A stretch of 50,115 nt of DNA, taken from the IMG/VR virus record IMGVR_UViG_3300031673_000077, positions 1 to 50,115 of that record; one strand, 5' to 3'. Shown here in pieces: positions 1-50,115 of the stretch. Numbering within the stretch: position 1 is the stretch's first letter; each line of letters opens with the position of its first letter. The stretch is from a virus. Under the pieces are notes generated by a model that did no database searches, was not told where the DNA came from, and saw only the letters and a program-made list of their open reading frames with translations. The position numbers were made by a program, and so were the translations under genes.

Positions 1-127
1 TGACCACATGAAGCGACTCCTGCAAGTCGGCGGTCTTGTCTGCCTGCCCCTCGAAAAATGCTTGGGCATCGTCGCGTTGTTTCTCCGCCTCCTCCAGCTC
101 GGCCTTGAGCTCGTCCCGCTCGCGCTC
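1..127. repeat. 127-bp exact direct repeat, copy 1
   Basis: Identical to 44710-44836; the sequences diverge at base 128 (c) versus 44837 (g). The repeat starts exactly at the window edge and its length equals a common maximum assembly k-mer, so it looks like a graph branch point rather than a random duplication. It encodes the same coiled-coil segment in both genes. Confidence 0.95.
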
Positions 128-775
128 CCCCTCGGCCTTCTGGCGTGCGCCCAGGAGGCCGCAGTGTTCCGGGCCGCTCCTGGTGAACCACTGGGCGGCA
201 AACACAGCCGCATGCTCGGCGCACAGGCGAAAGGCCACGGCGTGGCCGATGTAGAACTCATCCGTTCCTTCATTGACACACTCGCTCATCACACATGCCG
301 AGGAGTTGACGATCTGTGCGCGGAAGTAACCGCACTGCTTGCTGAGGCCGTCAATCGCCGCCAGGGCGGCATCGACGGCGCCGAGGGAGCCGTCGCCGCG
401 GAGCTTGCGGGTGCGGAGCTCCCGGGAGAGGCGCGAGAGGGCGTCGGCGTCCCGGATGGCGTCGGCGGTCGTGAGGCCGACACGAAGGCGCGCATCCACA
501 CATTGCCCGGCCATGCGGCGAGCGTGCTCGACGACGTCCTCAGGTTGAAGGGGGCCGCGGTTGTGCGGCGCTACGTGGTCGGCCACGAGGCTGAGGGCGA
601 GCGCCAGATTGGCGGCGCGCGCCTGGTCAGAGTGTGCCCGATTCTCCGCCTCCTTGAGCGTCGCTATCAGACGGCGGCACTTCAGGTCCAGATAGGTCTG
701 GCGGGCGCTTTCCTCTGCCCCGCCACGGCGGGCAAGCTTCTCTCCCGCGTCCCGCGTCGCGTCGTCACTGCCCAT
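1..775 (-). CDS. Coiled-coil protein, 3' end cut by window edge
   Basis: Open frame from ATG at 775 (AGGAGAG upstream) running off the left edge, 258 codons seen. The N-terminal ~200 residues are a mixed domain with scattered Cys and His and no family I recognise. From about residue 215 it becomes heptad-rich Glu/Lys/Arg coiled coil (ERDELKAELEEAEKQ). The last 127 bases seen are identical to 44710-44836, inside the coiled-coil gene 43820-45106, in the same codon phase. If the ends join there, the full gene has 555 codons including the stop at 43820. Role unknown; it sits just before the packaging genes in the closed circle. Confidence 0.75.
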   Translation of the reverse strand, partial: MGSDDATRDAGEKLARRGGAEESARQTYLDLKCRRLIATLKEAENRAHSDQARAANLALALSLVADHVAPHNRGPLQPEDVVEHARRMAGQCVDARLRVGLTTADAIRDADALSRLSRELRTRKLRGDGSLGAVDAALAAIDGLSKQCGYFRAQIVNSSACVMSECVNEGTDEFYIGHAVAFRLCAEHAAVFAAQWFTRSGPEHCGLLGARQKAEGERERDELKAELEEAEKQRDDAQAFFEGQADKTADLQESLHVV

Positions 776-778
776 CGG

Positions 779-1552
779 TCACTCTCCTTTTACGTTTGAC
801 TTCTCGAACCCGGCCTTGATCGTGTCGCCGGCAAAGGCCCAGAGGGCGTCCTTGATCGTGTACCGGGCGCGGTGCGCGGCCAGGCGGCCGAGGACGTCCG
901 CCAGGAACCGGCGCCAGTCGATCTCGCGCTCGCGCGCGGGGTCGTGGTTCAGCTTCCCCACGCTCCAGCGGTCCACGTTCGCGGCGTTCCGGTCGATCAC
1001 GCGCAGCGCCTCCGCGGGGTCGATCACCGGCTCCATGGAGACCCACGTCCGGATGCCGTCGCTGTGCGCGCTCGCCAGGGCCTGCTCACGGTCGAACACA
1101 CACTCGGCATGCGGCTCCCAGGCCAGCCGCTTCGTGTCCGAGGCCCAGGCGAGCGTGACGCCGAGCTCTACGTCGTAGGCGCTGAACAGGTCCGCGTCGT
1201 GGAGGGCGAACCAGGGCGCCTTCGTGAGAATCCGGACGGCGACGCCGGCTTCCCCGAGGATCCCCAGGGCCTCGCGCGTGACCACCGCGTCGCGCTCGGC
1301 CGGCTGGTACGGGTCGGACGTGAACGACAGCAGCACGGGCCCGGCGCCCGGCGCGAGCTTGGCCGCGTCCTGCGTCAGGGCCTCGATGATGCCGGGCCGC
1401 GGGCCGAGGTCGGTTGCGAACACCGTTCGCGTCTTCCGGAGGACATCGGGGGCGTAGCAGTACCTGCACCCGTGCGCGCAGCCGCGGTAGAGGTTGCAGG
1501 CCAGGGGGGCGTACTCGCGCGCGGCGCCCTTGGGGACGTAGATGGCTTGCAT
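779..1552 (-). CDS. Radical SAM protein, spore photoproduct lyase-like
   Basis: 257 residues. The radical SAM cluster motif is C25-x3-C29-x2-C32 in the context YRGCAHGCRYCYA, typical of the SPL/Rv2578c-like branch, followed by an SFTSDPYQP segment characteristic of that group. These enzymes use a 4Fe-4S cluster and SAM to make a 5'-deoxyadenosyl radical. True SPL repairs UV thymine dimers, but many phage and bacterial relatives have unknown substrates, so DNA repair is only an inference. Start chosen at ATG 1552 behind GAGGAGGTCTGAC; upstream in-frame codons read antisense-like. It lies within the leftward operon, 2 nt from the next small gene. Confidence 0.85.
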   Translation of the reverse strand: MQAIYVPKGAAREYAPLACNLYRGCAHGCRYCYAPDVLRKTRTVFATDLGPRPGIIEALTQDAAKLAPGAGPVLLSFTSDPYQPAERDAVVTREALGILGEAGVAVRILTKAPWFALHDADLFSAYDVELGVTLAWASDTKRLAWEPHAECVFDREQALASAHSDGIRTWVSMEPVIDPAEALRVIDRNAANVDRWSVGKLNHDPAREREIDWRRFLADVLGRLAAHRARYTIKDALWAFAGDTIKAGFEKSNVKGE

Positions 1553-1553
1553 G

Positions 1554-1760
1554 TCAGACCTCCTCAATCGGGACAGCGTCCGGGAAACCGCACTCGCTGT
1601 ACTTCTGAGCCAGCGAGCGAGCCGACGAGCGGTCCATGAGCACGGCGCCGCTCGGTTCCATGAGGCATTCGAGCTCGACACCATCCTGGGAGACGGGCAC
1701 GACGCAGTAGTTCCCGCCGCCCACGTGCTGGACTTCGATCTTCTTCCAGGTCACGAACAT
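1554..1760 (-). CDS. Small hypothetical protein (68 aa)
   Basis: ATG at 1760 preceded by GAGAGGGGTGATGACGC. The 68-residue product starts MFVTWKKIEVQHVGGG and ends in an acidic tail. Its stop lies within the ribosome-binding region of the downstream radical SAM gene, so the two are probably coupled. I recognise no family. Confidence 0.65.
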   Translation of the reverse strand: MFVTWKKIEVQHVGGGNYCVVPVSQDGVELECLMEPSGAVLMDRSSARSLAQKYSECGFPDAVPIEEV

Positions 1761-1778
1761 GCGTCATCACCCCTCTCT

Positions 1779-2096
1779 TCAGCGCTCCCACGCGACGATG
1801 TCGATGCACGTCACGGGGAACGCGCCGCGGTGATCCTTCTTGGCCTCCCAATATCGGGCGCCGCAGCTGCACGGCACCTGGCGCCAGTACTCGTGGCGCG
1901 CCGGAGCGTGCTCCGAATCGACGTCCAGGTCGGAGAAGCCATGTGTGTAGCGGTCGTAGTACACCGCCGCCTGGACGCGGAACTCGGTGAGGTCCACATG
2001 GCCGCGGCAGAAGAGCGCGACGAGCTCGCCGTTCGGCTCATCGCCGTCCCAGCCCATGACCTCTTCGATGTGGCTCGTCGGCATCAGCCCCTCCAT
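1779..2096 (-). CDS. Hypothetical protein with CxC pair (105 aa)
   Basis: Leftward 105-residue frame starting at 2096 (possibly ATG 2084, giving MPTSHIEEVM). It carries a PCSCGARYWEAK segment near residue 75 that could be half of a metal site, with a single further Cys before the C-terminus. It begins next to the stop of the upstream frame, as is usual in this packed operon. Function not recognised. Confidence 0.65.
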   Translation of the reverse strand: MEGLMPTSHIEEVMGWDGDEPNGELVALFCRGHVDLTEFRVQAAVYYDRYTHGFSDLDVDSEHAPARHEYWRQVPCSCGARYWEAKKDHRGAFPVTCIDIVAWER

Positions 2097-2642
2097 TCAC
2101 ACGCCGTGCAGAGGTCCGGCGTCGTCTCCGCCCCCGCCTCGCGCTCGACTCAGCTTGGACGGGGGACCTGTCCCCGCCGGGCTTTCGGCGTGAGCGGGAT
2201 CCACTCGCCCTCCGCCATCTTCCAGTGATAGACGTCCCTGGGCGGCGTCGATCGCGCCCGCTTCTTCGAGCGCTTCCGCATCTTCGCCTTCCGTCGCTCG
2301 CGGCCGTTGCGCCCCATGGCTACTGATCCCCTCTTCGTCTTCGCCGCGGGCACCGCGGCGGTACTCGGCTTCCGCCTGCTCCGTCCAGAGGCGGTCGAAG
2401 GCGGCCTGGATCGAGGCCTCGCCGCCCAGCTCGGGCAGGCAATCCCAGGTAAGCTCGAGCGAGAGCCGGCCCAGGTGGAGCGCGATGTAGGCGTCGCCCC
2501 AGCCGCGGCCCCACCTGAACCCCCACTGGCGGGGCTGGTAGAGCACGAGCGAGATCGAGCAGCCGCGGAAGTGGACGTGCAGGCCGGGCAGGTCGAGGCC
2601 GAACGGGCCGCGGCCCTTGTCGGCGACGAGGATCGGGACCAT
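2097..2642 (-). CDS. Hypothetical protein (181 aa), C-terminal part doubtful
   Basis: ATG 2642 behind AAGGAGGTCTGAC, nearly the same start region as the radical SAM gene at 1552. The first ~95 residues look like a folded domain rich in Trp and aromatic residues (RQWGFRWGRGWGDAYIAL). The last ~70 residues are Gly/Ala/Glu/Arg rich and overlap a second frame (2150-2317) that reads more naturally, so the true product may be shorter, or the genes may truly overlap. No family recognised. Confidence 0.6.
   Translation of the reverse strand: MVPILVADKGRGPFGLDLPGLHVHFRGCSISLVLYQPRQWGFRWGRGWGDAYIALHLGRLSLELTWDCLPELGGEASIQAAFDRLWTEQAEAEYRRGARGEDEEGISSHGAQRPRATEGEDAEALEEAGAIDAAQGRLSLEDGGGRVDPAHAESPAGTGPPSKLSRARGGGGDDAGPLHGV
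2150..2317 (-). CDS. Small basic protein, overlapping frame (55 aa)
   Basis: ATG 2317 with GAGGGGATCA upstream. The product is very basic at its N-terminus (MGRNGRERRKAKMRKRSKK) and continues RDVYHWKMAEGEWIPLTPK, which looks like genuine protein. It lies entirely inside the 3' part of 2097-2642 in another frame. One of the two frames may be decoding noise; I favour this one for 2150-2317. Confidence 0.45.
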   Translation of the reverse strand: MGRNGRERRKAKMRKRSKKRARSTPPRDVYHWKMAEGEWIPLTPKARRGQVPRPS

Positions 2643-2643
2643 G

Positions 2644-2835
2644 TCAGACCTCCTTCGCGTGCGGCAACAGGACGGTGACGGTCAGCTCGGTGAGCTGGTG
2701 ATGGACTGAGGAGACCGACGCACGCAGCACGTTCTCGAGCGCTTCCCCAGTCTCGGCGTCGATCGGGACGACTGCCGGATTGCCGAAACCGGGACGGGGA
2801 CCAGGCAAGGCGACGCGCTTGAAGTCAAGACGCAT
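2644..2835 (-). CDS. Small hypothetical protein (63 aa)
   Basis: ATG 2835 follows AAGGGAGC; the codons above it overlap the end of the preceding gene. The product begins MRLDFKRVALPGPRPGFG and ends in a beta-rich segment (HHQLTELTVTVLLP). It ends 1 nt before the start of the next gene. No family recognised. Confidence 0.65.
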   Translation of the reverse strand: MRLDFKRVALPGPRPGFGNPAVVPIDAETGEALENVLRASVSSVHHQLTELTVTVLLPHAKEV

Positions 2836-3193
2836 CGGGGGCTCCCTTCGCTTCACAGGCCGTGCAGAGCGTCGGGTTCTTGAGACTCCAGGAGCACGGC
2901 CCGTCCTGCCCCTGGCACGCGTGCAGGTGGTCGCACCCGCAGACGCGGCACTTGAGGAGCTCGAAGGCGGCGGGGGGGACGCCGCCGATGGCGCGACGGC
3001 GCTCTGGCGGCCCGTCCGCTACCGGGCTGAGGGAGAAGCTGCCCCGGTAGGTGTTCGCCACGTCCATGATCGAGCCTGACATGAAGCAGACCCTGCCAAA
3101 CGTCTCGAGGCGCTGGACCAGGCGGACCCTGGCGCCGACCAGGTCGCGGTAGCGGAGCTTGCGGCGCAGGAGCTGCTCGGCGATGTGGCTCAC
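2825..3193 (-). CDS. Zinc-binding hypothetical protein (122 aa)
   Basis: GTG 3193 overlaps the stop of the upstream gene and follows GAGAGGAC. The C-terminal ~45 residues hold CRVCGCDHLHAC...PCSW...LCTAC, a Cys/His pattern I associate with a recurring C-terminal module of phage proteins that probably binds zinc. The N-terminal half (AEQLLRRKLRYRDLVGARVRLVQRLE) is helical and charged. Probably a DNA- or protein-interaction accessory protein; actual role unknown. Confidence 0.7.
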   Translation of the reverse strand: MSHIAEQLLRRKLRYRDLVGARVRLVQRLETFGRVCFMSGSIMDVANTYRGSFSLSPVADGPPERRRAIGGVPPAAFELLKCRVCGCDHLHACQGQDGPCSWSLKNPTLCTACEAKGAPDAS

Positions 3194-3414
3194 GCGGCAC
3201 CGTCCTCTCTGACCGTCCGCGCTCTGCCGGCCGCGCGCGCGGCCTCCTCCGTCGGCCACTTCCACTTCCGGGCGTTCATCTTCCGGCACTCGGCGCAGAG
3301 CGCGATCGCCCGGCCGTACTTCCGCGGCTCGCCCGGCGCCCGCTGCCGGGGACGCACGAGCCGCACGTCCTCGCGCGAGCGGCACAGGCGGCACGGCTCG
3401 GAGAGGCGGCTCAT
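3190..3414 (-). CDS. Small zinc-finger protein (74 aa)
   Basis: ATG 3414 overlaps the TGA of the methyltransferase gene. A CRLC at residues 8-11 and ALCAEC at 39-43 form two CxxC knuckles about 30 residues apart, like an HNH or zinc-ribbon scaffold, but I see no HNH catalytic histidines. Basic overall, so nucleic-acid binding is plausible. Confidence 0.7.
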   Translation of the reverse strand: MSRLSEPCRLCRSREDVRLVRPRQRAPGEPRKYGRAIALCAECRKMNARKWKWPTEEAARAAGRARTVREDGAA

Positions 3415-4922
3415 GCGCTTCCCTTCCGGCGCCGCTTCGCCGTCCGGCCCGTGAACGCCTCCCACCGCTCCACGATCACGTCGCAGTAGAGCGGGTCGAG
3501 CTCCATGAGGGCGGCGCGCCGGCCGAGCTGCTCGGCGGCGATGAGGGTGAACCCAGAGCCGCCGAACGGGTCCAGGACGAGTTCGCCCGGGCGCGACGAA
3601 CACTTGAGGCTCCGGCGCGAGAGCTCCACCGGCTTCTCCGTCAGGTGGACCATGCTCTGCGGGTTCACCTTCCGGACCTTCCAGAAGTCCGTCGGGTTCG
3701 CGAGCTCCGGAGCGATCTCCCACACGTCCGGCAGGTTCGTGATCTCCGGGTTGAACCAGTGCGCGCCGCCCTTCCTCCAGCCGTAGAAGCACCACTCGTG
3801 GTTGCCCATGAAGTCCTTGCGCGTCAGGACCGCGTGGCACTTGTGCCAGACGACCGACTGCGAGAGGTAGAGCCCGGCCTCCTCGAGCGCCGGCGGGTAG
3901 TTCGCGCAGTTCATGTAGCCGCCCCAGATGTAGAAGGCGCCGCCGGGCCGGAGGACCCGGGCCATGTTTCCGAACCAGAGGCGCAGGAGCTCGGCGAAGT
4001 CCTCCGGGCTCAGGAAGTCGTTCAGGAGGGCGCGGTCCCGCGGGCGCATCTGCTTCTTCGCTCGCTTCGCCTTCCCGGGCGACCGGGCCAGGTCGAGCGC
4101 CTGGTGGTGCTTGTGCTTGCGGGCCGCGGCCAGGGCGTTGTTCGTCCGGGGCTCGACGTTCACGTTGTAGGGCGGGTCGGTCGCAACCAGGGCGACGTCG
4201 CCGGGCTTCACGCCGGCGGCGGCGAGGAGCCGGTCCACGTCCTTCCCGTCGGCCGAGTCCCCGCACATGAGGACGTGGTCGCCCAAGCGGAAGCAGTCGC
4301 CGCGGCGCGTCTTCGCCTTCGCCGGCGGCTCGGGGATCGCGTCGGGCTCCGTGAGGCCCGGCTTCACCTCCTCGCCGAGCGTGATCCCGAGCGACGACGC
4401 GAGCGAGGGCATGGCGAGCGCCTCGAACCCCTCCCCGTCCGCGGTGCGCAGCTCCTCGAGGATCCCCGCGAGCTCCTCGGTGAACTCGCCCTGGAGCTCC
4501 GGCGAGTTGGCCGCCACGTTCGCCGCGCGCTCGAACGCCGGCGGCCAGTCCACCTCCCGCACGGCGAACCTCGCCCCCGTCGGCGACTCGACGAACCCCG
4601 TTCGCTCCCGCGTCCGCAGCCGCTTCCCACCCGTCCCCGGGCCCGCCGGCAGCTCGACCGCGTGCGGCGTGCCGAACTCCACGGCCGAGAGGTCCAGTTC
4701 GGCCAGGCACTCGCGGCGCTGGTGACCGCAGATCACCGTGCCCGTCCGGCGGTTCACGACGAACCCCGACAGGTCCCCGTAGCGCGAGAGGGATTCCCGT
4801 AGCGCATCACGGGACGCCGGAGAGATCGTCCGCGGGTTCCAGGGCGCGGCGGCGTAGTCCGTCAGGCGGGTGCGGCGCGGGCGGCGTGAGGCTGGAGGCT
4901 TGCGGGGTTTCTGGCGCGGCAT
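3411..4922 (-). CDS. ParB-domain/DNA methyltransferase fusion
   Basis: 503 residues from ATG 4922. Residues ~20-80 resemble a ParB-like N-terminal domain (ISPASRDALRES, CGHQRRECLAEL). Residues ~205-500 are an amino-methyltransferase with catalytic DPPY at 249-252 and the SAM-binding FGGSG near 453-457, the order expected of beta-class N6-adenine/N4-cytosine enzymes. No restriction partner is nearby, so it is probably an orphan phage enzyme that protects DNA or regulates. The frame stays open upstream to ATG 5231, which overlaps the stop of the previous gene (ATGA), so a 606-residue form is possible. The short form lacks a strong ribosome site. Confidence 0.85.
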   Translation of the reverse strand: MPRQKPRKPPASRRPRRTRLTDYAAAPWNPRTISPASRDALRESLSRYGDLSGFVVNRRTGTVICGHQRRECLAELDLSAVEFGTPHAVELPAGPGTGGKRLRTRERTGFVESPTGARFAVREVDWPPAFERAANVAANSPELQGEFTEELAGILEELRTADGEGFEALAMPSLASSLGITLGEEVKPGLTEPDAIPEPPAKAKTRRGDCFRLGDHVLMCGDSADGKDVDRLLAAAGVKPGDVALVATDPPYNVNVEPRTNNALAAARKHKHHQALDLARSPGKAKRAKKQMRPRDRALLNDFLSPEDFAELLRLWFGNMARVLRPGGAFYIWGGYMNCANYPPALEEAGLYLSQSVVWHKCHAVLTRKDFMGNHEWCFYGWRKGGAHWFNPEITNLPDVWEIAPELANPTDFWKVRKVNPQSMVHLTEKPVELSRRSLKCSSRPGELVLDPFGGSGFTLIAAEQLGRRAALMELDPLYCDVIVERWEAFTGRTAKRRRKGSA

Positions 4923-5231
4923 GATGAGAGCGCTCAATCCAGGTGTGCCGAGGGACGATAGAACACGGCTCGGCGGCCTCATGCGGTTGAGGTGTGCCGC
5001 CGCGGGGAGTGTTCCAGCACTCCCGGGCCGCCGGGCATTCACTGCACAGGCATGCGGGCGGGGCGGTCGGGTCACGTTCCCGAGCTGATTTGCGAAGGGG
5101 GTGCGTTTTTCCGCCGACATCCCCAGACCAGCGGCTCGTGGGGGGCCTTGGAAGGACCCGTAGGAGCCAGCCGTCGACCTGTGTGAATCCGGCGGCCGAT
5201 TCGACAATGGAGGCCGTCTGCGGGGTTTCAT
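4923..5231 (-). other. Gap or N-terminal extension of the methyltransferase
   Basis: About 300 nt in an otherwise gapless operon. The methyltransferase frame is open throughout from ATG 5231, giving a Pro/Arg-rich low-complexity N-terminus. A second minus frame is also open here (containing ACLCSECPAARECW) but has no good start and would run over 100 nt into the methyltransferase. I cannot decide between them. Confidence 0.4.
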
Positions 5232-6409
5232 GATCGGCCCCCCAGCTGCTCTGCGAGGGCATCCCCCACCCGGCCCATGCCCTGCCGTTGGGCGGGGGCG
5301 GGGGGCGCGAGCCGGGCCTTGACCCAGGCGACGTCGTCGTCCGCGACGCGGTACGCGTCGGGCGTGAGCCGGTGCGCCATGACCATCCACTCGCTCTCGA
5401 CGTGCTTGCCGCCGTCGACCGCACGGGCGACGCCACGTGCCAGGGCCAGGGCCGTGCCTGCGTCGTTGGCCAGGGCCGTCAGGGCCGCGTCACGTGCGGC
5501 CTGCGCAGGGGCGCCCCTGGGTGGGGGCCAGCGGCCGGTGATCTCGCGCCAGAGGCGCTCCTGTGCAGACGTGGGCCGTACCGTGCCGGGGGTCGTGGGT
5601 GTGCCGTCGTGCCGGCCGTTCGCCTGTCCGTCCCGTCCAGAGCGGCCGTTGCCGTGGGCTGCACCGTCGACCACGGCAGGGCTACGACAGGGCACGGCAG
5701 GTACGGAAGGGCCGGCAGGGCTGGGACTTGTTGTCCCTGACGGCGACGGAAGGTCTACACCCTGCCGTGAAGACGTTTGTTTCGCAGCGGTACCCTTCGC
5801 GGCGGGGGGCGTCGACCGGGAAGTGGCGGCTGCGGGCGGACTTGCGGCCGGAGTGGGGGGGCTGGGGGGGGCAGATTCGGTGCAGACTTGGCGCAGATTC
5901 GGGCCCGGATTTGCGCCAACCTTGCACGGATCCTGCTCGTCTTCCGTCGTCGACTCGCTCGATTCCCAGGAAACGAGGTCCGACGTGCGCAATTCCGGGC
6001 CGTGTTCTGCGCGCCATGCCGCGTACTCCTCGCGCTCATCGCGCCAGTCGCAGCTCGCCCCGTACCAGTGCCGGACGCCGATCACGCGGACGCGGGGCGT
6101 GCCCGTGGCCGGGTCCGTGAGGATTCCGATGAGGGGGTTGGCCCGCTGGGCCATGCGCTCCAGCGTGGCCGCCGTGGCGCGGCGGTCCACCTTCGTCTTC
6201 CTGGTCCGCTGCAGCGTGATCGAGGCCACGTTGTAGGACTCGGGCAGGAACTCGCAGCGCTCGTAGAGCGCCTTGGCCTGGAGCCAGATGTAGAGCGCCT
6301 GCTCATCGTCTTCGGAGGTGGAGTATGTGAGGTGCGTCGCAATGAACTCCGTCTGGAACCGCACGACCGGGCCCCGCATGGGCGTCGCCCTCTGCTTCCT
6401 GCGTGCCAT
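5228..6409 (-). CDS. Putative replication/DNA-binding protein with disordered linker
   Basis: 393 residues from ATG 6409 (GGAG 5 nt upstream; GTG 6415 is an alternative). Residues 1-130 are a compact domain (FIATHLTYSTSEDDEQ, WLQAKALYERC) that could be a winged-helix replisome-organiser fold, but this is a weak guess. Residues ~165-285 are Ser/Pro/Thr/Ala-rich and probably disordered. The C-terminal ~110 residues are helical with a DnaD-like look (LWREITGRWPPP). The position upstream of the methyltransferase and downstream of ParB fits a replication module. Specific function not proven. Confidence 0.55.
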   Translation of the reverse strand: MARRKQRATPMRGPVVRFQTEFIATHLTYSTSEDDEQALYIWLQAKALYERCEFLPESYNVASITLQRTRKTKVDRRATAATLERMAQRANPLIGILTDPATGTPRVRVIGVRHWYGASCDWRDEREEYAAWRAEHGPELRTSDLVSWESSESTTEDEQDPCKVGANPGPNLRQVCTESAPPSPPTPAASPPAAATSRSTPPAAKGTAAKQTSSRQGVDLPSPSGTTSPSPAGPSVPAVPCRSPAVVDGAAHGNGRSGRDGQANGRHDGTPTTPGTVRPTSAQERLWREITGRWPPPRGAPAQAARDAALTALANDAGTALALARGVARAVDGGKHVESEWMVMAHRLTPDAYRVADDDVAWVKARLAPPAPAQRQGMGRVGDALAEQLGGRS

Positions 6410-6411
6410 GC

Positions 6412-7086
6412 TCACTCCGCTGCCCTGGCCTCAAGGTCGTCGGCGATCGCGCGGAGCTCGGTTGCGGCATACGTCGCGAAGGCGCCCTTGAGGACGGCGC
6501 CGATCTCGGCGCGGAGATCCCCGACGGGCGAGGGTGGACTACTTCGCCTGGCGACGGCGCGCTTTCGTCCACCTGCCGTCGTCGACCTGGGGGCTGACAG
6601 GAGCTTCGGCTTGCGCTTCTTCGGGCTGGGTGGGCCAGCCCCCTGGCCGGGCTTCGTGGGGCCGACCTTCTTGCGCCTGGCCGTCCGGATCTCGGGCGTC
6701 GCGTAGCACCTGTAACAGAGCCCCAGCCCCCTGGCGGCTTGCGCGGTCGAGTGGTCCGCGTCCGGAACCTGGGCCATCCCGCAGTGAACGCACGTCGGCC
6801 GTTCCGTCTCCTTGCCTGCCACGTCGACCTCCTTTCGTGGGGTGTGCGGTTCGGTGAGCGATTCGCTCAGCCTGTCCGGCTTGTCAAAGCACGCAAAACA
6901 GACGCCGAGCGCCCTGCAGGTCTCGGCCGTCGTGCTGCCCTCCTCGGGGACCAGGGCCTTCTTGCACCGCCAGCACAGCTCGCGGCCCTCCGGCACGCCC
7001 GGGCGCTCGGCCTCCTCGGGCTCGAGGCGCGCGAGCTCGTGCCCGCGCGGGACCTCGGCGGTGCGGATGACTGGCGAGTCGCGCAC
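6412..7086 (-). CDS. Double zinc-finger protein (224 aa)
   Basis: GTG 7086 with GAGGAC upstream. Two related Cys knuckle pairs are visible, LCWRCKKALVPEEGST...GVCFACFDKP and TCVHCGMAQVPDADHST...GLCYRCYATP, evidently an internal duplication with spacing CxxC-x20ish-CxxC. A Lys/Pro/Arg-rich linker and a helical C-terminus follow. Similar knuckles occur in 9926-10390 and 43254-43820, suggesting a paralogous phage family. Probably binds nucleic acid; role unknown. Confidence 0.65.
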   Translation of the reverse strand: MRDSPVIRTAEVPRGHELARLEPEEAERPGVPEGRELCWRCKKALVPEEGSTTAETCRALGVCFACFDKPDRLSESLTEPHTPRKEVDVAGKETERPTCVHCGMAQVPDADHSTAQAARGLGLCYRCYATPEIRTARRKKVGPTKPGQGAGPPSPKKRKPKLLSAPRSTTAGGRKRAVARRSSPPSPVGDLRAEIGAVLKGAFATYAATELRAIADDLEARAAE

Positions 7087-7089
7087 GGC

Positions 7090-7308
7090 TCAGTCCTCAC
7101 AACCCGCCCGCATGGAACGAGCGATGATCTGGTCAACCTGGAGAGGGGTCAGGCCCAGGCGCTTGTTCAGGCGTCTCACGATTCCCTTTCGCCGCCTCTT
7201 CGGCGATGAGTCATACTCGCGCAAGGGCTTGTAGCCGTCCTCGACCACCAGGAGGATGCGGCCCTTGTCCTCGCCGGGCCCAAGGCCAACCATGTAGGCA
7301 CACTCCAT
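7090..7308 (-). CDS. Small hypothetical protein (72 aa)
   Basis: ATG 7308 after GGACGGTGACAG, just beyond the ParB stop. The product begins MECAYMVGLGPGEDKGRILL and has a basic middle (SPKRRRKGIVRRLNKRLG) followed by a short helix. No family recognised. It lies between two DNA-binding type genes in the early operon. Confidence 0.6.
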   Translation of the reverse strand: MECAYMVGLGPGEDKGRILLVVEDGYKPLREYDSSPKRRRKGIVRRLNKRLGLTPLQVDQIIARSMRAGCED

Positions 7309-7311
7309 CTG

Positions 7312-9276
7312 TCACCGTCCTTTCTTCGTGCTCTTCTTCCCGCGCTTCGCCGTGCCGGCCTTCTTCGAGGCGTTCGCCTCCAACACTGCGCAGTCTGCGC
7401 AGTCTTTCTCACCGTCACAGTCGGCGCACCCCGCAGCTTTGGGATGCAGGTACGTCCCCGGGTCGCGCTTCTTCGACGTGGAGAGGGCCTCGGCCTCCTT
7501 CAGCGCCTGGAAGTCGTCGCTGGCCGCGAGCAGGCAGCGCAGGTTCTCGATCGGCTCGGCGCAGTCGGCGCAGCCGTTCTCGCCCACGCAGTCACCGCAG
7601 TCCTCGGGCTCCGTCGGCTCCTGTGGCTTCGCCTTCTTCGTCTTGCCCTTCGTCTTGGCGCCCTTGGCGGTCGCCGTCTTCGGCGTCCCGTCCTCCGCCA
7701 GCTTCGCCCATGACTTGGGCTCGGGGAGCTCGCGCGCGGCCTTCTCGACCAGGTCGTCGAAGCTGGGGCACTTGTCGCCCAGGCCCAGGAACTCGGCGAC
7801 GTCGCGCGCAGACAGGAGATCGTTGCATGGGATGTTCAGCTTCACGGCCCCCCAAAGCTCCTCCCACACGTGTTCCCACTCGTCTCCTTCGGACTGCTTG
7901 AACTCCGTGAACGTCCCGCCCATCGGCTCCGTGCCGAACGTCGCCACGAGACGGAGGAGCACGGTCTCGACATCGGTATCGTCGATCTGGAGTTCTGCGA
8001 AGCCGAAGCACTCCAATGCCTTCTGCACCTCGTCGATCACCCACGCATCCCGCCGCTCCTGCAGCTTCTTCCGCCGCTCCTTGAGCGGCGTCGGGCCCTG
8101 CTTCCTCGAGGCCGAGACGGCGCCCCCATGCGACGACGACTTCACCCACGTCACGCCGCCGGCGGAGAGACCATCGACCAGGACCGCCGGGCGCGCGCCC
8201 TTGTCCGTCTTCTTGCAGCGCTTCACGTCGTAGTGATTCACGGAGGTCGGATAGGCGTCGCGGCTGGAGTAGTCCTCGCGGACGAGGACCGGCTCCTTGC
8301 CGTGCTCCGCCTTCAGCTCCGCGGCCTTGGCCTTGATGCAGGCCGTCGTCTTCTTCTCCCAGCAGCCGGCGTCGAGGCAGACGTCGGCCTTCGACGCCTT
8401 CGGGTCGGCCATGTCCGTGTCGGCCAGGCCGTCCCACAGGAGCGGCTGCTGCCCGGCGCGGCGCTTGCACTCGGAGCATGCGCCCGCCTTCGGGACGAGC
8501 GTCGCGTCGTCGAGCCCCCATCGGGCGCGCTTGAGTTCGCACGTCACGTTGCCGATGGCCTTGTCGAGGTCCTTCGGGTCGGGCGCCGGCGTCTTGAGGT
8601 CGCGGCCCCGCCAGCTCTGCGACCAGTCCTTGAAGAGGCGGTCCTGCAGGTCCTCGGGGAGGCGGGCGATCCTCTCGAGCGCCGCAGCGGGCCAGAGGCC
8701 GAATGCGCAGTCGCGCGCCGAGGCGGCGTTGAGCCACTTGGCCGAGAGGCCGGTGAGCGACGCCCGCCGCTGCACCCACCGCTGCGTCCGCCCGAGCAGC
8801 TTCGCGATCTCGGCCGTCGTCGTGCCGGCGTCCAGGAGCGCCCGCACCTGGCCCGCCTCCTCGAGCGGCGTGAGGTCCGAGCGGTGCGTGTTCTCCGTGA
8901 GCTGGTAGGCGGCGGCCTCGGCGTCGGACATCTCGCGGACGATCGCGGCGATGGTGCCGCGGCCGGCGGCCTTCGAGGCGAGCAAGCGCCTCTCGCCGGC
9001 GACGAGCTCGAAGCGGTCGCCGACGCCCTGGCGGACGAGGATCGGCTGGATCACGCCGCGTGTCGCCCTGATGCTCTCGACGAGCTCCAGGAACTCGGGC
9101 GCCTTCTGGTCGATGTGCGCGCGGTTCGGACGGTCGGAGATCTCGACGCGGTCGATATCCACGTGCTGATGGCAACCCCACTGGTACTCGGCGTTGCCCG
9201 GCCCGCCGCCGCGGTTCGGGAGCCCGTGGACGTACTTCTCGACCTCGCTCTCCTTGTGCTTCCGCTTCCTCGCCAT
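7312..9276 (-). CDS. ParB-like nuclease-domain protein with Cys-rich tail
   Basis: 654 residues from ATG 9276 behind AAGGGAGGC. Residues ~50-130 form a ParB/Srx-type domain (FLELVESIRATRGVIQPILV, VAGERRLLASKAAG), followed by a HTH-like segment (TTAEIAKLLGRTQRWVQRR). A central region contains paired Cys (ACSECKRR, CLDAGCWEKK) and the C-terminus has four CxxC-type clusters on a Lys-rich tail. Residues 573-592 are encoded by a 60-bp block identical to one in the tail fusion gene at 30328. Phage ParB-like proteins of this layout are common but rarely characterised; genome partition or transcription control are possible roles. Confidence 0.8.
   Translation of the reverse strand: MARKRKHKESEVEKYVHGLPNRGGGPGNAEYQWGCHQHVDIDRVEISDRPNRAHIDQKAPEFLELVESIRATRGVIQPILVRQGVGDRFELVAGERRLLASKAAGRGTIAAIVREMSDAEAAAYQLTENTHRSDLTPLEEAGQVRALLDAGTTTAEIAKLLGRTQRWVQRRASLTGLSAKWLNAASARDCAFGLWPAAALERIARLPEDLQDRLFKDWSQSWRGRDLKTPAPDPKDLDKAIGNVTCELKRARWGLDDATLVPKAGACSECKRRAGQQPLLWDGLADTDMADPKASKADVCLDAGCWEKKTTACIKAKAAELKAEHGKEPVLVREDYSSRDAYPTSVNHYDVKRCKKTDKGARPAVLVDGLSAGGVTWVKSSSHGGAVSASRKQGPTPLKERRKKLQERRDAWVIDEVQKALECFGFAELQIDDTDVETVLLRLVATFGTEPMGGTFTEFKQSEGDEWEHVWEELWGAVKLNIPCNDLLSARDVAEFLGLGDKCPSFDDLVEKAARELPEPKSWAKLAEDGTPKTATAKGAKTKGKTKKAKPQEPTEPEDCGDCVGENGCADCAEPIENLRCLLAASDDFQALKEAEALSTSKKRDPGTYLHPKAAGCADCDGEKDCADCAVLEANASKKAGTAKRGKKSTKKGR
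7501..7560. repeat. 60-bp exact repeat, copy in ParB-like gene
   Basis: Identical to 30736-30795, same strand and same reading frame, encoding EPIENLRCLLAASDDFQAL in both genes. In this gene it lies between two Cys clusters and looks inserted; at 30736 it is continuous with what follows. Confidence 0.95.
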
Positions 9277-9316
9277 GCCAGCCTCCCTTTCGTGCGGTCC
9301 GGCCACCGCCGTGGCC

Positions 9317-9922
9317 TCAGATTCTCATATACCAGGGCTCCTCTTCGAGCGGCCTGGTGCGGACCTTCCTCTTCGTCTGCGAAGGGGCGGGCCGGGAGGA
9401 GGCATGAACGGAAGGGGGTGAGTCTTCCTCCGCACCGTCACTCCCGGCCATGGCCAGGGGGGTCTCAAGCCCCGGCTGCCCCGTCGCGTCTTCCTGCCTG
9501 AGTCGCGCGGCGACGTCGGCCAGGCCCGCGTGCTCGATTGCCTCGGTCGCCTCCACCACGCCGCGATCCTCCTCGGCCATGCGGTCGCGGAGCCAGGCGA
9601 GCTGGCCTGGGTTGACGCGCGTGCGTGGGGACGGCGACGCCGGCGCCCCGGAATCCATGTCTGCGGCTGGGGCCGTGGGGACCACCCCCACGAGCCGGTA
9701 GACGTGGACACTCCGCCCGAGGCGCCGGGCTATCCGATGGACGATGTTGTGGCCGCCGTACTCCGGCCGGCGCAGCTCGTAGATGCGTTGGGCCAGAGCT
9801 TCGAGGTCGATGCCGCGCTCCCGGAGGCGCGCCTTGAGGTCCCGGACGCTGAACTCGCCGCCGCCATGGAGCATCTCCAGGACGGCCGCGCGAGCCTTCG
9901 CCGTGCGGGTGTGCGTCGCCAT
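9317..9922 (-). CDS. Winged-helix-like DNA-binding protein (201 aa)
   Basis: ATG 9922 with GAGGGGTAGCGG upstream. Residues ~10-75 look like a winged helix (VLEMLHGGGEFSVRDLKARL, LAQRIYELRRPEYGGHNIVH), often seen in phage genes for small transcription regulators. The remainder is Ala/Pro/Glu-rich and probably disordered, ending in a basic RPLEEEPWYMRI. Located 40 nt upstream of the ParB-like gene, so possibly part of the same control module. Confidence 0.6.
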   Translation of the reverse strand: MATHTRTAKARAAVLEMLHGGGEFSVRDLKARLRERGIDLEALAQRIYELRRPEYGGHNIVHRIARRLGRSVHVYRLVGVVPTAPAADMDSGAPASPSPRTRVNPGQLAWLRDRMAEEDRGVVEATEAIEHAGLADVAARLRQEDATGQPGLETPLAMAGSDGAEEDSPPSVHASSRPAPSQTKRKVRTRPLEEEPWYMRI

Positions 9923-9925
9923 CCG

Positions 9926-10390
9926 CTACCCCTCGTGAACGTCCGCCCCGTCGGCGAGGCGCGTCTGCTCGGAGACCGGCGCCTCGGACGCCGCGCCGAT
10001 CGCGGCGAGGAGCGCCTGGTCGAGCGCACCCATGCGCTTGAGCGCCGACTCCGCGCGCTTCTTCGCGTCGGCCAGGGCCTGGGCCAGGTCCTCGGAGCCG
10101 GAGACGTCCTCCGAGTAGTCCAGGATGTCGCCGCCGAGCGACCCGAGCGCGCCCCTGATCCCGGCGAGCTGCGCCCGCATCCGCCCCAGAGGCGTCTGCT
10201 CCGGCTCGCCGTCCCTCTGCGCCGCCTTCTTCTTCGCCACGTGTCCCCGTCCTTTCCCCATCGCGTCGATCTCCACGTCCACGCACGCCATGCAGATACC
10301 CGGCTCGCCGGGCAGGTTCCATATCTGCCCCGGCTTGCCACACCGCCGGCAGCGGCCCTCGCGGACCTCGATGTTCAAGCCGCCCGTCAC
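9926..10390 (-). CDS. Zinc-knuckle and helical protein (154 aa)
   Basis: GTG 10390 after GGAGGCGGCAGAC. N-terminal CRRCGKPGQIW...GICMACVDVE is a CxxC/CxxC knuckle like those in 6412-7086. The C-terminal two thirds is helical, probably coiled coil (RMRAQLAGIRGALGSLGGD, DAKKRAESALKRMGALDQAL). It overlaps the stop of the small membrane protein upstream. Function unknown. Confidence 0.65.
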   Translation of the reverse strand: MTGGLNIEVREGRCRRCGKPGQIWNLPGEPGICMACVDVEIDAMGKGRGHVAKKKAAQRDGEPEQTPLGRMRAQLAGIRGALGSLGGDILDYSEDVSGSEDLAQALADAKKRAESALKRMGALDQALLAAIGAASEAPVSEQTRLADGADVHEG

Positions 10391-10503
10391 GTCTGCCGCC
10401 TCCTGTCGGCCAGCCCAGCGGCGCGGCACGCTGACCAGGCGATTACGATCGTGACGACGGCCGCGACGCCGGCGGCGATCCCGAACCAGAGCCATGCGCT
10501 CAT
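10387..10503 (-). CDS. Small single-pass membrane protein (38 aa)
   Basis: ATG 10503 overlaps the upstream TGA and follows GAAGGAGGCGGT. The product is almost one transmembrane helix (WLWFGIAAGVAAVVTIVIAW) with a short basic tail, N-out/C-in by the positive-inside rule. In early phage operons such miniproteins can be superinfection or membrane-stress factors; here the role is unknown. Confidence 0.65.
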   Translation of the reverse strand: MSAWLWFGIAAGVAAVVTIVIAWSACRAAGLADRRRQT

Positions 10504-10952
10504 ACCGCCGCCTCCTTCGCCTTCAGCGCCCGCAGCGCCGCCGCGACGCGCGTCTCGACCAGCGTCTCCAGGTGCGCGGGCGCCACGAGCGACATGATCC
10601 GCCCCGCCAGGTGGCCGGGCTGGATCGTCGGGTAGGGCTCCAGGTTGGGCGGGTGCACGTGCGGTATCCCGGCGACCTGCGAGACCAGGACCTCGATGAC
10701 GGCACCGCGGGAGTCGTTCCACGACGGCAGCAGCGCGTGGCAGTCGCTATCGAGGAGCTCGGCCAGGCAGTGCAGCATGTACTCCTCCCACGTCAGGTCC
10801 GGATGCTCGCGCGCGAGCTCGGCCGGGTTCACGATCTCGGCCTTCGGGTGGAGCGCGTGGATGTCGAGCGCCGCGGCGTCGAGCGCAGCCAGGTTCGCGA
10901 TCTGGACGTCCGGGTCGTCGTCCGAGATCGCACCGCTCAGGCAGACTCGCAT
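10500..10952 (-). CDS. DUF4406-like (nucleoside deoxyribosyltransferase fold)
   Basis: 150 residues starting at ATG 10952. MRVCLSGAIS, a mid NPAEL, WEEYMLHCLAELLDSDCHALLP and WNDSRGAVIEV match the layout of DUF4406 proteins, related to nucleoside 2-deoxyribosyltransferases. Family members occur in many phages and may act in nucleotide salvage or modification; substrate unknown. The C-terminal ~35 residues are Ala-rich helix. Confidence 0.7.
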   Translation of the reverse strand: MRVCLSGAISDDDPDVQIANLAALDAAALDIHALHPKAEIVNPAELAREHPDLTWEEYMLHCLAELLDSDCHALLPSWNDSRGAVIEVLVSQVAGIPHVHPPNLEPYPTIQPGHLAGRIMSLVAPAHLETLVETRVAAALRALKAKEAAV

Positions 10953-11315
10953 TTATCGCGTCCCTTCGGGTCGTGCCATCCCCGCCAGCGACGGAGACCG
11001 CGCTGGCACGCCGTAGTCGCCGCGGCCGCGGTCGCGGATCTCCGCCAGCTTCGATCGGTTCCAGTTGTTCAGGTTGGAGAAGTAGCCGACGATGCGCGTC
11101 ACGTAGGTCAGGACCTCGGGCTCGCGCGCACCCGTGAGGACGGACAGGAGCTCGTCCCAGCCGATCTCGCCGCCGAGGACCGCGGCGATCGGGACCGCGA
11201 ACGCGCGGCGCGTGGGGACGTGGAGCACGCGGACCTCGTCGCGCTCCATGTCGCACGGCAGCCACTCGAGGTCGGGGTGGTCGTGGACGGCGTTCCAGAG
11301 GTCCATGCCCGTCAT
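10953..11315 (-). CDS. Small protein with NrdD C-terminus-like segment
   Basis: 120 residues from ATG 11315 (GGGGGG upstream; ATG 11306 possible). Residues ~70-103 read YVTRIVGYFSNLNNWNRSK and then AEIRDRGRGDYG, closely resembling a short motif near the end of class III (anaerobic) ribonucleotide reductases and of small phage proteins annotated after them. No glycyl-radical motif and no catalytic Cys are present, so it cannot be a working reductase by itself. Overlaps the preceding gene by 4 nt. Confidence 0.6.
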   Translation of the reverse strand: MTGMDLWNAVHDHPDLEWLPCDMERDEVRVLHVPTRRAFAVPIAAVLGGEIGWDELLSVLTGAREPEVLTYVTRIVGYFSNLNNWNRSKLAEIRDRGRGDYGVPARSPSLAGMARPEGTR

Positions 11316-11554
11316 TGCGTCCCCCCCCCGATCCCCTCCGCCGGCTGCCGGATCCCGATCTCGCCGACCAGGCCGGCGAGCTCCGACTGGTACTCCTCGA
11401 GGACCTGCGAGAGCGCCCGCGCCGTCGCGCACGCCGACGAGGCGCCCTTGAGGTACGTCAGCGACGCGAGCAGCCGGTCCTCCGCCGACCCGAGCCGGAC
11501 GATCCGCATGATGCACTCGTCCCAGCGGTCGGCGGTCTGTGTCGCGTCGCTCAT
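11312..11554 (-). CDS. Small helical protein (80 aa)
   Basis: ATG 11554 overlaps the stop of 11551-11892 (ATGA). The product MSDATQTADRWDEC... is mostly helical with Cys at 14 and 42 and a Gly-rich tail. It in turn overlaps the next gene by 4 nt, so translation of the run is probably coupled. No family recognised. Confidence 0.65.
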   Translation of the reverse strand: MSDATQTADRWDECIMRIVRLGSAEDRLLASLTYLKGASSACATARALSQVLEEYQSELAGLVGEIGIRQPAEGIGGGTQ

Positions 11555-11892
11555 GCCCCCACCCCGTTCCGCGCCGCAGCCGCCGGCCTGAGGTCCGGCG
11601 CCCACACCATGAACCTGTAGAGCTTGCGGCCCTCGGCTGGTCCTGACACGTAGCGCACGGTGATCCCGTCGCGGACCGTGACGTCCGTCTGCCGGGCGTC
11701 CGGCCTGTCGAGCCAGGCCTTCCGGCACTCGGCCAGGAAGCGGCCGTGGCTCACGCAGAGCGACGTCGCCGCCTTCGCGGCCGAGACCCACGAGCCCGAG
11801 TCGTCGATCGCGCGGCAGACCACGCTCCTGAGCTGGCCGATCTCGCGGCGGATGGCGGAGAGCTCGTCCAGGAGAATGGCGGTGTCGGTCAT
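11551..11892 (-). CDS. Hypothetical protein (113 aa)
   Basis: ATG 11892 follows the ligase stop by about 10 nt. An N-terminal helical segment (LLDELSAIRREIGQLRSVVC) is followed by SWVSAAKAATSLCVSHGRFL, which could be a helix-turn-helix, and a beta-rich tail with YVSGPAEGRKLYRFMVW. DNA binding is plausible but unproven. Confidence 0.6.
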   Translation of the reverse strand: MTDTAILLDELSAIRREIGQLRSVVCRAIDDSGSWVSAAKAATSLCVSHGRFLAECRKAWLDRPDARQTDVTVRDGITVRYVSGPAEGRKLYRFMVWAPDLRPAAAARNGVGA

Positions 11893-11901
11893 GACTGCCT
11901 C

Positions 11902-12822
11902 TCAGTCTTTGTCCGGCCGCATGCGCACGAACTGTGCGGAGACCAGCTTGCCGGTCTTCGTGAGTTCCTGCGCCGTCACCTCGACCATGCAGCCGAGGTA
12001 CTTGTGCCGCTCGCCCCATAGCTTCGAGCGCACCCAGTCCTCGAAGCCACAGACCTTGAACTCCGCACCGTCCAGCTCCACGACCAGCGCGCCGAGCGTG
12101 CCGGCGAGCCGGCCCTTGCCCTCAGTCATGCCGACGATCGTGCAGTCGTACGTGTGGACAGGCTTGAGCTTGATCCAGGCGTCCTTCTGGCCGTACGGCG
12201 CGTCGAGGTCCTTGACCACCACGCCCTCGTAGCCCTGGGCCAGGCACTCCTTGAGGTAGGCGTTGACCTGCGCGCGGTTGCCGACCGGGCGGCCTGGCAT
12301 GAGCTTCACGGGCGGCCTCTCGCGCAGCTCTGAGAGCCACTCCAGGCGGCGGGAGAGCTCCCGACAGTCGTGGACTTCGCGGCCCGCGAGGTGGACGGCG
12401 TCGAAGACGTGAAAAACCACGGCCGAATCGTCCGCGAGGTTCACCGTCCGCATCGCGACTGACACCGTGTGGTGCTCGTCGATGCCGAAGGCTTCACCGT
12501 CGAGGACGAGGTTCCGTATCCCCAGGCCGGCGAGCTCCGCCGCGATGGTCGGCAGGCCGAGGACCGGCCGGCCCGTGCTGGTCTCGAGGCGCACCCGCCC
12601 CTTGCCGTCGAAGATGGCGACCAGGCGCATGCCCTTGATCTTGGGCTGTGCGAGGGCGGGGTAGCGGATGCGGCCGGCATCCGTGCCGACGCGCGCGGCC
12701 TCGAACTCCGGCGCGGACGGCGCCGCGGCGGGCGCCGGCTTCGGCGGTTTCGGCCCCCCTCGACGAGGCTCGGGGCAGGCGAGGCCCATGATCCCGTCCA
12801 GCAGTCTGCCGAGGATCGTCAT
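11902..12822 (-). CDS. ATP-dependent DNA ligase
   Basis: 306 residues from ATG 12822. Nucleotidyltransferase motif I is KIKG at 61-64 (Lys61 as the adenylated residue; the usual KxDG Asp is Lys). VLDGEAFG (motif III region), EGVVVKD (IV) and AWIKLKP (V) follow, then an OB-fold-like C-terminus. It seals nicks in DNA using ATP, likely in phage replication or repair. Residues ~15-40 are a Pro/Ala linker containing ACPEPRRG, the read-out of a short dispersed repeat. First recognised gene of the leftward early operon, about 410 nt downstream of the consensus-like promoter at 13243-13272. Confidence 0.85.
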   Translation of the reverse strand: MTILGRLLDGIMGLACPEPRRGGPKPPKPAPAAAPSAPEFEAARVGTDAGRIRYPALAQPKIKGMRLVAIFDGKGRVRLETSTGRPVLGLPTIAAELAGLGIRNLVLDGEAFGIDEHHTVSVAMRTVNLADDSAVVFHVFDAVHLAGREVHDCRELSRRLEWLSELRERPPVKLMPGRPVGNRAQVNAYLKECLAQGYEGVVVKDLDAPYGQKDAWIKLKPVHTYDCTIVGMTEGKGRLAGTLGALVVELDGAEFKVCGFEDWVRSKLWGERHKYLGCMVEVTAQELTKTGKLVSAQFVRMRPDKD

Positions 12823-12966
12823 GCCGTCACCGCCTTCCACGCGGAACGGATCGGCCGGAGGGCGGCGGCGTCGCGTGGGGTGCTGACCTCCGCACGCCCT
12901 CCGGCCTTGAAAGGGAAAGACCGCGAAACGCGGGGACCACCCCCGCGGAGTCGCCGGGAAAAGCTC

Positions 12967-12995
12967 TTGTGGCCGCGTGACCCGACCGATACACT
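12967..12995 (+). promoter_or_regulatory. Candidate rightward promoter
   Basis: TTGTGG (12967-12972), 17-nt spacer, TACACT (12990-12995). The -10 overlaps a small inverted repeat ACAC-TAT-GTGT (12991-13001) that could be an operator. It would transcribe the repressor and the lysogeny block. It faces the leftward promoter at 13243-13272. Confidence 0.5.
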
Positions 12996-13196
12996 ATGTG
13001 TGGAAATAGACGGCCCCGGACGCGTCGGGGCCGTGAGCGCTCGTGCCCCCCGGAGGTGGAGCTCCGAGGGGCTGTCGCCGAGCGGAGGCCGGGGAGCGAC
13101 CGCTGCAGCGAACGTTCGTTGTGCCTCGTGATCCCCGGCCCGGCTGAATGCCTCGCTCATGAATGGGCGCCTCCACGCGCCTGTGAGGGGGTGTCC

Positions 13197-13895
13197 GTGC
13201 CCAAACGAAAGAGCCCCAAGACCACCCGACCTCGACGGGGGGATAGTACTCCACGTAACGTGCCGTTGTCAAGCGAAAAGTCCACGCAAAGTGAAGACGA
13301 CGTGCACTACACCATCGGCTCGATTCTTGGCCGTCTACGCAAGGAAGCGGGCTTGACCCAGCGAGACTTGGGCGTGCATGTTGCCGTGGGGCCAACTGCC
13401 GTCTCAGCCTGGGAGGACGGACGGAACGAACCTGCCTGCAACAATCTGGTGGTCTTGGCCAGGGCACTCGGGACTACAGCACATGAGATCGTCGCCGAAT
13501 TCGGGGACGAGCCGATCAGGTATCCGTCTCGCATGCACGCCTGGGTCGACCAGCTCGAAGCGCTCGCCGCCGAGGCGCGCGGGATCGTCGGAGAGCGTGG
13601 GGCAGCGGCCGACGCCGGCGCCGGAGAAGGCGCCGTTCGGGAGACTGCACCGGAGGCGGGGCAGTACGCGCCCCTCCGTGGTGCATCTATGGCGTCGGAG
13701 GATCGAGAGGCGTTCCGCCCTGCCCCCCAGGCCCTGACCGACGGACAATCCGCAGTGATGGGCCTGCTCGCCGGGACCGTGAACATCGTCGGCGGGGTCT
13801 GTCACAGGGCCCTGGGCGATCCAGAATACGCAGCGCGGGTCGCTGCGCAGCTTCCAGAATTCGCCCGAGTCTTGCAAGAGCTTCGTAGAGCCTGA
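13197..13895 (+). CDS. XRE-family repressor-like regulator
   Basis: Up to 232 residues from GTG 13197 (GAGGGGG upstream). The helix-turn-helix is clear: GSILGRLRKEAGLTQRDLGV then VGPTAVSAWEDGRNEP and NNLVVLARALGTT, the Cro/CI-type five-helix domain. The C-terminal ~150 residues are Ala/Glu-rich and helical with no LexA/CI-type Ser-Lys protease site visible. A later GTG (13302) just before the domain would avoid overlapping the leftward promoter. Position between the early operon and integrase points to the lysogeny repressor. Confidence 0.8.
   Translation: MPKRKSPKTTRPRRGDSTPRNVPLSSEKSTQSEDDVHYTIGSILGRLRKEAGLTQRDLGVHVAVGPTAVSAWEDGRNEPACNNLVVLARALGTTAHEIVAEFGDEPIRYPSRMHAWVDQLEALAAEARGIVGERGAAADAGAGEGAVRETAPEAGQYAPLRGASMASEDREAFRPAPQALTDGQSAVMGLLAGTVNIVGGVCHRALGDPEYAARVAAQLPEFARVLQELRRA
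13243..13272 (-). promoter_or_regulatory. Consensus-like leftward early promoter
   Basis: On the minus strand TTGACA (13272-13267), 18-nt spacer, TACTAT (13248-13243). The spacer holds a palindrome CACGT-A-ACGTG (13252-13262), a natural operator position. Transcription would run left into the ligase and the early operon. It overlaps the 5' end of the repressor frame if that begins at 13197. Confidence 0.65.
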
Positions 13896-13922
13896 CCAGG
13901 TTGTCCACCGGCACCCCCTTTC

Positions 13923-13950
13923 GGTTGCGGTGGACGCTAGGTTCGCAACC
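13923..13950. repeat. Inverted repeat after the repressor
   Basis: GGTTGCG and CGCAACC arms (7 bp) separated by 14 nt, just 3' of the repressor stop. It has no T-run, so a terminator call is weak; it may instead be an operator. Confidence 0.35.
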
Positions 13951-13993
13951 GCTGCGCCGCTCGCCCGCAGGGCCGGCGTTCTTGGACGGGCGG

Positions 13994-14134
13994 ATGGCAG
14001 GTTCTTGCCACCGGGCCAGGGGGCCCATCACGCTCGAAGCCGTGAACGTCGCCCAGGGCGAGTCGATGGCCGTGCCGATCGACGAGATCGAGTCGATTCA
14101 CCGGGTCGTGGGTGTGAGGTTTATTGTGGATTGA
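13994..14134 (+). CDS. Small beta-rich protein (46 aa)
   Basis: ATG 13994, 46 residues. ITLEAVNVAQGESMAVPIDE followed by IESIHRVVG resembles FlbD-like miniproteins (a short beta motif), but the resemblance is weak. Ribosome site poor. It lies between the repressor and a zinc-ribbon gene and could be a remnant. Confidence 0.35.
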   Translation: MAGSCHRARGPITLEAVNVAQGESMAVPIDEIESIHRVVGVRFIVD

Positions 14135-14150
14135 AGGGGGCTGGGATCAA

Positions 14151-14369
14151 ATGGCACTGCCAGACAGGCTGAAGGAAGAGGAACTGGCCGAGCACGGCTT
14201 CGAGATCGTCGAGCCCGGCAAGGCGAAGCACCGCCAGTGGAATTCGTACCGCTACAAGTGTTCCAGTTGTGGCATCTGGGACATGCAGAGAATCTCAGGC
14301 GGGGCCACGGGCGACAACCTCTGCAGGAAGTGCCGGAAGCGGGAGGCCCATCGCTTCCCGTCGATCTGA
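14151..14369 (+). CDS. Zinc-ribbon protein (72 aa)
   Basis: ATG 14151 with GAAGGGGG upstream. CSSCGIWDM and NLCRKCRKRE provide two CxxC pairs about 20 residues apart, a zinc ribbon. The N-terminal part (LPDRLKEEELAEHGFEIVEP) is acidic and helical. Small regulator or accessory protein; the 120 nt after it hold no gene I can support. Confidence 0.6.
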   Translation: MALPDRLKEEELAEHGFEIVEPGKAKHRQWNSYRYKCSSCGIWDMQRISGGATGDNLCRKCRKREAHRFPSI

Positions 14370-14492
14370 CGGGTACCCCGTCCTCGGCGTGGTCTTGAAG
14401 CCGAGGAAGTCGCGCCGCCACCCCGGCGACGCCCGCGACGCGCGGCGCGGGGACCGGGCGGGGGAGGGCGAGCAGGAAGGGCCAGGGCACGA

Positions 14493-14978
14493 ATGGATTC
14501 CAATGCACACCACCTCAAACTAGGAACGCTCGTCGCAAATCTCCATTCGCTGGAAACGCTGCTTCGCGTGTTCCTCGCCGAGCACAACAAGGAGTGCGAG
14601 CCAGTGGTCAACTTCGATTCCTTGGCCGTAGGCCATTGCGTCCGTGTCAACTCGCTCACGAACTACGACACGCTTGGCAAGTTGGTCGACAAGTACAACG
14701 AGGCGGTCAAGAGCAAGTGTTCTGAGGATGCCCTTGGCTCCACGGTGGTCCACCTGCGGGATATGATCGCGCATGGCCGAGTCCTGGGAAGATCGCCTTC
14801 CCTCCCCTACACGCTGTACAAGTTCGGGCATCCGGCGGACGACAGAGTTCTTGTCGTTGCCAGTGAGACGATGGACGAATGCTGGTTCAAGGCGAAGATC
14901 GACTTCGTGTTCAGGGAAATCAGGAAGGTCGCAGACGCGGCCAAGACCATGGGCTTCAGCAATATCTCGTGGGACTGA
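14493..14978 (+). CDS. HEPN-like protein, candidate defence/toxin RNase
   Basis: 161 residues from ATG 14493. Mostly helical, with VVHLRDMIAHGRV at residues 85-97, an R-x4-H motif (Arg89, His94) that is the active-site signature of HEPN ribonucleases. Length and helical content fit a minimal HEPN domain. HEPN proteins often act as toxins or abortive-infection effectors. It sits in the lysogenic block, the classic place for prophage cargo, and ends 3 nt before the membrane zinc-ribbon gene, so they are probably co-translated. Its codon use looks less GC-rich than the flanks. The motif alone is not proof. Confidence 0.6.
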   Translation: MDSNAHHLKLGTLVANLHSLETLLRVFLAEHNKECEPVVNFDSLAVGHCVRVNSLTNYDTLGKLVDKYNEAVKSKCSEDALGSTVVHLRDMIAHGRVLGRSPSLPYTLYKFGHPADDRVLVVASETMDECWFKAKIDFVFREIRKVADAAKTMGFSNISWD

Positions 14979-14981
14979 CCC

Positions 14982-16019
14982 ATGCCCGACACCAACATCC
15001 CCGTCACCTGCCCGCACTGCGACGCGGCGTTCACCGCGCCGGCCGACGTCGCCGGCCTTCCGATCACGTGCCCGATCTGCGAGAAGCGCTTCACGGCGCC
15101 GGCGGCGCCTCCGCGATGGACAGTGGCTTGGCCGTCTCCCGGCTTCCTTGCTTGCGTGCTCGGCCTCATCCTCGCTCTCCTCATCTCCGCGGCTGTCTTC
15201 TGGGTGCGTCATGCCAACACCCAGCTGGCGCCCCGCGAGCCGGAAGTCCCTCTCGCACCGGCAAGCACAGTGTTGCCTGCATCACGGCTGGATGCGCCGC
15301 CGGCGTCAGCCGCCCCTGAGCCGACACCTGCTGAGCGGGACACAATCCTCAGGGCCTATCTGGACGCGGCTGCGCGCAGCCTCGCCAAGAAGTACGTGGA
15401 GACCGAAGATGAGATCAAGCGGATCACGCTGCGCCAAGTGACCGACGCACGTCAGGCCGGCCTCGACATCGCCTGGCCAGACCTTGTCGTCCGCATGGAC
15501 CGTCTCTCCTGGTCCTATGCCCCCCCCCAGCACTATGATGAGTTCCTCACCACGTTCATTTCCCTTCGCCAAGATGGGGCGTCAGACGCGGAGGCCGAGC
15601 AAACCATGGTGCTGGTCCTCGCGGGGCTGGACGAGGTGTGGGCCCCGCGCTCCGTCCACAAGGAGGTGAGCATCACGGCCCTGTGGCGCGAGTTCCGGGA
15701 CAACCAGATCGCAGCCGCTGAGGCTTGGTTTTGGCAAAGGATCCAGTTCGAGCGCCGGATCCGCTCGATCGACAAGGCGCTTGACGGCACAATCCTCGTG
15801 CAGTTCGGAAACACCCTGCAGGCGCACGTGACATGCTACGTCGCGGCTGACCGCAAGGCCGATGTGCTCAAGCTGAAGCGGCGCGGCAAGACGTACGTGG
15901 AGGCTCGCGTGCTGGGATACAACCAGTACGAGGGCGTCATCCTCGGCCAGTGCTACCTTGAGCCCCTCCGAGACGACGAGTCGATTCTCACACCGGCCGA
16001 CGCGCCGCCGGAAGGGTGA
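14982..16019 (+). CDS. Zinc-ribbon membrane protein, partner of HEPN-like gene
   Basis: 345 residues. The N-terminus holds CPHC and CPIC pairs (MJ0042-type zinc ribbon, residues 10-33), then one transmembrane helix (FLACVLGLILALLISAAVFW), a Pro/Ala linker, and a cytosolic or periplasmic domain of ~220 residues (helical, then beta-rich LDGTILVQFGNTLQAHV). No enzymatic motif recognised. Directly downstream of the HEPN-like gene; the pair could form a membrane-linked sensor/effector or superinfection-exclusion system. That is inference from context. Confidence 0.65.
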   Translation: MPDTNIPVTCPHCDAAFTAPADVAGLPITCPICEKRFTAPAAPPRWTVAWPSPGFLACVLGLILALLISAAVFWVRHANTQLAPREPEVPLAPASTVLPASRLDAPPASAAPEPTPAERDTILRAYLDAAARSLAKKYVETEDEIKRITLRQVTDARQAGLDIAWPDLVVRMDRLSWSYAPPQHYDEFLTTFISLRQDGASDAEAEQTMVLVLAGLDEVWAPRSVHKEVSITALWREFRDNQIAAAEAWFWQRIQFERRIRSIDKALDGTILVQFGNTLQAHVTCYVAADRKADVLKLKRRGKTYVEARVLGYNQYEGVILGQCYLEPLRDDESILTPADAPPEG

Positions 16020-16023
16020 CACC

Positions 16024-17253
16024 ATGCCCCTTCCCTCCCGCCGCGGCATCTACTTCCTCGAGGCCCGCCCCGAGAACGAGGGCGGGCTCTACATCTGGGT
16101 CCGTCACCGCGGCCCGGGCGACGCCCGCAAGCGCAAGGTCGGCCGCAGCCTCGAGCCGTACTTCAAGCGCCGCGGCTGGAGCCTCGGCCGTCACCTGAAC
16201 GACGCCCGCTGCATGCAGATCGTCGAGGAGCTCCGCCGCGAGATCGACGGCGCCGCCGCGACGCCCGAGGGCGAGCGTGGCCCGCCGCTGCTCGGCCTCG
16301 TGGACGAGTACGCCGCCTGGCTCACCGGCCACGGCCGCAGCGCCCAGCACGTCCACCGGACCAGGCGCCGGCTGCGGGCCGTGCTCGGGCGGTCGGCGCG
16401 GCAGAGAGAGACGCCGCCGCTCGCCTGGTCGACCGCGCAGGACCTCGGCCGGCGCGAGCTCGACGCCTACCTCGTCGCCAGGCGCAACGCCGGCCGCGGC
16501 GCGAACGACTGCAACCATGACCTCCGGGCCTGGCATGCCTTCGCGGCCTGGATCGTCGAGCGCGGCGACCTCGCGGCCAACCCGCTCGCCGGCCTCCACC
16601 ACTTCAAGCAACCCGAGACGCCCCCGAAGGTCCTCTCGCCCACCGACCTCGAGGAGCTGCTCAAGCAGTGCCGGCGGAAGCCGCGGATCGAGACCGACGA
16701 GAAGACCGGCCTCAAGTACCCCGTGGCCGGCGCCCCCCCCTGGCTCGAGCCGGCCGTCATGCTCCTGGCTCACACCGGGATGCGACCCGTCGAGCTCGCG
16801 CGGCTCACGTGGGACCACGTTGACCTCGCGGCGAAGCGGCTCACCGTCCTCCGCAAGGGCGGCGAGCAGTGGGCCGTGCCGATCGCGAAGCCGCTCGCCA
16901 GGTACCTGGCGCGGACGTCGAAGCAGCGGCGGTCGGGCAAGGTCGTGCCGGGGTTCCCCTACAATGAATTGCGCACGACGCCCGGCACCTACTTCGGCGC
17001 CGTCCGGACGGCGGCCGAGGACGCGGGCCTCGAGGGCGTGACGCTCTACTGGCTGCGCCACTCGGTCGCGCAGCACCTGGCCGACACGGGCGAGTCCGAG
17101 TCGCGGCTGCAGGCGATGATGGGCTGGAAGTCGGGGCAGATGGCGCGGCGGTACATCAAGCTCTCGAAGATCCGGCTGGCCGGCATGGCGGACAAGCTAC
17201 CGTGGTGCACTCCGGCTGCAGGAAACGGCAACAAACGGGCCTCTCGGGGGTGA
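16024..17253 (+). CDS. int: Tyrosine integrase
   Basis: 409 residues from ATG 16024 with GGAAGGGTGACACC upstream. N-terminal arm/DNA-binding region, SAM-like core-binding domain (~88-190), catalytic domain from ~205. Catalytic Arg254 (HTGMRPVELARL), Lys278 (RKGGEQW), box II YWLRH (Tyr342, Arg345, His346; the usual first His is Tyr), Trp368 (MGWKSG), and nucleophile Tyr377 (ARRYIKL). It integrates the phage at a tRNA gene; attP lies right after it. Read towards attP, as in many temperate phages. No excisionase recognised. Confidence 0.9.
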   Translation: MPLPSRRGIYFLEARPENEGGLYIWVRHRGPGDARKRKVGRSLEPYFKRRGWSLGRHLNDARCMQIVEELRREIDGAAATPEGERGPPLLGLVDEYAAWLTGHGRSAQHVHRTRRRLRAVLGRSARQRETPPLAWSTAQDLGRRELDAYLVARRNAGRGANDCNHDLRAWHAFAAWIVERGDLAANPLAGLHHFKQPETPPKVLSPTDLEELLKQCRRKPRIETDEKTGLKYPVAGAPPWLEPAVMLLAHTGMRPVELARLTWDHVDLAAKRLTVLRKGGEQWAVPIAKPLARYLARTSKQRRSGKVVPGFPYNELRTTPGTYFGAVRTAAEDAGLEGVTLYWLRHSVAQHLADTGESESRLQAMMGWKSGQMARRYIKLSKIRLAGMADKLPWCTPAAGNGNKRASRG

Positions 17254-17480
17254 AAAGCCTGTGCGGCCACGAATTTGCGGGCGGATCGTGGCAACAAGTG
17301 GGACTCATAATCCCAAGGTTCCCGGTTCGAATCCGGGCGGGCCCACCAGCGTAATCCCGCGAGAATCGGCGAACCGGCCTGTTGGACGCCCTCCAATGGC
17401 AGATATGCCCTGCCAGCGGGGAGGGTTGGGATTCCCCGGGAATGCCCGTCCGAGCCGAAAACGGCAACAGAACGGCAACA
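17224..17480. repeat. Candidate integrase arm-type sites (aacggcaaca x3)
   Basis: Exact direct repeats AACGGCAACA at 17224-17233, 17460-17469 and 17471-17480, with a weaker TGGCAACA next to the core at 17290. They flank the tRNA-derived core on both sides, as integrase arm sites do. Confidence 0.5.
17298..17348 (+). other. attP: attP core: 3' half of a tRNA with CAT anticodon
   Basis: Anticodon stem TGGGA/TCCCA (17299-17315) with loop CTCATAA (anticodon CAT at 17306-17308), T arm CCCGG-TTCGAAT-CCGGG (17321-17337), acceptor 3' strand CGGGCCC, discriminator A and CCA (17338-17348). The 5' half (GGGCCCG start, D arm) is absent, so this is not a functional tRNA but the segment that restores the host tRNA(Met-type) gene on integration. 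Confidence 0.85.
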
Positions 17481-17501
17481 AATCGCGGGGCCGAAAGAGG
17501 A

Positions 17502-17531
17502 CCCCGCGGGGTGCGGCGGCACCCCGCGGGG
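17502..17531. terminator. Strong GC hairpin between convergent units
   Basis: Perfect 13-bp arms CCCCGCGGGGTGC / GCACCCCGCGGGG with a 4-nt loop. It lies between the end of the integrase unit and the end of the leftward late operon, so it can stop both. The 5' arm can also pair with CGCGGGG at 17484-17490, giving an alternative hairpin. No T-run. Confidence 0.6.
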
Positions 17532-17570
17532 CGGGAGGCGGCCGCTGGCGAGGCGGCCGTGGGAGACGGG

Positions 17571-18293
17571 TCAGGCGGTGCGAGGGGCCTCGACGGCCGC
17601 GAGCTTGCGGCGGGCGTGCTTGCGGCGGGCCGGCAGGCGGCCCTCCATGATCTCGCCGAAGGCCTTCGCCTTCAGGCCACCGTTGCCGGCGGCCGCCTTC
17701 ATTTCCTCGACCGCGTCGTGGAGGTCGTCGGCGGCGGCGCGCTCTTCGTCGCGTTCGCGCTCGAGCCGTCGTCGCTCTTCCTCGCGTTCACGCTTCGCGG
17801 AGGCGAGCTTGCGCCGGACCATCTCAAGGACGGTGCCGGCCAGGCCGCCGCCGGTGATGAGCGTGGCCAGCTTGCCGCCGCCCGACCCGCCTGGCATGCC
17901 TGGCACTGGAAGCGGTGGCACGAACGACATGACCAGGTTCTTGAGCTCGGCCGCGCCCTGGTAGAGCGATATCCCGACGTCCTCGTCGCTGGCGAGGAGC
18001 TCGCGCGGCTTCGCCGGCGCGCCGTGGTCCGTCGCGGCGACCAGGTTCCAGCCCTCGACCTTCTCCGCGCTGTCTGAGATATCCTTCACGACTGGCGCGA
18101 GCGCCTCGGCGACGGGTGCGAACTCCGGCGGGGCCGCGGCGAGCTTCGTCTGGAGGACGGCGACCCGCTGGCGGATGATGCGGGCGTGGCGGACGCTGCA
18201 GTCGGCGGCCTCGCGCCGGCCCTCCGTCAGCGCGCAGCCGGCGATGGCGAATACCGCCAGAGCGAAACAGAATGATGCACCTGTCGGGTTCAT
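17571..18293 (-). CDS. Predicted lipoprotein, possible lysis protein (240 aa)
   Basis: ATG 18293 with GAGGAG upstream. The N-terminus is a signal with lipobox (FALAVFAIAGC, Cys20), followed by a helical domain, a second hydrophobic stretch (LATLITGGGLAGTVLEMV) and a strongly charged coiled coil (REREEERRRLERERDEERAA) with a basic tail. Last gene of the late operon. An outer-membrane lipoprotein with coiled coil suggests a spanin-like role, but it is longer than usual. Confidence 0.6.
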   Translation of the reverse strand: MNPTGASFCFALAVFAIAGCALTEGRREAADCSVRHARIIRQRVAVLQTKLAAAPPEFAPVAEALAPVVKDISDSAEKVEGWNLVAATDHGAPAKPRELLASDEDVGISLYQGAAELKNLVMSFVPPLPVPGMPGGSGGGKLATLITGGGLAGTVLEMVRRKLASAKREREEERRRLERERDEERAAADDLHDAVEEMKAAAGNGGLKAKAFGEIMEGRLPARRKHARRKLAAVEAPRTA

Positions 18294-18304
18294 CGTTGCT
18301 CTCC

Positions 18305-18718
18305 TCAGTCCAGCAGCTTCTCGACCAGCCGGTCGAGCTTCTTGTCCACCTTCTCGACGCCCGCGCCCAAGGCCTTGAGCTCGGCGGCCGTAGAGGCCAG
18401 CGCCTTGCCCTGCTCGGTTATCATGTCCCACTGGCGCTGGTCGGAGACCCAGACCTGGCGGCGGTCCTCCTCAAGGTTCGAGAGGCGCTCGCAGTTCGTG
18501 CCGACGCGCTCCGCGTTGCGCGCGATGCGGTCCGTGTGGTCCGGGCACGGGGACGACGGCAGGTCGATGGCCGGCGGGAGCGGTGCGGGTGCGGCCTTGC
18601 CGTTGCCGTTGGCGCGGAACGCGAGCGCGCTGCGGATGCCGCCGTAGCTGACGGCGACCAGGCCGAGCGTCGCGGCGGCCGTCGTGGCGACCTGCGTCCA
18701 GTCGATCGCGGCGAGCAT
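18305..18718 (-). CDS. Membrane/coiled-coil protein, holin or spanin candidate
   Basis: 137 residues, ATG 18718 with TAGGAG upstream. One N-terminal transmembrane helix (VATTAAATLGLVAVSYGG), a Pro/Ala linker, then a coiled coil to the C-terminus (RIARNAERVGTNCERLSNLE, AAELKALGAGVEKVDKKLDR). Coupled to the lipoprotein gene, 11 nt apart; together they have the topology of an inner-membrane/outer-membrane spanin pair. No endolysin was found beside them. Confidence 0.6.
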   Translation of the reverse strand: MLAAIDWTQVATTAAATLGLVAVSYGGIRSALAFRANGNGKAAPAPLPPAIDLPSSPCPDHTDRIARNAERVGTNCERLSNLEEDRRQVWVSDQRQWDMITEQGKALASTAAELKALGAGVEKVDKKLDRLVEKLLD

Positions 18719-18731
18719 GGGTGTACTCCTA

Positions 18732-19394
18732 TCAGGGGTGCGTCACTGTCGCGACGTCGGAGCCGATGACGGCCGGCGTCACTCCGTCCACGACCGCGTC
18801 GAATGTCAACGGCAGGCCGTTGTCGCCGGCGACGAGCTCGAGCCAGATGATGCGGCATATGCCATGGGATGAGCCGGTCACCGGATTGGGCCACGGTGCA
18901 ATTGTGTACTGCACGGCGTTGGCGTAGGCGTCGCCGGGTGCCTTCTTCAGACGGATGATCCTCTCGGCTTCCGTCCCCTTTGAGATCGTGGCGGTGACAG
19001 TCAGGGTGAAGCCATCAAGCATGTTCGTGGCCGTTGTCGATATCTTGACCTGGAAGGGGTAGGCGCAGGCGATGTTGACCGTGGCCGAGCTCGGCGCTCC
19101 GACGCTGTAGCCGGCGCCGGCGGAGAGCGCCACGATCACCGACTCCGTGCCTTCGTTGTAACCGTCCTCGATCGGCGTGACGGTGATGTCCGCGCTCGCC
19201 TCCCCGTCCGGGATCACCACGGTCGTGCCGAGGGTTCCGAAGTCAGTGCCCTCGTTTGCAGTTCCCCCGACCACGAAGTTGACGGTCAGGTCCCCCGCCA
19301 CGCCGCCGGCCCGGGTGACGGTGAAGGTGCCGGTCTCTGGCCCGATCTCCGAGGCGTTGGGTTGCGTCGCTACGATCGTCACCACGATTGCCAT
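18732..19394 (-). CDS. Calx-beta domain virion or adhesion protein
   Basis: 220 residues from ATG 19394. Residues ~5-110 match a Calx-beta repeat: TGTFTVTRAGG, VNFVVGGTANEGTDF, VVIPDGEASADITVTPIEDG, EGTESVIVAL. These immunoglobulin-like calcium-binding modules serve in adhesion. The C-terminal ~100 residues are another beta domain. Likely a tail-tip or fibre-associated structural protein, by position after the tail hub genes. Confidence 0.75.
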   Translation of the reverse strand: MAIVVTIVATQPNASEIGPETGTFTVTRAGGVAGDLTVNFVVGGTANEGTDFGTLGTTVVIPDGEASADITVTPIEDGYNEGTESVIVALSAGAGYSVGAPSSATVNIACAYPFQVKISTTATNMLDGFTLTVTATISKGTEAERIIRLKKAPGDAYANAVQYTIAPWPNPVTGSSHGICRIIWLELVAGDNGLPLTFDAVVDGVTPAVIGSDVATVTHP

Positions 19395-19395
19395 A

Positions 19396-20025
19396 TCAGT
19401 AGTCCGGTCCCATCGTTGCCGGCGCGTCCACCGCGAGAGTGTAGGTGAGTGGCAGCGGGTCGCTGTAGCTGTTCCCGTATTTGGCCCAGACCCGATAGAG
19501 CCAGTCGCCGGCGGCGACGTCGGTGTCGGTGAACTCGTAAGCCGTGCCGCTGTAGACTTCCTCGGCGGAGGGATCCCGCGGGCTCTCAGGAAACGTGCCG
19601 TGCCGGCGCATGACAAGGACGCCTGTGCAGCGGCGGTATGGGGCGAGGTGGCAGTACCACTTGATCTTGCCGTCGAGGCCAGAGAGAGAGCCGGGGCTGG
19701 TCGGCCACGTCGGCTCCGTGGCCCCGGTCACGTACGGGCCGAGGCCCCAGCGCTTGGCCTCGTAGCAGAGCCCGTTCGGCGTCGTCGGCTGGACGTAGTC
19801 GTAAGTGGCCTTGGCCGTGGCCGGTGTCCACGCGATGATGTCCAGCAGTTTGCCGGTGACGAGGACGTTGTTGGGGTAGCGCCAGAAGAGCGCGACTTCG
19901 GTCCGGCCGACGTTGTAGGCGCAGCTGAGCGAGGCCAACGGCATCCGCCGGAAGTTGACGCCGGCCCCCACGCGAACCACGTTCGCGCCGCGCACGCCGC
20001 CGATCGGCCTGACGATCTGGCTCAT
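19396..20025 (-). CDS. Tail-tip/adhesin-like protein (209 aa)
   Basis: ATG 20025 overlaps the TGA of the upstream tail gene. Beta-rich with many aromatics (YNVGRTEVALFWRYPNNVLV, GLCYEAKRWGLGPYV) and a C-terminal fibronectin-like strand pattern (AYEFTDTDVAAGDWLYRVWA). No precise family, but position and composition fit the distal tail. Confidence 0.6.
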   Translation of the reverse strand: MSQIVRPIGGVRGANVVRVGAGVNFRRMPLASLSCAYNVGRTEVALFWRYPNNVLVTGKLLDIIAWTPATAKATYDYVQPTTPNGLCYEAKRWGLGPYVTGATEPTWPTSPGSLSGLDGKIKWYCHLAPYRRCTGVLVMRRHGTFPESPRDPSAEEVYSGTAYEFTDTDVAAGDWLYRVWAKYGNSYSDPLPLTYTLAVDAPATMGPDY

Positions 20026-22022
20026 CTGGCGTACCCCGTCATTACCGTCGTGGTCCGCTTCTGGAAGTCGTAGTGCACGCCCGAGATCGGCGCGCCGACG
20101 TCCTGCACGTCGTCGCCGTCGCCGATGAAGCTGAGGATGTGGCCGACGATCCCGGAGTAGTCCTCGAGCCGCCTCCAGGTGACGCGCGCGGCGACGCGCT
20201 CCGCGAGGTAGCGCGCCTTCGCGCCGGCGGCGACCAGGGCGAGGTCGTCGGAATCGTCGCGCAGGACGACGGCCTCGGACGGCGACCACTGGAAGTCGCC
20301 GTTCGCGGCGACACCGACGACCGTCTCGGCGTCGAGGTACCAGTACTCCGCGCCGGGCACCTCGATCACCATCTCGGAGCCGTCGCCGGCGGCGGCCGGG
20401 CCGGTGATCGCGCAGCTCACACGGATGCGCTTGTCCGCCGGCGCGGCGAGCGTCACGACAAGCAGCTCCCAGTCCACGGCGCCGTCGTAGTCGGGGAGGA
20501 AGTCGGATTTTGCTGGGGCGACGCCGTCGGTCCAGTGGTTCGCCGCCAGGGCGTGGTTCGGCGACGCCTTGACCCGGACGCCCAGGGCGTGCTTCAGCGC
20601 CTCGACCGACATATTCTTGAGCATCATGCCGGCCGCCTCGGAGACCTCGCCGATCTTGTCCACGGGGACCGGCCGCCCGGTCTCGGGCTCGTAGCCGATC
20701 ACCAGCGGCGGGCGGAGGTCGTCGGGGTGGCCGTCGTGGCCGGCGGGCGCGGCCGGCGAGGCGCCGGTGTAGTCCCAGCCCTCCTTCATCAGGCAGTGCG
20801 GGAGCGTCTCGCGGTTCGCGTCGAGCGCGGTCGGGTACGAGCCGAAGAACGGCGTCAGGTCCAGCTCGTCGTCGGCGACAAACGTCTGGAAGACGTCGCG
20901 GAAGGCGTCGTCGGCGCGCGCCGCGTCATGCTCCTCGGGCTTGTCCTCGGGCGTCCCGGTGCCCGCCTTGTAGGCCGCCTCCTGCGCAGCGCTCCAGCCG
21001 GGCACGAGCCAGCCGATGGCCGGCATGGTGTAGAGCGTGAACGCGACCTTCACGCGCTCGCCGATCACGGTGATGCGGTCGTACCTCTGGGCGTCGGAGA
21101 TCTCGAGCTCGCAGTCGATGATGTCGGGGTCCGACCCCTGCGAGATCGAGACGCGGTTCGGGTTGACCGGGAACGTCGCGTCGTCGAACGTCTCGGCCTG
21201 CCCGGCCAGGGAGTGGAAAACCAGGGCGAAGCCGGCCGCCGTCGGCTGGCAGACGTAGTCCATGCCGGGGGGCATCACGGCGCGGATGATGTCCGAGGCC
21301 CACATGGACGCCGACAGCGGCGCGTATGGGATGTGTCCCTGGAGGATGTCCGTCTGGCCGGCGATGGACCAGGCCGGGCCGACGAGAGCCCCGAAGGGCT
21401 CGTCGTACTGCTGGACGAACCGCTTGAGCAGGTAGTCGATGTACTGGTAGGCGTTCCACGGGTCGTCGGTCGCGCCGTATACGCAGGAGTCAACCGGCGG
21501 CGGGAGGCTCGGCCCCCGGTTCCCGCGGAGGATCCCGTCCGGGCCGCGGAGGTTCACGTCGGGCAGGACCTCGACGAGCGTGGCAGCCGATCCCCAGTAG
21601 GACTGATAGACGCGCTTCTTCTCGAGTATCCTGACCGGCGAGACGGCGACCCAGCGCTGCAGGCCCATCGGGCCCTGGGCCGAGCCCTCCATCCTGCGCT
21701 TCTCGCTCTCGATGCGGCCGATCCAGACCGTCTGCATCCCCTGGGCGCCGGCGAGGCGGACCCGGCACCACTTGCCGCGGTGGTCCGCCGGCGTGCGCGC
21801 GCCCCAGGTGGTCCCGTCCTCGTCCTTGACCTTCGGGCCGTACTTCCGGACGAGCGACATGTCCGAGCCGCCGCTCGATGCGAGCGACCAGTCGGCCGTG
21901 ACGGGGACGAGCTCGTTGTCGGTCGACCAGGCGTCGGACCAGGCCGCCTTCGTCTGGAGGACCGGCACGGCCTCCACGCGGGGGAGGGACTCTGTGCCGG
22001 GGCCGATGGCCGTTACAGACAC
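20022..22022 (-). CDS. Large tail protein, probable tail hub/tip
   Basis: 666 residues from GTG 22022 (TAAGGGGG upstream); frames above it run through the repeat and are not protein-like. Beta-rich, with early WCRVRLAGAQGMQTVWIGRI and later ITVIGERVKV segments suggestive of tail-hub folds, an acidic middle (~380-460), and a C-terminal MSVEALKHALGVRV region. Size and position downstream of the tape measure fit a baseplate hub or tail tip protein that anchors the adhesins. No catalytic motif seen. Confidence 0.6.
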   Translation of the reverse strand: MSVTAIGPGTESLPRVEAVPVLQTKAAWSDAWSTDNELVPVTADWSLASSGGSDMSLVRKYGPKVKDEDGTTWGARTPADHRGKWCRVRLAGAQGMQTVWIGRIESEKRRMEGSAQGPMGLQRWVAVSPVRILEKKRVYQSYWGSAATLVEVLPDVNLRGPDGILRGNRGPSLPPPVDSCVYGATDDPWNAYQYIDYLLKRFVQQYDEPFGALVGPAWSIAGQTDILQGHIPYAPLSASMWASDIIRAVMPPGMDYVCQPTAAGFALVFHSLAGQAETFDDATFPVNPNRVSISQGSDPDIIDCELEISDAQRYDRITVIGERVKVAFTLYTMPAIGWLVPGWSAAQEAAYKAGTGTPEDKPEEHDAARADDAFRDVFQTFVADDELDLTPFFGSYPTALDANRETLPHCLMKEGWDYTGASPAAPAGHDGHPDDLRPPLVIGYEPETGRPVPVDKIGEVSEAAGMMLKNMSVEALKHALGVRVKASPNHALAANHWTDGVAPAKSDFLPDYDGAVDWELLVVTLAAPADKRIRVSCAITGPAAAGDGSEMVIEVPGAEYWYLDAETVVGVAANGDFQWSPSEAVVLRDDSDDLALVAAGAKARYLAERVAARVTWRRLEDYSGIVGHILSFIGDGDDVQDVGAPISGVHYDFQKRTTTVMTGYAR

Positions 22023-22032
22023 GGCAACCCCC

Positions 22033-22143
22033 TTACCGCCAAGACGCCAAGGACGCCAAGACGACCACGGCGCACTTCCGGGGTACGGCCACGACGTCCC
22101 CTGCCTCCGCCGTGCTTGGCGCTCTTGGCGCCTTGGCGGTGAG
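22033..22143. repeat. Inverted pair of gccaagacgccaag dispersed repeats
   Basis: ACCGCCAAGACGCCAAGG with a further GCCAAG (22035-22060), and its inverted counterpart CTTGGCGCTCTTGGCGCC followed by TTGGCGGT (22115-22140), enclose ~55 nt. A third copy sits in the tail fusion gene at 32531. Such 9-mer-based repeats are abundant in several environmental bacterial genomes, so this is probably host-derived. It fills the gap between two tail genes and could fold as a terminator-like hairpin. Confidence 0.8.
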
Positions 22144-22170
22144 AGCCGTTTGTCCGTGGCGTCTTGTCTC

Positions 22171-23853
22171 TCACAGGTCCTCCGGGAGCCGCCCGGCCCA
22201 CGCGCGGGCGACGTCGGGGGCGGCCGGGCCCACGGCGTCGGCGATCGCCGTGAGGACCTCCGAGCCCTCCGAGTAGTTCCAGCTCCCGTCGTCGCGGCGC
22301 GTCTGGATGCGCACCTTGACCGTCGTGCCGTCGGCCTGGCCGGGGAGGTCGTAGACGAGCCGGGCGTGGCCACTGCAGACGAACGACATGGCCTCGGTGA
22401 CGTCCGGCGTGTCAGTCGGCGGCGCTGCGCCGTTCACGGTGTAGGCGATGGCCCACTCGTCGGCGGCCATCGAGCCGGCGCCGCCGGCGGAGTCGTCGGC
22501 GTAGGGGTTGTACTGCGCGATCACGCGCACGACGCCCGAGGGCTGCAGGACGAGCTCCGCGAGGTAGGGCCCCTGCGGGGAGCTGAGCACCTCGGCACCA
22601 CCCGAGACCGTGAGGACCAGGTACGGCTCGCCGTTCGGGCCCACGGGGCGGAAGCCCGACTCGAGGACGCCGTTGAAGTAGGCCATGCTGAAGTAGTGAA
22701 CGCCGTCGCCGAGAACGATGTTCGGCGTGAAGGGCTCCGCCGACGACGACGCCCAGAGGTCGCCGGGGACAGCTTCGGGCGGCGAGCCGACGGCGTGATA
22801 CACCCGCCAGCCGTAGGGCTCGGCGCCGGCGCCGGGGAGGTAATTGAAGATGCGATACAGGCCGCGGAGCTCCTGATAGTGACTGGCGAAGGGCGACCGG
22901 TGCGTGCCTGTTACCTTGCTCTGTCTCCTCGGCGGAAGGCGGCGGCCGGCGAACACACTGCTGCCCAGGAATAGCGGGGGCCGGCAGCTTGGCCCGCCGA
23001 GCGTCTCAGGGCCGGGCCCGATGATTTGGCTGCGGCGGCGCGGAGGCAGGCGACAGCCGGCAAAGAGACGACTGCCCGAGAAGATCGCGGGGCGAATTAG
23101 CGGCCCGCCGAGTGTCTCAGGGCCGGGCCCGATGATTTGGCTGCGGCGGCGCGGAGGCAGGCGACAGCCGGCAAAGACCCGCGTCCTGCAAAACAGCAGC
23201 GGCGGCGAGTACGGCTCGGTGGGGGGCGAGAACGAGGTCGTCCACCGCGCGATGCCAGTAGAGACACGTACCTCGTCCAGCCAGCCGCGTAGGTACTCCG
23301 TGTAGTTAGTCCCGGCCAAAAACCAGGAGACCGCAGCCAGAGAGTCACTGTCAGGGGTGCCGCTGGATACGATATCAGTGCCATCGACGAAGATGTACCA
23401 GTCGCTTCCGTGCCGCACGATCGCGTGGTGATACCATGTGTCAGCGGCCGGGCTCCACGAGCCAGACACGTCTATCGCACCGGACCCGCCATCGCCGGTG
23501 ATCCTGAGAACACCGGCGGCCTGTTCCCACTGGCACTTGATGTAGTTCTCACCGCTAGCGTAGCCGCACCACAGACCCTGATCCGCCGCAACGTCTGCGA
23601 ATCGCACCCTGTAGTCCACCGTGACGTCGTCAGAGCCCCACTGCCAGTCGGTGTGGGTTGGCGTTTTTAGGAAGTCTCCGACGCCATCAAAGAGCGCGGA
23701 GCCGGTGCCAAATACCTGCTGTGCGGTGTCCACCTGGACGTCACCGAACACCTCTATGGCGTGCCCCGCTGGCGAGGCGTCCGGGAAGTCGGTGGACTCG
23801 TCGGCGCCATCGCAGTGCAGCAGTAGCCTGGTGTGGTAGTCGTTGCCGGCCAT
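22171..23853 (-). CDS. LamG-like lectin-domain adhesin with tandem repeat
   Basis: 560 residues. Residues 1-210 form a concanavalin/LamG-type jelly roll (LLLHCDGADESTDFPDAS, GDVQVDTAQQVFGTGSALFD, TWYHHAIVRHGSDWYIFVDG, RGWLDEVRVSTGIARW), a carbohydrate-binding fold common in phage tail proteins. Residues ~220-320 are a repeat of 37 residues (FAGCRLPPRRRSQIIGPGPE) in just over two copies. The C-terminus is beta-sandwich-like. Likely a receptor-binding or side-fibre protein. The basic Arg/Pro repeat is odd between lectin-like domains. Confidence 0.75.
   Translation of the reverse strand: MAGNDYHTRLLLHCDGADESTDFPDASPAGHAIEVFGDVQVDTAQQVFGTGSALFDGVGDFLKTPTHTDWQWGSDDVTVDYRVRFADVAADQGLWCGYASGENYIKCQWEQAAGVLRITGDGGSGAIDVSGSWSPAADTWYHHAIVRHGSDWYIFVDGTDIVSSGTPDSDSLAAVSWFLAGTNYTEYLRGWLDEVRVSTGIARWTTSFSPPTEPYSPPLLFCRTRVFAGCRLPPRRRSQIIGPGPETLGGPLIRPAIFSGSRLFAGCRLPPRRRSQIIGPGPETLGGPSCRPPLFLGSSVFAGRRLPPRRQSKVTGTHRSPFASHYQELRGLYRIFNYLPGAGAEPYGWRVYHAVGSPPEAVPGDLWASSSAEPFTPNIVLGDGVHYFSMAYFNGVLESGFRPVGPNGEPYLVLTVSGGAEVLSSPQGPYLAELVLQPSGVVRVIAQYNPYADDSAGGAGSMAADEWAIAYTVNGAAPPTDTPDVTEAMSFVCSGHARLVYDLPGQADGTTVKVRIQTRRDDGSWNYSEGSEVLTAIADAVGPAAPDVARAWAGRLPEDL
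23004..23178. repeat. 111-bp-period tandem repeat inside lectin gene
   Basis: A 64-base block is identical at 23004-23067 and 23115-23178, and a degenerate third copy precedes it near 22920-22960. The period is 111 bp, a multiple of three, so copy number can change without breaking the frame. Confidence 0.9.
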
Positions 23854-23867
23854 GTATCTCTCCGGCG

Positions 23868-24323
23868 CTACTCGACAAACGCCATGTACGCATCTACATT
23901 GACCACCGCTGCGCTTGTGCAGCGCAACCCCAAGCGATCACCGGCCCCGACGTGTATCGGCGCGAGGTCCGACGGCTGGAAGACAAACCCCGTCTGCGGG
24001 TGGACACGCCACGACCGCACGACCACTGTGCCTGTAGGCTCAGCACTGTCGATGTCGGATAGCGCCGTGGTGTCAAACGTGTCTCCGTCAGAGTCGTTCC
24101 CGCCGACGATCGTGAGCGCGTCGCCGCCCGTCCCGGCGTCGCTTTGACGTACCAGGTCTATCTCTACCGCTTCCTTGGTGTTGTCGGTGCCGTCGAAACC
24201 GACGCCGACCTCAGCGAGGTCGATGCCGTGATTCGCCGCCGCAACTATCTGCACGACCGTCTTCGGGGTCGCAGCAGCAAGGGCCATGTCCTGCTTCTGC
24301 GCGATTCCGTGCTTGCCTGCCAT
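23868..24323 (-). CDS. Tail-associated beta protein (151 aa)
   Basis: ATG 24323 with GGAAGGTTGGAC upstream. A short helical start (IAQKQDMALAAATPKTVVQI) leads to a beta-rich domain (VVRSWRVHPQTGFVFQPSDL, RLGLRCTSAAVVNVDAYMAF), consistent with a single-domain structural protein seen in several phage tail operons. Role unknown. Confidence 0.65.
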   Translation of the reverse strand: MAGKHGIAQKQDMALAAATPKTVVQIVAAANHGIDLAEVGVGFDGTDNTKEAVEIDLVRQSDAGTGGDALTIVGGNDSDGDTFDTTALSDIDSAEPTGTVVVRSWRVHPQTGFVFQPSDLAPIHVGAGDRLGLRCTSAAVVNVDAYMAFVE

Positions 24324-24349
24324 GTCCAACCTTCCTTTCCGTGCCCCGT

Positions 24350-25021
24350 TCAGGGGCTGTAGCTCGTGAACGAATCTGCCAGGTGCGTCAACACATCCGC
24401 GTCCGACTCGGACGCAGCCCCAATGGTACGTCGGACGTGTAAGGTCTTCGTGAGCCCCGCGCCGATGTATCCGAGGACCAGGCCGGTCCCTTCCGTCGTC
24501 GGGTTCACCCAGTCGGCCCCGTTGTCCGAGATCTCGATCCCGGACACCGCGGCGTCGATCCAGAACGTGACGTGGTGGACGCCCATCGGGCTGTCGTTCG
24601 CCACGGTAACGGTGTACGTCTCGACGTCGCCGGCGGAGGCCTCCGCCGCGGTGACGTCGTCGGAGGCGACCCCGTTGTTCCAGACGTCCTCCATGAGGAC
24701 GCGGTGCTCGGCGACGTCGGTCGGGAGGTACGTGAGGTCGACCGCGACTCGGACGTAGGCGTCCGGGTCGTCGCCGCCGGGCAGGACGAACGCACCGCCG
24801 GCGGAGACATCGACCCACGCGCCCCATGTAGCCGAGCCCGGCTCCTTCCAGGCGATTCGGGATGTGGCATCGGCGCGCAGGTAGCCGGTTCCAGGGCCGT
24901 TGCGGCCAGAGGCGAACGTGATCGCCACGCCGTCCAGCGTCTCGACCGCGACGAGGTGCTCGACCTCGACGGAGGCGACCTCGATGCGGAGGGCGTCGGG
25001 GCCTGTCGCTACCTGAGGCAT
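24350..25021 (-). CDS. Tail structural protein (223 aa)
   Basis: ATG 25021 with TAGGAGTGAGCA upstream. Beta-sandwich-type sequence (ETYTVTVANDSPMGVHHVTF, GAGLTKTLHVRRTIG) with acidic loops. Probably a baseplate or fibre component, by order between the tape measure and the adhesin genes. No family named. Confidence 0.65.
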   Translation of the reverse strand: MPQVATGPDALRIEVASVEVEHLVAVETLDGVAITFASGRNGPGTGYLRADATSRIAWKEPGSATWGAWVDVSAGGAFVLPGGDDPDAYVRVAVDLTYLPTDVAEHRVLMEDVWNNGVASDDVTAAEASAGDVETYTVTVANDSPMGVHHVTFWIDAAVSGIEISDNGADWVNPTTEGTGLVLGYIGAGLTKTLHVRRTIGAASESDADVLTHLADSFTSYSP

Positions 25022-25030
25022 TGCTCACTC

Positions 25031-25582
25031 CTACGTTACGTCAAACGTCACCTTCTGCGTCACGGCCGAATAGGCGATCGAGAACGCCGGGCTGTTGGGC
25101 CGGCGGACCACGGTCGCCGCGGCGATCTCCTTGAGCGTGCCCTCGTTCCCGGCGGCGTCCACCGCGACGACGCGCCAGGCGTAGCTCCCGAGGTCGGTGA
25201 GGCGAGCAGTCAGGAAGCCGTAGGCCCATGAACCGTCGTGGTTCACGACGCCGAGGTCCGTCCAGGCGCCGCCGTCGAGCTGCTGGCGGATGATGTAGTG
25301 GTCAATGTCCGAGTCGGCGGGGGCCGTCCACCAGATCGTCTTGCGCGCCGGCCAGCCGGCCGGGGCGTTGGCGATGGGGTCGTAGTCGGCGTCGGTCGTG
25401 TCCTGGCAGGTGATCTCGATCTCGTCGTCACCGTCCAGGACGATGCTGAACTCGGGGTCGCGTGTCACGCCGAGCCACGAGCCGTCGGCGTACCAGTGGT
25501 AGTAGGGGTCCTCGAGGTCGGACGCCACGGTGATGATCGTGACGCGGCCGTGGCGGACGGAGGACTCGGACGTGATCGCCAT
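25031..25582 (-). CDS. Fibronectin III-like tail protein (183 aa)
   Basis: ATG 25582 overlaps the TAA of the 37-residue gene. Residues ~80-165 follow FnIII strand patterns (IWWTAPADSDIDHYIIRQQL, GSYAWRVVAVDAAGNEG). Such domains decorate phage tails and may bind cell-surface sugars. The N-terminal ~75 residues are a second beta domain. Confidence 0.7.
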   Translation of the reverse strand: MAITSESSVRHGRVTIITVASDLEDPYYHWYADGSWLGVTRDPEFSIVLDGDDEIEITCQDTTDADYDPIANAPAGWPARKTIWWTAPADSDIDHYIIRQQLDGGAWTDLGVVNHDGSWAYGFLTARLTDLGSYAWRVVAVDAAGNEGTLKEIAAATVVRRPNSPAFSIAYSAVTQKVTFDVT

Positions 25583-25695
25583 TATGCCGAGCTCCTCTTC
25601 AGGCCCACGACACGGCCGCTCCGGCTCGCGAGTGAATCGCTCGCCTGCGCCGCGCTCGCTTCCCGCTCGCGCGGGGTCATGTTCGGTTCCAGCAT
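25582..25695 (-). CDS. Tiny coupled protein (37 aa)
   Basis: ATG 25695 overlaps the stop of the upstream gene and its TAA overlaps the next start; GAGGAGC precedes it. Product begins MLEPNMTPREREASAAQ. Overlaps on both sides make it a likely real gene although it is very short. Function unknown; similar minigenes occur between tail genes of other siphophages. Confidence 0.55.
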   Translation of the reverse strand: MLEPNMTPREREASAAQASDSLASRSGRVVGLKRSSA

Positions 25696-26087
25696 CACGT
25701 CGAGCTCCTCACGCCGTGGACTATCGCCACGCACTTGATCTTCGAGACTCCCGCGTCCAGGCGGCCCTCGCGGGACTCGACGACGATCGCCGGCCCGTCC
25801 GCGCGGCCGACGTAGCAGTTCGTGAACGCCGTGCCGTCGTCCGCGGTGATCGTCTGCGCGCCGGCGCCGGCCAGGGCGGCGAGGGCGGCGAGCCAGGTGG
25901 CGATGTTGGCCGACGTGTCGATGTGCGTGACGCGCACGGCGAACGGGCCGCCCTGATTATTCCAGTCGGAGCGGCCGCCGTGGCCGGCGACGCCGGGGCG
26001 GGTCCAGAACTCGACGCGGTAGCCGAGCTCGGGAGGGAGCGACGTAGAGTCCATGAAGTGGCAGGAGACGGCGCCGATCGAGGCCAT
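25695..26087 (-). CDS. Tail protein downstream of tape measure (130 aa)
   Basis: ATG 26087. Short beta/alpha protein (YRVEFWTRPGVAGHGGRSDW, ATWLAALAALAGAGAQTITA) that sits where the distal tail or tail-tube-capping protein is encoded in siphophages. Identity inferred from position only. Confidence 0.55.
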   Translation of the reverse strand: MASIGAVSCHFMDSTSLPPELGYRVEFWTRPGVAGHGGRSDWNNQGGPFAVRVTHIDTSANIATWLAALAALAGAGAQTITADDGTAFTNCYVGRADGPAIVVESREGRLDAGVSKIKCVAIVHGVRSST

Positions 26088-26096
26088 GGTCTCTTC

Positions 26097-27494
26097 CTAC
26101 CTGCTCACCTGACGACGCGGGAGGTCGCCGGTCTGGGTCTCAGGGGCGAGGCGGCCGCCGGAGACACCTTCCCGTAGGCCCTCGCGCACGCTCGACTTCA
26201 TGTCGTCGGCCCACTGCGTCGCGTTGCCCTCGTCCACGCCGAAGTGCGGATCGAGCCCGGTGAGGGCGTGTATCGCCCCGGCGCCCCATTCCGCACCCTT
26301 GCGCTCGATCCACCCGCGGCCCTTCTCGCGCCCCTTCGCAACAGCCTCTTCCGCCCTGGCCTGGTAGGTCAGCTCCTCGGGGTCCTCCTCCGCGAGGACC
26401 TTCCGAGCCTTCGCCCGGCGGAGCCGGCGGGCGGCGATGAAAGACGGGTCCGACTCGGCGGCGCCGAGGATCCCGGTCAGGATGTCGGCGCCCTCGGGGG
26501 CCGCACCGGCCTCCTGCATCTCGGCGAGGCGCCCCTGGATCGTCGGCAGGTTCTGCATGATCGCGCTGAGACCGGCGAGCGCCTCCTGTCGGCCGCCGAG
26601 CATCTTGATCTGCGACTTCGCGGACTTGCCCTCGAGCCGCTTCCAGAGGGCCTGCGCCCCGGCGAGCGTCCCCTCACCGCCGAAGCCCTTCTTGCCGATC
26701 GCCTTGTTCAGGGCGCCGACCCACGTCCCCGCCTCCTCGGCCGTCCCGGCGGGCGATGCCAGGACCGATATCAGGGCCATGAGCTCCTCGTCGCTGCCGC
26801 CGACGAGTCTGGAGGACGCCGCGGCGCGGCCGACCGCGGGGGCGAAGGCCTGCGCGGTCGTCTTCGAGGCGCGGGCGCCGGCAAAGAGCTTGTTCAGGAC
26901 CTCGCGGCTCGAGCCGGCCTCCTTGCCGCCGAACGCGGCCATCACCTGGTCGACCCCCTCGGCCATCGCCCTGGGGTCCGCGATCCCGAAGAGCGCCTGG
27001 AACGTCCCGATGTCCTTCTCGACGCTCAGGCTCTCGAGCGAGCGGAGGGTGAAGACGAGGTTCTTCGCCTCCTCCATGCTGCCGGCGCCGGCGCGGTACG
27101 CGCCGCGCGTCGCGCTGCCAAGCATCCGCATGTCGCCGGCGCCGGTGGCGATCTGGGCGAGGCTGCCGAGGGCGGTGCCCGCAGTCTCGGCCGAGCGGGC
27201 GCCGCGCTCGCGCTCGGCGTTCACGTCGGCGAGCGCCTTGCGGAGGACGCCGGCCGCGGCCGCGGCCAGGCCGAGCTTCGCAGCCCAGGCCGTGATCTGA
27301 CTCTGCGGGTGCCTGCCGAACGACGCCTCATTCGCGCCCAGGAAGGCGCGGCGCTGGTCCGCGGCATGGCGCTTCATTTTCTCGTTCGCGGCCTTGGCTC
27401 CCGCGACGGCCTTGGCCTCCAGGGCGGCCGCCTTGGCGTAGGCCTTCTCGAGGCCGGCCGTGCCGCCGCCGAGTTCGAGCTGACTGCCAGACAT
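26097..27494 (-). CDS. Tape measure protein
   Basis: 465 residues from ATG 27494 with GAGGAG upstream. Almost wholly helical, Ala-rich, with a membrane-like segment (WAAKLGLAAAAAGVLR) and a central TMP-type region (LVFTLRSLESLSVEKDIGTF, EELMALISVLASPAGTAEEA). It follows the chaperone frameshift pair as expected. Its length predicts a fairly short tail for a siphovirus. The C-terminal region is charged and may be released or bind the tip. Confidence 0.75.
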   Translation of the reverse strand: MSGSQLELGGGTAGLEKAYAKAAALEAKAVAGAKAANEKMKRHAADQRRAFLGANEASFGRHPQSQITAWAAKLGLAAAAAGVLRKALADVNAERERGARSAETAGTALGSLAQIATGAGDMRMLGSATRGAYRAGAGSMEEAKNLVFTLRSLESLSVEKDIGTFQALFGIADPRAMAEGVDQVMAAFGGKEAGSSREVLNKLFAGARASKTTAQAFAPAVGRAAASSRLVGGSDEELMALISVLASPAGTAEEAGTWVGALNKAIGKKGFGGEGTLAGAQALWKRLEGKSAKSQIKMLGGRQEALAGLSAIMQNLPTIQGRLAEMQEAGAAPEGADILTGILGAAESDPSFIAARRLRRAKARKVLAEEDPEELTYQARAEEAVAKGREKGRGWIERKGAEWGAGAIHALTGLDPHFGVDEGNATQWADDMKSSVREGLREGVSGGRLAPETQTGDLPRRQVSR

Positions 27495-27497
27495 GGG

Positions 27498-28327
27498 CTA
27501 CTCCTCGTCCGGTACATCGCACAGCGCCAGCAGATCGGCCATCGTCGGCCGGTAGTCGGGCGTCAGCCCTCTGCGCCAGGCGACGTGGACGCCTCGCCTG
27601 GCGCTCCGGCTTTTTTTGAGAGCGCCTCCAGCGACGGCATGTCCGTCAGGGCCGCGATCACGGGGAAGATGACCTCGCTGGTCAGGAGGCCGAGCGTGCC
27701 GACCTCCACCGCGCCGACGCGGTAGTTCGCCGCGAGCGCCACAACGCACATCTCACACTCCGCGGCCAGGTCGAAGTCGACCTCCGTCGCGCCGCCGGCC
27801 ATCGCGTCGAGCATCTGCTGGACGCGCACAACATGATCCCAGAGCGGGCGGTGCCTGGGGACGACCTCGCCCGACACCCAGCGGCCCTCGGCGTTCAGGC
27901 CGCGCGCGGCCGGGAGCGCGACGGACCACGTCGGCTCGCCACTGTCGTCGGGGCTCCAGCGCCGCGCCGCCGGGACCAGCCACAGCTTCCCATCGCCCAT
28001 CTCGACCAGGTGGCCGGCGAGCTGCTTGACACGAGCCAGGTCCTGGGGGCCCGGAGGGTGCGCGGTCTCGAACCCGACCCAGTAGCCAGGGCCCTCGTAG
28101 CCCGGCACGAGGACGGGGGCCCGCTGCCACGTCTGCCGGTCGGGGTCGAGGACGTAGTTGGTCCCCCAGCCGACGACGAAGCCCGGCTCGTTGAACGGGG
28201 GGCAGCCCGTCACCTGGTTGCACTGGGGATGGGCCTCGGTCGCGTGCGCCGCGCCGGCGGCGCGGAGACCATCGAGGGCCTGCGCCGGCGACCGCGCCGC
28301 CGGCACGAAGTAAAGGAACGCGCCCAC
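27498..28327 (-). CDS. Tail assembly chaperone, -1 frameshift product (GT-like)
   Basis: Reading of 27563-28327 followed by a -1 slip at 27611-27617 and 37 residues of the -1 frame to the TAG at 27498, giving about 276 residues. The extension (SRSARRGVHVAWRRGLTPD then YRPTMADLLALCDVPDEE) looks like protein and ends 4 nt before the tape-measure ATG. In lambda the GT fusion recruits tail tube to tape measure. The shift is inferred from the slip site and position. Confidence 0.65.
27563..28327 (-). CDS. Tail assembly chaperone, unshifted product (G-like)
   Basis: 254 residues from GTG 28327 with GGAGGTGAGAC upstream. The N-terminal ~130 residues (GAFLYFVPAARSPAQALDG, VVGWGTNYVLDPDRQTW) look like a separate domain; the C-terminal ~120 (DHVVRVQQMLDAMAGGATEV, IAALTDMPSLEALSKK) fits a chaperone of lambda G type. 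It is longer than usual, so it may be a fusion. Confidence 0.6.
   Translation of the reverse strand: MGAFLYFVPAARSPAQALDGLRAAGAAHATEAHPQCNQVTGCPPFNEPGFVVGWGTNYVLDPDRQTWQRAPVLVPGYEGPGYWVGFETAHPPGPQDLARVKQLAGHLVEMGDGKLWLVPAARRWSPDDSGEPTWSVALPAARGLNAEGRWVSGEVVPRHRPLWDHVVRVQQMLDAMAGGATEVDFDLAAECEMCVVALAANYRVGAVEVGTLGLLTSEVIFPVIAALTDMPSLEALSKKAGAPGEASTSPGAEG
27611..27617 (-). promoter_or_regulatory. Slippery heptamer A AAA AAA
   Basis: Seven A on the minus strand read TCA-AAA-AAA-GCC in frame, a canonical X-XXY-YYZ site for -1 slippage. It lies 16 codons before the zero-frame stop and upstream of the tape measure, exactly where tail chaperone frameshifts occur. Confidence 0.7.
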
Positions 28328-28356
28328 GTCTCACCTCCACTGTCGCGCCGAGCCGC

Positions 28357-28770
28357 CTACACGTGCGCGATCCCGGTGACGTTGATATCGAGCTCGATGC
28401 CGTCGGCGTCGTTGCCGACACCCAGGATCGTGACGTAGTCGTCCGTCGTCAGGTCGCTCTCGACCGCGATCTTGCCGGCGTTCCCGGAGACGACGTAGGT
28501 CTGCCCCTGCGCGACGGAGGCCCCGGCCCCGATCGTGAGCGTTCCGGCCGACTGGTAGGCGCCGATCTGGCCCGCGGCGCCGCCGCAGAGCATGATGCCG
28601 ACGGCCGCGGCCGAGGCCGCGGCGTCGGCGTCGGTCTTCCAGAGCCTGCTGTCCGCCGCCTTCAGGTAGACCAGGTCCCCGGCGACGAGCGTCTCGCCGA
28701 GGGTCCCCGGCGTGTGGCTCGAGCCGGCGCCCGGCTGCACCTGTGCGGCCGTGATTGTCAGGTCTGCCAT
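28357..28770 (-). CDS. DUF2190-like decoration or tail surface protein
   Basis: 137 residues from ATG 28770 (GAGGGAGGACC upstream). A compact beta protein with ETLVAGDLVYLKAADSRLWK and AQGQTYVVSGNAGKIAVES, resembling head-decoration (DUF2190/gpD-like) trimers. It occurs between tail tube and chaperone rather than with the head genes, so it may decorate the tail tube. Another DUF2190-like gene is at 34084-34830. Confidence 0.6.
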   Translation of the reverse strand: MADLTITAAQVQPGAGSSHTPGTLGETLVAGDLVYLKAADSRLWKTDADAAASAAAVGIMLCGGAAGQIGAYQSAGTLTIGAGASVAQGQTYVVSGNAGKIAVESDLTTDDYVTILGVGNDADGIELDINVTGIAHV

Positions 28771-28800
28771 TGCAGGTCCTCCCTCTCGTTTTCTCTATCG

Positions 28801-29661
28801 CTACGAGCCGACTATCAGGATGGCGTTCGCGCCTTCCTTTCGCACGCGGCACTGCAGGGCGACACCGTCGGCGCCCAGGTCCTGCACGGTGACGAACGCC
28901 TTCGTGGCGGTGAGCGACTTGTTCCCGGCGCCGGCCCACCCGCCGCCCGTCAGGCTCTTCTTCAGCAGGTTCACGACGACGGGAAGCTCGGCGCCGACCA
29001 GGCGCGCGTCGGAGACCTCGCCCAGGTCGCGGCAGCGGAGCGTGATCGAGGCCTGGCGCGGTTCGACCAGGTGGGCGATCGTCGGGTAGACGTGGTGCGA
29101 CTCCTTCAGCACCTCGACCTGGTTGCCGGTGTCGATCGACATGTCGAGGACCTGGCCCAGGGGGACGCCGCCGACGAGGCAGGTGCCCAGGCCGAAGACC
29201 TCCGTCACGGCCGGCGTGCCGGCGAGGAGCGTCGTCCCCGAGGCCAGCGGGTGCGTCGTCCCGTTGGCCGAGTAGCAGTGGCCGACGTAGTCGATCTGCG
29301 CGTTGCCGTCGGCCGAGCAGCGGATGCCCGTCGGCACGACCAGGCACTTCGCGGCGGTGAGCTTCTCACCCGCGGTGTGAAACTTGCCGCCCACGGCCTT
29401 CTCGATCCAGGAGACGGCGAGGCCGGAGCTCACGTCCAGGCCGTCGATGCCCACGGCGGCGAGGGCCGTGCCCACCTTCAGCGTCGAGAAGGAGAGCGTG
29501 GGCTGCGCGCCCTTGAGGAGCGAGACCGTGACGTCGTGGCCGCCGAGCGGGGCCATCAGCTCGACGTCCGCGTTCGGGGCGCCGCGCGCGTCGATGACCT
29601 CGTCGATGAACGTGCCGTCGAGATCGACGGCGTATACCCTGAAGACTCCGTCGCCGGCCAT
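28801..29661 (-). CDS. Major tail (tube) protein
   Basis: 286 residues from ATG 29661 with GAAGGAGGAAG upstream. Beta-rich with DVTVSLLKGAQPTLSFSTL, PLGQVLDMSIDTGNQVEVL and a C-terminal VQDLGADGVALQCRVRKEGA, as expected of a tube subunit (two beta sheets and a helix). Position between the neck gene and the chaperones supports the call, although I see no single diagnostic motif. Confidence 0.6.
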   Translation of the reverse strand: MAGDGVFRVYAVDLDGTFIDEVIDARGAPNADVELMAPLGGHDVTVSLLKGAQPTLSFSTLKVGTALAAVGIDGLDVSSGLAVSWIEKAVGGKFHTAGEKLTAAKCLVVPTGIRCSADGNAQIDYVGHCYSANGTTHPLASGTTLLAGTPAVTEVFGLGTCLVGGVPLGQVLDMSIDTGNQVEVLKESHHVYPTIAHLVEPRQASITLRCRDLGEVSDARLVGAELPVVVNLLKKSLTGGGWAGAGNKSLTATKAFVTVQDLGADGVALQCRVRKEGANAILIVGS

Positions 29662-29676
29662 CGCTTCCTCCTTCTG

Positions 29677-30324
29677 CTAGGCCGCCCCCCTCGCGAGGGG
29701 GACCTTCTTCCTGCCCTGGAACCCGTTCAGCTCCGCGGCCAGGTACTCGTGGAACTTGGCCTCGAGTGCCTTCTTCTCGCGCGGAGACACCTTGCGGAGC
29801 TCGTCCTGCTGCTGCTGGCGGAGGCGGTGTGAGGGACGCGGCAGGCCGATCCGGACGCCGTCCTTCGTCGCCCGCACCGTCCAGCGGCCCGACGCCATCG
29901 TCTCCTTCCGCAGCGTCCCGGTCAGGACGAGCGGCAGGTCGGCGTCCTCGGACGGCTGCTTACCCTGCCGGTGGAGCTTGCGGAGCGTGTAGATCATCTT
30001 CTTCTCGGCCTTGGACAGAGCCGCGGAGAGCGCAACGTTGAGAAGCTTGCGCATGCTGGACGGCAAGGCCGAGAGGGCCATCTTGCCGAGGGCGGCCATC
30101 CGCACGACGAGCCACAGCGTCTGGACCTGCGACTTGTCGTAGTTCCGGCGCTTGTAGCCGTACTCGATAGCGGCGGCCCTGGTGAAGTGCTTGTGGAGCT
30201 TCTGCTGCAGCCACCACAGGCCTGCCTTCGCCCACGCCGCCTTGGAGGCGTTATTCTGGTCGCGCTTGGACATCGAGGCCCAGCCTTCGACTCGGATCTC
30301 CGTGAAGACGAGCGTGGGGAGCAT
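29677..30324 (-). CDS. Neck/tail-completion protein, HK97 gp10-like
   Basis: 215 residues from ATG 30324. Basic and helical with WLVVRMAALGKMALSALPSS and late LPLVLTGTLRKETMASG and VRIGLPRPSHRLR, similar in layout to minor tail or gp10-type connector proteins, where 'L..TG.L..S' is typical. Located between the neck fusion gene and the tail tube gene, as in other siphophages. Confidence 0.6.
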   Translation of the reverse strand: MLPTLVFTEIRVEGWASMSKRDQNNASKAAWAKAGLWWLQQKLHKHFTRAAAIEYGYKRRNYDKSQVQTLWLVVRMAALGKMALSALPSSMRKLLNVALSAALSKAEKKMIYTLRKLHRQGKQPSEDADLPLVLTGTLRKETMASGRWTVRATKDGVRIGLPRPSHRLRQQQQDELRKVSPREKKALEAKFHEYLAAELNGFQGRKKVPLARGAA

Positions 30325-30327
30325 CAG

Positions 30328-32883
30328 CTACCCCCCCCACTCGACGGCGAGCGTCGTGGTGTAGAAGTCGCGCTCCTGCGCTTTGTCCCGGCGCGAGGTC
30401 CTCTGCGGCTTCGAGGCGACCCGCACGCTGCGCACGTCGAGCCACGAGATCGCGCCGGACTCGAGGTCGGAGACGATGGCGCCGACGGCGTTCGCGAAGG
30501 CCAGATACGCGTCGCGCTCGTCGCCCGCCGCGGCATAGGCCTCGTCCACGTCGCGCTCGATCGTGACGGCCATCTCGCCGGCGTGGAGGAAGCACGCGAC
30601 CGTGTCGACCGCCGGCTGCCGGGCGTTCCAGCTCTCGCAGCCCTCGATGAGCGCGCAGGGGCGGGCGTAGTCGTCCGCGTCCTGGTAGGGGTAGTGGACG
30701 CTGCCCTTCGCGCCGGCCGCGTCGCCGGCGCCGACCAGCGCCTGGAAGTCGTCGCTGGCCGCGAGCAGGCAGCGCAGGTTCTCGATCGGCTCGGCCAGGC
30801 AGCCGGTGGGGGTTAGAGCGGCGGCGAGCTCGACGTAGGCGTCGTGGACGATGGAGGGCTCGCCGAGAACGGAGGCGTCGTCAGCGGTGACGGCCCAGGC
30901 CTGGAGGCGGTAGTGCGTGCCCTCGGCGTTCCCGGCGAAGGCGACGTCGCCGGCGCCGGCGCGCGAGGACTCGGAGACCTCGACGCCGGCGGCCGTCGAG
31001 AGGCGCACGCGGTAGCGCTGGGCCGAACCCGCGAGCGTCGCGGTGATCGTGGTGCCGGAGACGACGACGGACATCGTCGGCGGCACCTTCACGAGCGCGC
31101 CGGGACTCCATGCGCCTATCGGCGGGTGCGCTGCGTCCATGACGGTGCCGAGGTAGTCGGTCGTGACGCCCGAGCCGTGGCCGGTGTCCCAGCACGGGGA
31201 GCCGCTCTGCAGCGAGAAGTCGCCGGCGGCCGGGTCGGTGAGGAGCGGGTCGGTCGCGTCCTTGTCGCCGGAGGCGTCAACCAGGTTGAGCGCGGCGAAC
31301 TCGGCGTAGGTCTTCGTCGCGGCGCCGGGGCCGTAGGCGAACGCCGTGTAACCGTGGAAGCAGTTGTTCCGCATGACGACCGTCGAGCCGGCCTTCGTAG
31401 CGGTCTCCTCGGGCCAGACGTAAGCCGGGTAGAAGACGTAGCCCACGTCCTCGAAAGCGTTGTTGACGAGGTGAAAGCGCTGGTTCCAGCCGGAACGGAT
31501 CCAGACGCCGAAGTTGCAGTCGTAGAACGTGCAGTTCCGCACGGAGTACAGGGATGCGGTGTATACGTTGTAGCCCGTGTAGACGGCCACGTTCACGGTC
31601 CGTATCGTGCAGTCCTCCACGACTACGTCCCGCAGAACGTTGACGCCGAAGCTGTTCGTCTTTCCGCCGCCGATGAGCGTGCAGCGGGCAACGTAGCCTC
31701 CAGTCTGCCCCCAACTGCCCACGCCTACGCACGTCTTCGAGTCCACTGTGACCTCGACCCGACAATCGGTGACCCGTCCCTGGTACACGATTGTGACGCC
31801 CGTGGCCGGGACCTCGATGTCGCAGTCGTCCACCCAGGCGAATCCGTTTCCGGACGACGTGCTGAAACCCGCGGTCGTCGGGCTACCGGCAATCCGCAGG
31901 TGCCGCAGAATCACCTCGTCGCAGTTCACGTAGACGCCGTACGTCGGGCTGCCAGTGGTTGGCGCGATGATGATATTCTCGCGCGAATCCGCCGGGTCGC
32001 CCTCTATGATGAGCGGGTATCCGTTGAGCGGGTCCGTCGTGAAAGCGGCGTTCGGCGTCGGCGTCTCGTCGTAGGTCCCGGCGAAGACGCGGATGTACTG
32101 CGAGGCCGTGAACTTCGTCGCGCCCTGGTCGGTCCAGAGCTGGTCGAGGGCGGACTGGATCGTCGAGTAGGTCTTGCCAGGTCCGACCTCGTAGAGCCCG
32201 GCGCCGGTGTGGACTGTCGTCCGCGGGAGGGCGCGGCTGAGGCCTGACGCCTTCAGACCGAAGAGCGGCTCGGGGATTTCGAGGAGAACCAGCGGAGCAG
32301 GCTTCGGGAGCGTCTCGGGCGCGACGAGTTCGCCGCCCTCGACGACGGTCTTGAGCGATTCGGCGTAGACCGCGAGCGCGTCCGCGTGCGCCAGATCGCG
32401 GCGCATGTTTTCGTCCATGGCCTCGCGGATGCGCTCGTCCTCGTGCGCTTCGAGGTCCTCGGGATCCTGGAACGCGGCGCGGAGGCCGGGGGCGATGGCG
32501 CCGTACTTCGCGTCGAACGGCACGGCGTCTACCGCCAAGACGCCAAGAGCGCCAAGCACGAGACGGCTGCGGCGGGAGCGGAGGTCTGCGAGGCCGTCGG
32601 GGGCCAGGTCGAGCTCGGCGACCGCCCGAGTCGGGTCGGCGAGGTCGCCGGGGGAGAAGTCCCGGCCGGCCGGGATCACCGAGATCACCATGCCGGGGTA
32701 GTCGTCGCGGTAGAGCTCCGCGAGGGAGACCTCATAGCCGCGCGCGACGCGGAGGTCGCGGTCCTCCTGTCGCTCGCCGATGAGCCACGGGGCCTGGCAG
32801 TGATAGAGCACCTTCCAACGCGTGGTCGGCACCTCAGGGACGGCGGGCGCGGGCGGCTCGAGCGTGACGGCTTCCGGACTCAC
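30328..32883 (-). CDS. Beta-helix tailspike-like protein fused to tail-terminator domain
   Basis: 851 residues from GTG 32883, whose stop-start overlap with the upstream gene is GTGA. Residues 1-200 are an unrecognised domain interrupted by a repeat-encoded hydrophobic segment (LVLGALGVLAVDAV). Residues ~220-590 are a right-handed beta-helix (STIQSALDQLWTDQGATKF, CTIRTVNVAVYTGYNVY, FHLVNNAFEDVGYVFY), typical of polysaccharide-degrading tailspikes. A FnIII-like segment follows. Residues 697-851 (LRCLLAASDDFQALVGAGDA, FYTTTLAVEWGG) look like a tail terminator/neck protein. No start codon separates them. A 60-bp block at the join also occurs in the ParB-like gene. Confidence 0.75.
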   Translation of the reverse strand: MSPEAVTLEPPAPAVPEVPTTRWKVLYHCQAPWLIGERQEDRDLRVARGYEVSLAELYRDDYPGMVISVIPAGRDFSPGDLADPTRAVAELDLAPDGLADLRSRRSRLVLGALGVLAVDAVPFDAKYGAIAPGLRAAFQDPEDLEAHEDERIREAMDENMRRDLAHADALAVYAESLKTVVEGGELVAPETLPKPAPLVLLEIPEPLFGLKASGLSRALPRTTVHTGAGLYEVGPGKTYSTIQSALDQLWTDQGATKFTASQYIRVFAGTYDETPTPNAAFTTDPLNGYPLIIEGDPADSRENIIIAPTTGSPTYGVYVNCDEVILRHLRIAGSPTTAGFSTSSGNGFAWVDDCDIEVPATGVTIVYQGRVTDCRVEVTVDSKTCVGVGSWGQTGGYVARCTLIGGGKTNSFGVNVLRDVVVEDCTIRTVNVAVYTGYNVYTASLYSVRNCTFYDCNFGVWIRSGWNQRFHLVNNAFEDVGYVFYPAYVWPEETATKAGSTVVMRNNCFHGYTAFAYGPGAATKTYAEFAALNLVDASGDKDATDPLLTDPAAGDFSLQSGSPCWDTGHGSGVTTDYLGTVMDAAHPPIGAWSPGALVKVPPTMSVVVSGTTITATLAGSAQRYRVRLSTAAGVEVSESSRAGAGDVAFAGNAEGTHYRLQAWAVTADDASVLGEPSIVHDAYVELAAALTPTGCLAEPIENLRCLLAASDDFQALVGAGDAAGAKGSVHYPYQDADDYARPCALIEGCESWNARQPAVDTVACFLHAGEMAVTIERDVDEAYAAAGDERDAYLAFANAVGAIVSDLESGAISWLDVRSVRVASKPQRTSRRDKAQERDFYTTTLAVEWGG
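30736..30795. repeat. 60-bp exact repeat, copy in tail fusion gene
   Basis: Identical to 7501-7560. It encodes residues 697-716 of the fusion, exactly at the start of the tail-terminator-like domain. Confidence 0.95.
32531..32562. repeat. gccaagacgccaag dispersed repeat in coding sequence
   Basis: ACCGCCAAGACGCCAAGAGC plus GCCAAGCACGAG, the same family as 22033-22143, kept in frame within the gene 30328-32883, where it is read as LVLGALGVLAV. Confidence 0.85.
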
Positions 32884-33143
32884 CGCGTCGCCTCCTTCTT
32901 CGCCGCTTCCTTCGCCGCCTCGTCCAGGCGTTGCCGAAGATTGACGACGGCGACCTGGACGTCGGCCTCGACTTCGTTCGTGTCGAGTAGGCGACGGTTG
33001 CAGTACTCCTCGAGCGCCCGGTGGAGCTGGGCCTGGAGGTGGCGGACCAGCTCAGTGGACTCCTGGGCGTGGAGCGCGCGCGCGATGGCGGCGGCCTCGA
33101 TGAGCGAGCGGCCCTCGCGGTCGTGGCGGGTGTCGGTGGTCAC
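32880..33143 (-). CDS. Small helical head-tail protein (87 aa)
   Basis: GTG 33143 overlaps the upstream TGA (GTGA). All-helical: SLIEAAAIARALHAQESTEL, HLQAQLHRALEEYCNRRLL, VVNLRQRLDEAAKEAAKKEA. Size and place suit a small connector or chaperone in the neck region. Family not recognised. Confidence 0.65.
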   Translation of the reverse strand: MTTDTRHDREGRSLIEAAAIARALHAQESTELVRHLQAQLHRALEEYCNRRLLDTNEVEADVQVAVVNLRQRLDEAAKEAAKKEATR

Positions 33144-33517
33144 CTGGCCGCCCCCTTCCGGTGACCGCCCACGGCGGACACCTCGACGTCCGCAGTCCGG
33201 ACCAGGCCGAGCGTCGCGATGCCGCCCTCGATCTGGACGGTCTCGACGACCCACGCCACTGAGTCGGCGTCCGTGAACGTGCCGGTCACGACGGGCGCGG
33301 CCAGGGCGGCCGTCGCGACGCGCACGGTCGCGCGCTGCCCGGACGAGATCCCGCGGTCGCCGTCGATCTCGTCCTGGGGTTCGCGGTCCATCACGTAATC
33401 GACGCCGGAGGTCGCGACGCCGGCGGGGGACGTGTAGGTGCCGACGCCGTCGGAGAAGGCGGCGACATCGGCCGCGGCGGAGGACTCCATCGCCTGGGAG
33501 AATGCGGATTGACTCAC
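33140..33517 (-). CDS. Head-tail attachment protein (gpFII-like)
   Basis: 125 residues from GTG 33517 with GAGGGGGTCGTGCC upstream. Segments YVMDREPQDEIDGDRGISSG and WVVETVQIEGGIATLGLVRT match the layout of lambda gpFII / phage attachment proteins, which join the head to the tail. Acidic and beta-rich, as expected. Confidence 0.65.
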   Translation of the reverse strand: MSQSAFSQAMESSAAADVAAFSDGVGTYTSPAGVATSGVDYVMDREPQDEIDGDRGISSGQRATVRVATAALAAPVVTGTFTDADSVAWVVETVQIEGGIATLGLVRTADVEVSAVGGHRKGAAR

Positions 33518-33530
33518 GGCACGACCCCCT

Positions 33531-33567
33531 CGCCACAGAGGTCACAGAGGTCACAGAGGACCTCAAG
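33531..33567. repeat. ccacagaggtcacagagg dispersed repeat
   Basis: Three tandem 9-mers (CCACAGAGG TCACAGAGG TCACAGAGG) in the 58-nt gap between two head genes. Same general class as the repeats at 22033, 32531 and 42246; probably host-derived. Confidence 0.8.
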
Positions 33568-33575
33568 ACGCACGG

Positions 33576-33977
33576 CTACTTCTTCGACTTCTTCGTCCTC
33601 GAGGCCTTCGGCTTCTCGGCCTCGTCCTTCTTGCGCGCCTGCTCGAGCTCTGAGCGGACCTCGGCCGGGCTCTTGCCGGCGAGCGGGTCGGGGGCGCTCT
33701 TCGCGGGGGCACGCGTCGAGACGGGTCCTTCGACCGGGCTCAGGACAGGCGGCGGCTCCTGCGTCTGGACGGGCGGCTCCTGCGTATCGAGTGGGGGCGA
33801 CTCGACGGCCGAGTCGAAGTTCATCGCGCGCACGTGGCCCATGCCGATGAGGCGGTTGACCTGGGCGAGCGTGACGCCGTCGGGCGCGGCCCCCTCGACG
33901 AGGACCTCGCCCGGCAGGAACTCCCGGCCGGGACGGATGGTGCGGCTGGTCACGACGAGCCTGACCTTCTCTGACAT
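33576..33977 (-). CDS. Small head-region protein with repeat-derived linker (133 aa)
   Basis: ATG 33977 with AGGGAGGCAGCC upstream. Residues 1-55 are a compact domain (VRLVVTSRTIRPGREFLPGE) similar to short phage head-region proteins; then a Pro/Gln/Glu linker containing LSPVEGP, the read-out of a dispersed repeat at 33724-33749, and a Lys-rich helical tail. Function unknown. Confidence 0.6.
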   Translation of the reverse strand: MSEKVRLVVTSRTIRPGREFLPGEVLVEGAAPDGVTLAQVNRLIGMGHVRAMNFDSAVESPPLDTQEPPVQTQEPPPVLSPVEGPVSTRAPAKSAPDPLAGKSPAEVRSELEQARKKDEAEKPKASRTKKSKK

Positions 33978-34083
33978 GGCTGCCTCCCTGTGGATCCCAG
34001 TGGATCCCATCGCCTCTGCGGGTGCGGCGCGGGGCGGGAGCTGGCTCCCGCCCCGGTGTGTCACCTTGCGCCGGAGCGAGCGG

Positions 34084-34830
34084 CTAGACGAGCGGCGCGA
34101 CCATGATGTGGACGCGCACCTTGCCGGCCGGCGTGCCGCCGGAGGTCGCCTGCGTGACCTTGCAGTCGATGTACTTGCCCTTGGCGACCGTCTTGATCGC
34201 GGCACCCGTGGCGCCCGAGATCAGGAGCGGGTTCGTCCCGACGATCACGTCGCCGATCGCGTCGGCCGCGGCGTCCGACGGCGTCAGCGTGCAGAGCGCG
34301 TTGTCGTCCTCGTCGGAGACGGTGATGATGCCCTGGTCCTCGGAGGACCCCACCATCGCCTCGGTGACGACGCCGTAGGACAGGAGCATGACCACGCCGC
34401 GCGTGTTCATGCAGGCCGGGACCAGCATGTGGTCGGCCGTGTCCACGCCCGTCTCGCAGTCGAGCTCGGGCGCCGCCGGCACCATGTAGCCGAAGAAGTT
34501 GAGGGCCACGTACGCCACGACCGCGGCCGTCGCCGCGTCGGCCACGAACGTCCCGACGGGCATCGCCGTCGGCACGCTCGTGATCTTGTTCGTCGTGTCG
34601 TTCCAGAACGCGACCTGGCCCGCCGACACGCCGCCGTCCGAGGCGGCCTTCGTCATCTTGGCGATGCCGAAGACCTGGACCTGGCCGGTCCGCCCGTTCT
34701 CGATGTCGATGACCGCGAGGCCCATGCGACCGTCTGCGACCTGCACGACAGCGCCCGCCGAGATCGTGGAGCCGGTCGCGTTCGCGTGGTCCACCATCTC
34801 GCCCGGCTTGTATGCGTTTGCCTCCGTCAT
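34084..34830 (-). CDS. DUF2190-like capsid decoration protein
   Basis: 248 residues. N-terminal ~90 residues (AYKPGEMVDHANATGSTISA, VVQVADGRMGLAVIDIENG, VSAGQVAFWNDTTNKIT) match DUF2190/decoration proteins that stabilise capsids. The C-terminal ~140 are an extra domain with NTRGVVMLLSYGVVTE and GTPAGKVRVHIMVAPLV. It directly follows the capsid gene, the usual site for a cement protein. Confidence 0.75.
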   Translation of the reverse strand: MTEANAYKPGEMVDHANATGSTISAGAVVQVADGRMGLAVIDIENGRTGQVQVFGIAKMTKAASDGGVSAGQVAFWNDTTNKITSVPTAMPVGTFVADAATAAVVAYVALNFFGYMVPAAPELDCETGVDTADHMLVPACMNTRGVVMLLSYGVVTEAMVGSSEDQGIITVSDEDDNALCTLTPSDAAADAIGDVIVGTNPLLISGATGAAIKTVAKGKYIDCKVTQATSGGTPAGKVRVHIMVAPLV

Positions 34831-34953
34831 GGCCGACCTTCCTTCCTTGTTCCGTTCCCTGCCTGTCCCTCGTTCACGTCACGCACGTCCACGTCACGAA
34901 CGTCGGTGCGGCTCGGGGAGGGGCTCTTCACCCCTCCCCGTCACTTTCCGAGG

Positions 34954-37206
34954 CTATGCCCCGAGCGACTTGTACAGCCCGCGGTAGTCGAGCGCCTTGA
35001 CGCCGACGTCGATGAAGCCACGGAAGCCGATGCCCAGGACCTCGGCCGCGAGCTCCACGCGCTCGAGCGTCGGGCGCTGGACGCCGTTCAGGAAGCCCAC
35101 CTCGATGGTGGGGGCCTGCGCCGGATCGGCGGCCAGGAACCACTGGTCCACGTCGTAGCCCGTGTAGCTGCTGTTGGACAGCCTGGGCTCCACGACCGGC
35201 GTGAACTGGCCCTGGTGGACGTTCTTCGTCCCGAAGTCCGCCGGCGTCGCCGCCGCTGCGGCGGCGGTGAAGAGGATCGAGTCCGACTCGGTCAGCTTCT
35301 TGGCGGTGTGCTCGAGCTCCGGCGGCACGATGAGGAAGCGCGGCTCGACGTTCAGGTCCTGGCCGTCCAGGCCCGTCTGCTTGCGCATCATCGCCTTGGC
35401 GGCGGCGAGCGTTGCGTCGGCGAGAGCGGCGGCCGACGCGGAGTAGTTCTTGTGCGTGCTCGCCTCGAACAGCGCGACGGAGTCGTTCAGGTTCCCGTTC
35501 GCGAGGAGGTGCGTGTAGACCAGGTTGTCGATGAGCCGCATGCCGCCCTGGCCCATCGCCTGGCCCTTGTCCGTCAGGTCGCCCAGGTCGTCGTTGATGA
35601 CCATCTGGCGGGTGAACTTCAGGAGCTTCGCGTAGGTGTCGATGCGGTACGTCTCGGCCCACTCGGAGAGCGTGCCGTGGGCGATCTCGCCGTTCCCGTT
35701 GACGACCTCCCAGTCCTCGCCGTCCGAGGACCGCACGCGGGTCTGCAGCTTGAAGTCGCGGACCGACTTCGAGCGGCACCACCGGAGGGCCGTCGCCGGC
35801 GAGGCCTGGAAGCCGATCATCAGGGCCTTGTTCGCCACGTTCGAGAGGAGCGTGGTGAGCGAGACCGTCGAGAAGGCGGCGCGGATCGTCTCGTCGCGGC
35901 TGACGGGGACGCGCACGCCCTCGAGCGAGAGCGCGGCGCGGCAGAAGTCGACCAGCGACCAGTCGCGGTACCGGTCGCCCTGCTCGGCGCGGGCGGCGTC
36001 CGCCTCGACGAGCTGGAGGCCGACGGCGCGCTGGCGGTCGTAGCCGAGGCCGGCCCTGGCGAGCATGCCCCACTCGAGCGCCTCGCGGCTCTCGGCCTGG
36101 GCCCCCGCGCCGACGTTGACGTTCGGCGAGCCGACCGACGGGGTGCGGTTGCGGACCGCGACCAGGAACGCCGCGCGCGCCTGGTCTACGGTGTGGCCGT
36201 CGTCGATCGACCGCTGGACGATCGCGGCGTCGATCTCGATGCCGGCGGCCTCGGCCCTGACAGCCTGGACGCGCTCGCGCTCGGCGCGGACGGCCGCCGC
36301 GGCGATCTCCTCGGTGCTTCTGCTTCCCGAGTCGGCGCTTCCTGCCACTGCGGCGGCCGGCGCCGCTGCGGGCGCGACCGGCGCGGGCTCCGACCTCTGC
36401 GCGGGCGGTGCGGCCTGGAGGCCCGCCTCCCACTCCGTCCTCTTCGACTGCTGCTCGGCTTCGGGGAGGGCCTGGTACTGCTCGGCAGTCACACCCCTCT
36501 CCGCGAGCCACGCCTTGAACCTGGGGTCCATGTGACCCTCCTCTCTCTGGTCCTTTCGGCCGGCTGACGCCGACCGCACTTTCGCCTGTGAATCCGCCCC
36601 GATGGGCGTGAGACTGTTTTCCACGAGCCGCCAGGAGGTCGTGACGCGCAGCGTCCGCTGGGCGGCCGTGAACGCGCGGCCGTTCACCTCCTGCGACTTG
36701 CCGGCCGGGATATCGACGTGGTTCTCGACGCGGTAGCCGATGCTGAAGTCGCGGATGTGGCCGCGCTTCACCTTGCCCCACGCGCGATCGGCGGCGCCGC
36801 CGTCTTCATCGAAATGGTTCCGCCCGACGAGCGTGGCGCCCTCGACGCGGATCGAGCGCGTCGAGCCGAGGACGTTGTCGACCGACCAGCGGCTGTGCGA
36901 ATCAAGCAGCGGGACCTGGTCGGGGACGCGCGCGCCCTCCATGACCAGGACCTCGTCGATCACGCGCCACGTCTCGAAGTCGAGGACGGCCGTCGGCGTC
37001 TCCGTCGCGATCACCGCATCAACGGACCTGTCCTCTTCGCTCAGCGACGCGGGCACGGCCGCGGCCGCGCGGTATGTGATCCCCTCGCGGGCGAAGGCCG
37101 TCGGCGCGGGCCCGGACCTGAAGGCCTGCTCCAGGGACGCGCGCGCGGAGGGCTCGAGCGACGCCGGATCGACGCCGAGCGAACGGAGCCAGGTCGCAAA
37201 GTCCAT
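34954..37206 (-). CDS. Prohead protease-major capsid protein fusion
   Basis: 750 residues. Residues ~60-180 are a HK97/U35-type prohead protease with His104 (DSHSRW) and Ser155 (SIGYRV) as the likely catalytic pair. Residues ~230-370 are Ala/Glu-rich helical, a scaffold-like delta region. Residues ~375-750 are the HK97-fold capsid subunit (WCRSKSVRDFKLQTRVRSSD, YAKLLKFTRQMVINDDL, ending VGVKALDYRGLYKSLGA). Release of the capsid domain would need self-cleavage. ATG 37206 follows the portal gene by 2 nt. Fusions of this kind are known in some siphophages. Confidence 0.85.
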   Translation of the reverse strand: MDFATWLRSLGVDPASLEPSARASLEQAFRSGPAPTAFAREGITYRAAAAVPASLSEEDRSVDAVIATETPTAVLDFETWRVIDEVLVMEGARVPDQVPLLDSHSRWSVDNVLGSTRSIRVEGATLVGRNHFDEDGGAADRAWGKVKRGHIRDFSIGYRVENHVDIPAGKSQEVNGRAFTAAQRTLRVTTSWRLVENSLTPIGADSQAKVRSASAGRKDQREEGHMDPRFKAWLAERGVTAEQYQALPEAEQQSKRTEWEAGLQAAPPAQRSEPAPVAPAAAPAAAVAGSADSGSRSTEEIAAAAVRAERERVQAVRAEAAGIEIDAAIVQRSIDDGHTVDQARAAFLVAVRNRTPSVGSPNVNVGAGAQAESREALEWGMLARAGLGYDRQRAVGLQLVEADAARAEQGDRYRDWSLVDFCRAALSLEGVRVPVSRDETIRAAFSTVSLTTLLSNVANKALMIGFQASPATALRWCRSKSVRDFKLQTRVRSSDGEDWEVVNGNGEIAHGTLSEWAETYRIDTYAKLLKFTRQMVINDDLGDLTDKGQAMGQGGMRLIDNLVYTHLLANGNLNDSVALFEASTHKNYSASAAALADATLAAAKAMMRKQTGLDGQDLNVEPRFLIVPPELEHTAKKLTESDSILFTAAAAAATPADFGTKNVHQGQFTPVVEPRLSNSSYTGYDVDQWFLAADPAQAPTIEVGFLNGVQRPTLERVELAAEVLGIGFRGFIDVGVKALDYRGLYKSLGA

Positions 37207-37208
37207 CG

Positions 37209-38726
37209 CTATGCCTCCTCATCCTCCGGCGTCGCCGCCTGCTTCTTGATGATCTCGGCGGCCTTCATGACCAGCGCGCCGAAGTCGAGCTTGAGCCCCT
37301 GCTCAGCGGCGAAGGCCATCTCCTTCTTCAGTTGCTTGAAGACGTCGCGCCAGTCGCGGCCCCGGGCCATGCACTCGGCCGCCCAGGTCGTCGTGCCCGA
37401 GGCGAGACGGAGGATGCTGGCCTGCTCTTCCTTGAGCGGATCGACGTGCTTGCGCTGGTTCCAGACCCAGGTCGCCTTCCAGGCGACCGGCGGCGGCCCG
37501 AGCGCGCAGGAGAGCCAGGCCTCCTGGAGGACCGGCAGCGCGATGCGGTTGCAGAGCCGCCGCGACAGGAACGACTGGATCGTCTCGACGATGTCCCAGT
37601 AGCCCTGGTCGTCGAGCCGCGCGGAGCTGTAGTTGTGGCCCGCCGCGTCCGCGGCGATCTTGAGGTAGGGCATCCCCACCACGCGGCCGATGCCGGCGAG
37701 CTTCTCGTGCTTGAAGTCCTTGTACTGCGTCGAGGGGTGCTCCGGCTTGAGCTGGCTCATCTTCCAGCCGTGCGGCAGGAACGAGAGCGTCGCGGGCTCC
37801 AGGTTCCAGATCGGCAGGTCGGTCTCGAGGTCGTCGAACTCGACGTCCGGGTTGTCGGTGTAGGCGTAGGCCGCGAGCATCGCCGCCATGCGCGCGGCGA
37901 GCATCGTGTCGGTATCGTAGTCCCTCAGGTGGCCGAAGTCGTCGAGGACCGGCGCGAGCCACGGGACGCCACGCGTCTGGCCGGGGCGGTTGCGCCTGAA
38001 GACGTGGATCATGTCCCGCGCCGGCACGGTGTCGAAGCTGGAGGGGCTCGCGAGGTAGCTGAGCGAGCCCGGGTGCTGCTTGAGGACGTAGTACTCGATG
38101 GGCCGCGAGTTCGCGTTCACCTTCACGCCGCCGCGCACCCCGTCCTGCCCCTCGAAGCCGCCCGGCGTCGCGACGCGGTCGGGCTCGATCACGAGGACGC
38201 GCATCCGCACGGGCGTGCCGCTCTCGGGGTCGGTGATCTTCTGCGCGAAGATCTCGCCGCACTCCCAGAGCTGGCGGACGCCGAGCTTGAGCTGCTCGAC
38301 GAACTCGTCCACGCCGCTCGCGTCGCAGTAGGTGAAGTACTCGCTCAGGAACTGCTCGGCGGCCTGGTTCCAGGCTTCATCGTCCGACTCGATCTCGAGG
38401 GACGGGCCGTTCGGGCCGACGACGTCGGCGACGTGCGTCTCGACCATGCCCTCGGCGTAGCCGTTGTTCCGGATCTCGTAGCGCGAGCGGTTCCGGAGCG
38501 TCGCGAGGGCCGGCAGGATCGTCTTGTCGGCCTCGCCGCCCAGGGCGTCGAGCCAGTGCTTGCGGTTGACGCGGGTGGTCTTGGCGGCCTCGTAGGACCG
38601 GCCGCTGTCCCGGCCGCGGACGCGCCGGCCTTCGACGCTTCGTTCGGCGACCTCACGGCCCGCCGAGCGCTCCCGCATCCAGTGCGGCTTCGACCTCGTC
38701 CCGGGCCTGGTCCTCGTGCCTGGCAT
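37209..38726 (-). CDS. Portal protein, lambda family
   Basis: 505 residues from ATG 38726. RYEIRNNGYAEGMVETHVAD, a cysteine-rich middle, VLVIEPDRVATPGG and MIHVFRRNRPGQTRGVPWLA match the lambda gpB-type portal. The portal ring is the DNA gate and the nucleus of head assembly. The Pro/Arg-rich N-terminus (GTRTRPGTRSKPHW) suggests DNA or scaffold contacts. Confidence 0.85.
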   Translation of the reverse strand: MPGTRTRPGTRSKPHWMRERSAGREVAERSVEGRRVRGRDSGRSYEAAKTTRVNRKHWLDALGGEADKTILPALATLRNRSRYEIRNNGYAEGMVETHVADVVGPNGPSLEIESDDEAWNQAAEQFLSEYFTYCDASGVDEFVEQLKLGVRQLWECGEIFAQKITDPESGTPVRMRVLVIEPDRVATPGGFEGQDGVRGGVKVNANSRPIEYYVLKQHPGSLSYLASPSSFDTVPARDMIHVFRRNRPGQTRGVPWLAPVLDDFGHLRDYDTDTMLAARMAAMLAAYAYTDNPDVEFDDLETDLPIWNLEPATLSFLPHGWKMSQLKPEHPSTQYKDFKHEKLAGIGRVVGMPYLKIAADAAGHNYSSARLDDQGYWDIVETIQSFLSRRLCNRIALPVLQEAWLSCALGPPPVAWKATWVWNQRKHVDPLKEEQASILRLASGTTTWAAECMARGRDWRDVFKQLKKEMAFAAEQGLKLDFGALVMKAAEIIKKQAATPEDEEA

Positions 38727-39016
38727 CAGGTGGGCCTCCCGAAGCGCGCGGCGAACTGCTTGATCGGCATCTTCGTGCCGTCCGTCGCCGACGCGGCGGC
38801 GATCTGGGCCTTGAGGTCGCTGCGGATCTTGTAGAGCTCGGGCAGCGAGACGAGGCTCACGCTGCGGCCCCAGGCGCTGCGGGCGACGTGCTGCGCGTCG
38901 TTCCCCTGCTGGCGGGCCTGGATGATGGCTTCGAGTTCGGTGAGGAGGGTGCTTGCCGCGGCCAAGGGCGCCTCCAGAACGACGAAAGGCGGAGACACCC
39001 CCGGATGGGGTATCAC
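38726..39016 (-). CDS. gpW-like head completion protein
   Basis: 96 residues from GTG 39016. TLLTELEAIIQARQQGNDAQ and SVSLVSLPELYKIRSDLKAQ are helix-strand-helix patterns like lambda gpW, the small protein between terminase and portal that joins tail to head. The N-terminal 18 residues look dispensable, so a later start is possible. Confidence 0.6.
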   Translation of the reverse strand: MIPHPGVSPPFVVLEAPLAAASTLLTELEAIIQARQQGNDAQHVARSAWGRSVSLVSLPELYKIRSDLKAQIAAASATDGTKMPIKQFAARFGRPT

Positions 39017-39134
39017 CGCCTCGCCGGTGTTCTCGCCGCGGCCTGGCGCGAGGGCCAGGTGCGTCCCCGTCGGGACCCGCGGTCGTGTTGTCTATTGAAC
39101 GTTACGCGCGGGGGAGGAGGAAGGCAAGAAGTTC

Positions 39135-39153
39135 CGTACTATGGCATAGTACG
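39135..39153. promoter_or_regulatory. Perfect 19-bp palindrome, possible operator
   Basis: CGTACTATG-G-CATAGTACG, 9-bp arms with one central base, in the 183-nt gap between the gpW-like gene and the zinc-ribbon gene. It is not GC-rich and has no T-run, so operator is likelier than terminator. The minus strand through it reads TACTAT, a possible -10 box. Confidence 0.6.
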
Positions 39154-39199
39154 AAAATGAAACGCCTCGAACGGGCCGCTCGGGGCCGATATCCGCGTT

Positions 39200-39571
39200 T
39201 CAGCGCGGCTCCACACTCGAAAAGTTGATCCTGCAGTCCTTGCACCGGTGATATCGCAGGCGTGAGCCCGCTTCCGGTGGCCTGGTCGCGTAGGTGGTGA
39301 TCGCCTTCGACCTGCAGTCCGGGCACCGGAGGACGGGGTAGTCGATGCAGGCCGGGGCGGTGCCGGGCGTCGGGGCCGACGCCGGCGTCTCGTTCGTGCT
39401 CTCCTCCAGCGCCTTCCTGAACCGCTTCCCGCACGCGCGGCAGCCGTACCTGGCGCGGGTCCTTCCCCGGCGGGAGCTGCGGTCGGAGACACCGCCGGCC
39501 TGCGCGAGCGCGTAGATGTCGTTGGACTCGCACGACGGACAGCGAGCGAGGGAGGCCGGACGCGCCTTCAT
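39200..39571 (-). CDS. Double zinc-ribbon protein, Ogr/Delta-like C-terminus
   Basis: 123 residues. CPSCESNDIYAL...GCRACGKRF and RCPDCRSKAITT...RCKDCRINF form two zinc ribbons; the second resembles Ogr/Delta late activators of P2-type phages. It lies between terminase and the gpW gene, overlapping the terminase stop, so it could control late expression, perhaps at the palindrome just downstream. Confidence 0.65.
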   Translation of the reverse strand: MKARPASLARCPSCESNDIYALAQAGGVSDRSSRRGRTRARYGCRACGKRFRKALEESTNETPASAPTPGTAPACIDYPVLRCPDCRSKAITTYATRPPEAGSRLRYHRCKDCRINFSSVEPR

Positions 39572-41622
39572 CGGCCCCCCCTGTCAGGTGAGAGACCGCG
39601 CGAGCCCTCGCGCACGCGGCGGTCGGAGAGGGGACGGCGCTTCGCCGGCCTCTGCCGCTTGTCGATGCCCTTCGACATCGCCGCGGCGCGGCAGAGCTTC
39701 TCCGCGTCGAAATAGTGGTCGCCCGTCGCGCTGTCGATCTTCTTCCAGACGCGCACGCCGCGCTCGGATCGCCCGACCTTCTGGTTCGTGACCTGCGCCA
39801 GGTAGCGGGGGTCGAGCTCCTCGATGTCCGCGGGCAGCCGCCACTCCGCGGGCGAGCCGGCCGGCTGCCGCATCGAGTGGACCAGGGCCTCCGAGAAGCG
39901 CCACGGGTTTATCGTGTGCATGAGGACCTCGCCCGGGATGCGCTGCTGCTTTCCGTCGCGCCGGCGCTTCCCCGGCTCGATCCGGTTCGGCTTGATGTGC
40001 GGGTCGAACTCGCGGTTGCCGCCCCGCCCGGGCGCGATGCGGCCGCGGTTCCGGAGGCAGAAGTCGTAGACCGCGTTGGTGTCATACTGCGCGTCGATGA
40101 GGCCGAACTCGAGCCCCCACACGTCGCCGGCCCAGTCGCCGTAGGTCGCGGAGAGGATCCCGTCCAGGACCGGCGCGAGGTCCGAGCCCTTGCCGAGCTC
40201 CCGGATGAGCTCGCCGGCGTCCAGGAGCCACGAGCGCCACGAGGGCCCGAACGCGCGCACCACGTAGTAGACCGACGACTCCTGGACGTCCACGCCGAGG
40301 AAGAGGCCCAGGACCTCGGCCTCGGCCGGGACCGCCTTCGCGCGGTCGCGGACGGTGTAGCTGTCGATGCAGCGGCGAACGACGTTCGCCTTCGGGGCCT
40401 CGCCCTTCTCGCGCCAGGGCTCGGCGAAGTCGAATCGGACGACGCCCCGGAGCTGCTCGACGTCGCCGGACCTGACGGCCTTGAGGAAGAGCTGGGCCGT
40501 CCGCCACCACGGGTGCCAGCGGGATATGAAGCACGGGAAGTGGAAGCCGACGTGCTCCGTGAAGGGCTCGTAGAGATCACAACGGCCAGAGGGGAAGGGG
40601 CCCTTGCCGTCGGCATGCTTCCTCTCGGTGACGAGCTCCGACCCCTCGCGCGCCCAGACGCCGTGGGCGATCATGTCGAGGCGGTGCGTCTCGTCCATCC
40701 GGCCGCCGCAGTGGATGCAGTCGTACCAGACGTTTTCGGCGGTGACCTGGTCGGGCTGCTTCGCGTCCTCGGCCCAGTGGAGCTCGCAGGCGTTCGCCTC
40801 GCAGCTCGCGTGCTCGGCCTTGAAGACCTGGACCTGGTAGCCGCCGCAGTGCGGGCACGGGACGTGGTAGTACCTGAGGTCGGAGGCCTTGATCTCGCGG
40901 TCGAGGAGGTCGCCCTCCTCCTCGGGGGTCGAGGTCTCGATGAGCTTCGTCGAGCCGCGCTCCCGCCAGGTGGTCAGGGCCTTCGAGGCGATGCTGACGG
41001 CGTCCAGCGTCGTGTGCTTCCGGTAGATGCCGAGCTCGTTCAGTATCACGTACCGCATCGCGTCGCCCGACTGCGAGGCCTGGCTGCCGGCCCAGGCGAA
41101 GACGACCATCATGTCCTTCATGACGATCTTGTAGCTGCCGCGGTCGTCGTTGCGCTCGGGGCTGTGCTCCCGGACCGTCTCGCACTCGAAGAGGCTGTCG
41201 ATGCGCGCGCGGAACGTCGGCTTCGTGATGCTCTCCTTGATCGACTCGACCCAGAGGACCGGGCCGCGGTCTTCCTCCTGCCCGATGTACGACCCGACCG
41301 CGTTCTCGGGGGCGGTCGTCTTGCCGACCTGGCGGGCCCCGCGCTCCGTGACCGTCCGGACGGCGGGGTCTCCGCACGCGTCCTGCACGGCGCGCATCGC
41401 TGGCTGGAGCGCCGAGGAGAACCGGGGGTAGGCGGACGTCCGCTTGTCGAACTTGCGGTACCTGTCCGCCCATTCCGTCACGGTGAGCCGGCGCGGGATC
41501 TCGAGGCGGGAGGCGAGCTTCGCCAGGAAGGGCGCGAGCTCGCGCGAGATCGTCTTCCGGCGGAGCGGCTCGAAGAGCTTCGCGGGGATGGGGACCTGGT
41601 TGTCGGCTGCGACGACGGTCAC
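39568..41622 (-). CDS. Terminase large subunit, GpA family
   Basis: 684 residues from GTG 41622. Motifs: LTVTEWADRYRKFDKRTSAY (GpA-type start), Walker-like GARQVGKT with Lys101, a CPHCGG/CIHCGG zinc module (~240-310), GLFLGVDVQESSVYYVVRAF with acidic residues of the nuclease domain, and LIDAQYDTNAVYDFC. It cuts and packages DNA with ATP hydrolysis. Overlaps the small subunit by 4 nt. Confidence 0.9.
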   Translation of the reverse strand: MTVVAADNQVPIPAKLFEPLRRKTISRELAPFLAKLASRLEIPRRLTVTEWADRYRKFDKRTSAYPRFSSALQPAMRAVQDACGDPAVRTVTERGARQVGKTTAPENAVGSYIGQEEDRGPVLWVESIKESITKPTFRARIDSLFECETVREHSPERNDDRGSYKIVMKDMMVVFAWAGSQASQSGDAMRYVILNELGIYRKHTTLDAVSIASKALTTWRERGSTKLIETSTPEEEGDLLDREIKASDLRYYHVPCPHCGGYQVQVFKAEHASCEANACELHWAEDAKQPDQVTAENVWYDCIHCGGRMDETHRLDMIAHGVWAREGSELVTERKHADGKGPFPSGRCDLYEPFTEHVGFHFPCFISRWHPWWRTAQLFLKAVRSGDVEQLRGVVRFDFAEPWREKGEAPKANVVRRCIDSYTVRDRAKAVPAEAEVLGLFLGVDVQESSVYYVVRAFGPSWRSWLLDAGELIRELGKGSDLAPVLDGILSATYGDWAGDVWGLEFGLIDAQYDTNAVYDFCLRNRGRIAPGRGGNREFDPHIKPNRIEPGKRRRDGKQQRIPGEVLMHTINPWRFSEALVHSMRQPAGSPAEWRLPADIEELDPRYLAQVTNQKVGRSERGVRVWKKIDSATGDHYFDAEKLCRAAAMSKGIDKRQRPAKRRPLSDRRVREGSRGLSPDRGGR

Positions 41623-42365
41623 GAGGCCTTCCCTTCAGGTTCCGAGAGGCTTCCTGCGCAGCGGGAGGCGGCGTCGGAGATCTCGGAGCGCGCGCGGTCG
41701 CGGTAGGCCGTGAGGACCTGCCGGGCCCGCGACGGCGTCACCTGCGCGAGAGAGGGCGCGAGGTCCGGCGCCCTCCGGAGCGCGGCCGTGAGCACATCCG
41801 CCATCTGGCCGAAGAGGTCCTCGACCAGGTCGCGGCGGACGAGCGTCCCCTCGGCCTCGGCGTTGGACCGCTCCGCCGCGAGCGCCTTCGCCTTCTTGAG
41901 CCGCTTCTCCCAGTCGAGCTCGAGCGGGAGCTGGCCGTCGGGTCCGACCCCGTCGGGATCCCCGGCGCCCGCCCCGCGGCGGTGCGCGCCCCAGCGCTTC
42001 TTGACCCACCTCAAAAGCTTGCCCAACGGCCACGTCGCGTCGTCGTTGCGCGGGGCCCCCTGCTCCGCCCACTCGCCCAGCACCTTCCGCGTCGTCGCGA
42101 GGAGGTCGACCACGAGCTTCTGCGGGACGCGGTCCAGGAGCGGGCGGATGTAGTCGCAGACCAGCCTGGTCTGGTGCGAGGTGAGAGGCTGGCCGGCGAG
42201 GTAGCGGCGGAGGGCGTCCTGACGCTTGGCCGCGGCGGCAGACGACTTCGCCACGGAGGGCGCGGAGGACGCAGAGGACGGCGGCTTCTTGCGGACCCTT
42301 CGACGCTGCTCAGGGCAGGCGGCGCGGCGCTTGGGCTTCGCCTTCTTGTGGGGCTTCTTCGGCAA
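41619..42365 (-). CDS. Terminase small subunit-like (Nu1 type)
   Basis: 248 residues from TTG 42365. The C-terminal half (WEKRLKKAKALAAERSNAEA, LVRRDLVEDLFGQMADVL) matches Nu1-like small terminases that recruit DNA. The N-terminus is basic and contains two repeat-derived inserts: SSASSAPSVAKSS and ACPEQRRRV. Helical middle possibly HTH. TTG start is unusual; AGGTAG precedes it. Confidence 0.7.
   Translation of the reverse strand: MPKKPHKKAKPKRRAACPEQRRRVRKKPPSSASSAPSVAKSSAAAAKRQDALRRYLAGQPLTSHQTRLVCDYIRPLLDRVPQKLVVDLLATTRKVLGEWAEQGAPRNDDATWPLGKLLRWVKKRWGAHRRGAGAGDPDGVGPDGQLPLELDWEKRLKKAKALAAERSNAEAEGTLVRRDLVEDLFGQMADVLTAALRRAPDLAPSLAQVTPSRARQVLTAYRDRARSEISDAASRCAGSLSEPEGKAS
42246..42319. repeat. 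Two dispersed host-type repeats in terminase gene
   Basis: CCACGGAGGGCGCGGAGG plus GACGCAGAGG (42251-42279) and CCCTTCGACGCTGCTCAGGG (from 42296). Both keep the frame. The second family recurs at 33724-33749 and, degenerate, at 12754-12779. Confidence 0.8.
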
Positions 42366-42369
42366 CGGT

Positions 42370-42804
42370 CTACCTCGCGCTCGATGGATCGAGCTTCAAG
42401 AGAAACGCGACCGACGTGACGCGGCCCGCCAGGCCATCACGCGACGGATGTGGGTCGTGCACTATGTCGAAGTGGTGCCCCCCGGCCGAACCGTCCGCAC
42501 GCCCGACAACGCAGTGCTCAACCGGCTCGCCTTCGACGGTCTTCAGGTGCCGTGGGCTCAGCCCCGAGAGCAGAACCAGAAGGTCGGCCGGGAGGCGGTA
42601 GTATGGCGTGGACGTTGACGTGTCGACCTCGATGTAGGCCAAGCCACGCCCCGCAAGCCACCGATTCAGCGGCCGGGTCCAGTCACTATCCCAGTTGCCG
42701 AGGTCGGGAACGTCCTCGATGCCGATGTCGAGGAGTGACGCAACGCAGGCGGCAAAGCAGTTGCCGTCAGGAAACCCGAACCTCGTCTGGTCAACCGGCT
42801 TCAT
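42370..42804 (-). CDS. Putative papain/C39-like cysteine-peptidase-fold protein
   Basis: 144 residues with GAAGGAGGTGAAGG upstream. QTRFGFPDGNCFAACVASLL has a Gln-Cys arrangement like papain-fold proteins, and later HHFDIVHDPHPS can supply the His/Asp. This family is widespread in phages without a set function; peptidase or peptidoglycan activity is possible. The ACVASLL motif is very characteristic of it. Confidence 0.6.
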   Translation of the reverse strand: MKPVDQTRFGFPDGNCFAACVASLLDIGIEDVPDLGNWDSDWTRPLNRWLAGRGLAYIEVDTSTSTPYYRLPADLLVLLSGLSPRHLKTVEGEPVEHCVVGRADGSAGGHHFDIVHDPHPSRDGLAGRVTSVAFLLKLDPSSAR

Positions 42805-42816
42805 CCTTCACCTCCT

Positions 42817-43257
42817 TCACCTCGCATACTCCGGGATCACGTCGTCGGGAACGTTGAAGATGCCGCGGCCGCCCTTGTAGGGGATTGGGCGCTCCAGCTT
42901 GCGGACGTCCTCCAGGAACAGGCCGAAGCGGTTGTCGTCGATGTCCGAGCAGGCCGGCTTCGCGTGCTCACGCTGATTCAGTATCCCGAACCTGGCGACG
43001 CGGACGGTCCCGAGGAGCGCGCCGAGCGGCAGGCGCTGGAGCCAGGCCGGCGTCTGCGCCGGACTCGCGCAGCCGAGCTCGACCAGGAAGTCCTGCATGG
43101 CAGCGGCCTCGATGTAGCCGACCTTCCGCGCCGCCGCGTGGATGGCGATCCGCTTCCCGACCAGGCCGCGGAAGCGGTCGTGCGTCCGCGTCTCGATCCG
43201 CTTCGGGCCGTCGATGATGAGAGACGCGTGCGGCTGCCAGAGCGTGATGGCGTTCAT
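42817..43257 (-). CDS. ASCH domain protein
   Basis: 146 residues. NAITLWQPHASLIIDGPKR followed by IETRTHDRFRGLVGKRIAIH are the hallmarks of the ASCH fold, an RNA-binding-like beta barrel of which some members are nucleases. LPLGALLGTVRVARFGIL and the Trp/Arg residues fit. Role in phage unclear; often found near replication or packaging genes. Confidence 0.75.
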   Translation of the reverse strand: MNAITLWQPHASLIIDGPKRIETRTHDRFRGLVGKRIAIHAAARKVGYIEAAAMQDFLVELGCASPAQTPAWLQRLPLGALLGTVRVARFGILNQREHAKPACSDIDDNRFGLFLEDVRKLERPIPYKGGRGIFNVPDDVIPEYAR

Positions 43258-43820
43258 GCCTTGGTCCCCTGATCCCCTATCCCGCCCGTATGGTCGACCG
43301 CCGGCAGGACGCGCTTGAGCGCCGCCATCGACTGGCGGGTCTCCCCCACGGCCTTTGCCTGCCGCCTCAGTTCGGCATTGCTCTCGCGGATGTTCCCGTC
43401 GATTCGGTTCATGAGCGCGCGCGCGCGCGAGGTGCGCTCCCGCAGCTCATGCCCGAAGCGACGGGCGCGCTCCACGACCTCCGCCGACTCGGCCGCCGCC
43501 GCGCGGGCCGACTCCTCGAGCAGGAGAGCCGTGCGCTGGAGCTCCTCGAGGTTGCGGTCGAGCGAGCCCAGGACGTGATCCGTCATGCCCTCGCGTTCGC
43601 GCTGGAGCTGTGGACGTTTCGTCATGTTCCCGACCGCCGCGCGTCGCGCGTCGCGGATGTCCTTGTGGTGGTGGCAGGCCCAGCAGAGCCCGAGCCAGCG
43701 GACGGAGCGGTGCATGCCGCTCGCCCCGACCGGCAGGTCTCGCCCGCAGTTGACACAGACCGTCGCCTGGCCGCCGGCGATCTCGGGATGCAGCGGCGTG
43801 GCGTCGTGTTTCTGTGGCAT
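43254..43820 (-). CDS. Zinc-knuckle and coiled-coil protein (188 aa)
   Basis: ATG 43820 shares a base with the TGA of the coiled-coil gene. VCVNCGRDLPVGASG...LCWACHHHKD is a CxxC pair like those of 6412-7086, followed by a long helical coiled coil (DRNLEELQRTALLLEESARA, VVERARRFGHELRERTSRAR). Ends overlapping the ASCH gene start. Confidence 0.65.
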   Translation of the reverse strand: MPQKHDATPLHPEIAGGQATVCVNCGRDLPVGASGMHRSVRWLGLCWACHHHKDIRDARRAAVGNMTKRPQLQREREGMTDHVLGSLDRNLEELQRTALLLEESARAAAAESAEVVERARRFGHELRERTSRARALMNRIDGNIRESNAELRRQAKAVGETRQSMAALKRVLPAVDHTGGIGDQGTKA

Positions 43821-45106
43821 CACGACTTCCCCTCAGCCGGCTCTTCGCGGTACGGGTCGACCAGGCCTTCGAGGGTGCAGAGTCTCTCGCAGACCGGCCT
43901 GCACCCCCACTGAAGGAGCCTGACGAGGACACTGTCCGGGCATCCTTGGCCACTATCCGGGCAGGCCTCCATGTCGTTCCACGCCTCGCGCAGCTCCGTC
44001 ACGGCCGCGGCGATCTCTTCGAGGGTGTCGAGGCGCTTGCGCGACTCCTCCTCGATCTCCCGGCCGCGCTTGAGGTCGTCGTTGACCTGGATGGCGCCGC
44101 TCTCGACCTCGCCCAGGAGGCACTCGGCGGCGGAGAGCTTCGCCTTCAGTTCGTCGCGCGCGCACTCTGCGAGGCCGGGGACTACGCAGTAGGCGAGGCG
44201 TGACTCCGCGAGCTCGAGGGCTTCGCGGGTCTTGTCGAGCGCCGCCTTCAACTCGTCGCGCTCGCGAGTCGCCCGAATCAGTTCCTCGTGATCCTGACTC
44301 CACAGCCCGTCATTCTGGAGACCGTTCGCGAGGGCCTTGTTGTGGGACAGAAGGGTGTCGTTACGTTTCTCCGCCTCCGCCAGCTTCGCCTTCAACTCGT
44401 CCCGCTCGCGCTCCAGTTCCGCGTAGTCGGCTTCGACCCTGGCGTTCACCATCTCCAGGTCGCGCTCGCGCGTCTCCGCCCGCGCCAGCTGGCCCTTCAG
44501 CTCGTCGCGCTCGCGCTCGGCCAGCTCGGCACGGGCGAGGAGCTTTGCCGGCTGAGCCTCCATCTTGTCGTCGGGGAGGCACCCTTCAGTGGTTGCCCGC
44601 AAGGCGCTGCGCAGGCGCGTTGCATGCCCGAACATCCACTCCATCGAGGCGTTGGCGAGCTTCGCCAACGCCTCGTCCCGCTCGCGCGCGACTTCTGCCA
44701 GCTTCGCCTTGACCACATGAAGCGACTCCTGCAAGTCGGCGGTCTTGTCTGCCTGCCCCTCGAAAAATGCTTGGGCATCGTCGCGTTGTTTCTCCGCCTC
44801 CTCCAGCTCGGCCTTGAGCTCGTCCCGCTCGCGCTCGGCCTTCTCGGCCTGCCCCTCCATATAGAAAACACTGCGGATATTACCGTCCGAGTCTGTGCGC
44901 AAGAGATTCTCAGCCTCAACCAGCTTTGCCTCCAGCTCGTCGCGCGCCTTGCAGGCCATCCGGCAAATATCCCCTCTGTCCCGCTGTCTGATAGCCTCGT
45001 CGCGCTGTTCGACGGCCACACACACACGCTGCTGGATATCCGCGATGCGCTGCTCCGCCTCCGCCAGCTTCGCCGCAAGCTCCTTGATTCTCTGCTCGTC
45101 AGTCAT
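43820..45106 (-). CDS. Long coiled-coil protein (428 aa), junction gene
   Basis: ATG 45106 with AAGGAGGACTGAC upstream. Nearly continuous heptads (KELAAKLAEAEQRIADIQQ, RERDELKAELEEAEKQRDD, KLAEVARERDEALAK), with a C-terminal ~60-residue domain holding four Cys (MEACPDSGQGCPDS, CRPVCERLCTLEG). The 127 bases at 44710-44836 equal the window start. The part below 44836 belongs with the phage; the part above it may come from another element. Structural or scaffold role possible. Confidence 0.75.
   Translation of the reverse strand: MTDEQRIKELAAKLAEAEQRIADIQQRVCVAVEQRDEAIRQRDRGDICRMACKARDELEAKLVEAENLLRTDSDGNIRSVFYMEGQAEKAERERDELKAELEEAEKQRDDAQAFFEGQADKTADLQESLHVVKAKLAEVARERDEALAKLANASMEWMFGHATRLRSALRATTEGCLPDDKMEAQPAKLLARAELAERERDELKGQLARAETRERDLEMVNARVEADYAELERERDELKAKLAEAEKRNDTLLSHNKALANGLQNDGLWSQDHEELIRATRERDELKAALDKTREALELAESRLAYCVVPGLAECARDELKAKLSAAECLLGEVESGAIQVNDDLKRGREIEEESRKRLDTLEEIAAAVTELREAWNDMEACPDSGQGCPDSVLVRLLQWGCRPVCERLCTLEGLVDPYREEPAEGKS
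44710..44836. repeat. 127-bp exact direct repeat, copy 2
   Basis: Same as 1-127. Joining the two copies gives a circle of 44,709 bp and keeps the frame of the coiled-coil gene. Confidence 0.95.
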
Positions 45107-45172
45107 GTCAGTCCTCCTTCTCTAGTCTAAAAGCCTTGTGAATACTCCGCACAGCCCGTTGTTCTTCTCATA

Positions 45173-45490
45173 CTACGCACACTTGCACTCCACGCAGGCG
45201 ACCTGCATGATCGGACAGAGCTTCTTCGTATCGGGATCATCGTTTTCATCAACGATCTCAAAGTCCTCCCATTCACTCGGATCACTCTGCAGCACTGCCA
45301 AGGCATTGCCGCCATCCGCGCACACCAGCCACTCTCCTGGTAGCACGCTCCCCCCGATCAGAAGTGTTCCGGACCCCGACGGTTCACCTCTCGTCGGAGG
45401 ATTCTCGCGCAGCACGCCGATGTGTTTCACTCCCGGCGCCCACTGGATGGCATCGTACATCTTGCCGTCTTCCTTGTGTCGTACCTTCAT
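45173..45490 (-). CDS. PGDWI-like small phage protein (105 aa)
   Basis: ATG 45490. MKVRHKEDGKMYDAIQWAPG, then SVLPGEWLVCADGGNALAVL and DPSEWEDFEIVDENDD match a common short phage family in which a start with KVRHK and a central GDW-type motif recur. The C-terminus has CPIMQVACVECKC, an added Cys cluster. Function unknown. First gene on the AT-richer side; a 66-nt gap to the coiled-coil gene follows. Confidence 0.65.
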   Translation of the reverse strand: MKVRHKEDGKMYDAIQWAPGVKHIGVLRENPPTRGEPSGSGTLLIGGSVLPGEWLVCADGGNALAVLQSDPSEWEDFEIVDENDDPDTKKLCPIMQVACVECKCA

Positions 45491-45699
45491 CTTGGCCTCC
45501 TCCTGTTCTGCTTCCGGATATCGGCTATCTGCGCGCGCATCTCTCGATGCTCGTCCAGCACTAGCTCCATTAGGCGCATGAGGTCGTCTCGTTCCAACGA
45601 GTCAACCGGGACTCCGTCGTGCTTCATGCTCGGCACCATCGGGTATCTGCAGCGCAAGTCAGCGACGAGGTCTATCAATCTCTGATCGTATTCAGGCAT
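45487..45699 (-). CDS. Small hypothetical protein (70 aa)
   Basis: ATG 45699 with GGGAGGCAGTTCG upstream. A short acidic-to-basic helix protein (LIDLVADLRCRYPMVPSM, LMRLMELVLDEHREMRAQIA). Its stop overlaps the next start. Family not recognised. Confidence 0.6.
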   Translation of the reverse strand: MPEYDQRLIDLVADLRCRYPMVPSMKHDGVPVDSLERDDLMRLMELVLDEHREMRAQIADIRKQNRRRPR

Positions 45700-46594
45700 C
45701 GAACTGCCTCCCAACCAGGAGTTCCTTGTACCACTCCGGAAGTCCGGCCGTCACTCCCCGAGATAGTCGCTTCTTCCACGCCCATTTGAATAGTGCTTCC
45801 TTGATATCGTCCTCGCACTCCGCGAGCACGTCCTGGTTGACCTCCTTAAGGAGATGCCCGATGTCCTTCGGTGAATCCGTCAGCTCTCCGCGATCTCGAA
45901 GGTGCTGGACTGCCTTCTCCCAACGAGACTGCGTCCGGTACGCCGCGACGAGGTCTTCGAGAATATCTCCACCCGTCGGGTTGCTAAGCCGCCAGTCCTT
46001 CTTGTGGACTTCCTTGAACTTCTCGGAGACGTGCTTGCCCATGAGAGTCTTTCCGTCGACTCCGAAGTGACCGTACGCCTTCAAGACCACGCCTTCTATC
46101 GTCTGCCCACCGAGAACGGAGACGGTCTCCAGCATCGCGAGCAGCTGCTCCTTGCTCTCGACCCTGCCCTGGAATAGTACCGGAACGCACTCCAGTCTAA
46201 GACGTCCCGCGATGAGTGCCTTCTCCTCCGGTAAGACGCAGTCCTCCTCGCCCTTGTCGACCTCGAAGATGATGACGTTGCCGGTCGGGACGCGGTCATA
46301 TGCGAGCGCGTTGTGCTTTGGCTTGCAGAGGACCTCGCCACGGTACGTCCATCCTGGCTCCAGGAGTCCATCCTTGTTGAGCAGATTGACGGTCTCGACG
46401 GCAGATGCGAACATCTTCGGAGGAGCGTTCGGTTCTATCTGCGCGCCCTTGCTTCTGCAGTGTAGTGCATAGTTGCCGTCCACGCACCATGAGAACTGAC
46501 TTCCGTCGACCTTTTCTTCACAGACGACGTCTCCATCGAGAAGCGTCTCCACGGCCTTGTGCCCGAGGTTGTAAATCTTTCCGTAGCTATGCAT
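45692..46594 (-). CDS. RNA ligase (Rnl2-like)
   Basis: 300 residues. Nucleotidyltransferase motif I is EEKVDGSQFS with Lys28 as the expected adenylated residue; RGEV (Glu86) fits motif III, EGVVLKAYG (167-175) motif IV and KHVSEKFKE motif V. C-terminal helical domain. Such ligases seal RNA breaks, for example tRNAs cut by host anticodon nucleases, so it may counter host defence. Encoded with other small proteins. Confidence 0.85.
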   Translation of the reverse strand: MHSYGKIYNLGHKAVETLLDGDVVCEEKVDGSQFSWCVDGNYALHCRSKGAQIEPNAPPKMFASAVETVNLLNKDGLLEPGWTYRGEVLCKPKHNALAYDRVPTGNVIIFEVDKGEEDCVLPEEKALIAGRLRLECVPVLFQGRVESKEQLLAMLETVSVLGGQTIEGVVLKAYGHFGVDGKTLMGKHVSEKFKEVHKKDWRLSNPTGGDILEDLVAAYRTQSRWEKAVQHLRDRGELTDSPKDIGHLLKEVNQDVLAECEDDIKEALFKWAWKKRLSRGVTAGLPEWYKELLVGRQFDA

Positions 46595-46775
46595 CTTCGT
46601 ACTCCCCTCCGAACACTACCTCTATTGCGCGCTTCGTCGAATCCATCAGATCCTGCAGACATTGTCGCATGTCGTCCGGAACGGCACCGTCTTCTAAGAC
46701 AGCGCACGTAGCCATCTCAACCAGGCCGCACTCCTCTAGTAGGTCTTCCAACGCGGATCGTTCTTCGCTCGTCAT
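46587..46775 (-). CDS. Small acidic protein (62 aa)
   Basis: ATG 46775 overlaps the stop of the FmdB-like minigene (ATGA) and its own end overlaps the ligase start. Helical and acidic (SEERSALEDLLEECGLVE, LQDLMDSTKRAIEVVF). No family recognised; could act with the ligase. Confidence 0.6.
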   Translation of the reverse strand: MTSEERSALEDLLEECGLVEMATCAVLEDGAVPDDMRQCLQDLMDSTKRAIEVVFGGEYEDA

Positions 46776-46918
46776 GTGGTCTCCTTCCTCTTGTATTCCG
46801 TCTCGTAGAACCCACTCCCTTCAAACATCACTCCACACCCGGTACCGGCCAGCATCTCACTCACGCCGTGAAACTCGTCCTGCTCGTGCTGGTACCATCT
46901 GTATGTATACGTCGGCAC
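46772..46918 (-). CDS. FmdB-like minigene without zinc cysteines (48 aa)
   Basis: GTG 46918 shares a base with the TAG of the radical SAM gene. MPTYTYRWYQHEQDEFHG and the ending EGSGFYETEYKRK are the two end signatures of FmdB-type putative regulatory proteins, but the four zinc-ribbon Cys are missing (one Cys only). Perhaps a degenerate relative with another role. Confidence 0.55.
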   Translation of the reverse strand: MPTYTYRWYQHEQDEFHGVSEMLAGTGCGVMFEGSGFYETEYKRKETT

Positions 46919-48288
46919 TAGACGCGTACCTCCGCCCAGACGTCCCTCGATGTTCTCACGTCCACGGTCGCCTTCATCGCTGAGTGCGGTGCTGCCATCC
47001 TGGTGACGGCGTCCCAGTAGAAGCTGAACTTTCCGTCGGCAGACTCGTGCAGCCATGGCTTGACCCATATCGCCTTCTCGGAGACGTCGTTCGTTAGAAA
47101 TGAATCCACGCCGATACCGTTGCATCTCTTCTCTGCTTCCTTGACGACGTCCAACCATCTGTCATAAGGATGCAGACACGGTCCAGCACGACCGGTGTCC
47201 TTCCACGCGAGAAGAATGATCGTTGGGTCATCGTACTGCGTGAACTCCGCGAGGAACGGTGCGAGCTCTCGTATCGGTCGGAGACCGAGAACGTAGTGCA
47301 GCGTTGGATTTGGTACCATATGCAACTTCGCTAATTCAGCCCACTCCCTCGCCGTGCCGACGTCGTTCGTCGAGAAGGCGACCGCACCGCAGTTCTCCTT
47401 GATCGCGTCGAGGTGATTCAACACGCCGGCAGCGTCCTGCGTAGAGAAGTTCGGCACTATGCCGTATTGTCTCGCCGTATGGAGTATCTCAGCGAAATCT
47501 GGATGTGTCGTCGGCTCTCCACCACCGATAGCGACCTCGAATACGCCGAGAGTAGACGCTGTAAACAACGCGTCATTGACGTCAGACGTTTCCGCGTGAT
47601 CTCCATCGTGCTTGCTATCTTGGTAGCAGTGTGCGCAGTTGGCAACGCATCTATCCGTTATCTTGAGGTCCATGAGGTCTGGGAATGCCCCGCTCGTCGG
47701 CTTCGTTCCGTCAGGCAACGGCATGCGTATCTTCTTACCGCTCTTACGGTCAAACGTCGTAAGAAACCCGGACGGATCCATCTTGAAGACGACGTCCTCA
47801 GATCCGCGATACCTGTCTAATTCCCACGGGACGGTGACGCAGTCGTGCCCCTTTGACCATTCGGGTATCTCATACTCGTAGGAGTTGTCGTTGCCGCCGA
47901 TGATGTGAACGGCGTTATCGTCGACGACGTTCTTCCGTATCCATCCCCAGAGAAGGTCCTGAGACTGATCGTCCAGCCTTGGTTTCGGGAACGTTGGAGA
48001 GGATTGATGGTCGATGTACCCTTCGGACATGTCTTCTCCGACCGGGAAGTGTTTCTCGGCCATCGCCTCAGCATCGTCGACGCATAGCCCGACGCTTGCG
48101 TAAAAGTCCTTCACGGCGACGTGAAAGTACCTACGCTTTTCAGCGGGCGTCCGCTGGTGAAACCATTCCCATCCGAATTCGCTCTCTTCTGAGAAGCCGC
48201 ACTCTGAGATGTCCCTCTTCGGCACGATGATGGAATGCGACGAGCTGCTGTTCGTAGCGAACCCGTAACGGACGTTTGCGATTTTCAC
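46918..48288 (-). CDS. Radical SAM protein with N-terminal TNSSSS motif
   Basis: 456 residues from GTG 48288 with GAGGTGCTGAA upstream. Residues 1-20 (RYGFATNSSSSHSI) carry a short motif seen at the N-terminus of many phage and bacterial proteins, whose purpose is unknown. Residues 20-200 are an unrecognised domain. The radical SAM core starts LKITDRCVANCAHCYQ, with C214-x3-C218-x2-C221, and GGGEPT at 255-260. Four later Cys are too few and scattered for a clear SPASM domain. It may modify a peptide, RNA or nucleotide. Confidence 0.8.
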   Translation of the reverse strand: MKIANVRYGFATNSSSSHSIIVPKRDISECGFSEESEFGWEWFHQRTPAEKRRYFHVAVKDFYASVGLCVDDAEAMAEKHFPVGEDMSEGYIDHQSSPTFPKPRLDDQSQDLLWGWIRKNVVDDNAVHIIGGNDNSYEYEIPEWSKGHDCVTVPWELDRYRGSEDVVFKMDPSGFLTTFDRKSGKKIRMPLPDGTKPTSGAFPDLMDLKITDRCVANCAHCYQDSKHDGDHAETSDVNDALFTASTLGVFEVAIGGGEPTTHPDFAEILHTARQYGIVPNFSTQDAAGVLNHLDAIKENCGAVAFSTNDVGTAREWAELAKLHMVPNPTLHYVLGLRPIRELAPFLAEFTQYDDPTIILLAWKDTGRAGPCLHPYDRWLDVVKEAEKRCNGIGVDSFLTNDVSEKAIWVKPWLHESADGKFSFYWDAVTRMAAPHSAMKATVDVRTSRDVWAEVRV

Positions 48289-48301
48289 TTCAGCACCTCA
48301 C

Positions 48302-48361
48302 TTAGATAGGCTCTAGGCGGAAGTTTTCCATCTCCGACGTAATCTCTCGTACAGGTCTCAT
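48302..48361 (-). CDS. 19-residue micro-ORF before radical SAM gene
   Basis: ATG 48361 overlaps the TGA of the 54-residue gene (ATGA) with GAGGAGAGG upstream; product MRPVREITSEMENFRLEPI, ending 13 nt before the radical SAM start. Could be a leader peptide controlling translation, a tiny substrate peptide, or chance. Confidence 0.35.
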   Translation of the reverse strand: MRPVREITSEMENFRLEPI

Positions 48362-48522
48362 ATTTTCCTCTCCTCATCCTCGTTCAGCAACCTGCAGATG
48401 CGGCGGGCCATACGCTCGTAGTAGCTGCTTGCCACCAGTTTATGGGGGTGCGTTCGGTACACGCGCCAGATAGTATTCCAGCCTGTGCCGAATTCCACGT
48501 AGTACGCCTTCCGCTTCGCCAT
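48358..48522 (-). CDS. Small basic protein (54 aa)
   Basis: ATG 48522 shares a base with the upstream TAA. Product AKRKAYYVEFGTGWNTIWRV then YERMARRICRLLNEDEE. The overlap chain on both sides supports it. No family recognised. Confidence 0.55.
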   Translation of the reverse strand: MAKRKAYYVEFGTGWNTIWRVYRTHPHKLVASSYYERMARRICRLLNEDEERKI

Positions 48523-48743
48523 TACTCCCCCGCCCTCTTGCTCATCGGATTCGCTGCGAAGTGCTCGGCCAGGTCGGCGGCAGCCTTCCGACCTTCCTTG
48601 TGCTTGATCCAGTCGTCTATGTTCTGCCCCGTGGCCTGCAGGCAGATGAACGTCTGGCTACAGCTACCGCACTTGGGGTCGCGGAAAAGGTCGCGGCCTT
48701 TCCGACAGACAATGCGGCCCCAGTCAACGGAGTCTAGCTCCAT
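48522..48743 (-). CDS. Small Cys-containing protein (73 aa)
   Basis: ATG 48743 behind AGAGGAGGACGTG. KCGSCSQTFICLQATGQNID has a CxxC-x6-C pattern for metal binding, followed by a helical basic tail (AAADLAEHFAANPMSKRAGE). The start region repeats in three junctions of this cluster. Confidence 0.65.
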   Translation of the reverse strand: MELDSVDWGRIVCRKGRDLFRDPKCGSCSQTFICLQATGQNIDDWIKHKEGRKAAADLAEHFAANPMSKRAGE

Positions 48744-48754
48744 CACGTCCTCCT

Positions 48755-49024
48755 CTAGGCAGCCGGTCGTTCCACAAAATACTCACACCATCTGCCCTTG
48801 CGGACCTCGCTACGATCCTGGTACTTCCACACCCCGTTGTCCCCGTCGTGGCAGTCCTTGGGGGCTCCGAGGCACATACCGCGAGGACCGCAGTGCGTGC
48901 AGACGCGGCAATCAAAGGCGGCTACTCGCATCTGGTACCGCTCCTCTGATGTCGCACCCGCCGGTTCACCACAACAGAGACAGTAGAGTGGCTCGAAACA
49001 CTTGGGGCATTTCGGCGTCTCCAT
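48755..49024 (-). CDS. Cys-rich zinc-binding protein (89 aa)
   Basis: ATG 49024 behind AGAGGAGGACGTG; sequence above it is another frame of the upstream gene. KCPKCFEPLYCLCCGEP and CRVCTHCGPRGMCLG, nine or more Cys in 89 residues, suggest several zinc sites. Function unknown. Confidence 0.7.
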   Translation of the reverse strand: METPKCPKCFEPLYCLCCGEPAGATSEERYQMRVAAFDCRVCTHCGPRGMCLGAPKDCHDGDNGVWKYQDRSEVRKGRWCEYFVERPAA

Positions 49025-49233
49025 CACGTCCTCCTCTCGGCCAGCACGCCTCTCCGTGACTTGGCGCGTATGTATGCAAATGGGCAGTCGGGGCAGCCTA
49101 CGCTTCCTTCGTCGCATGTAGCTGCTTCCGCCTGAGTGTGTCCGTTGCTTAGAGCGCATTGGACACACTTCCTCCTGCATTTCTCCAACGTCCATATCCA
49201 GGCTATGTGCTTCATCACGTCCTCCTCTCGGCC
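49022..49233. repeat. Repeated stop-ribosome-site-start cassette
   Basis: The minus-strand string AGAGGAGGACGTGATG occurs at 48741-48756, 49022-49037 and 49213-49228 (21 bases are shared between the last two copies). It holds a stop codon overlap, an ideal Shine-Dalgarno and the start codon. Confidence 0.85.
49024..49215 (-). CDS. Cys-rich small protein (63 aa)
   Basis: ATG 49215 behind AGAGGAGGACGTG. KCRRKCVQCALSNG and CDEGSVGCPDCPFAYIR give three CxxC-like pairs. Ends AERRT because its stop lies inside the next gene's ribosome site. Confidence 0.65.
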   Translation of the reverse strand: MKHIAWIWTLEKCRRKCVQCALSNGHTQAEAATCDEGSVGCPDCPFAYIRAKSRRGVLAERRT

Positions 49234-49415
49234 GTGATCGTAATCGGTCCCTTGCGGAGAGGGCAATCTGATGGCGCTGTCGCGGTCATACCCCACACGG
49301 GGTCTCCACTCCCCCACGTGAGTTCGCATTTCTTCCCCTCGGCCGTACAGTAGGAGCCATTCCACCGCACCTTGCACCGGTCGGCACGATGCCAGATGTC
49401 AACCGTGATCTCCAT
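49215..49415 (-). CDS. Small Cys-containing protein (66 aa)
   Basis: ATG 49415 behind GGGAGGACATG. Beta-like with RADRCKVRWNGSYCTAEGKK and spaced Cys. Also ends in AERRT, from the coupled junction. ~90 nt to the next gene upstream contain no gene I can support. Confidence 0.6.
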   Translation of the reverse strand: MEITVDIWHRADRCKVRWNGSYCTAEGKKCELTWGSGDPVWGMTATAPSDCPLRKGPITITAERRT

Positions 49416-49505
49416 CATGTCCTCCCTTCCAAGTGCATCCATGCGTAGGCTCTCGCAGTGAGAATCCTTCTATACTTCCCCACAAGAGCCCACGTATCGA
49501 CGCGC

Positions 49506-49715
49506 TCAGGCCGGGCGGTACTCGACCGGTCCCGGACATTCTCCAGAATCCTTGCAATCGCAGCTTCCGCACCCCTCCGCGGTGCTATCGATCAGCTTCC
49601 CGCGGTTGCTGAAAACGGGGTTGAACAACGTCTCGCCGAGGTCATCGGCTTCTAGCCCTTTTGCATTAGTCGGGCACGTGAACAGCGCCGGCCACTTCTT
49701 GTTCATCTTGCCCAT
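49506..49715 (-). CDS. Cys-rich small protein (69 aa)
   Basis: ATG 49715 with GGAGGTGTAGAGAT upstream. C-terminal EGCGSCDCKDSGECPGPVEY is a dense Cys cluster; N-terminal half GKMNKKWPALFTCPTNAKGL. Possibly metal-binding; unknown. Confidence 0.65.
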   Translation of the reverse strand: MGKMNKKWPALFTCPTNAKGLEADDLGETLFNPVFSNRGKLIDSTAEGCGSCDCKDSGECPGPVEYRPA

Positions 49716-49719
49716 ATCT

Positions 49720-49893
49720 CTACACCTCCCACGGCCAACCGTATGCCCAGTATGTGCCCCCATAGCACATATCGTACGTCTCATGCCCCTTCTCGCCGCA
49801 CACCTTACACTGACGGAGTTCGCCGAGCCAGCGAGATTGGCGCGTGTGCTTCCAGGCATGAATGCCTAGCCAACACAGCAGTCTATGCGGCAC
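49720..49893 (-). CDS. DUF1660-like small phage protein (57 aa)
   Basis: GTG 49893 with GGGAGGTGCTGA upstream. LLCWLGIHAWKHTRQS, then QCKVCGEKGHETYDMCYGG resembles the 'cell fraction' of short prophage proteins of DUF1660 type (hydrophobic start with a GH-W motif followed by CxxC). Function unknown. Confidence 0.6.
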   Translation of the reverse strand: MPHRLLCWLGIHAWKHTRQSRWLGELRQCKVCGEKGHETYDMCYGGTYWAYGWPWEV

Positions 49894-49935
49894 TCAGCAC
49901 CTCCCTTTCTTCCCGGCCACCGCATATCGACGCGC

Positions 49936-50115
49936 TCAGGCTTGCTGCCCCTTCACGAGCTTATCCACCGCGGCAAACTGATCACCAAGCGTCTCCCATG
50001 TTTCGTTGAGCAGTCGAGCCTTGCCTGCTTCCATGCTAGTGGCATCGAACGTGCCGCCTGGTCCCCAGGCGGTAAATACGCCACGCTTGCTAATGCTCTG
50101 CTCGACGTGCCCAAT
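49936..50115 (-). CDS. Partial gene at right edge
   Basis: Open from the window edge to TGA 49938-49936, 59 codons. ISKRGVFTAWGPGGTFDAT and LLNETWETLGDQFAAVDKL are seen; the N-terminus is missing. No family recognised. Confidence 0.6.
   Translation of the reverse strand: MGHVEQSISKRGVFTAWGPGGTFDATSMEAGKARLLNETWETLGDQFAAVDKLVKGQQA

Follow-up and report, generated by a model that had tools for sequence, protein, structure and literature searches.

The virus record IMGVR_UViG_3300031673_000077 raises the question of whether it represents one genome or two. The window analysed here is the whole of this record, 50,115 bases, and its last 5.3 kb differ from the remainder in base composition and in gene content. 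An earlier note on this DNA had taken this tail to be a piece of a second element. That remains the best reading: the record most likely consists of a complete 44.7-kb circular phage genome, followed by 5.3 kb of a second, co-occurring genome form that is connected to it via a shared gene. The forms would represent separate phages, or else module variants of a single phage, and would have been assembled together by way of that gene.

A 127-base overlap at the fork

Positions 1–127 of the window are identical to positions 44710–44836, and the identity ends at exactly 127 bases, in agreement with the 127 shared bases noted previously at the border of the tail. This sequence, here called X, is the longest exact repeat in the window, no other being longer than 64 bases. 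In a de Bruijn graph built from the contig itself with k=127, X is the sole branching vertex, and is seen once per strand. It has an in-degree of 1, as known from this contig alone, and an out-degree of 2. The first copy of X is the branch vertex and lies within a gene for a coiled-coil protein, while the second copy is the point at which a circle closes and also the point at which a branch starts.

Breaks in metaSPAdes and MEGAHIT assemblies carry overlaps of maxK length, which arise at repeats, at regions shared between genomes and at strain variation (PMC10914622). A published assembly of the JGI type was run using metaSPAdes with -k 33,55,77,99,127 (PMC10434106). The length of the repeat is therefore the final k of such a run, and this record presumably came by the same assembly route. 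A 127-base overlap that matches the final k explains the join in the contig without any biology: a vertex with a single entry and two exits forces a repeat of exactly k, while a true repeat has length k only by accident. Because the published run ends at the k that equals the overlap length, the contig is probably a lasso, that is, a closed circle of 44,709 bp with a side branch. The overlap joins the start of the contig to an internal position, and for this reason the circle was missed and the record was classed as linear.

None of the other loci compared, many of which are fragments, contains an exact repeat of 127 bases. A 25-mer taken from X has no match in viral contigs. The window contains no inverted repeats of at least 40 bases, and an invertible segment or shufflon is thereby ruled out.

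The probable circular genome

The closed circle occupies positions 1–44709 and has a GC content of 69.7%. Family searches identified genes for packaging and the head, namely terS (phrog_57), terL (phrog_15), the portal (phrog_21), a capsid-protease fusion (phrog_4523) and a decoration protein. They also identified an integrase (15958–17253, about 16 kb from X), a DNA ligase, a nucleoside deoxyribosyltransferase and two ParB-like proteins, one of them fused to a DNA methyltransferase. There is also a phage minor tail protein, and modules for packaging, capsid, tail and integration are thus all present. The circle has an accessory block of its own, at 1–13 kb. At the closure, the coiled-coil gene reads straight through the junction (554 aa and a stop codon) and there is no step in GC.

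The capsid-protease fusion has 31% identity, across 78% of the query, to proteins of Rhodobacter phages with genomes of 37.6–42.1 kb. Since its capsid relatives sit in phages of this size, and since the set of modules is present, 44.7 kb is a plausible size for a complete genome. The 5.6-kb contig L088 has portal, capsid and decoration proteins that are 62–72% alike to those of the circle in their best segments. A genome scan with the capsid protein gave just a weak match of 61 residues, in Cupriavidus. The first 44,709 bases are thus probably a complete circular genome of a temperate-type phage, and both the circle and its explanation by assembly are well supported.

Gene content of the tail

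The side branch, at 44837–50115, has a GC content of 57.6% and would be an incomplete piece of the second genome form. Every gene called in it is on the minus strand. Nearest to the fork, apart from the end of the coiled-coil gene discussed below, are two small genes belonging to no family, of 105 aa (45173–45490) and 75 aa (45487–45714). These are followed by an RNA ligase of 300 aa (45692–46594; PF09414, E 1.3e-10; phrog_548, E 8.6e-25), a small gene of 62 aa (46587–46775), and a radical SAM protein of 456 aa (46918–48288; PF04055, E 3.1e-8; phrog_16999, E 3.6e-20) with an N-terminal RYGFATNSSSSHS motif. Further out there are three small Cys-rich genes, all with a GGAGGACGTG leader, of 73 aa (48522–48743), 89 aa with 11 Cys (48755–49024) and 63 aa with 6 Cys (49024–49215). 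A gene of 67 aa with 4 Cys (49215–49418) has the leader with one mismatch, and the last is a Cys-rich gene of 66 aa with 5 Cys (49506–49706). The gene style described in the earlier note, with an RNA ligase, a radical SAM protein and small Cys-rich genes at 48.5–49.9 kb, is therefore borne out.

The same note had held that the tail does not fit the module order of the circle, which is only half right: it fails for strand and position. The tail forms a block of accessory type, encoded on the minus strand and lying immediately upstream of a series consisting of the coiled-coil gene, a 189-aa gene, an ASCH gene, a 144-aa gene, terS and terL. Its position and strand relative to terS and terL are those of the circle's own accessory block.

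The coiled-coil gene spanning the fork

The fork lies within the coiled-coil gene, which is on the minus strand. The part common to both forms (43820–44836, including X) encodes the C-terminal 338 aa. In the tail form the gene continues through 44837–45106, adding 90 aa, and starts at 45106 to give a protein of 428 aa, the ATG being preceded by the Shine-Dalgarno-like sequence AGAAGGAGGACTGAC. In the circle form it crosses the closure and continues through 128–775, adding 216 aa, and starts at 775 to give a protein of 554 aa, the ATG in this case being preceded by AAAAGGAGAGTGACCG, which is likewise Shine-Dalgarno-like. Both forms are open, in the same frame, across the fork, so that the gene is intact on either side of the proposed exchange point.

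The internal repeats of the shared part go on into the N-terminus of the tail form. The 90 residues specific to the tail form give a local alignment score of 66 against the shared repeats, compared to 42.5 ± 6.6 for shuffled sequences (1 of 300 shuffles as high), and the DNA encoding them scores 44 compared to 25.7 ± 3.7 (none of 100 as high). The 216 residues specific to the circle form score 40 against the shared part, compared to 40.2 in shuffles, and thus bear no resemblance to it. Searches of phages and viral contigs with the C-terminal part and with the N-terminus of the circle form gave no match.

Because the frame, the ribosome-binding sites and the repeats all continue across the join, a blind chimera is unlikely and a real shared gene is likely. 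The sharing would most simply, and likely, have come about by recombination within the coiled-coil gene.

Base composition across the fork

The earlier note described the tail as AT-richer and proposed a plot of GC over 44.8 kb. Such an analysis shows that composition is indeed unequal across the border. The drop from circle to tail is 12 points, and the lowest-GC stretch of 5.3 kb within the circle still has 67.3%. The best single change point in 40000–50115 is at 44690, with a 95% interval of 44617–44865 that covers the repeat. The gain in log-likelihood is 76.7, whereas equally long windows taken within the circle do not exceed 15.1. Closing the circle by joining 44709 to 1 produces nothing similar: the best change point then lies elsewhere, with a gain of 3.0. 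The strong step at the fork and the seamless closure therefore mark the tail as the odd part, and the closure as natural.

Once corrected for GC, the signatures of the two parts are alike. The dinucleotide distance δ* between tail and circle is 59, while windows within the circle have a mean of 64 and a maximum of 108. All 94 control pieces from phages are further from the circle than the tail is (minimum 68), and the 40 controls of 53–62% GC have a minimum δ* of 99. The tetranucleotide distance is 0.229, against a maximum of 0.265 within the circle; this result is weaker than that for dinucleotides, a few controls of 62–69% GC being as near to the circle as the tail, or nearer. The match in dinucleotide signature suggests a shared host range, and the phages from which tail and circle derive probably have related hosts or belong to one community. 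An origin of the tail in an unrelated host was considered, and is weakened by the dinucleotide and tetranucleotide comparisons. It is worth adding that a matching signature would also suit a single genome, and in this respect counts against two forms.

Relatives of the tail genes

For the RNA ligase, IMG/VR contigs contain 21 relatives, up to 55% identical, in loci of 27–69% GC. These loci have no further gene in common with the tail, and none with the circle. The radical SAM protein shares 31% identity, over 81%, with gp146 of Salmonella phage Arash. As a single-sequence query it found no match in viral contigs, while an alignment of two sequences found 8 IMG/VR loci, one of them in a contig of 459 kb. 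The contigs carrying relatives of tail genes reach 124 and 459 kb, and the named phages listed with such relatives have genomes of 126–552 kb, except for one metagenomic record of 44.9 kb.

Neither TerL nor the portal of the circle was matched by sequence in any of 25 larger contigs that carry a tail-type RNA ligase or radical SAM protein, many of these being fragments; the family model of the circle's terminase gave partial matches in 2 of the 25. The near absence of this terminase type hints weakly that the tail belongs to a genome whose structural class is different, or is an accessory block that has moved. A nucleotide search with 44.0–50.1 kb gave no match in the phage collection. A related locus in which one module is shared and the other replaced was not found in the collections, which may omit near records. 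Neither of the two arrangements was found in a related genome, an observation that counts against two forms.

Origin of the tail

On the basis of these observations, a course of events can be proposed. A circular genome of a temperate-type phage (1–44709) would close on itself at the 127-base vertex of the k=127 graph, and a second genome form would leave from the same vertex, namely the low-GC accessory block at 44837–50115, which would belong to a co-occurring phage or to a module variant of the same phage. Leftward of the vertex both forms would be identical, over the 3' portion of the coiled-coil gene and for some distance beyond, and to the right they would differ. An assembler moving leftward from the tail would find a single continuation, the circle, would make one lap, and would halt on meeting itself, which would yield circle plus tail. 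The difference between the forms would be due to homologous recombination in the repeat-rich coiled-coil gene, swapping its N-terminal half and everything upstream. The path of the assembler, the co-occurrence of two genome forms and the recombination are what we infer from the overlap, the single branch vertex, the step in GC at the fork rather than at the closure, and the in-frame genes with ribosome-binding sites in both directions.

Within this reading the second form can be of two kinds. It may come from an unrelated phage, perhaps a larger one, with only the segment of the coiled-coil gene in common, a reading to which we would give close to an even chance. The 12-point drop in GC favours such a source, as do the relatives of the tail genes in other phage contigs and in mostly large named phages, and the almost complete lack of the circle's terminase type in contigs with such relatives; the GC-corrected signature common to tail and circle speaks against it, and the second boundary of the shared region is not visible. 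It is also possible, if somewhat doubtful, that the tail derives from a sibling phage, with the same packaging and head module and another low-GC accessory block. This would account for the strand and position of the tail relative to terS and terL, the identical corrected signature, and the gene that remains in frame through the fork. Against it, the TerL and portal of the circle were not matched by sequence in the 25 larger contigs, and the RNA ligase occurs in none of 39 circle-type records, many of which are short fragments and which were searched without a positive control. A bolder proposal is that the sample contains a recombinant lineage, which combines the packaging and head module of the circle with the low-GC accessory block of another phage by a swap of coiled-coil domains, with this gene as a hot spot of recombination where structural and accessory modules meet; this we regard as tentative and rather unlikely.

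The remaining explanations are much less likely. Attachment sites of phages usually adjoin the integrase. A cointegrate, in which the circle has integrated into a low-GC element through one crossover within the coiled-coil gene so that X, circle, X and tail form one molecule, should yield exactly the order seen, and the circle does have an integrase. It is nevertheless improbable: the length of homology would need to equal k (127) by chance, the integrase is some 16 kb from X, and the insertion must keep the gene in frame at both sides. The integrase would equally suit a prophage with the host chromosome as its flank, the tail being that flank. This is hardly credible, in that the recognisable tail genes match phage families and phage contigs, the fork falls inside a coding gene at a long distance from the integrase, and the tail has a GC content 12 points below that of the phage; the fork is thus not placed like an attachment site beside the integrase, and none of the recognisable flank genes is of bacterial type. 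The earlier note had named a chimeric join, a strain variant at the coiled-coil gene and a recent recombination between two phages as possible origins. These were the right candidates, except that a random chimera of library or assembler, formed without a shared gene, is now very improbable. Chimeric joins are a recognised problem of assembly (PMC10914622) and the tail stops short of any known boundary, but the frame, ribosome-binding sites and repeats that run over the join speak against one.

The preferred reading, of a circle and a second form joined through a shared gene, has practical consequences. The record is best divided in two at the fork, which would release a probable complete circular phage genome that is currently classed as linear. 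The RNA ligase, the radical SAM protein and the Cys-rich mini-genes should not be credited to the circular phage without evidence from reads. Other complete genomes hidden in this way could be uncovered by a simple screen for contigs whose end sequence reappears at an internal position over exactly the final k. The locus may also be a snapshot of recombination in a coiled-coil gene adjoining a packaging module.

Comparison with known systems

Salmonella phage Arash (180.8 kb) has a similar radical SAM protein, then two small genes, then an annotated RNA ligase. However, the family profile of the tail RNA ligase misses the RNA ligase annotated in Arash, so that the gene orders match by name only, and synteny with Arash was dropped because the ligases are not detectably related. 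The Rhodobacter capsulatus phages (RcKvothe, RcDormio and others) share with the circle the capsid-protease fusion and a similar genome size, although the likeness is at a distant protein level only. The modular mosaicism of tailed phages is likewise marked by abrupt changes of sequence and composition where a module ends beside the packaging genes, in a repetitive gene, with the difference that here only one side of the exchange is visible. A further parallel is with the maxK end overlaps of the kind used by COBRA (PMC10914622), which have the same length, that of the final k, and the same causes, namely sharing within or between genomes and strain variation. In contrast to these, the start of the present contig overlaps an internal position, and one branch closes into a circle. 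The locus is a known kind of fork in a metagenome assembly rather than a new biological system, and everything in it falls within known kinds.

Leader and repeats of the small tail genes

The low-GC side branch at 44837-50115 (the tail) carries a series of small minus-strand genes at 48.5-49.9 kb. Within 48738-49425 there are four minus-strand copies of a leader, GGAGGACGTGATG, three of them exact and one with a single mismatch. Every copy sits at the start of a small gene, and these genes are mostly Cys-rich. Allowing up to two mismatches, the leader occurs at 11 sites in the whole window, a number reached in none of 100 shuffles. The arrangement resembles a row of mini-gene cassettes that share one ribosome-binding leader.

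The tail also contains a 22-base intergenic repeat (49490-49511 and 49920-49941; copies 91% alike), which reads GCCTGAGCGCGTCGATA... on the minus strand. Each copy comes after one of two adjacent genes.

Repeats in the circle

The accessory block of the circle (1-44709, a putative closed phage genome) encodes two ParB-like proteins, both on the minus strand, one fused to a DNA methyltransferase (3411-5390) and a second at 7312-9306. Sixty bases at 7501-7560 are identical to 30736-30795 and encode AEPIENLRCLLAASDDFQAL in the same frame at both sites, a stretch common to two otherwise unlike genes, for a ParB-like protein and an 851-residue β-helix protein. The flanking sequences diverge immediately on either side.

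An intergenic-type repeat at 22021-22060 and 32517-32556 contains CCGCCAAGACGCCAAG units and might help in assigning a host. At 22991-23177, a 76-base sequence is present in two copies, 111 bases apart and 99% alike.

Radical SAM protein

The radical SAM protein of the tail (46918-48288, minus strand) begins with RYGFATNSSSSHS at its N-terminus. The Pfam Radical_SAM match excludes the N-terminal ~180 residues. The RYGFATNSSSSHS motif is invariant between this protein and that of Salmonella phage Arash, which are 31% identical.
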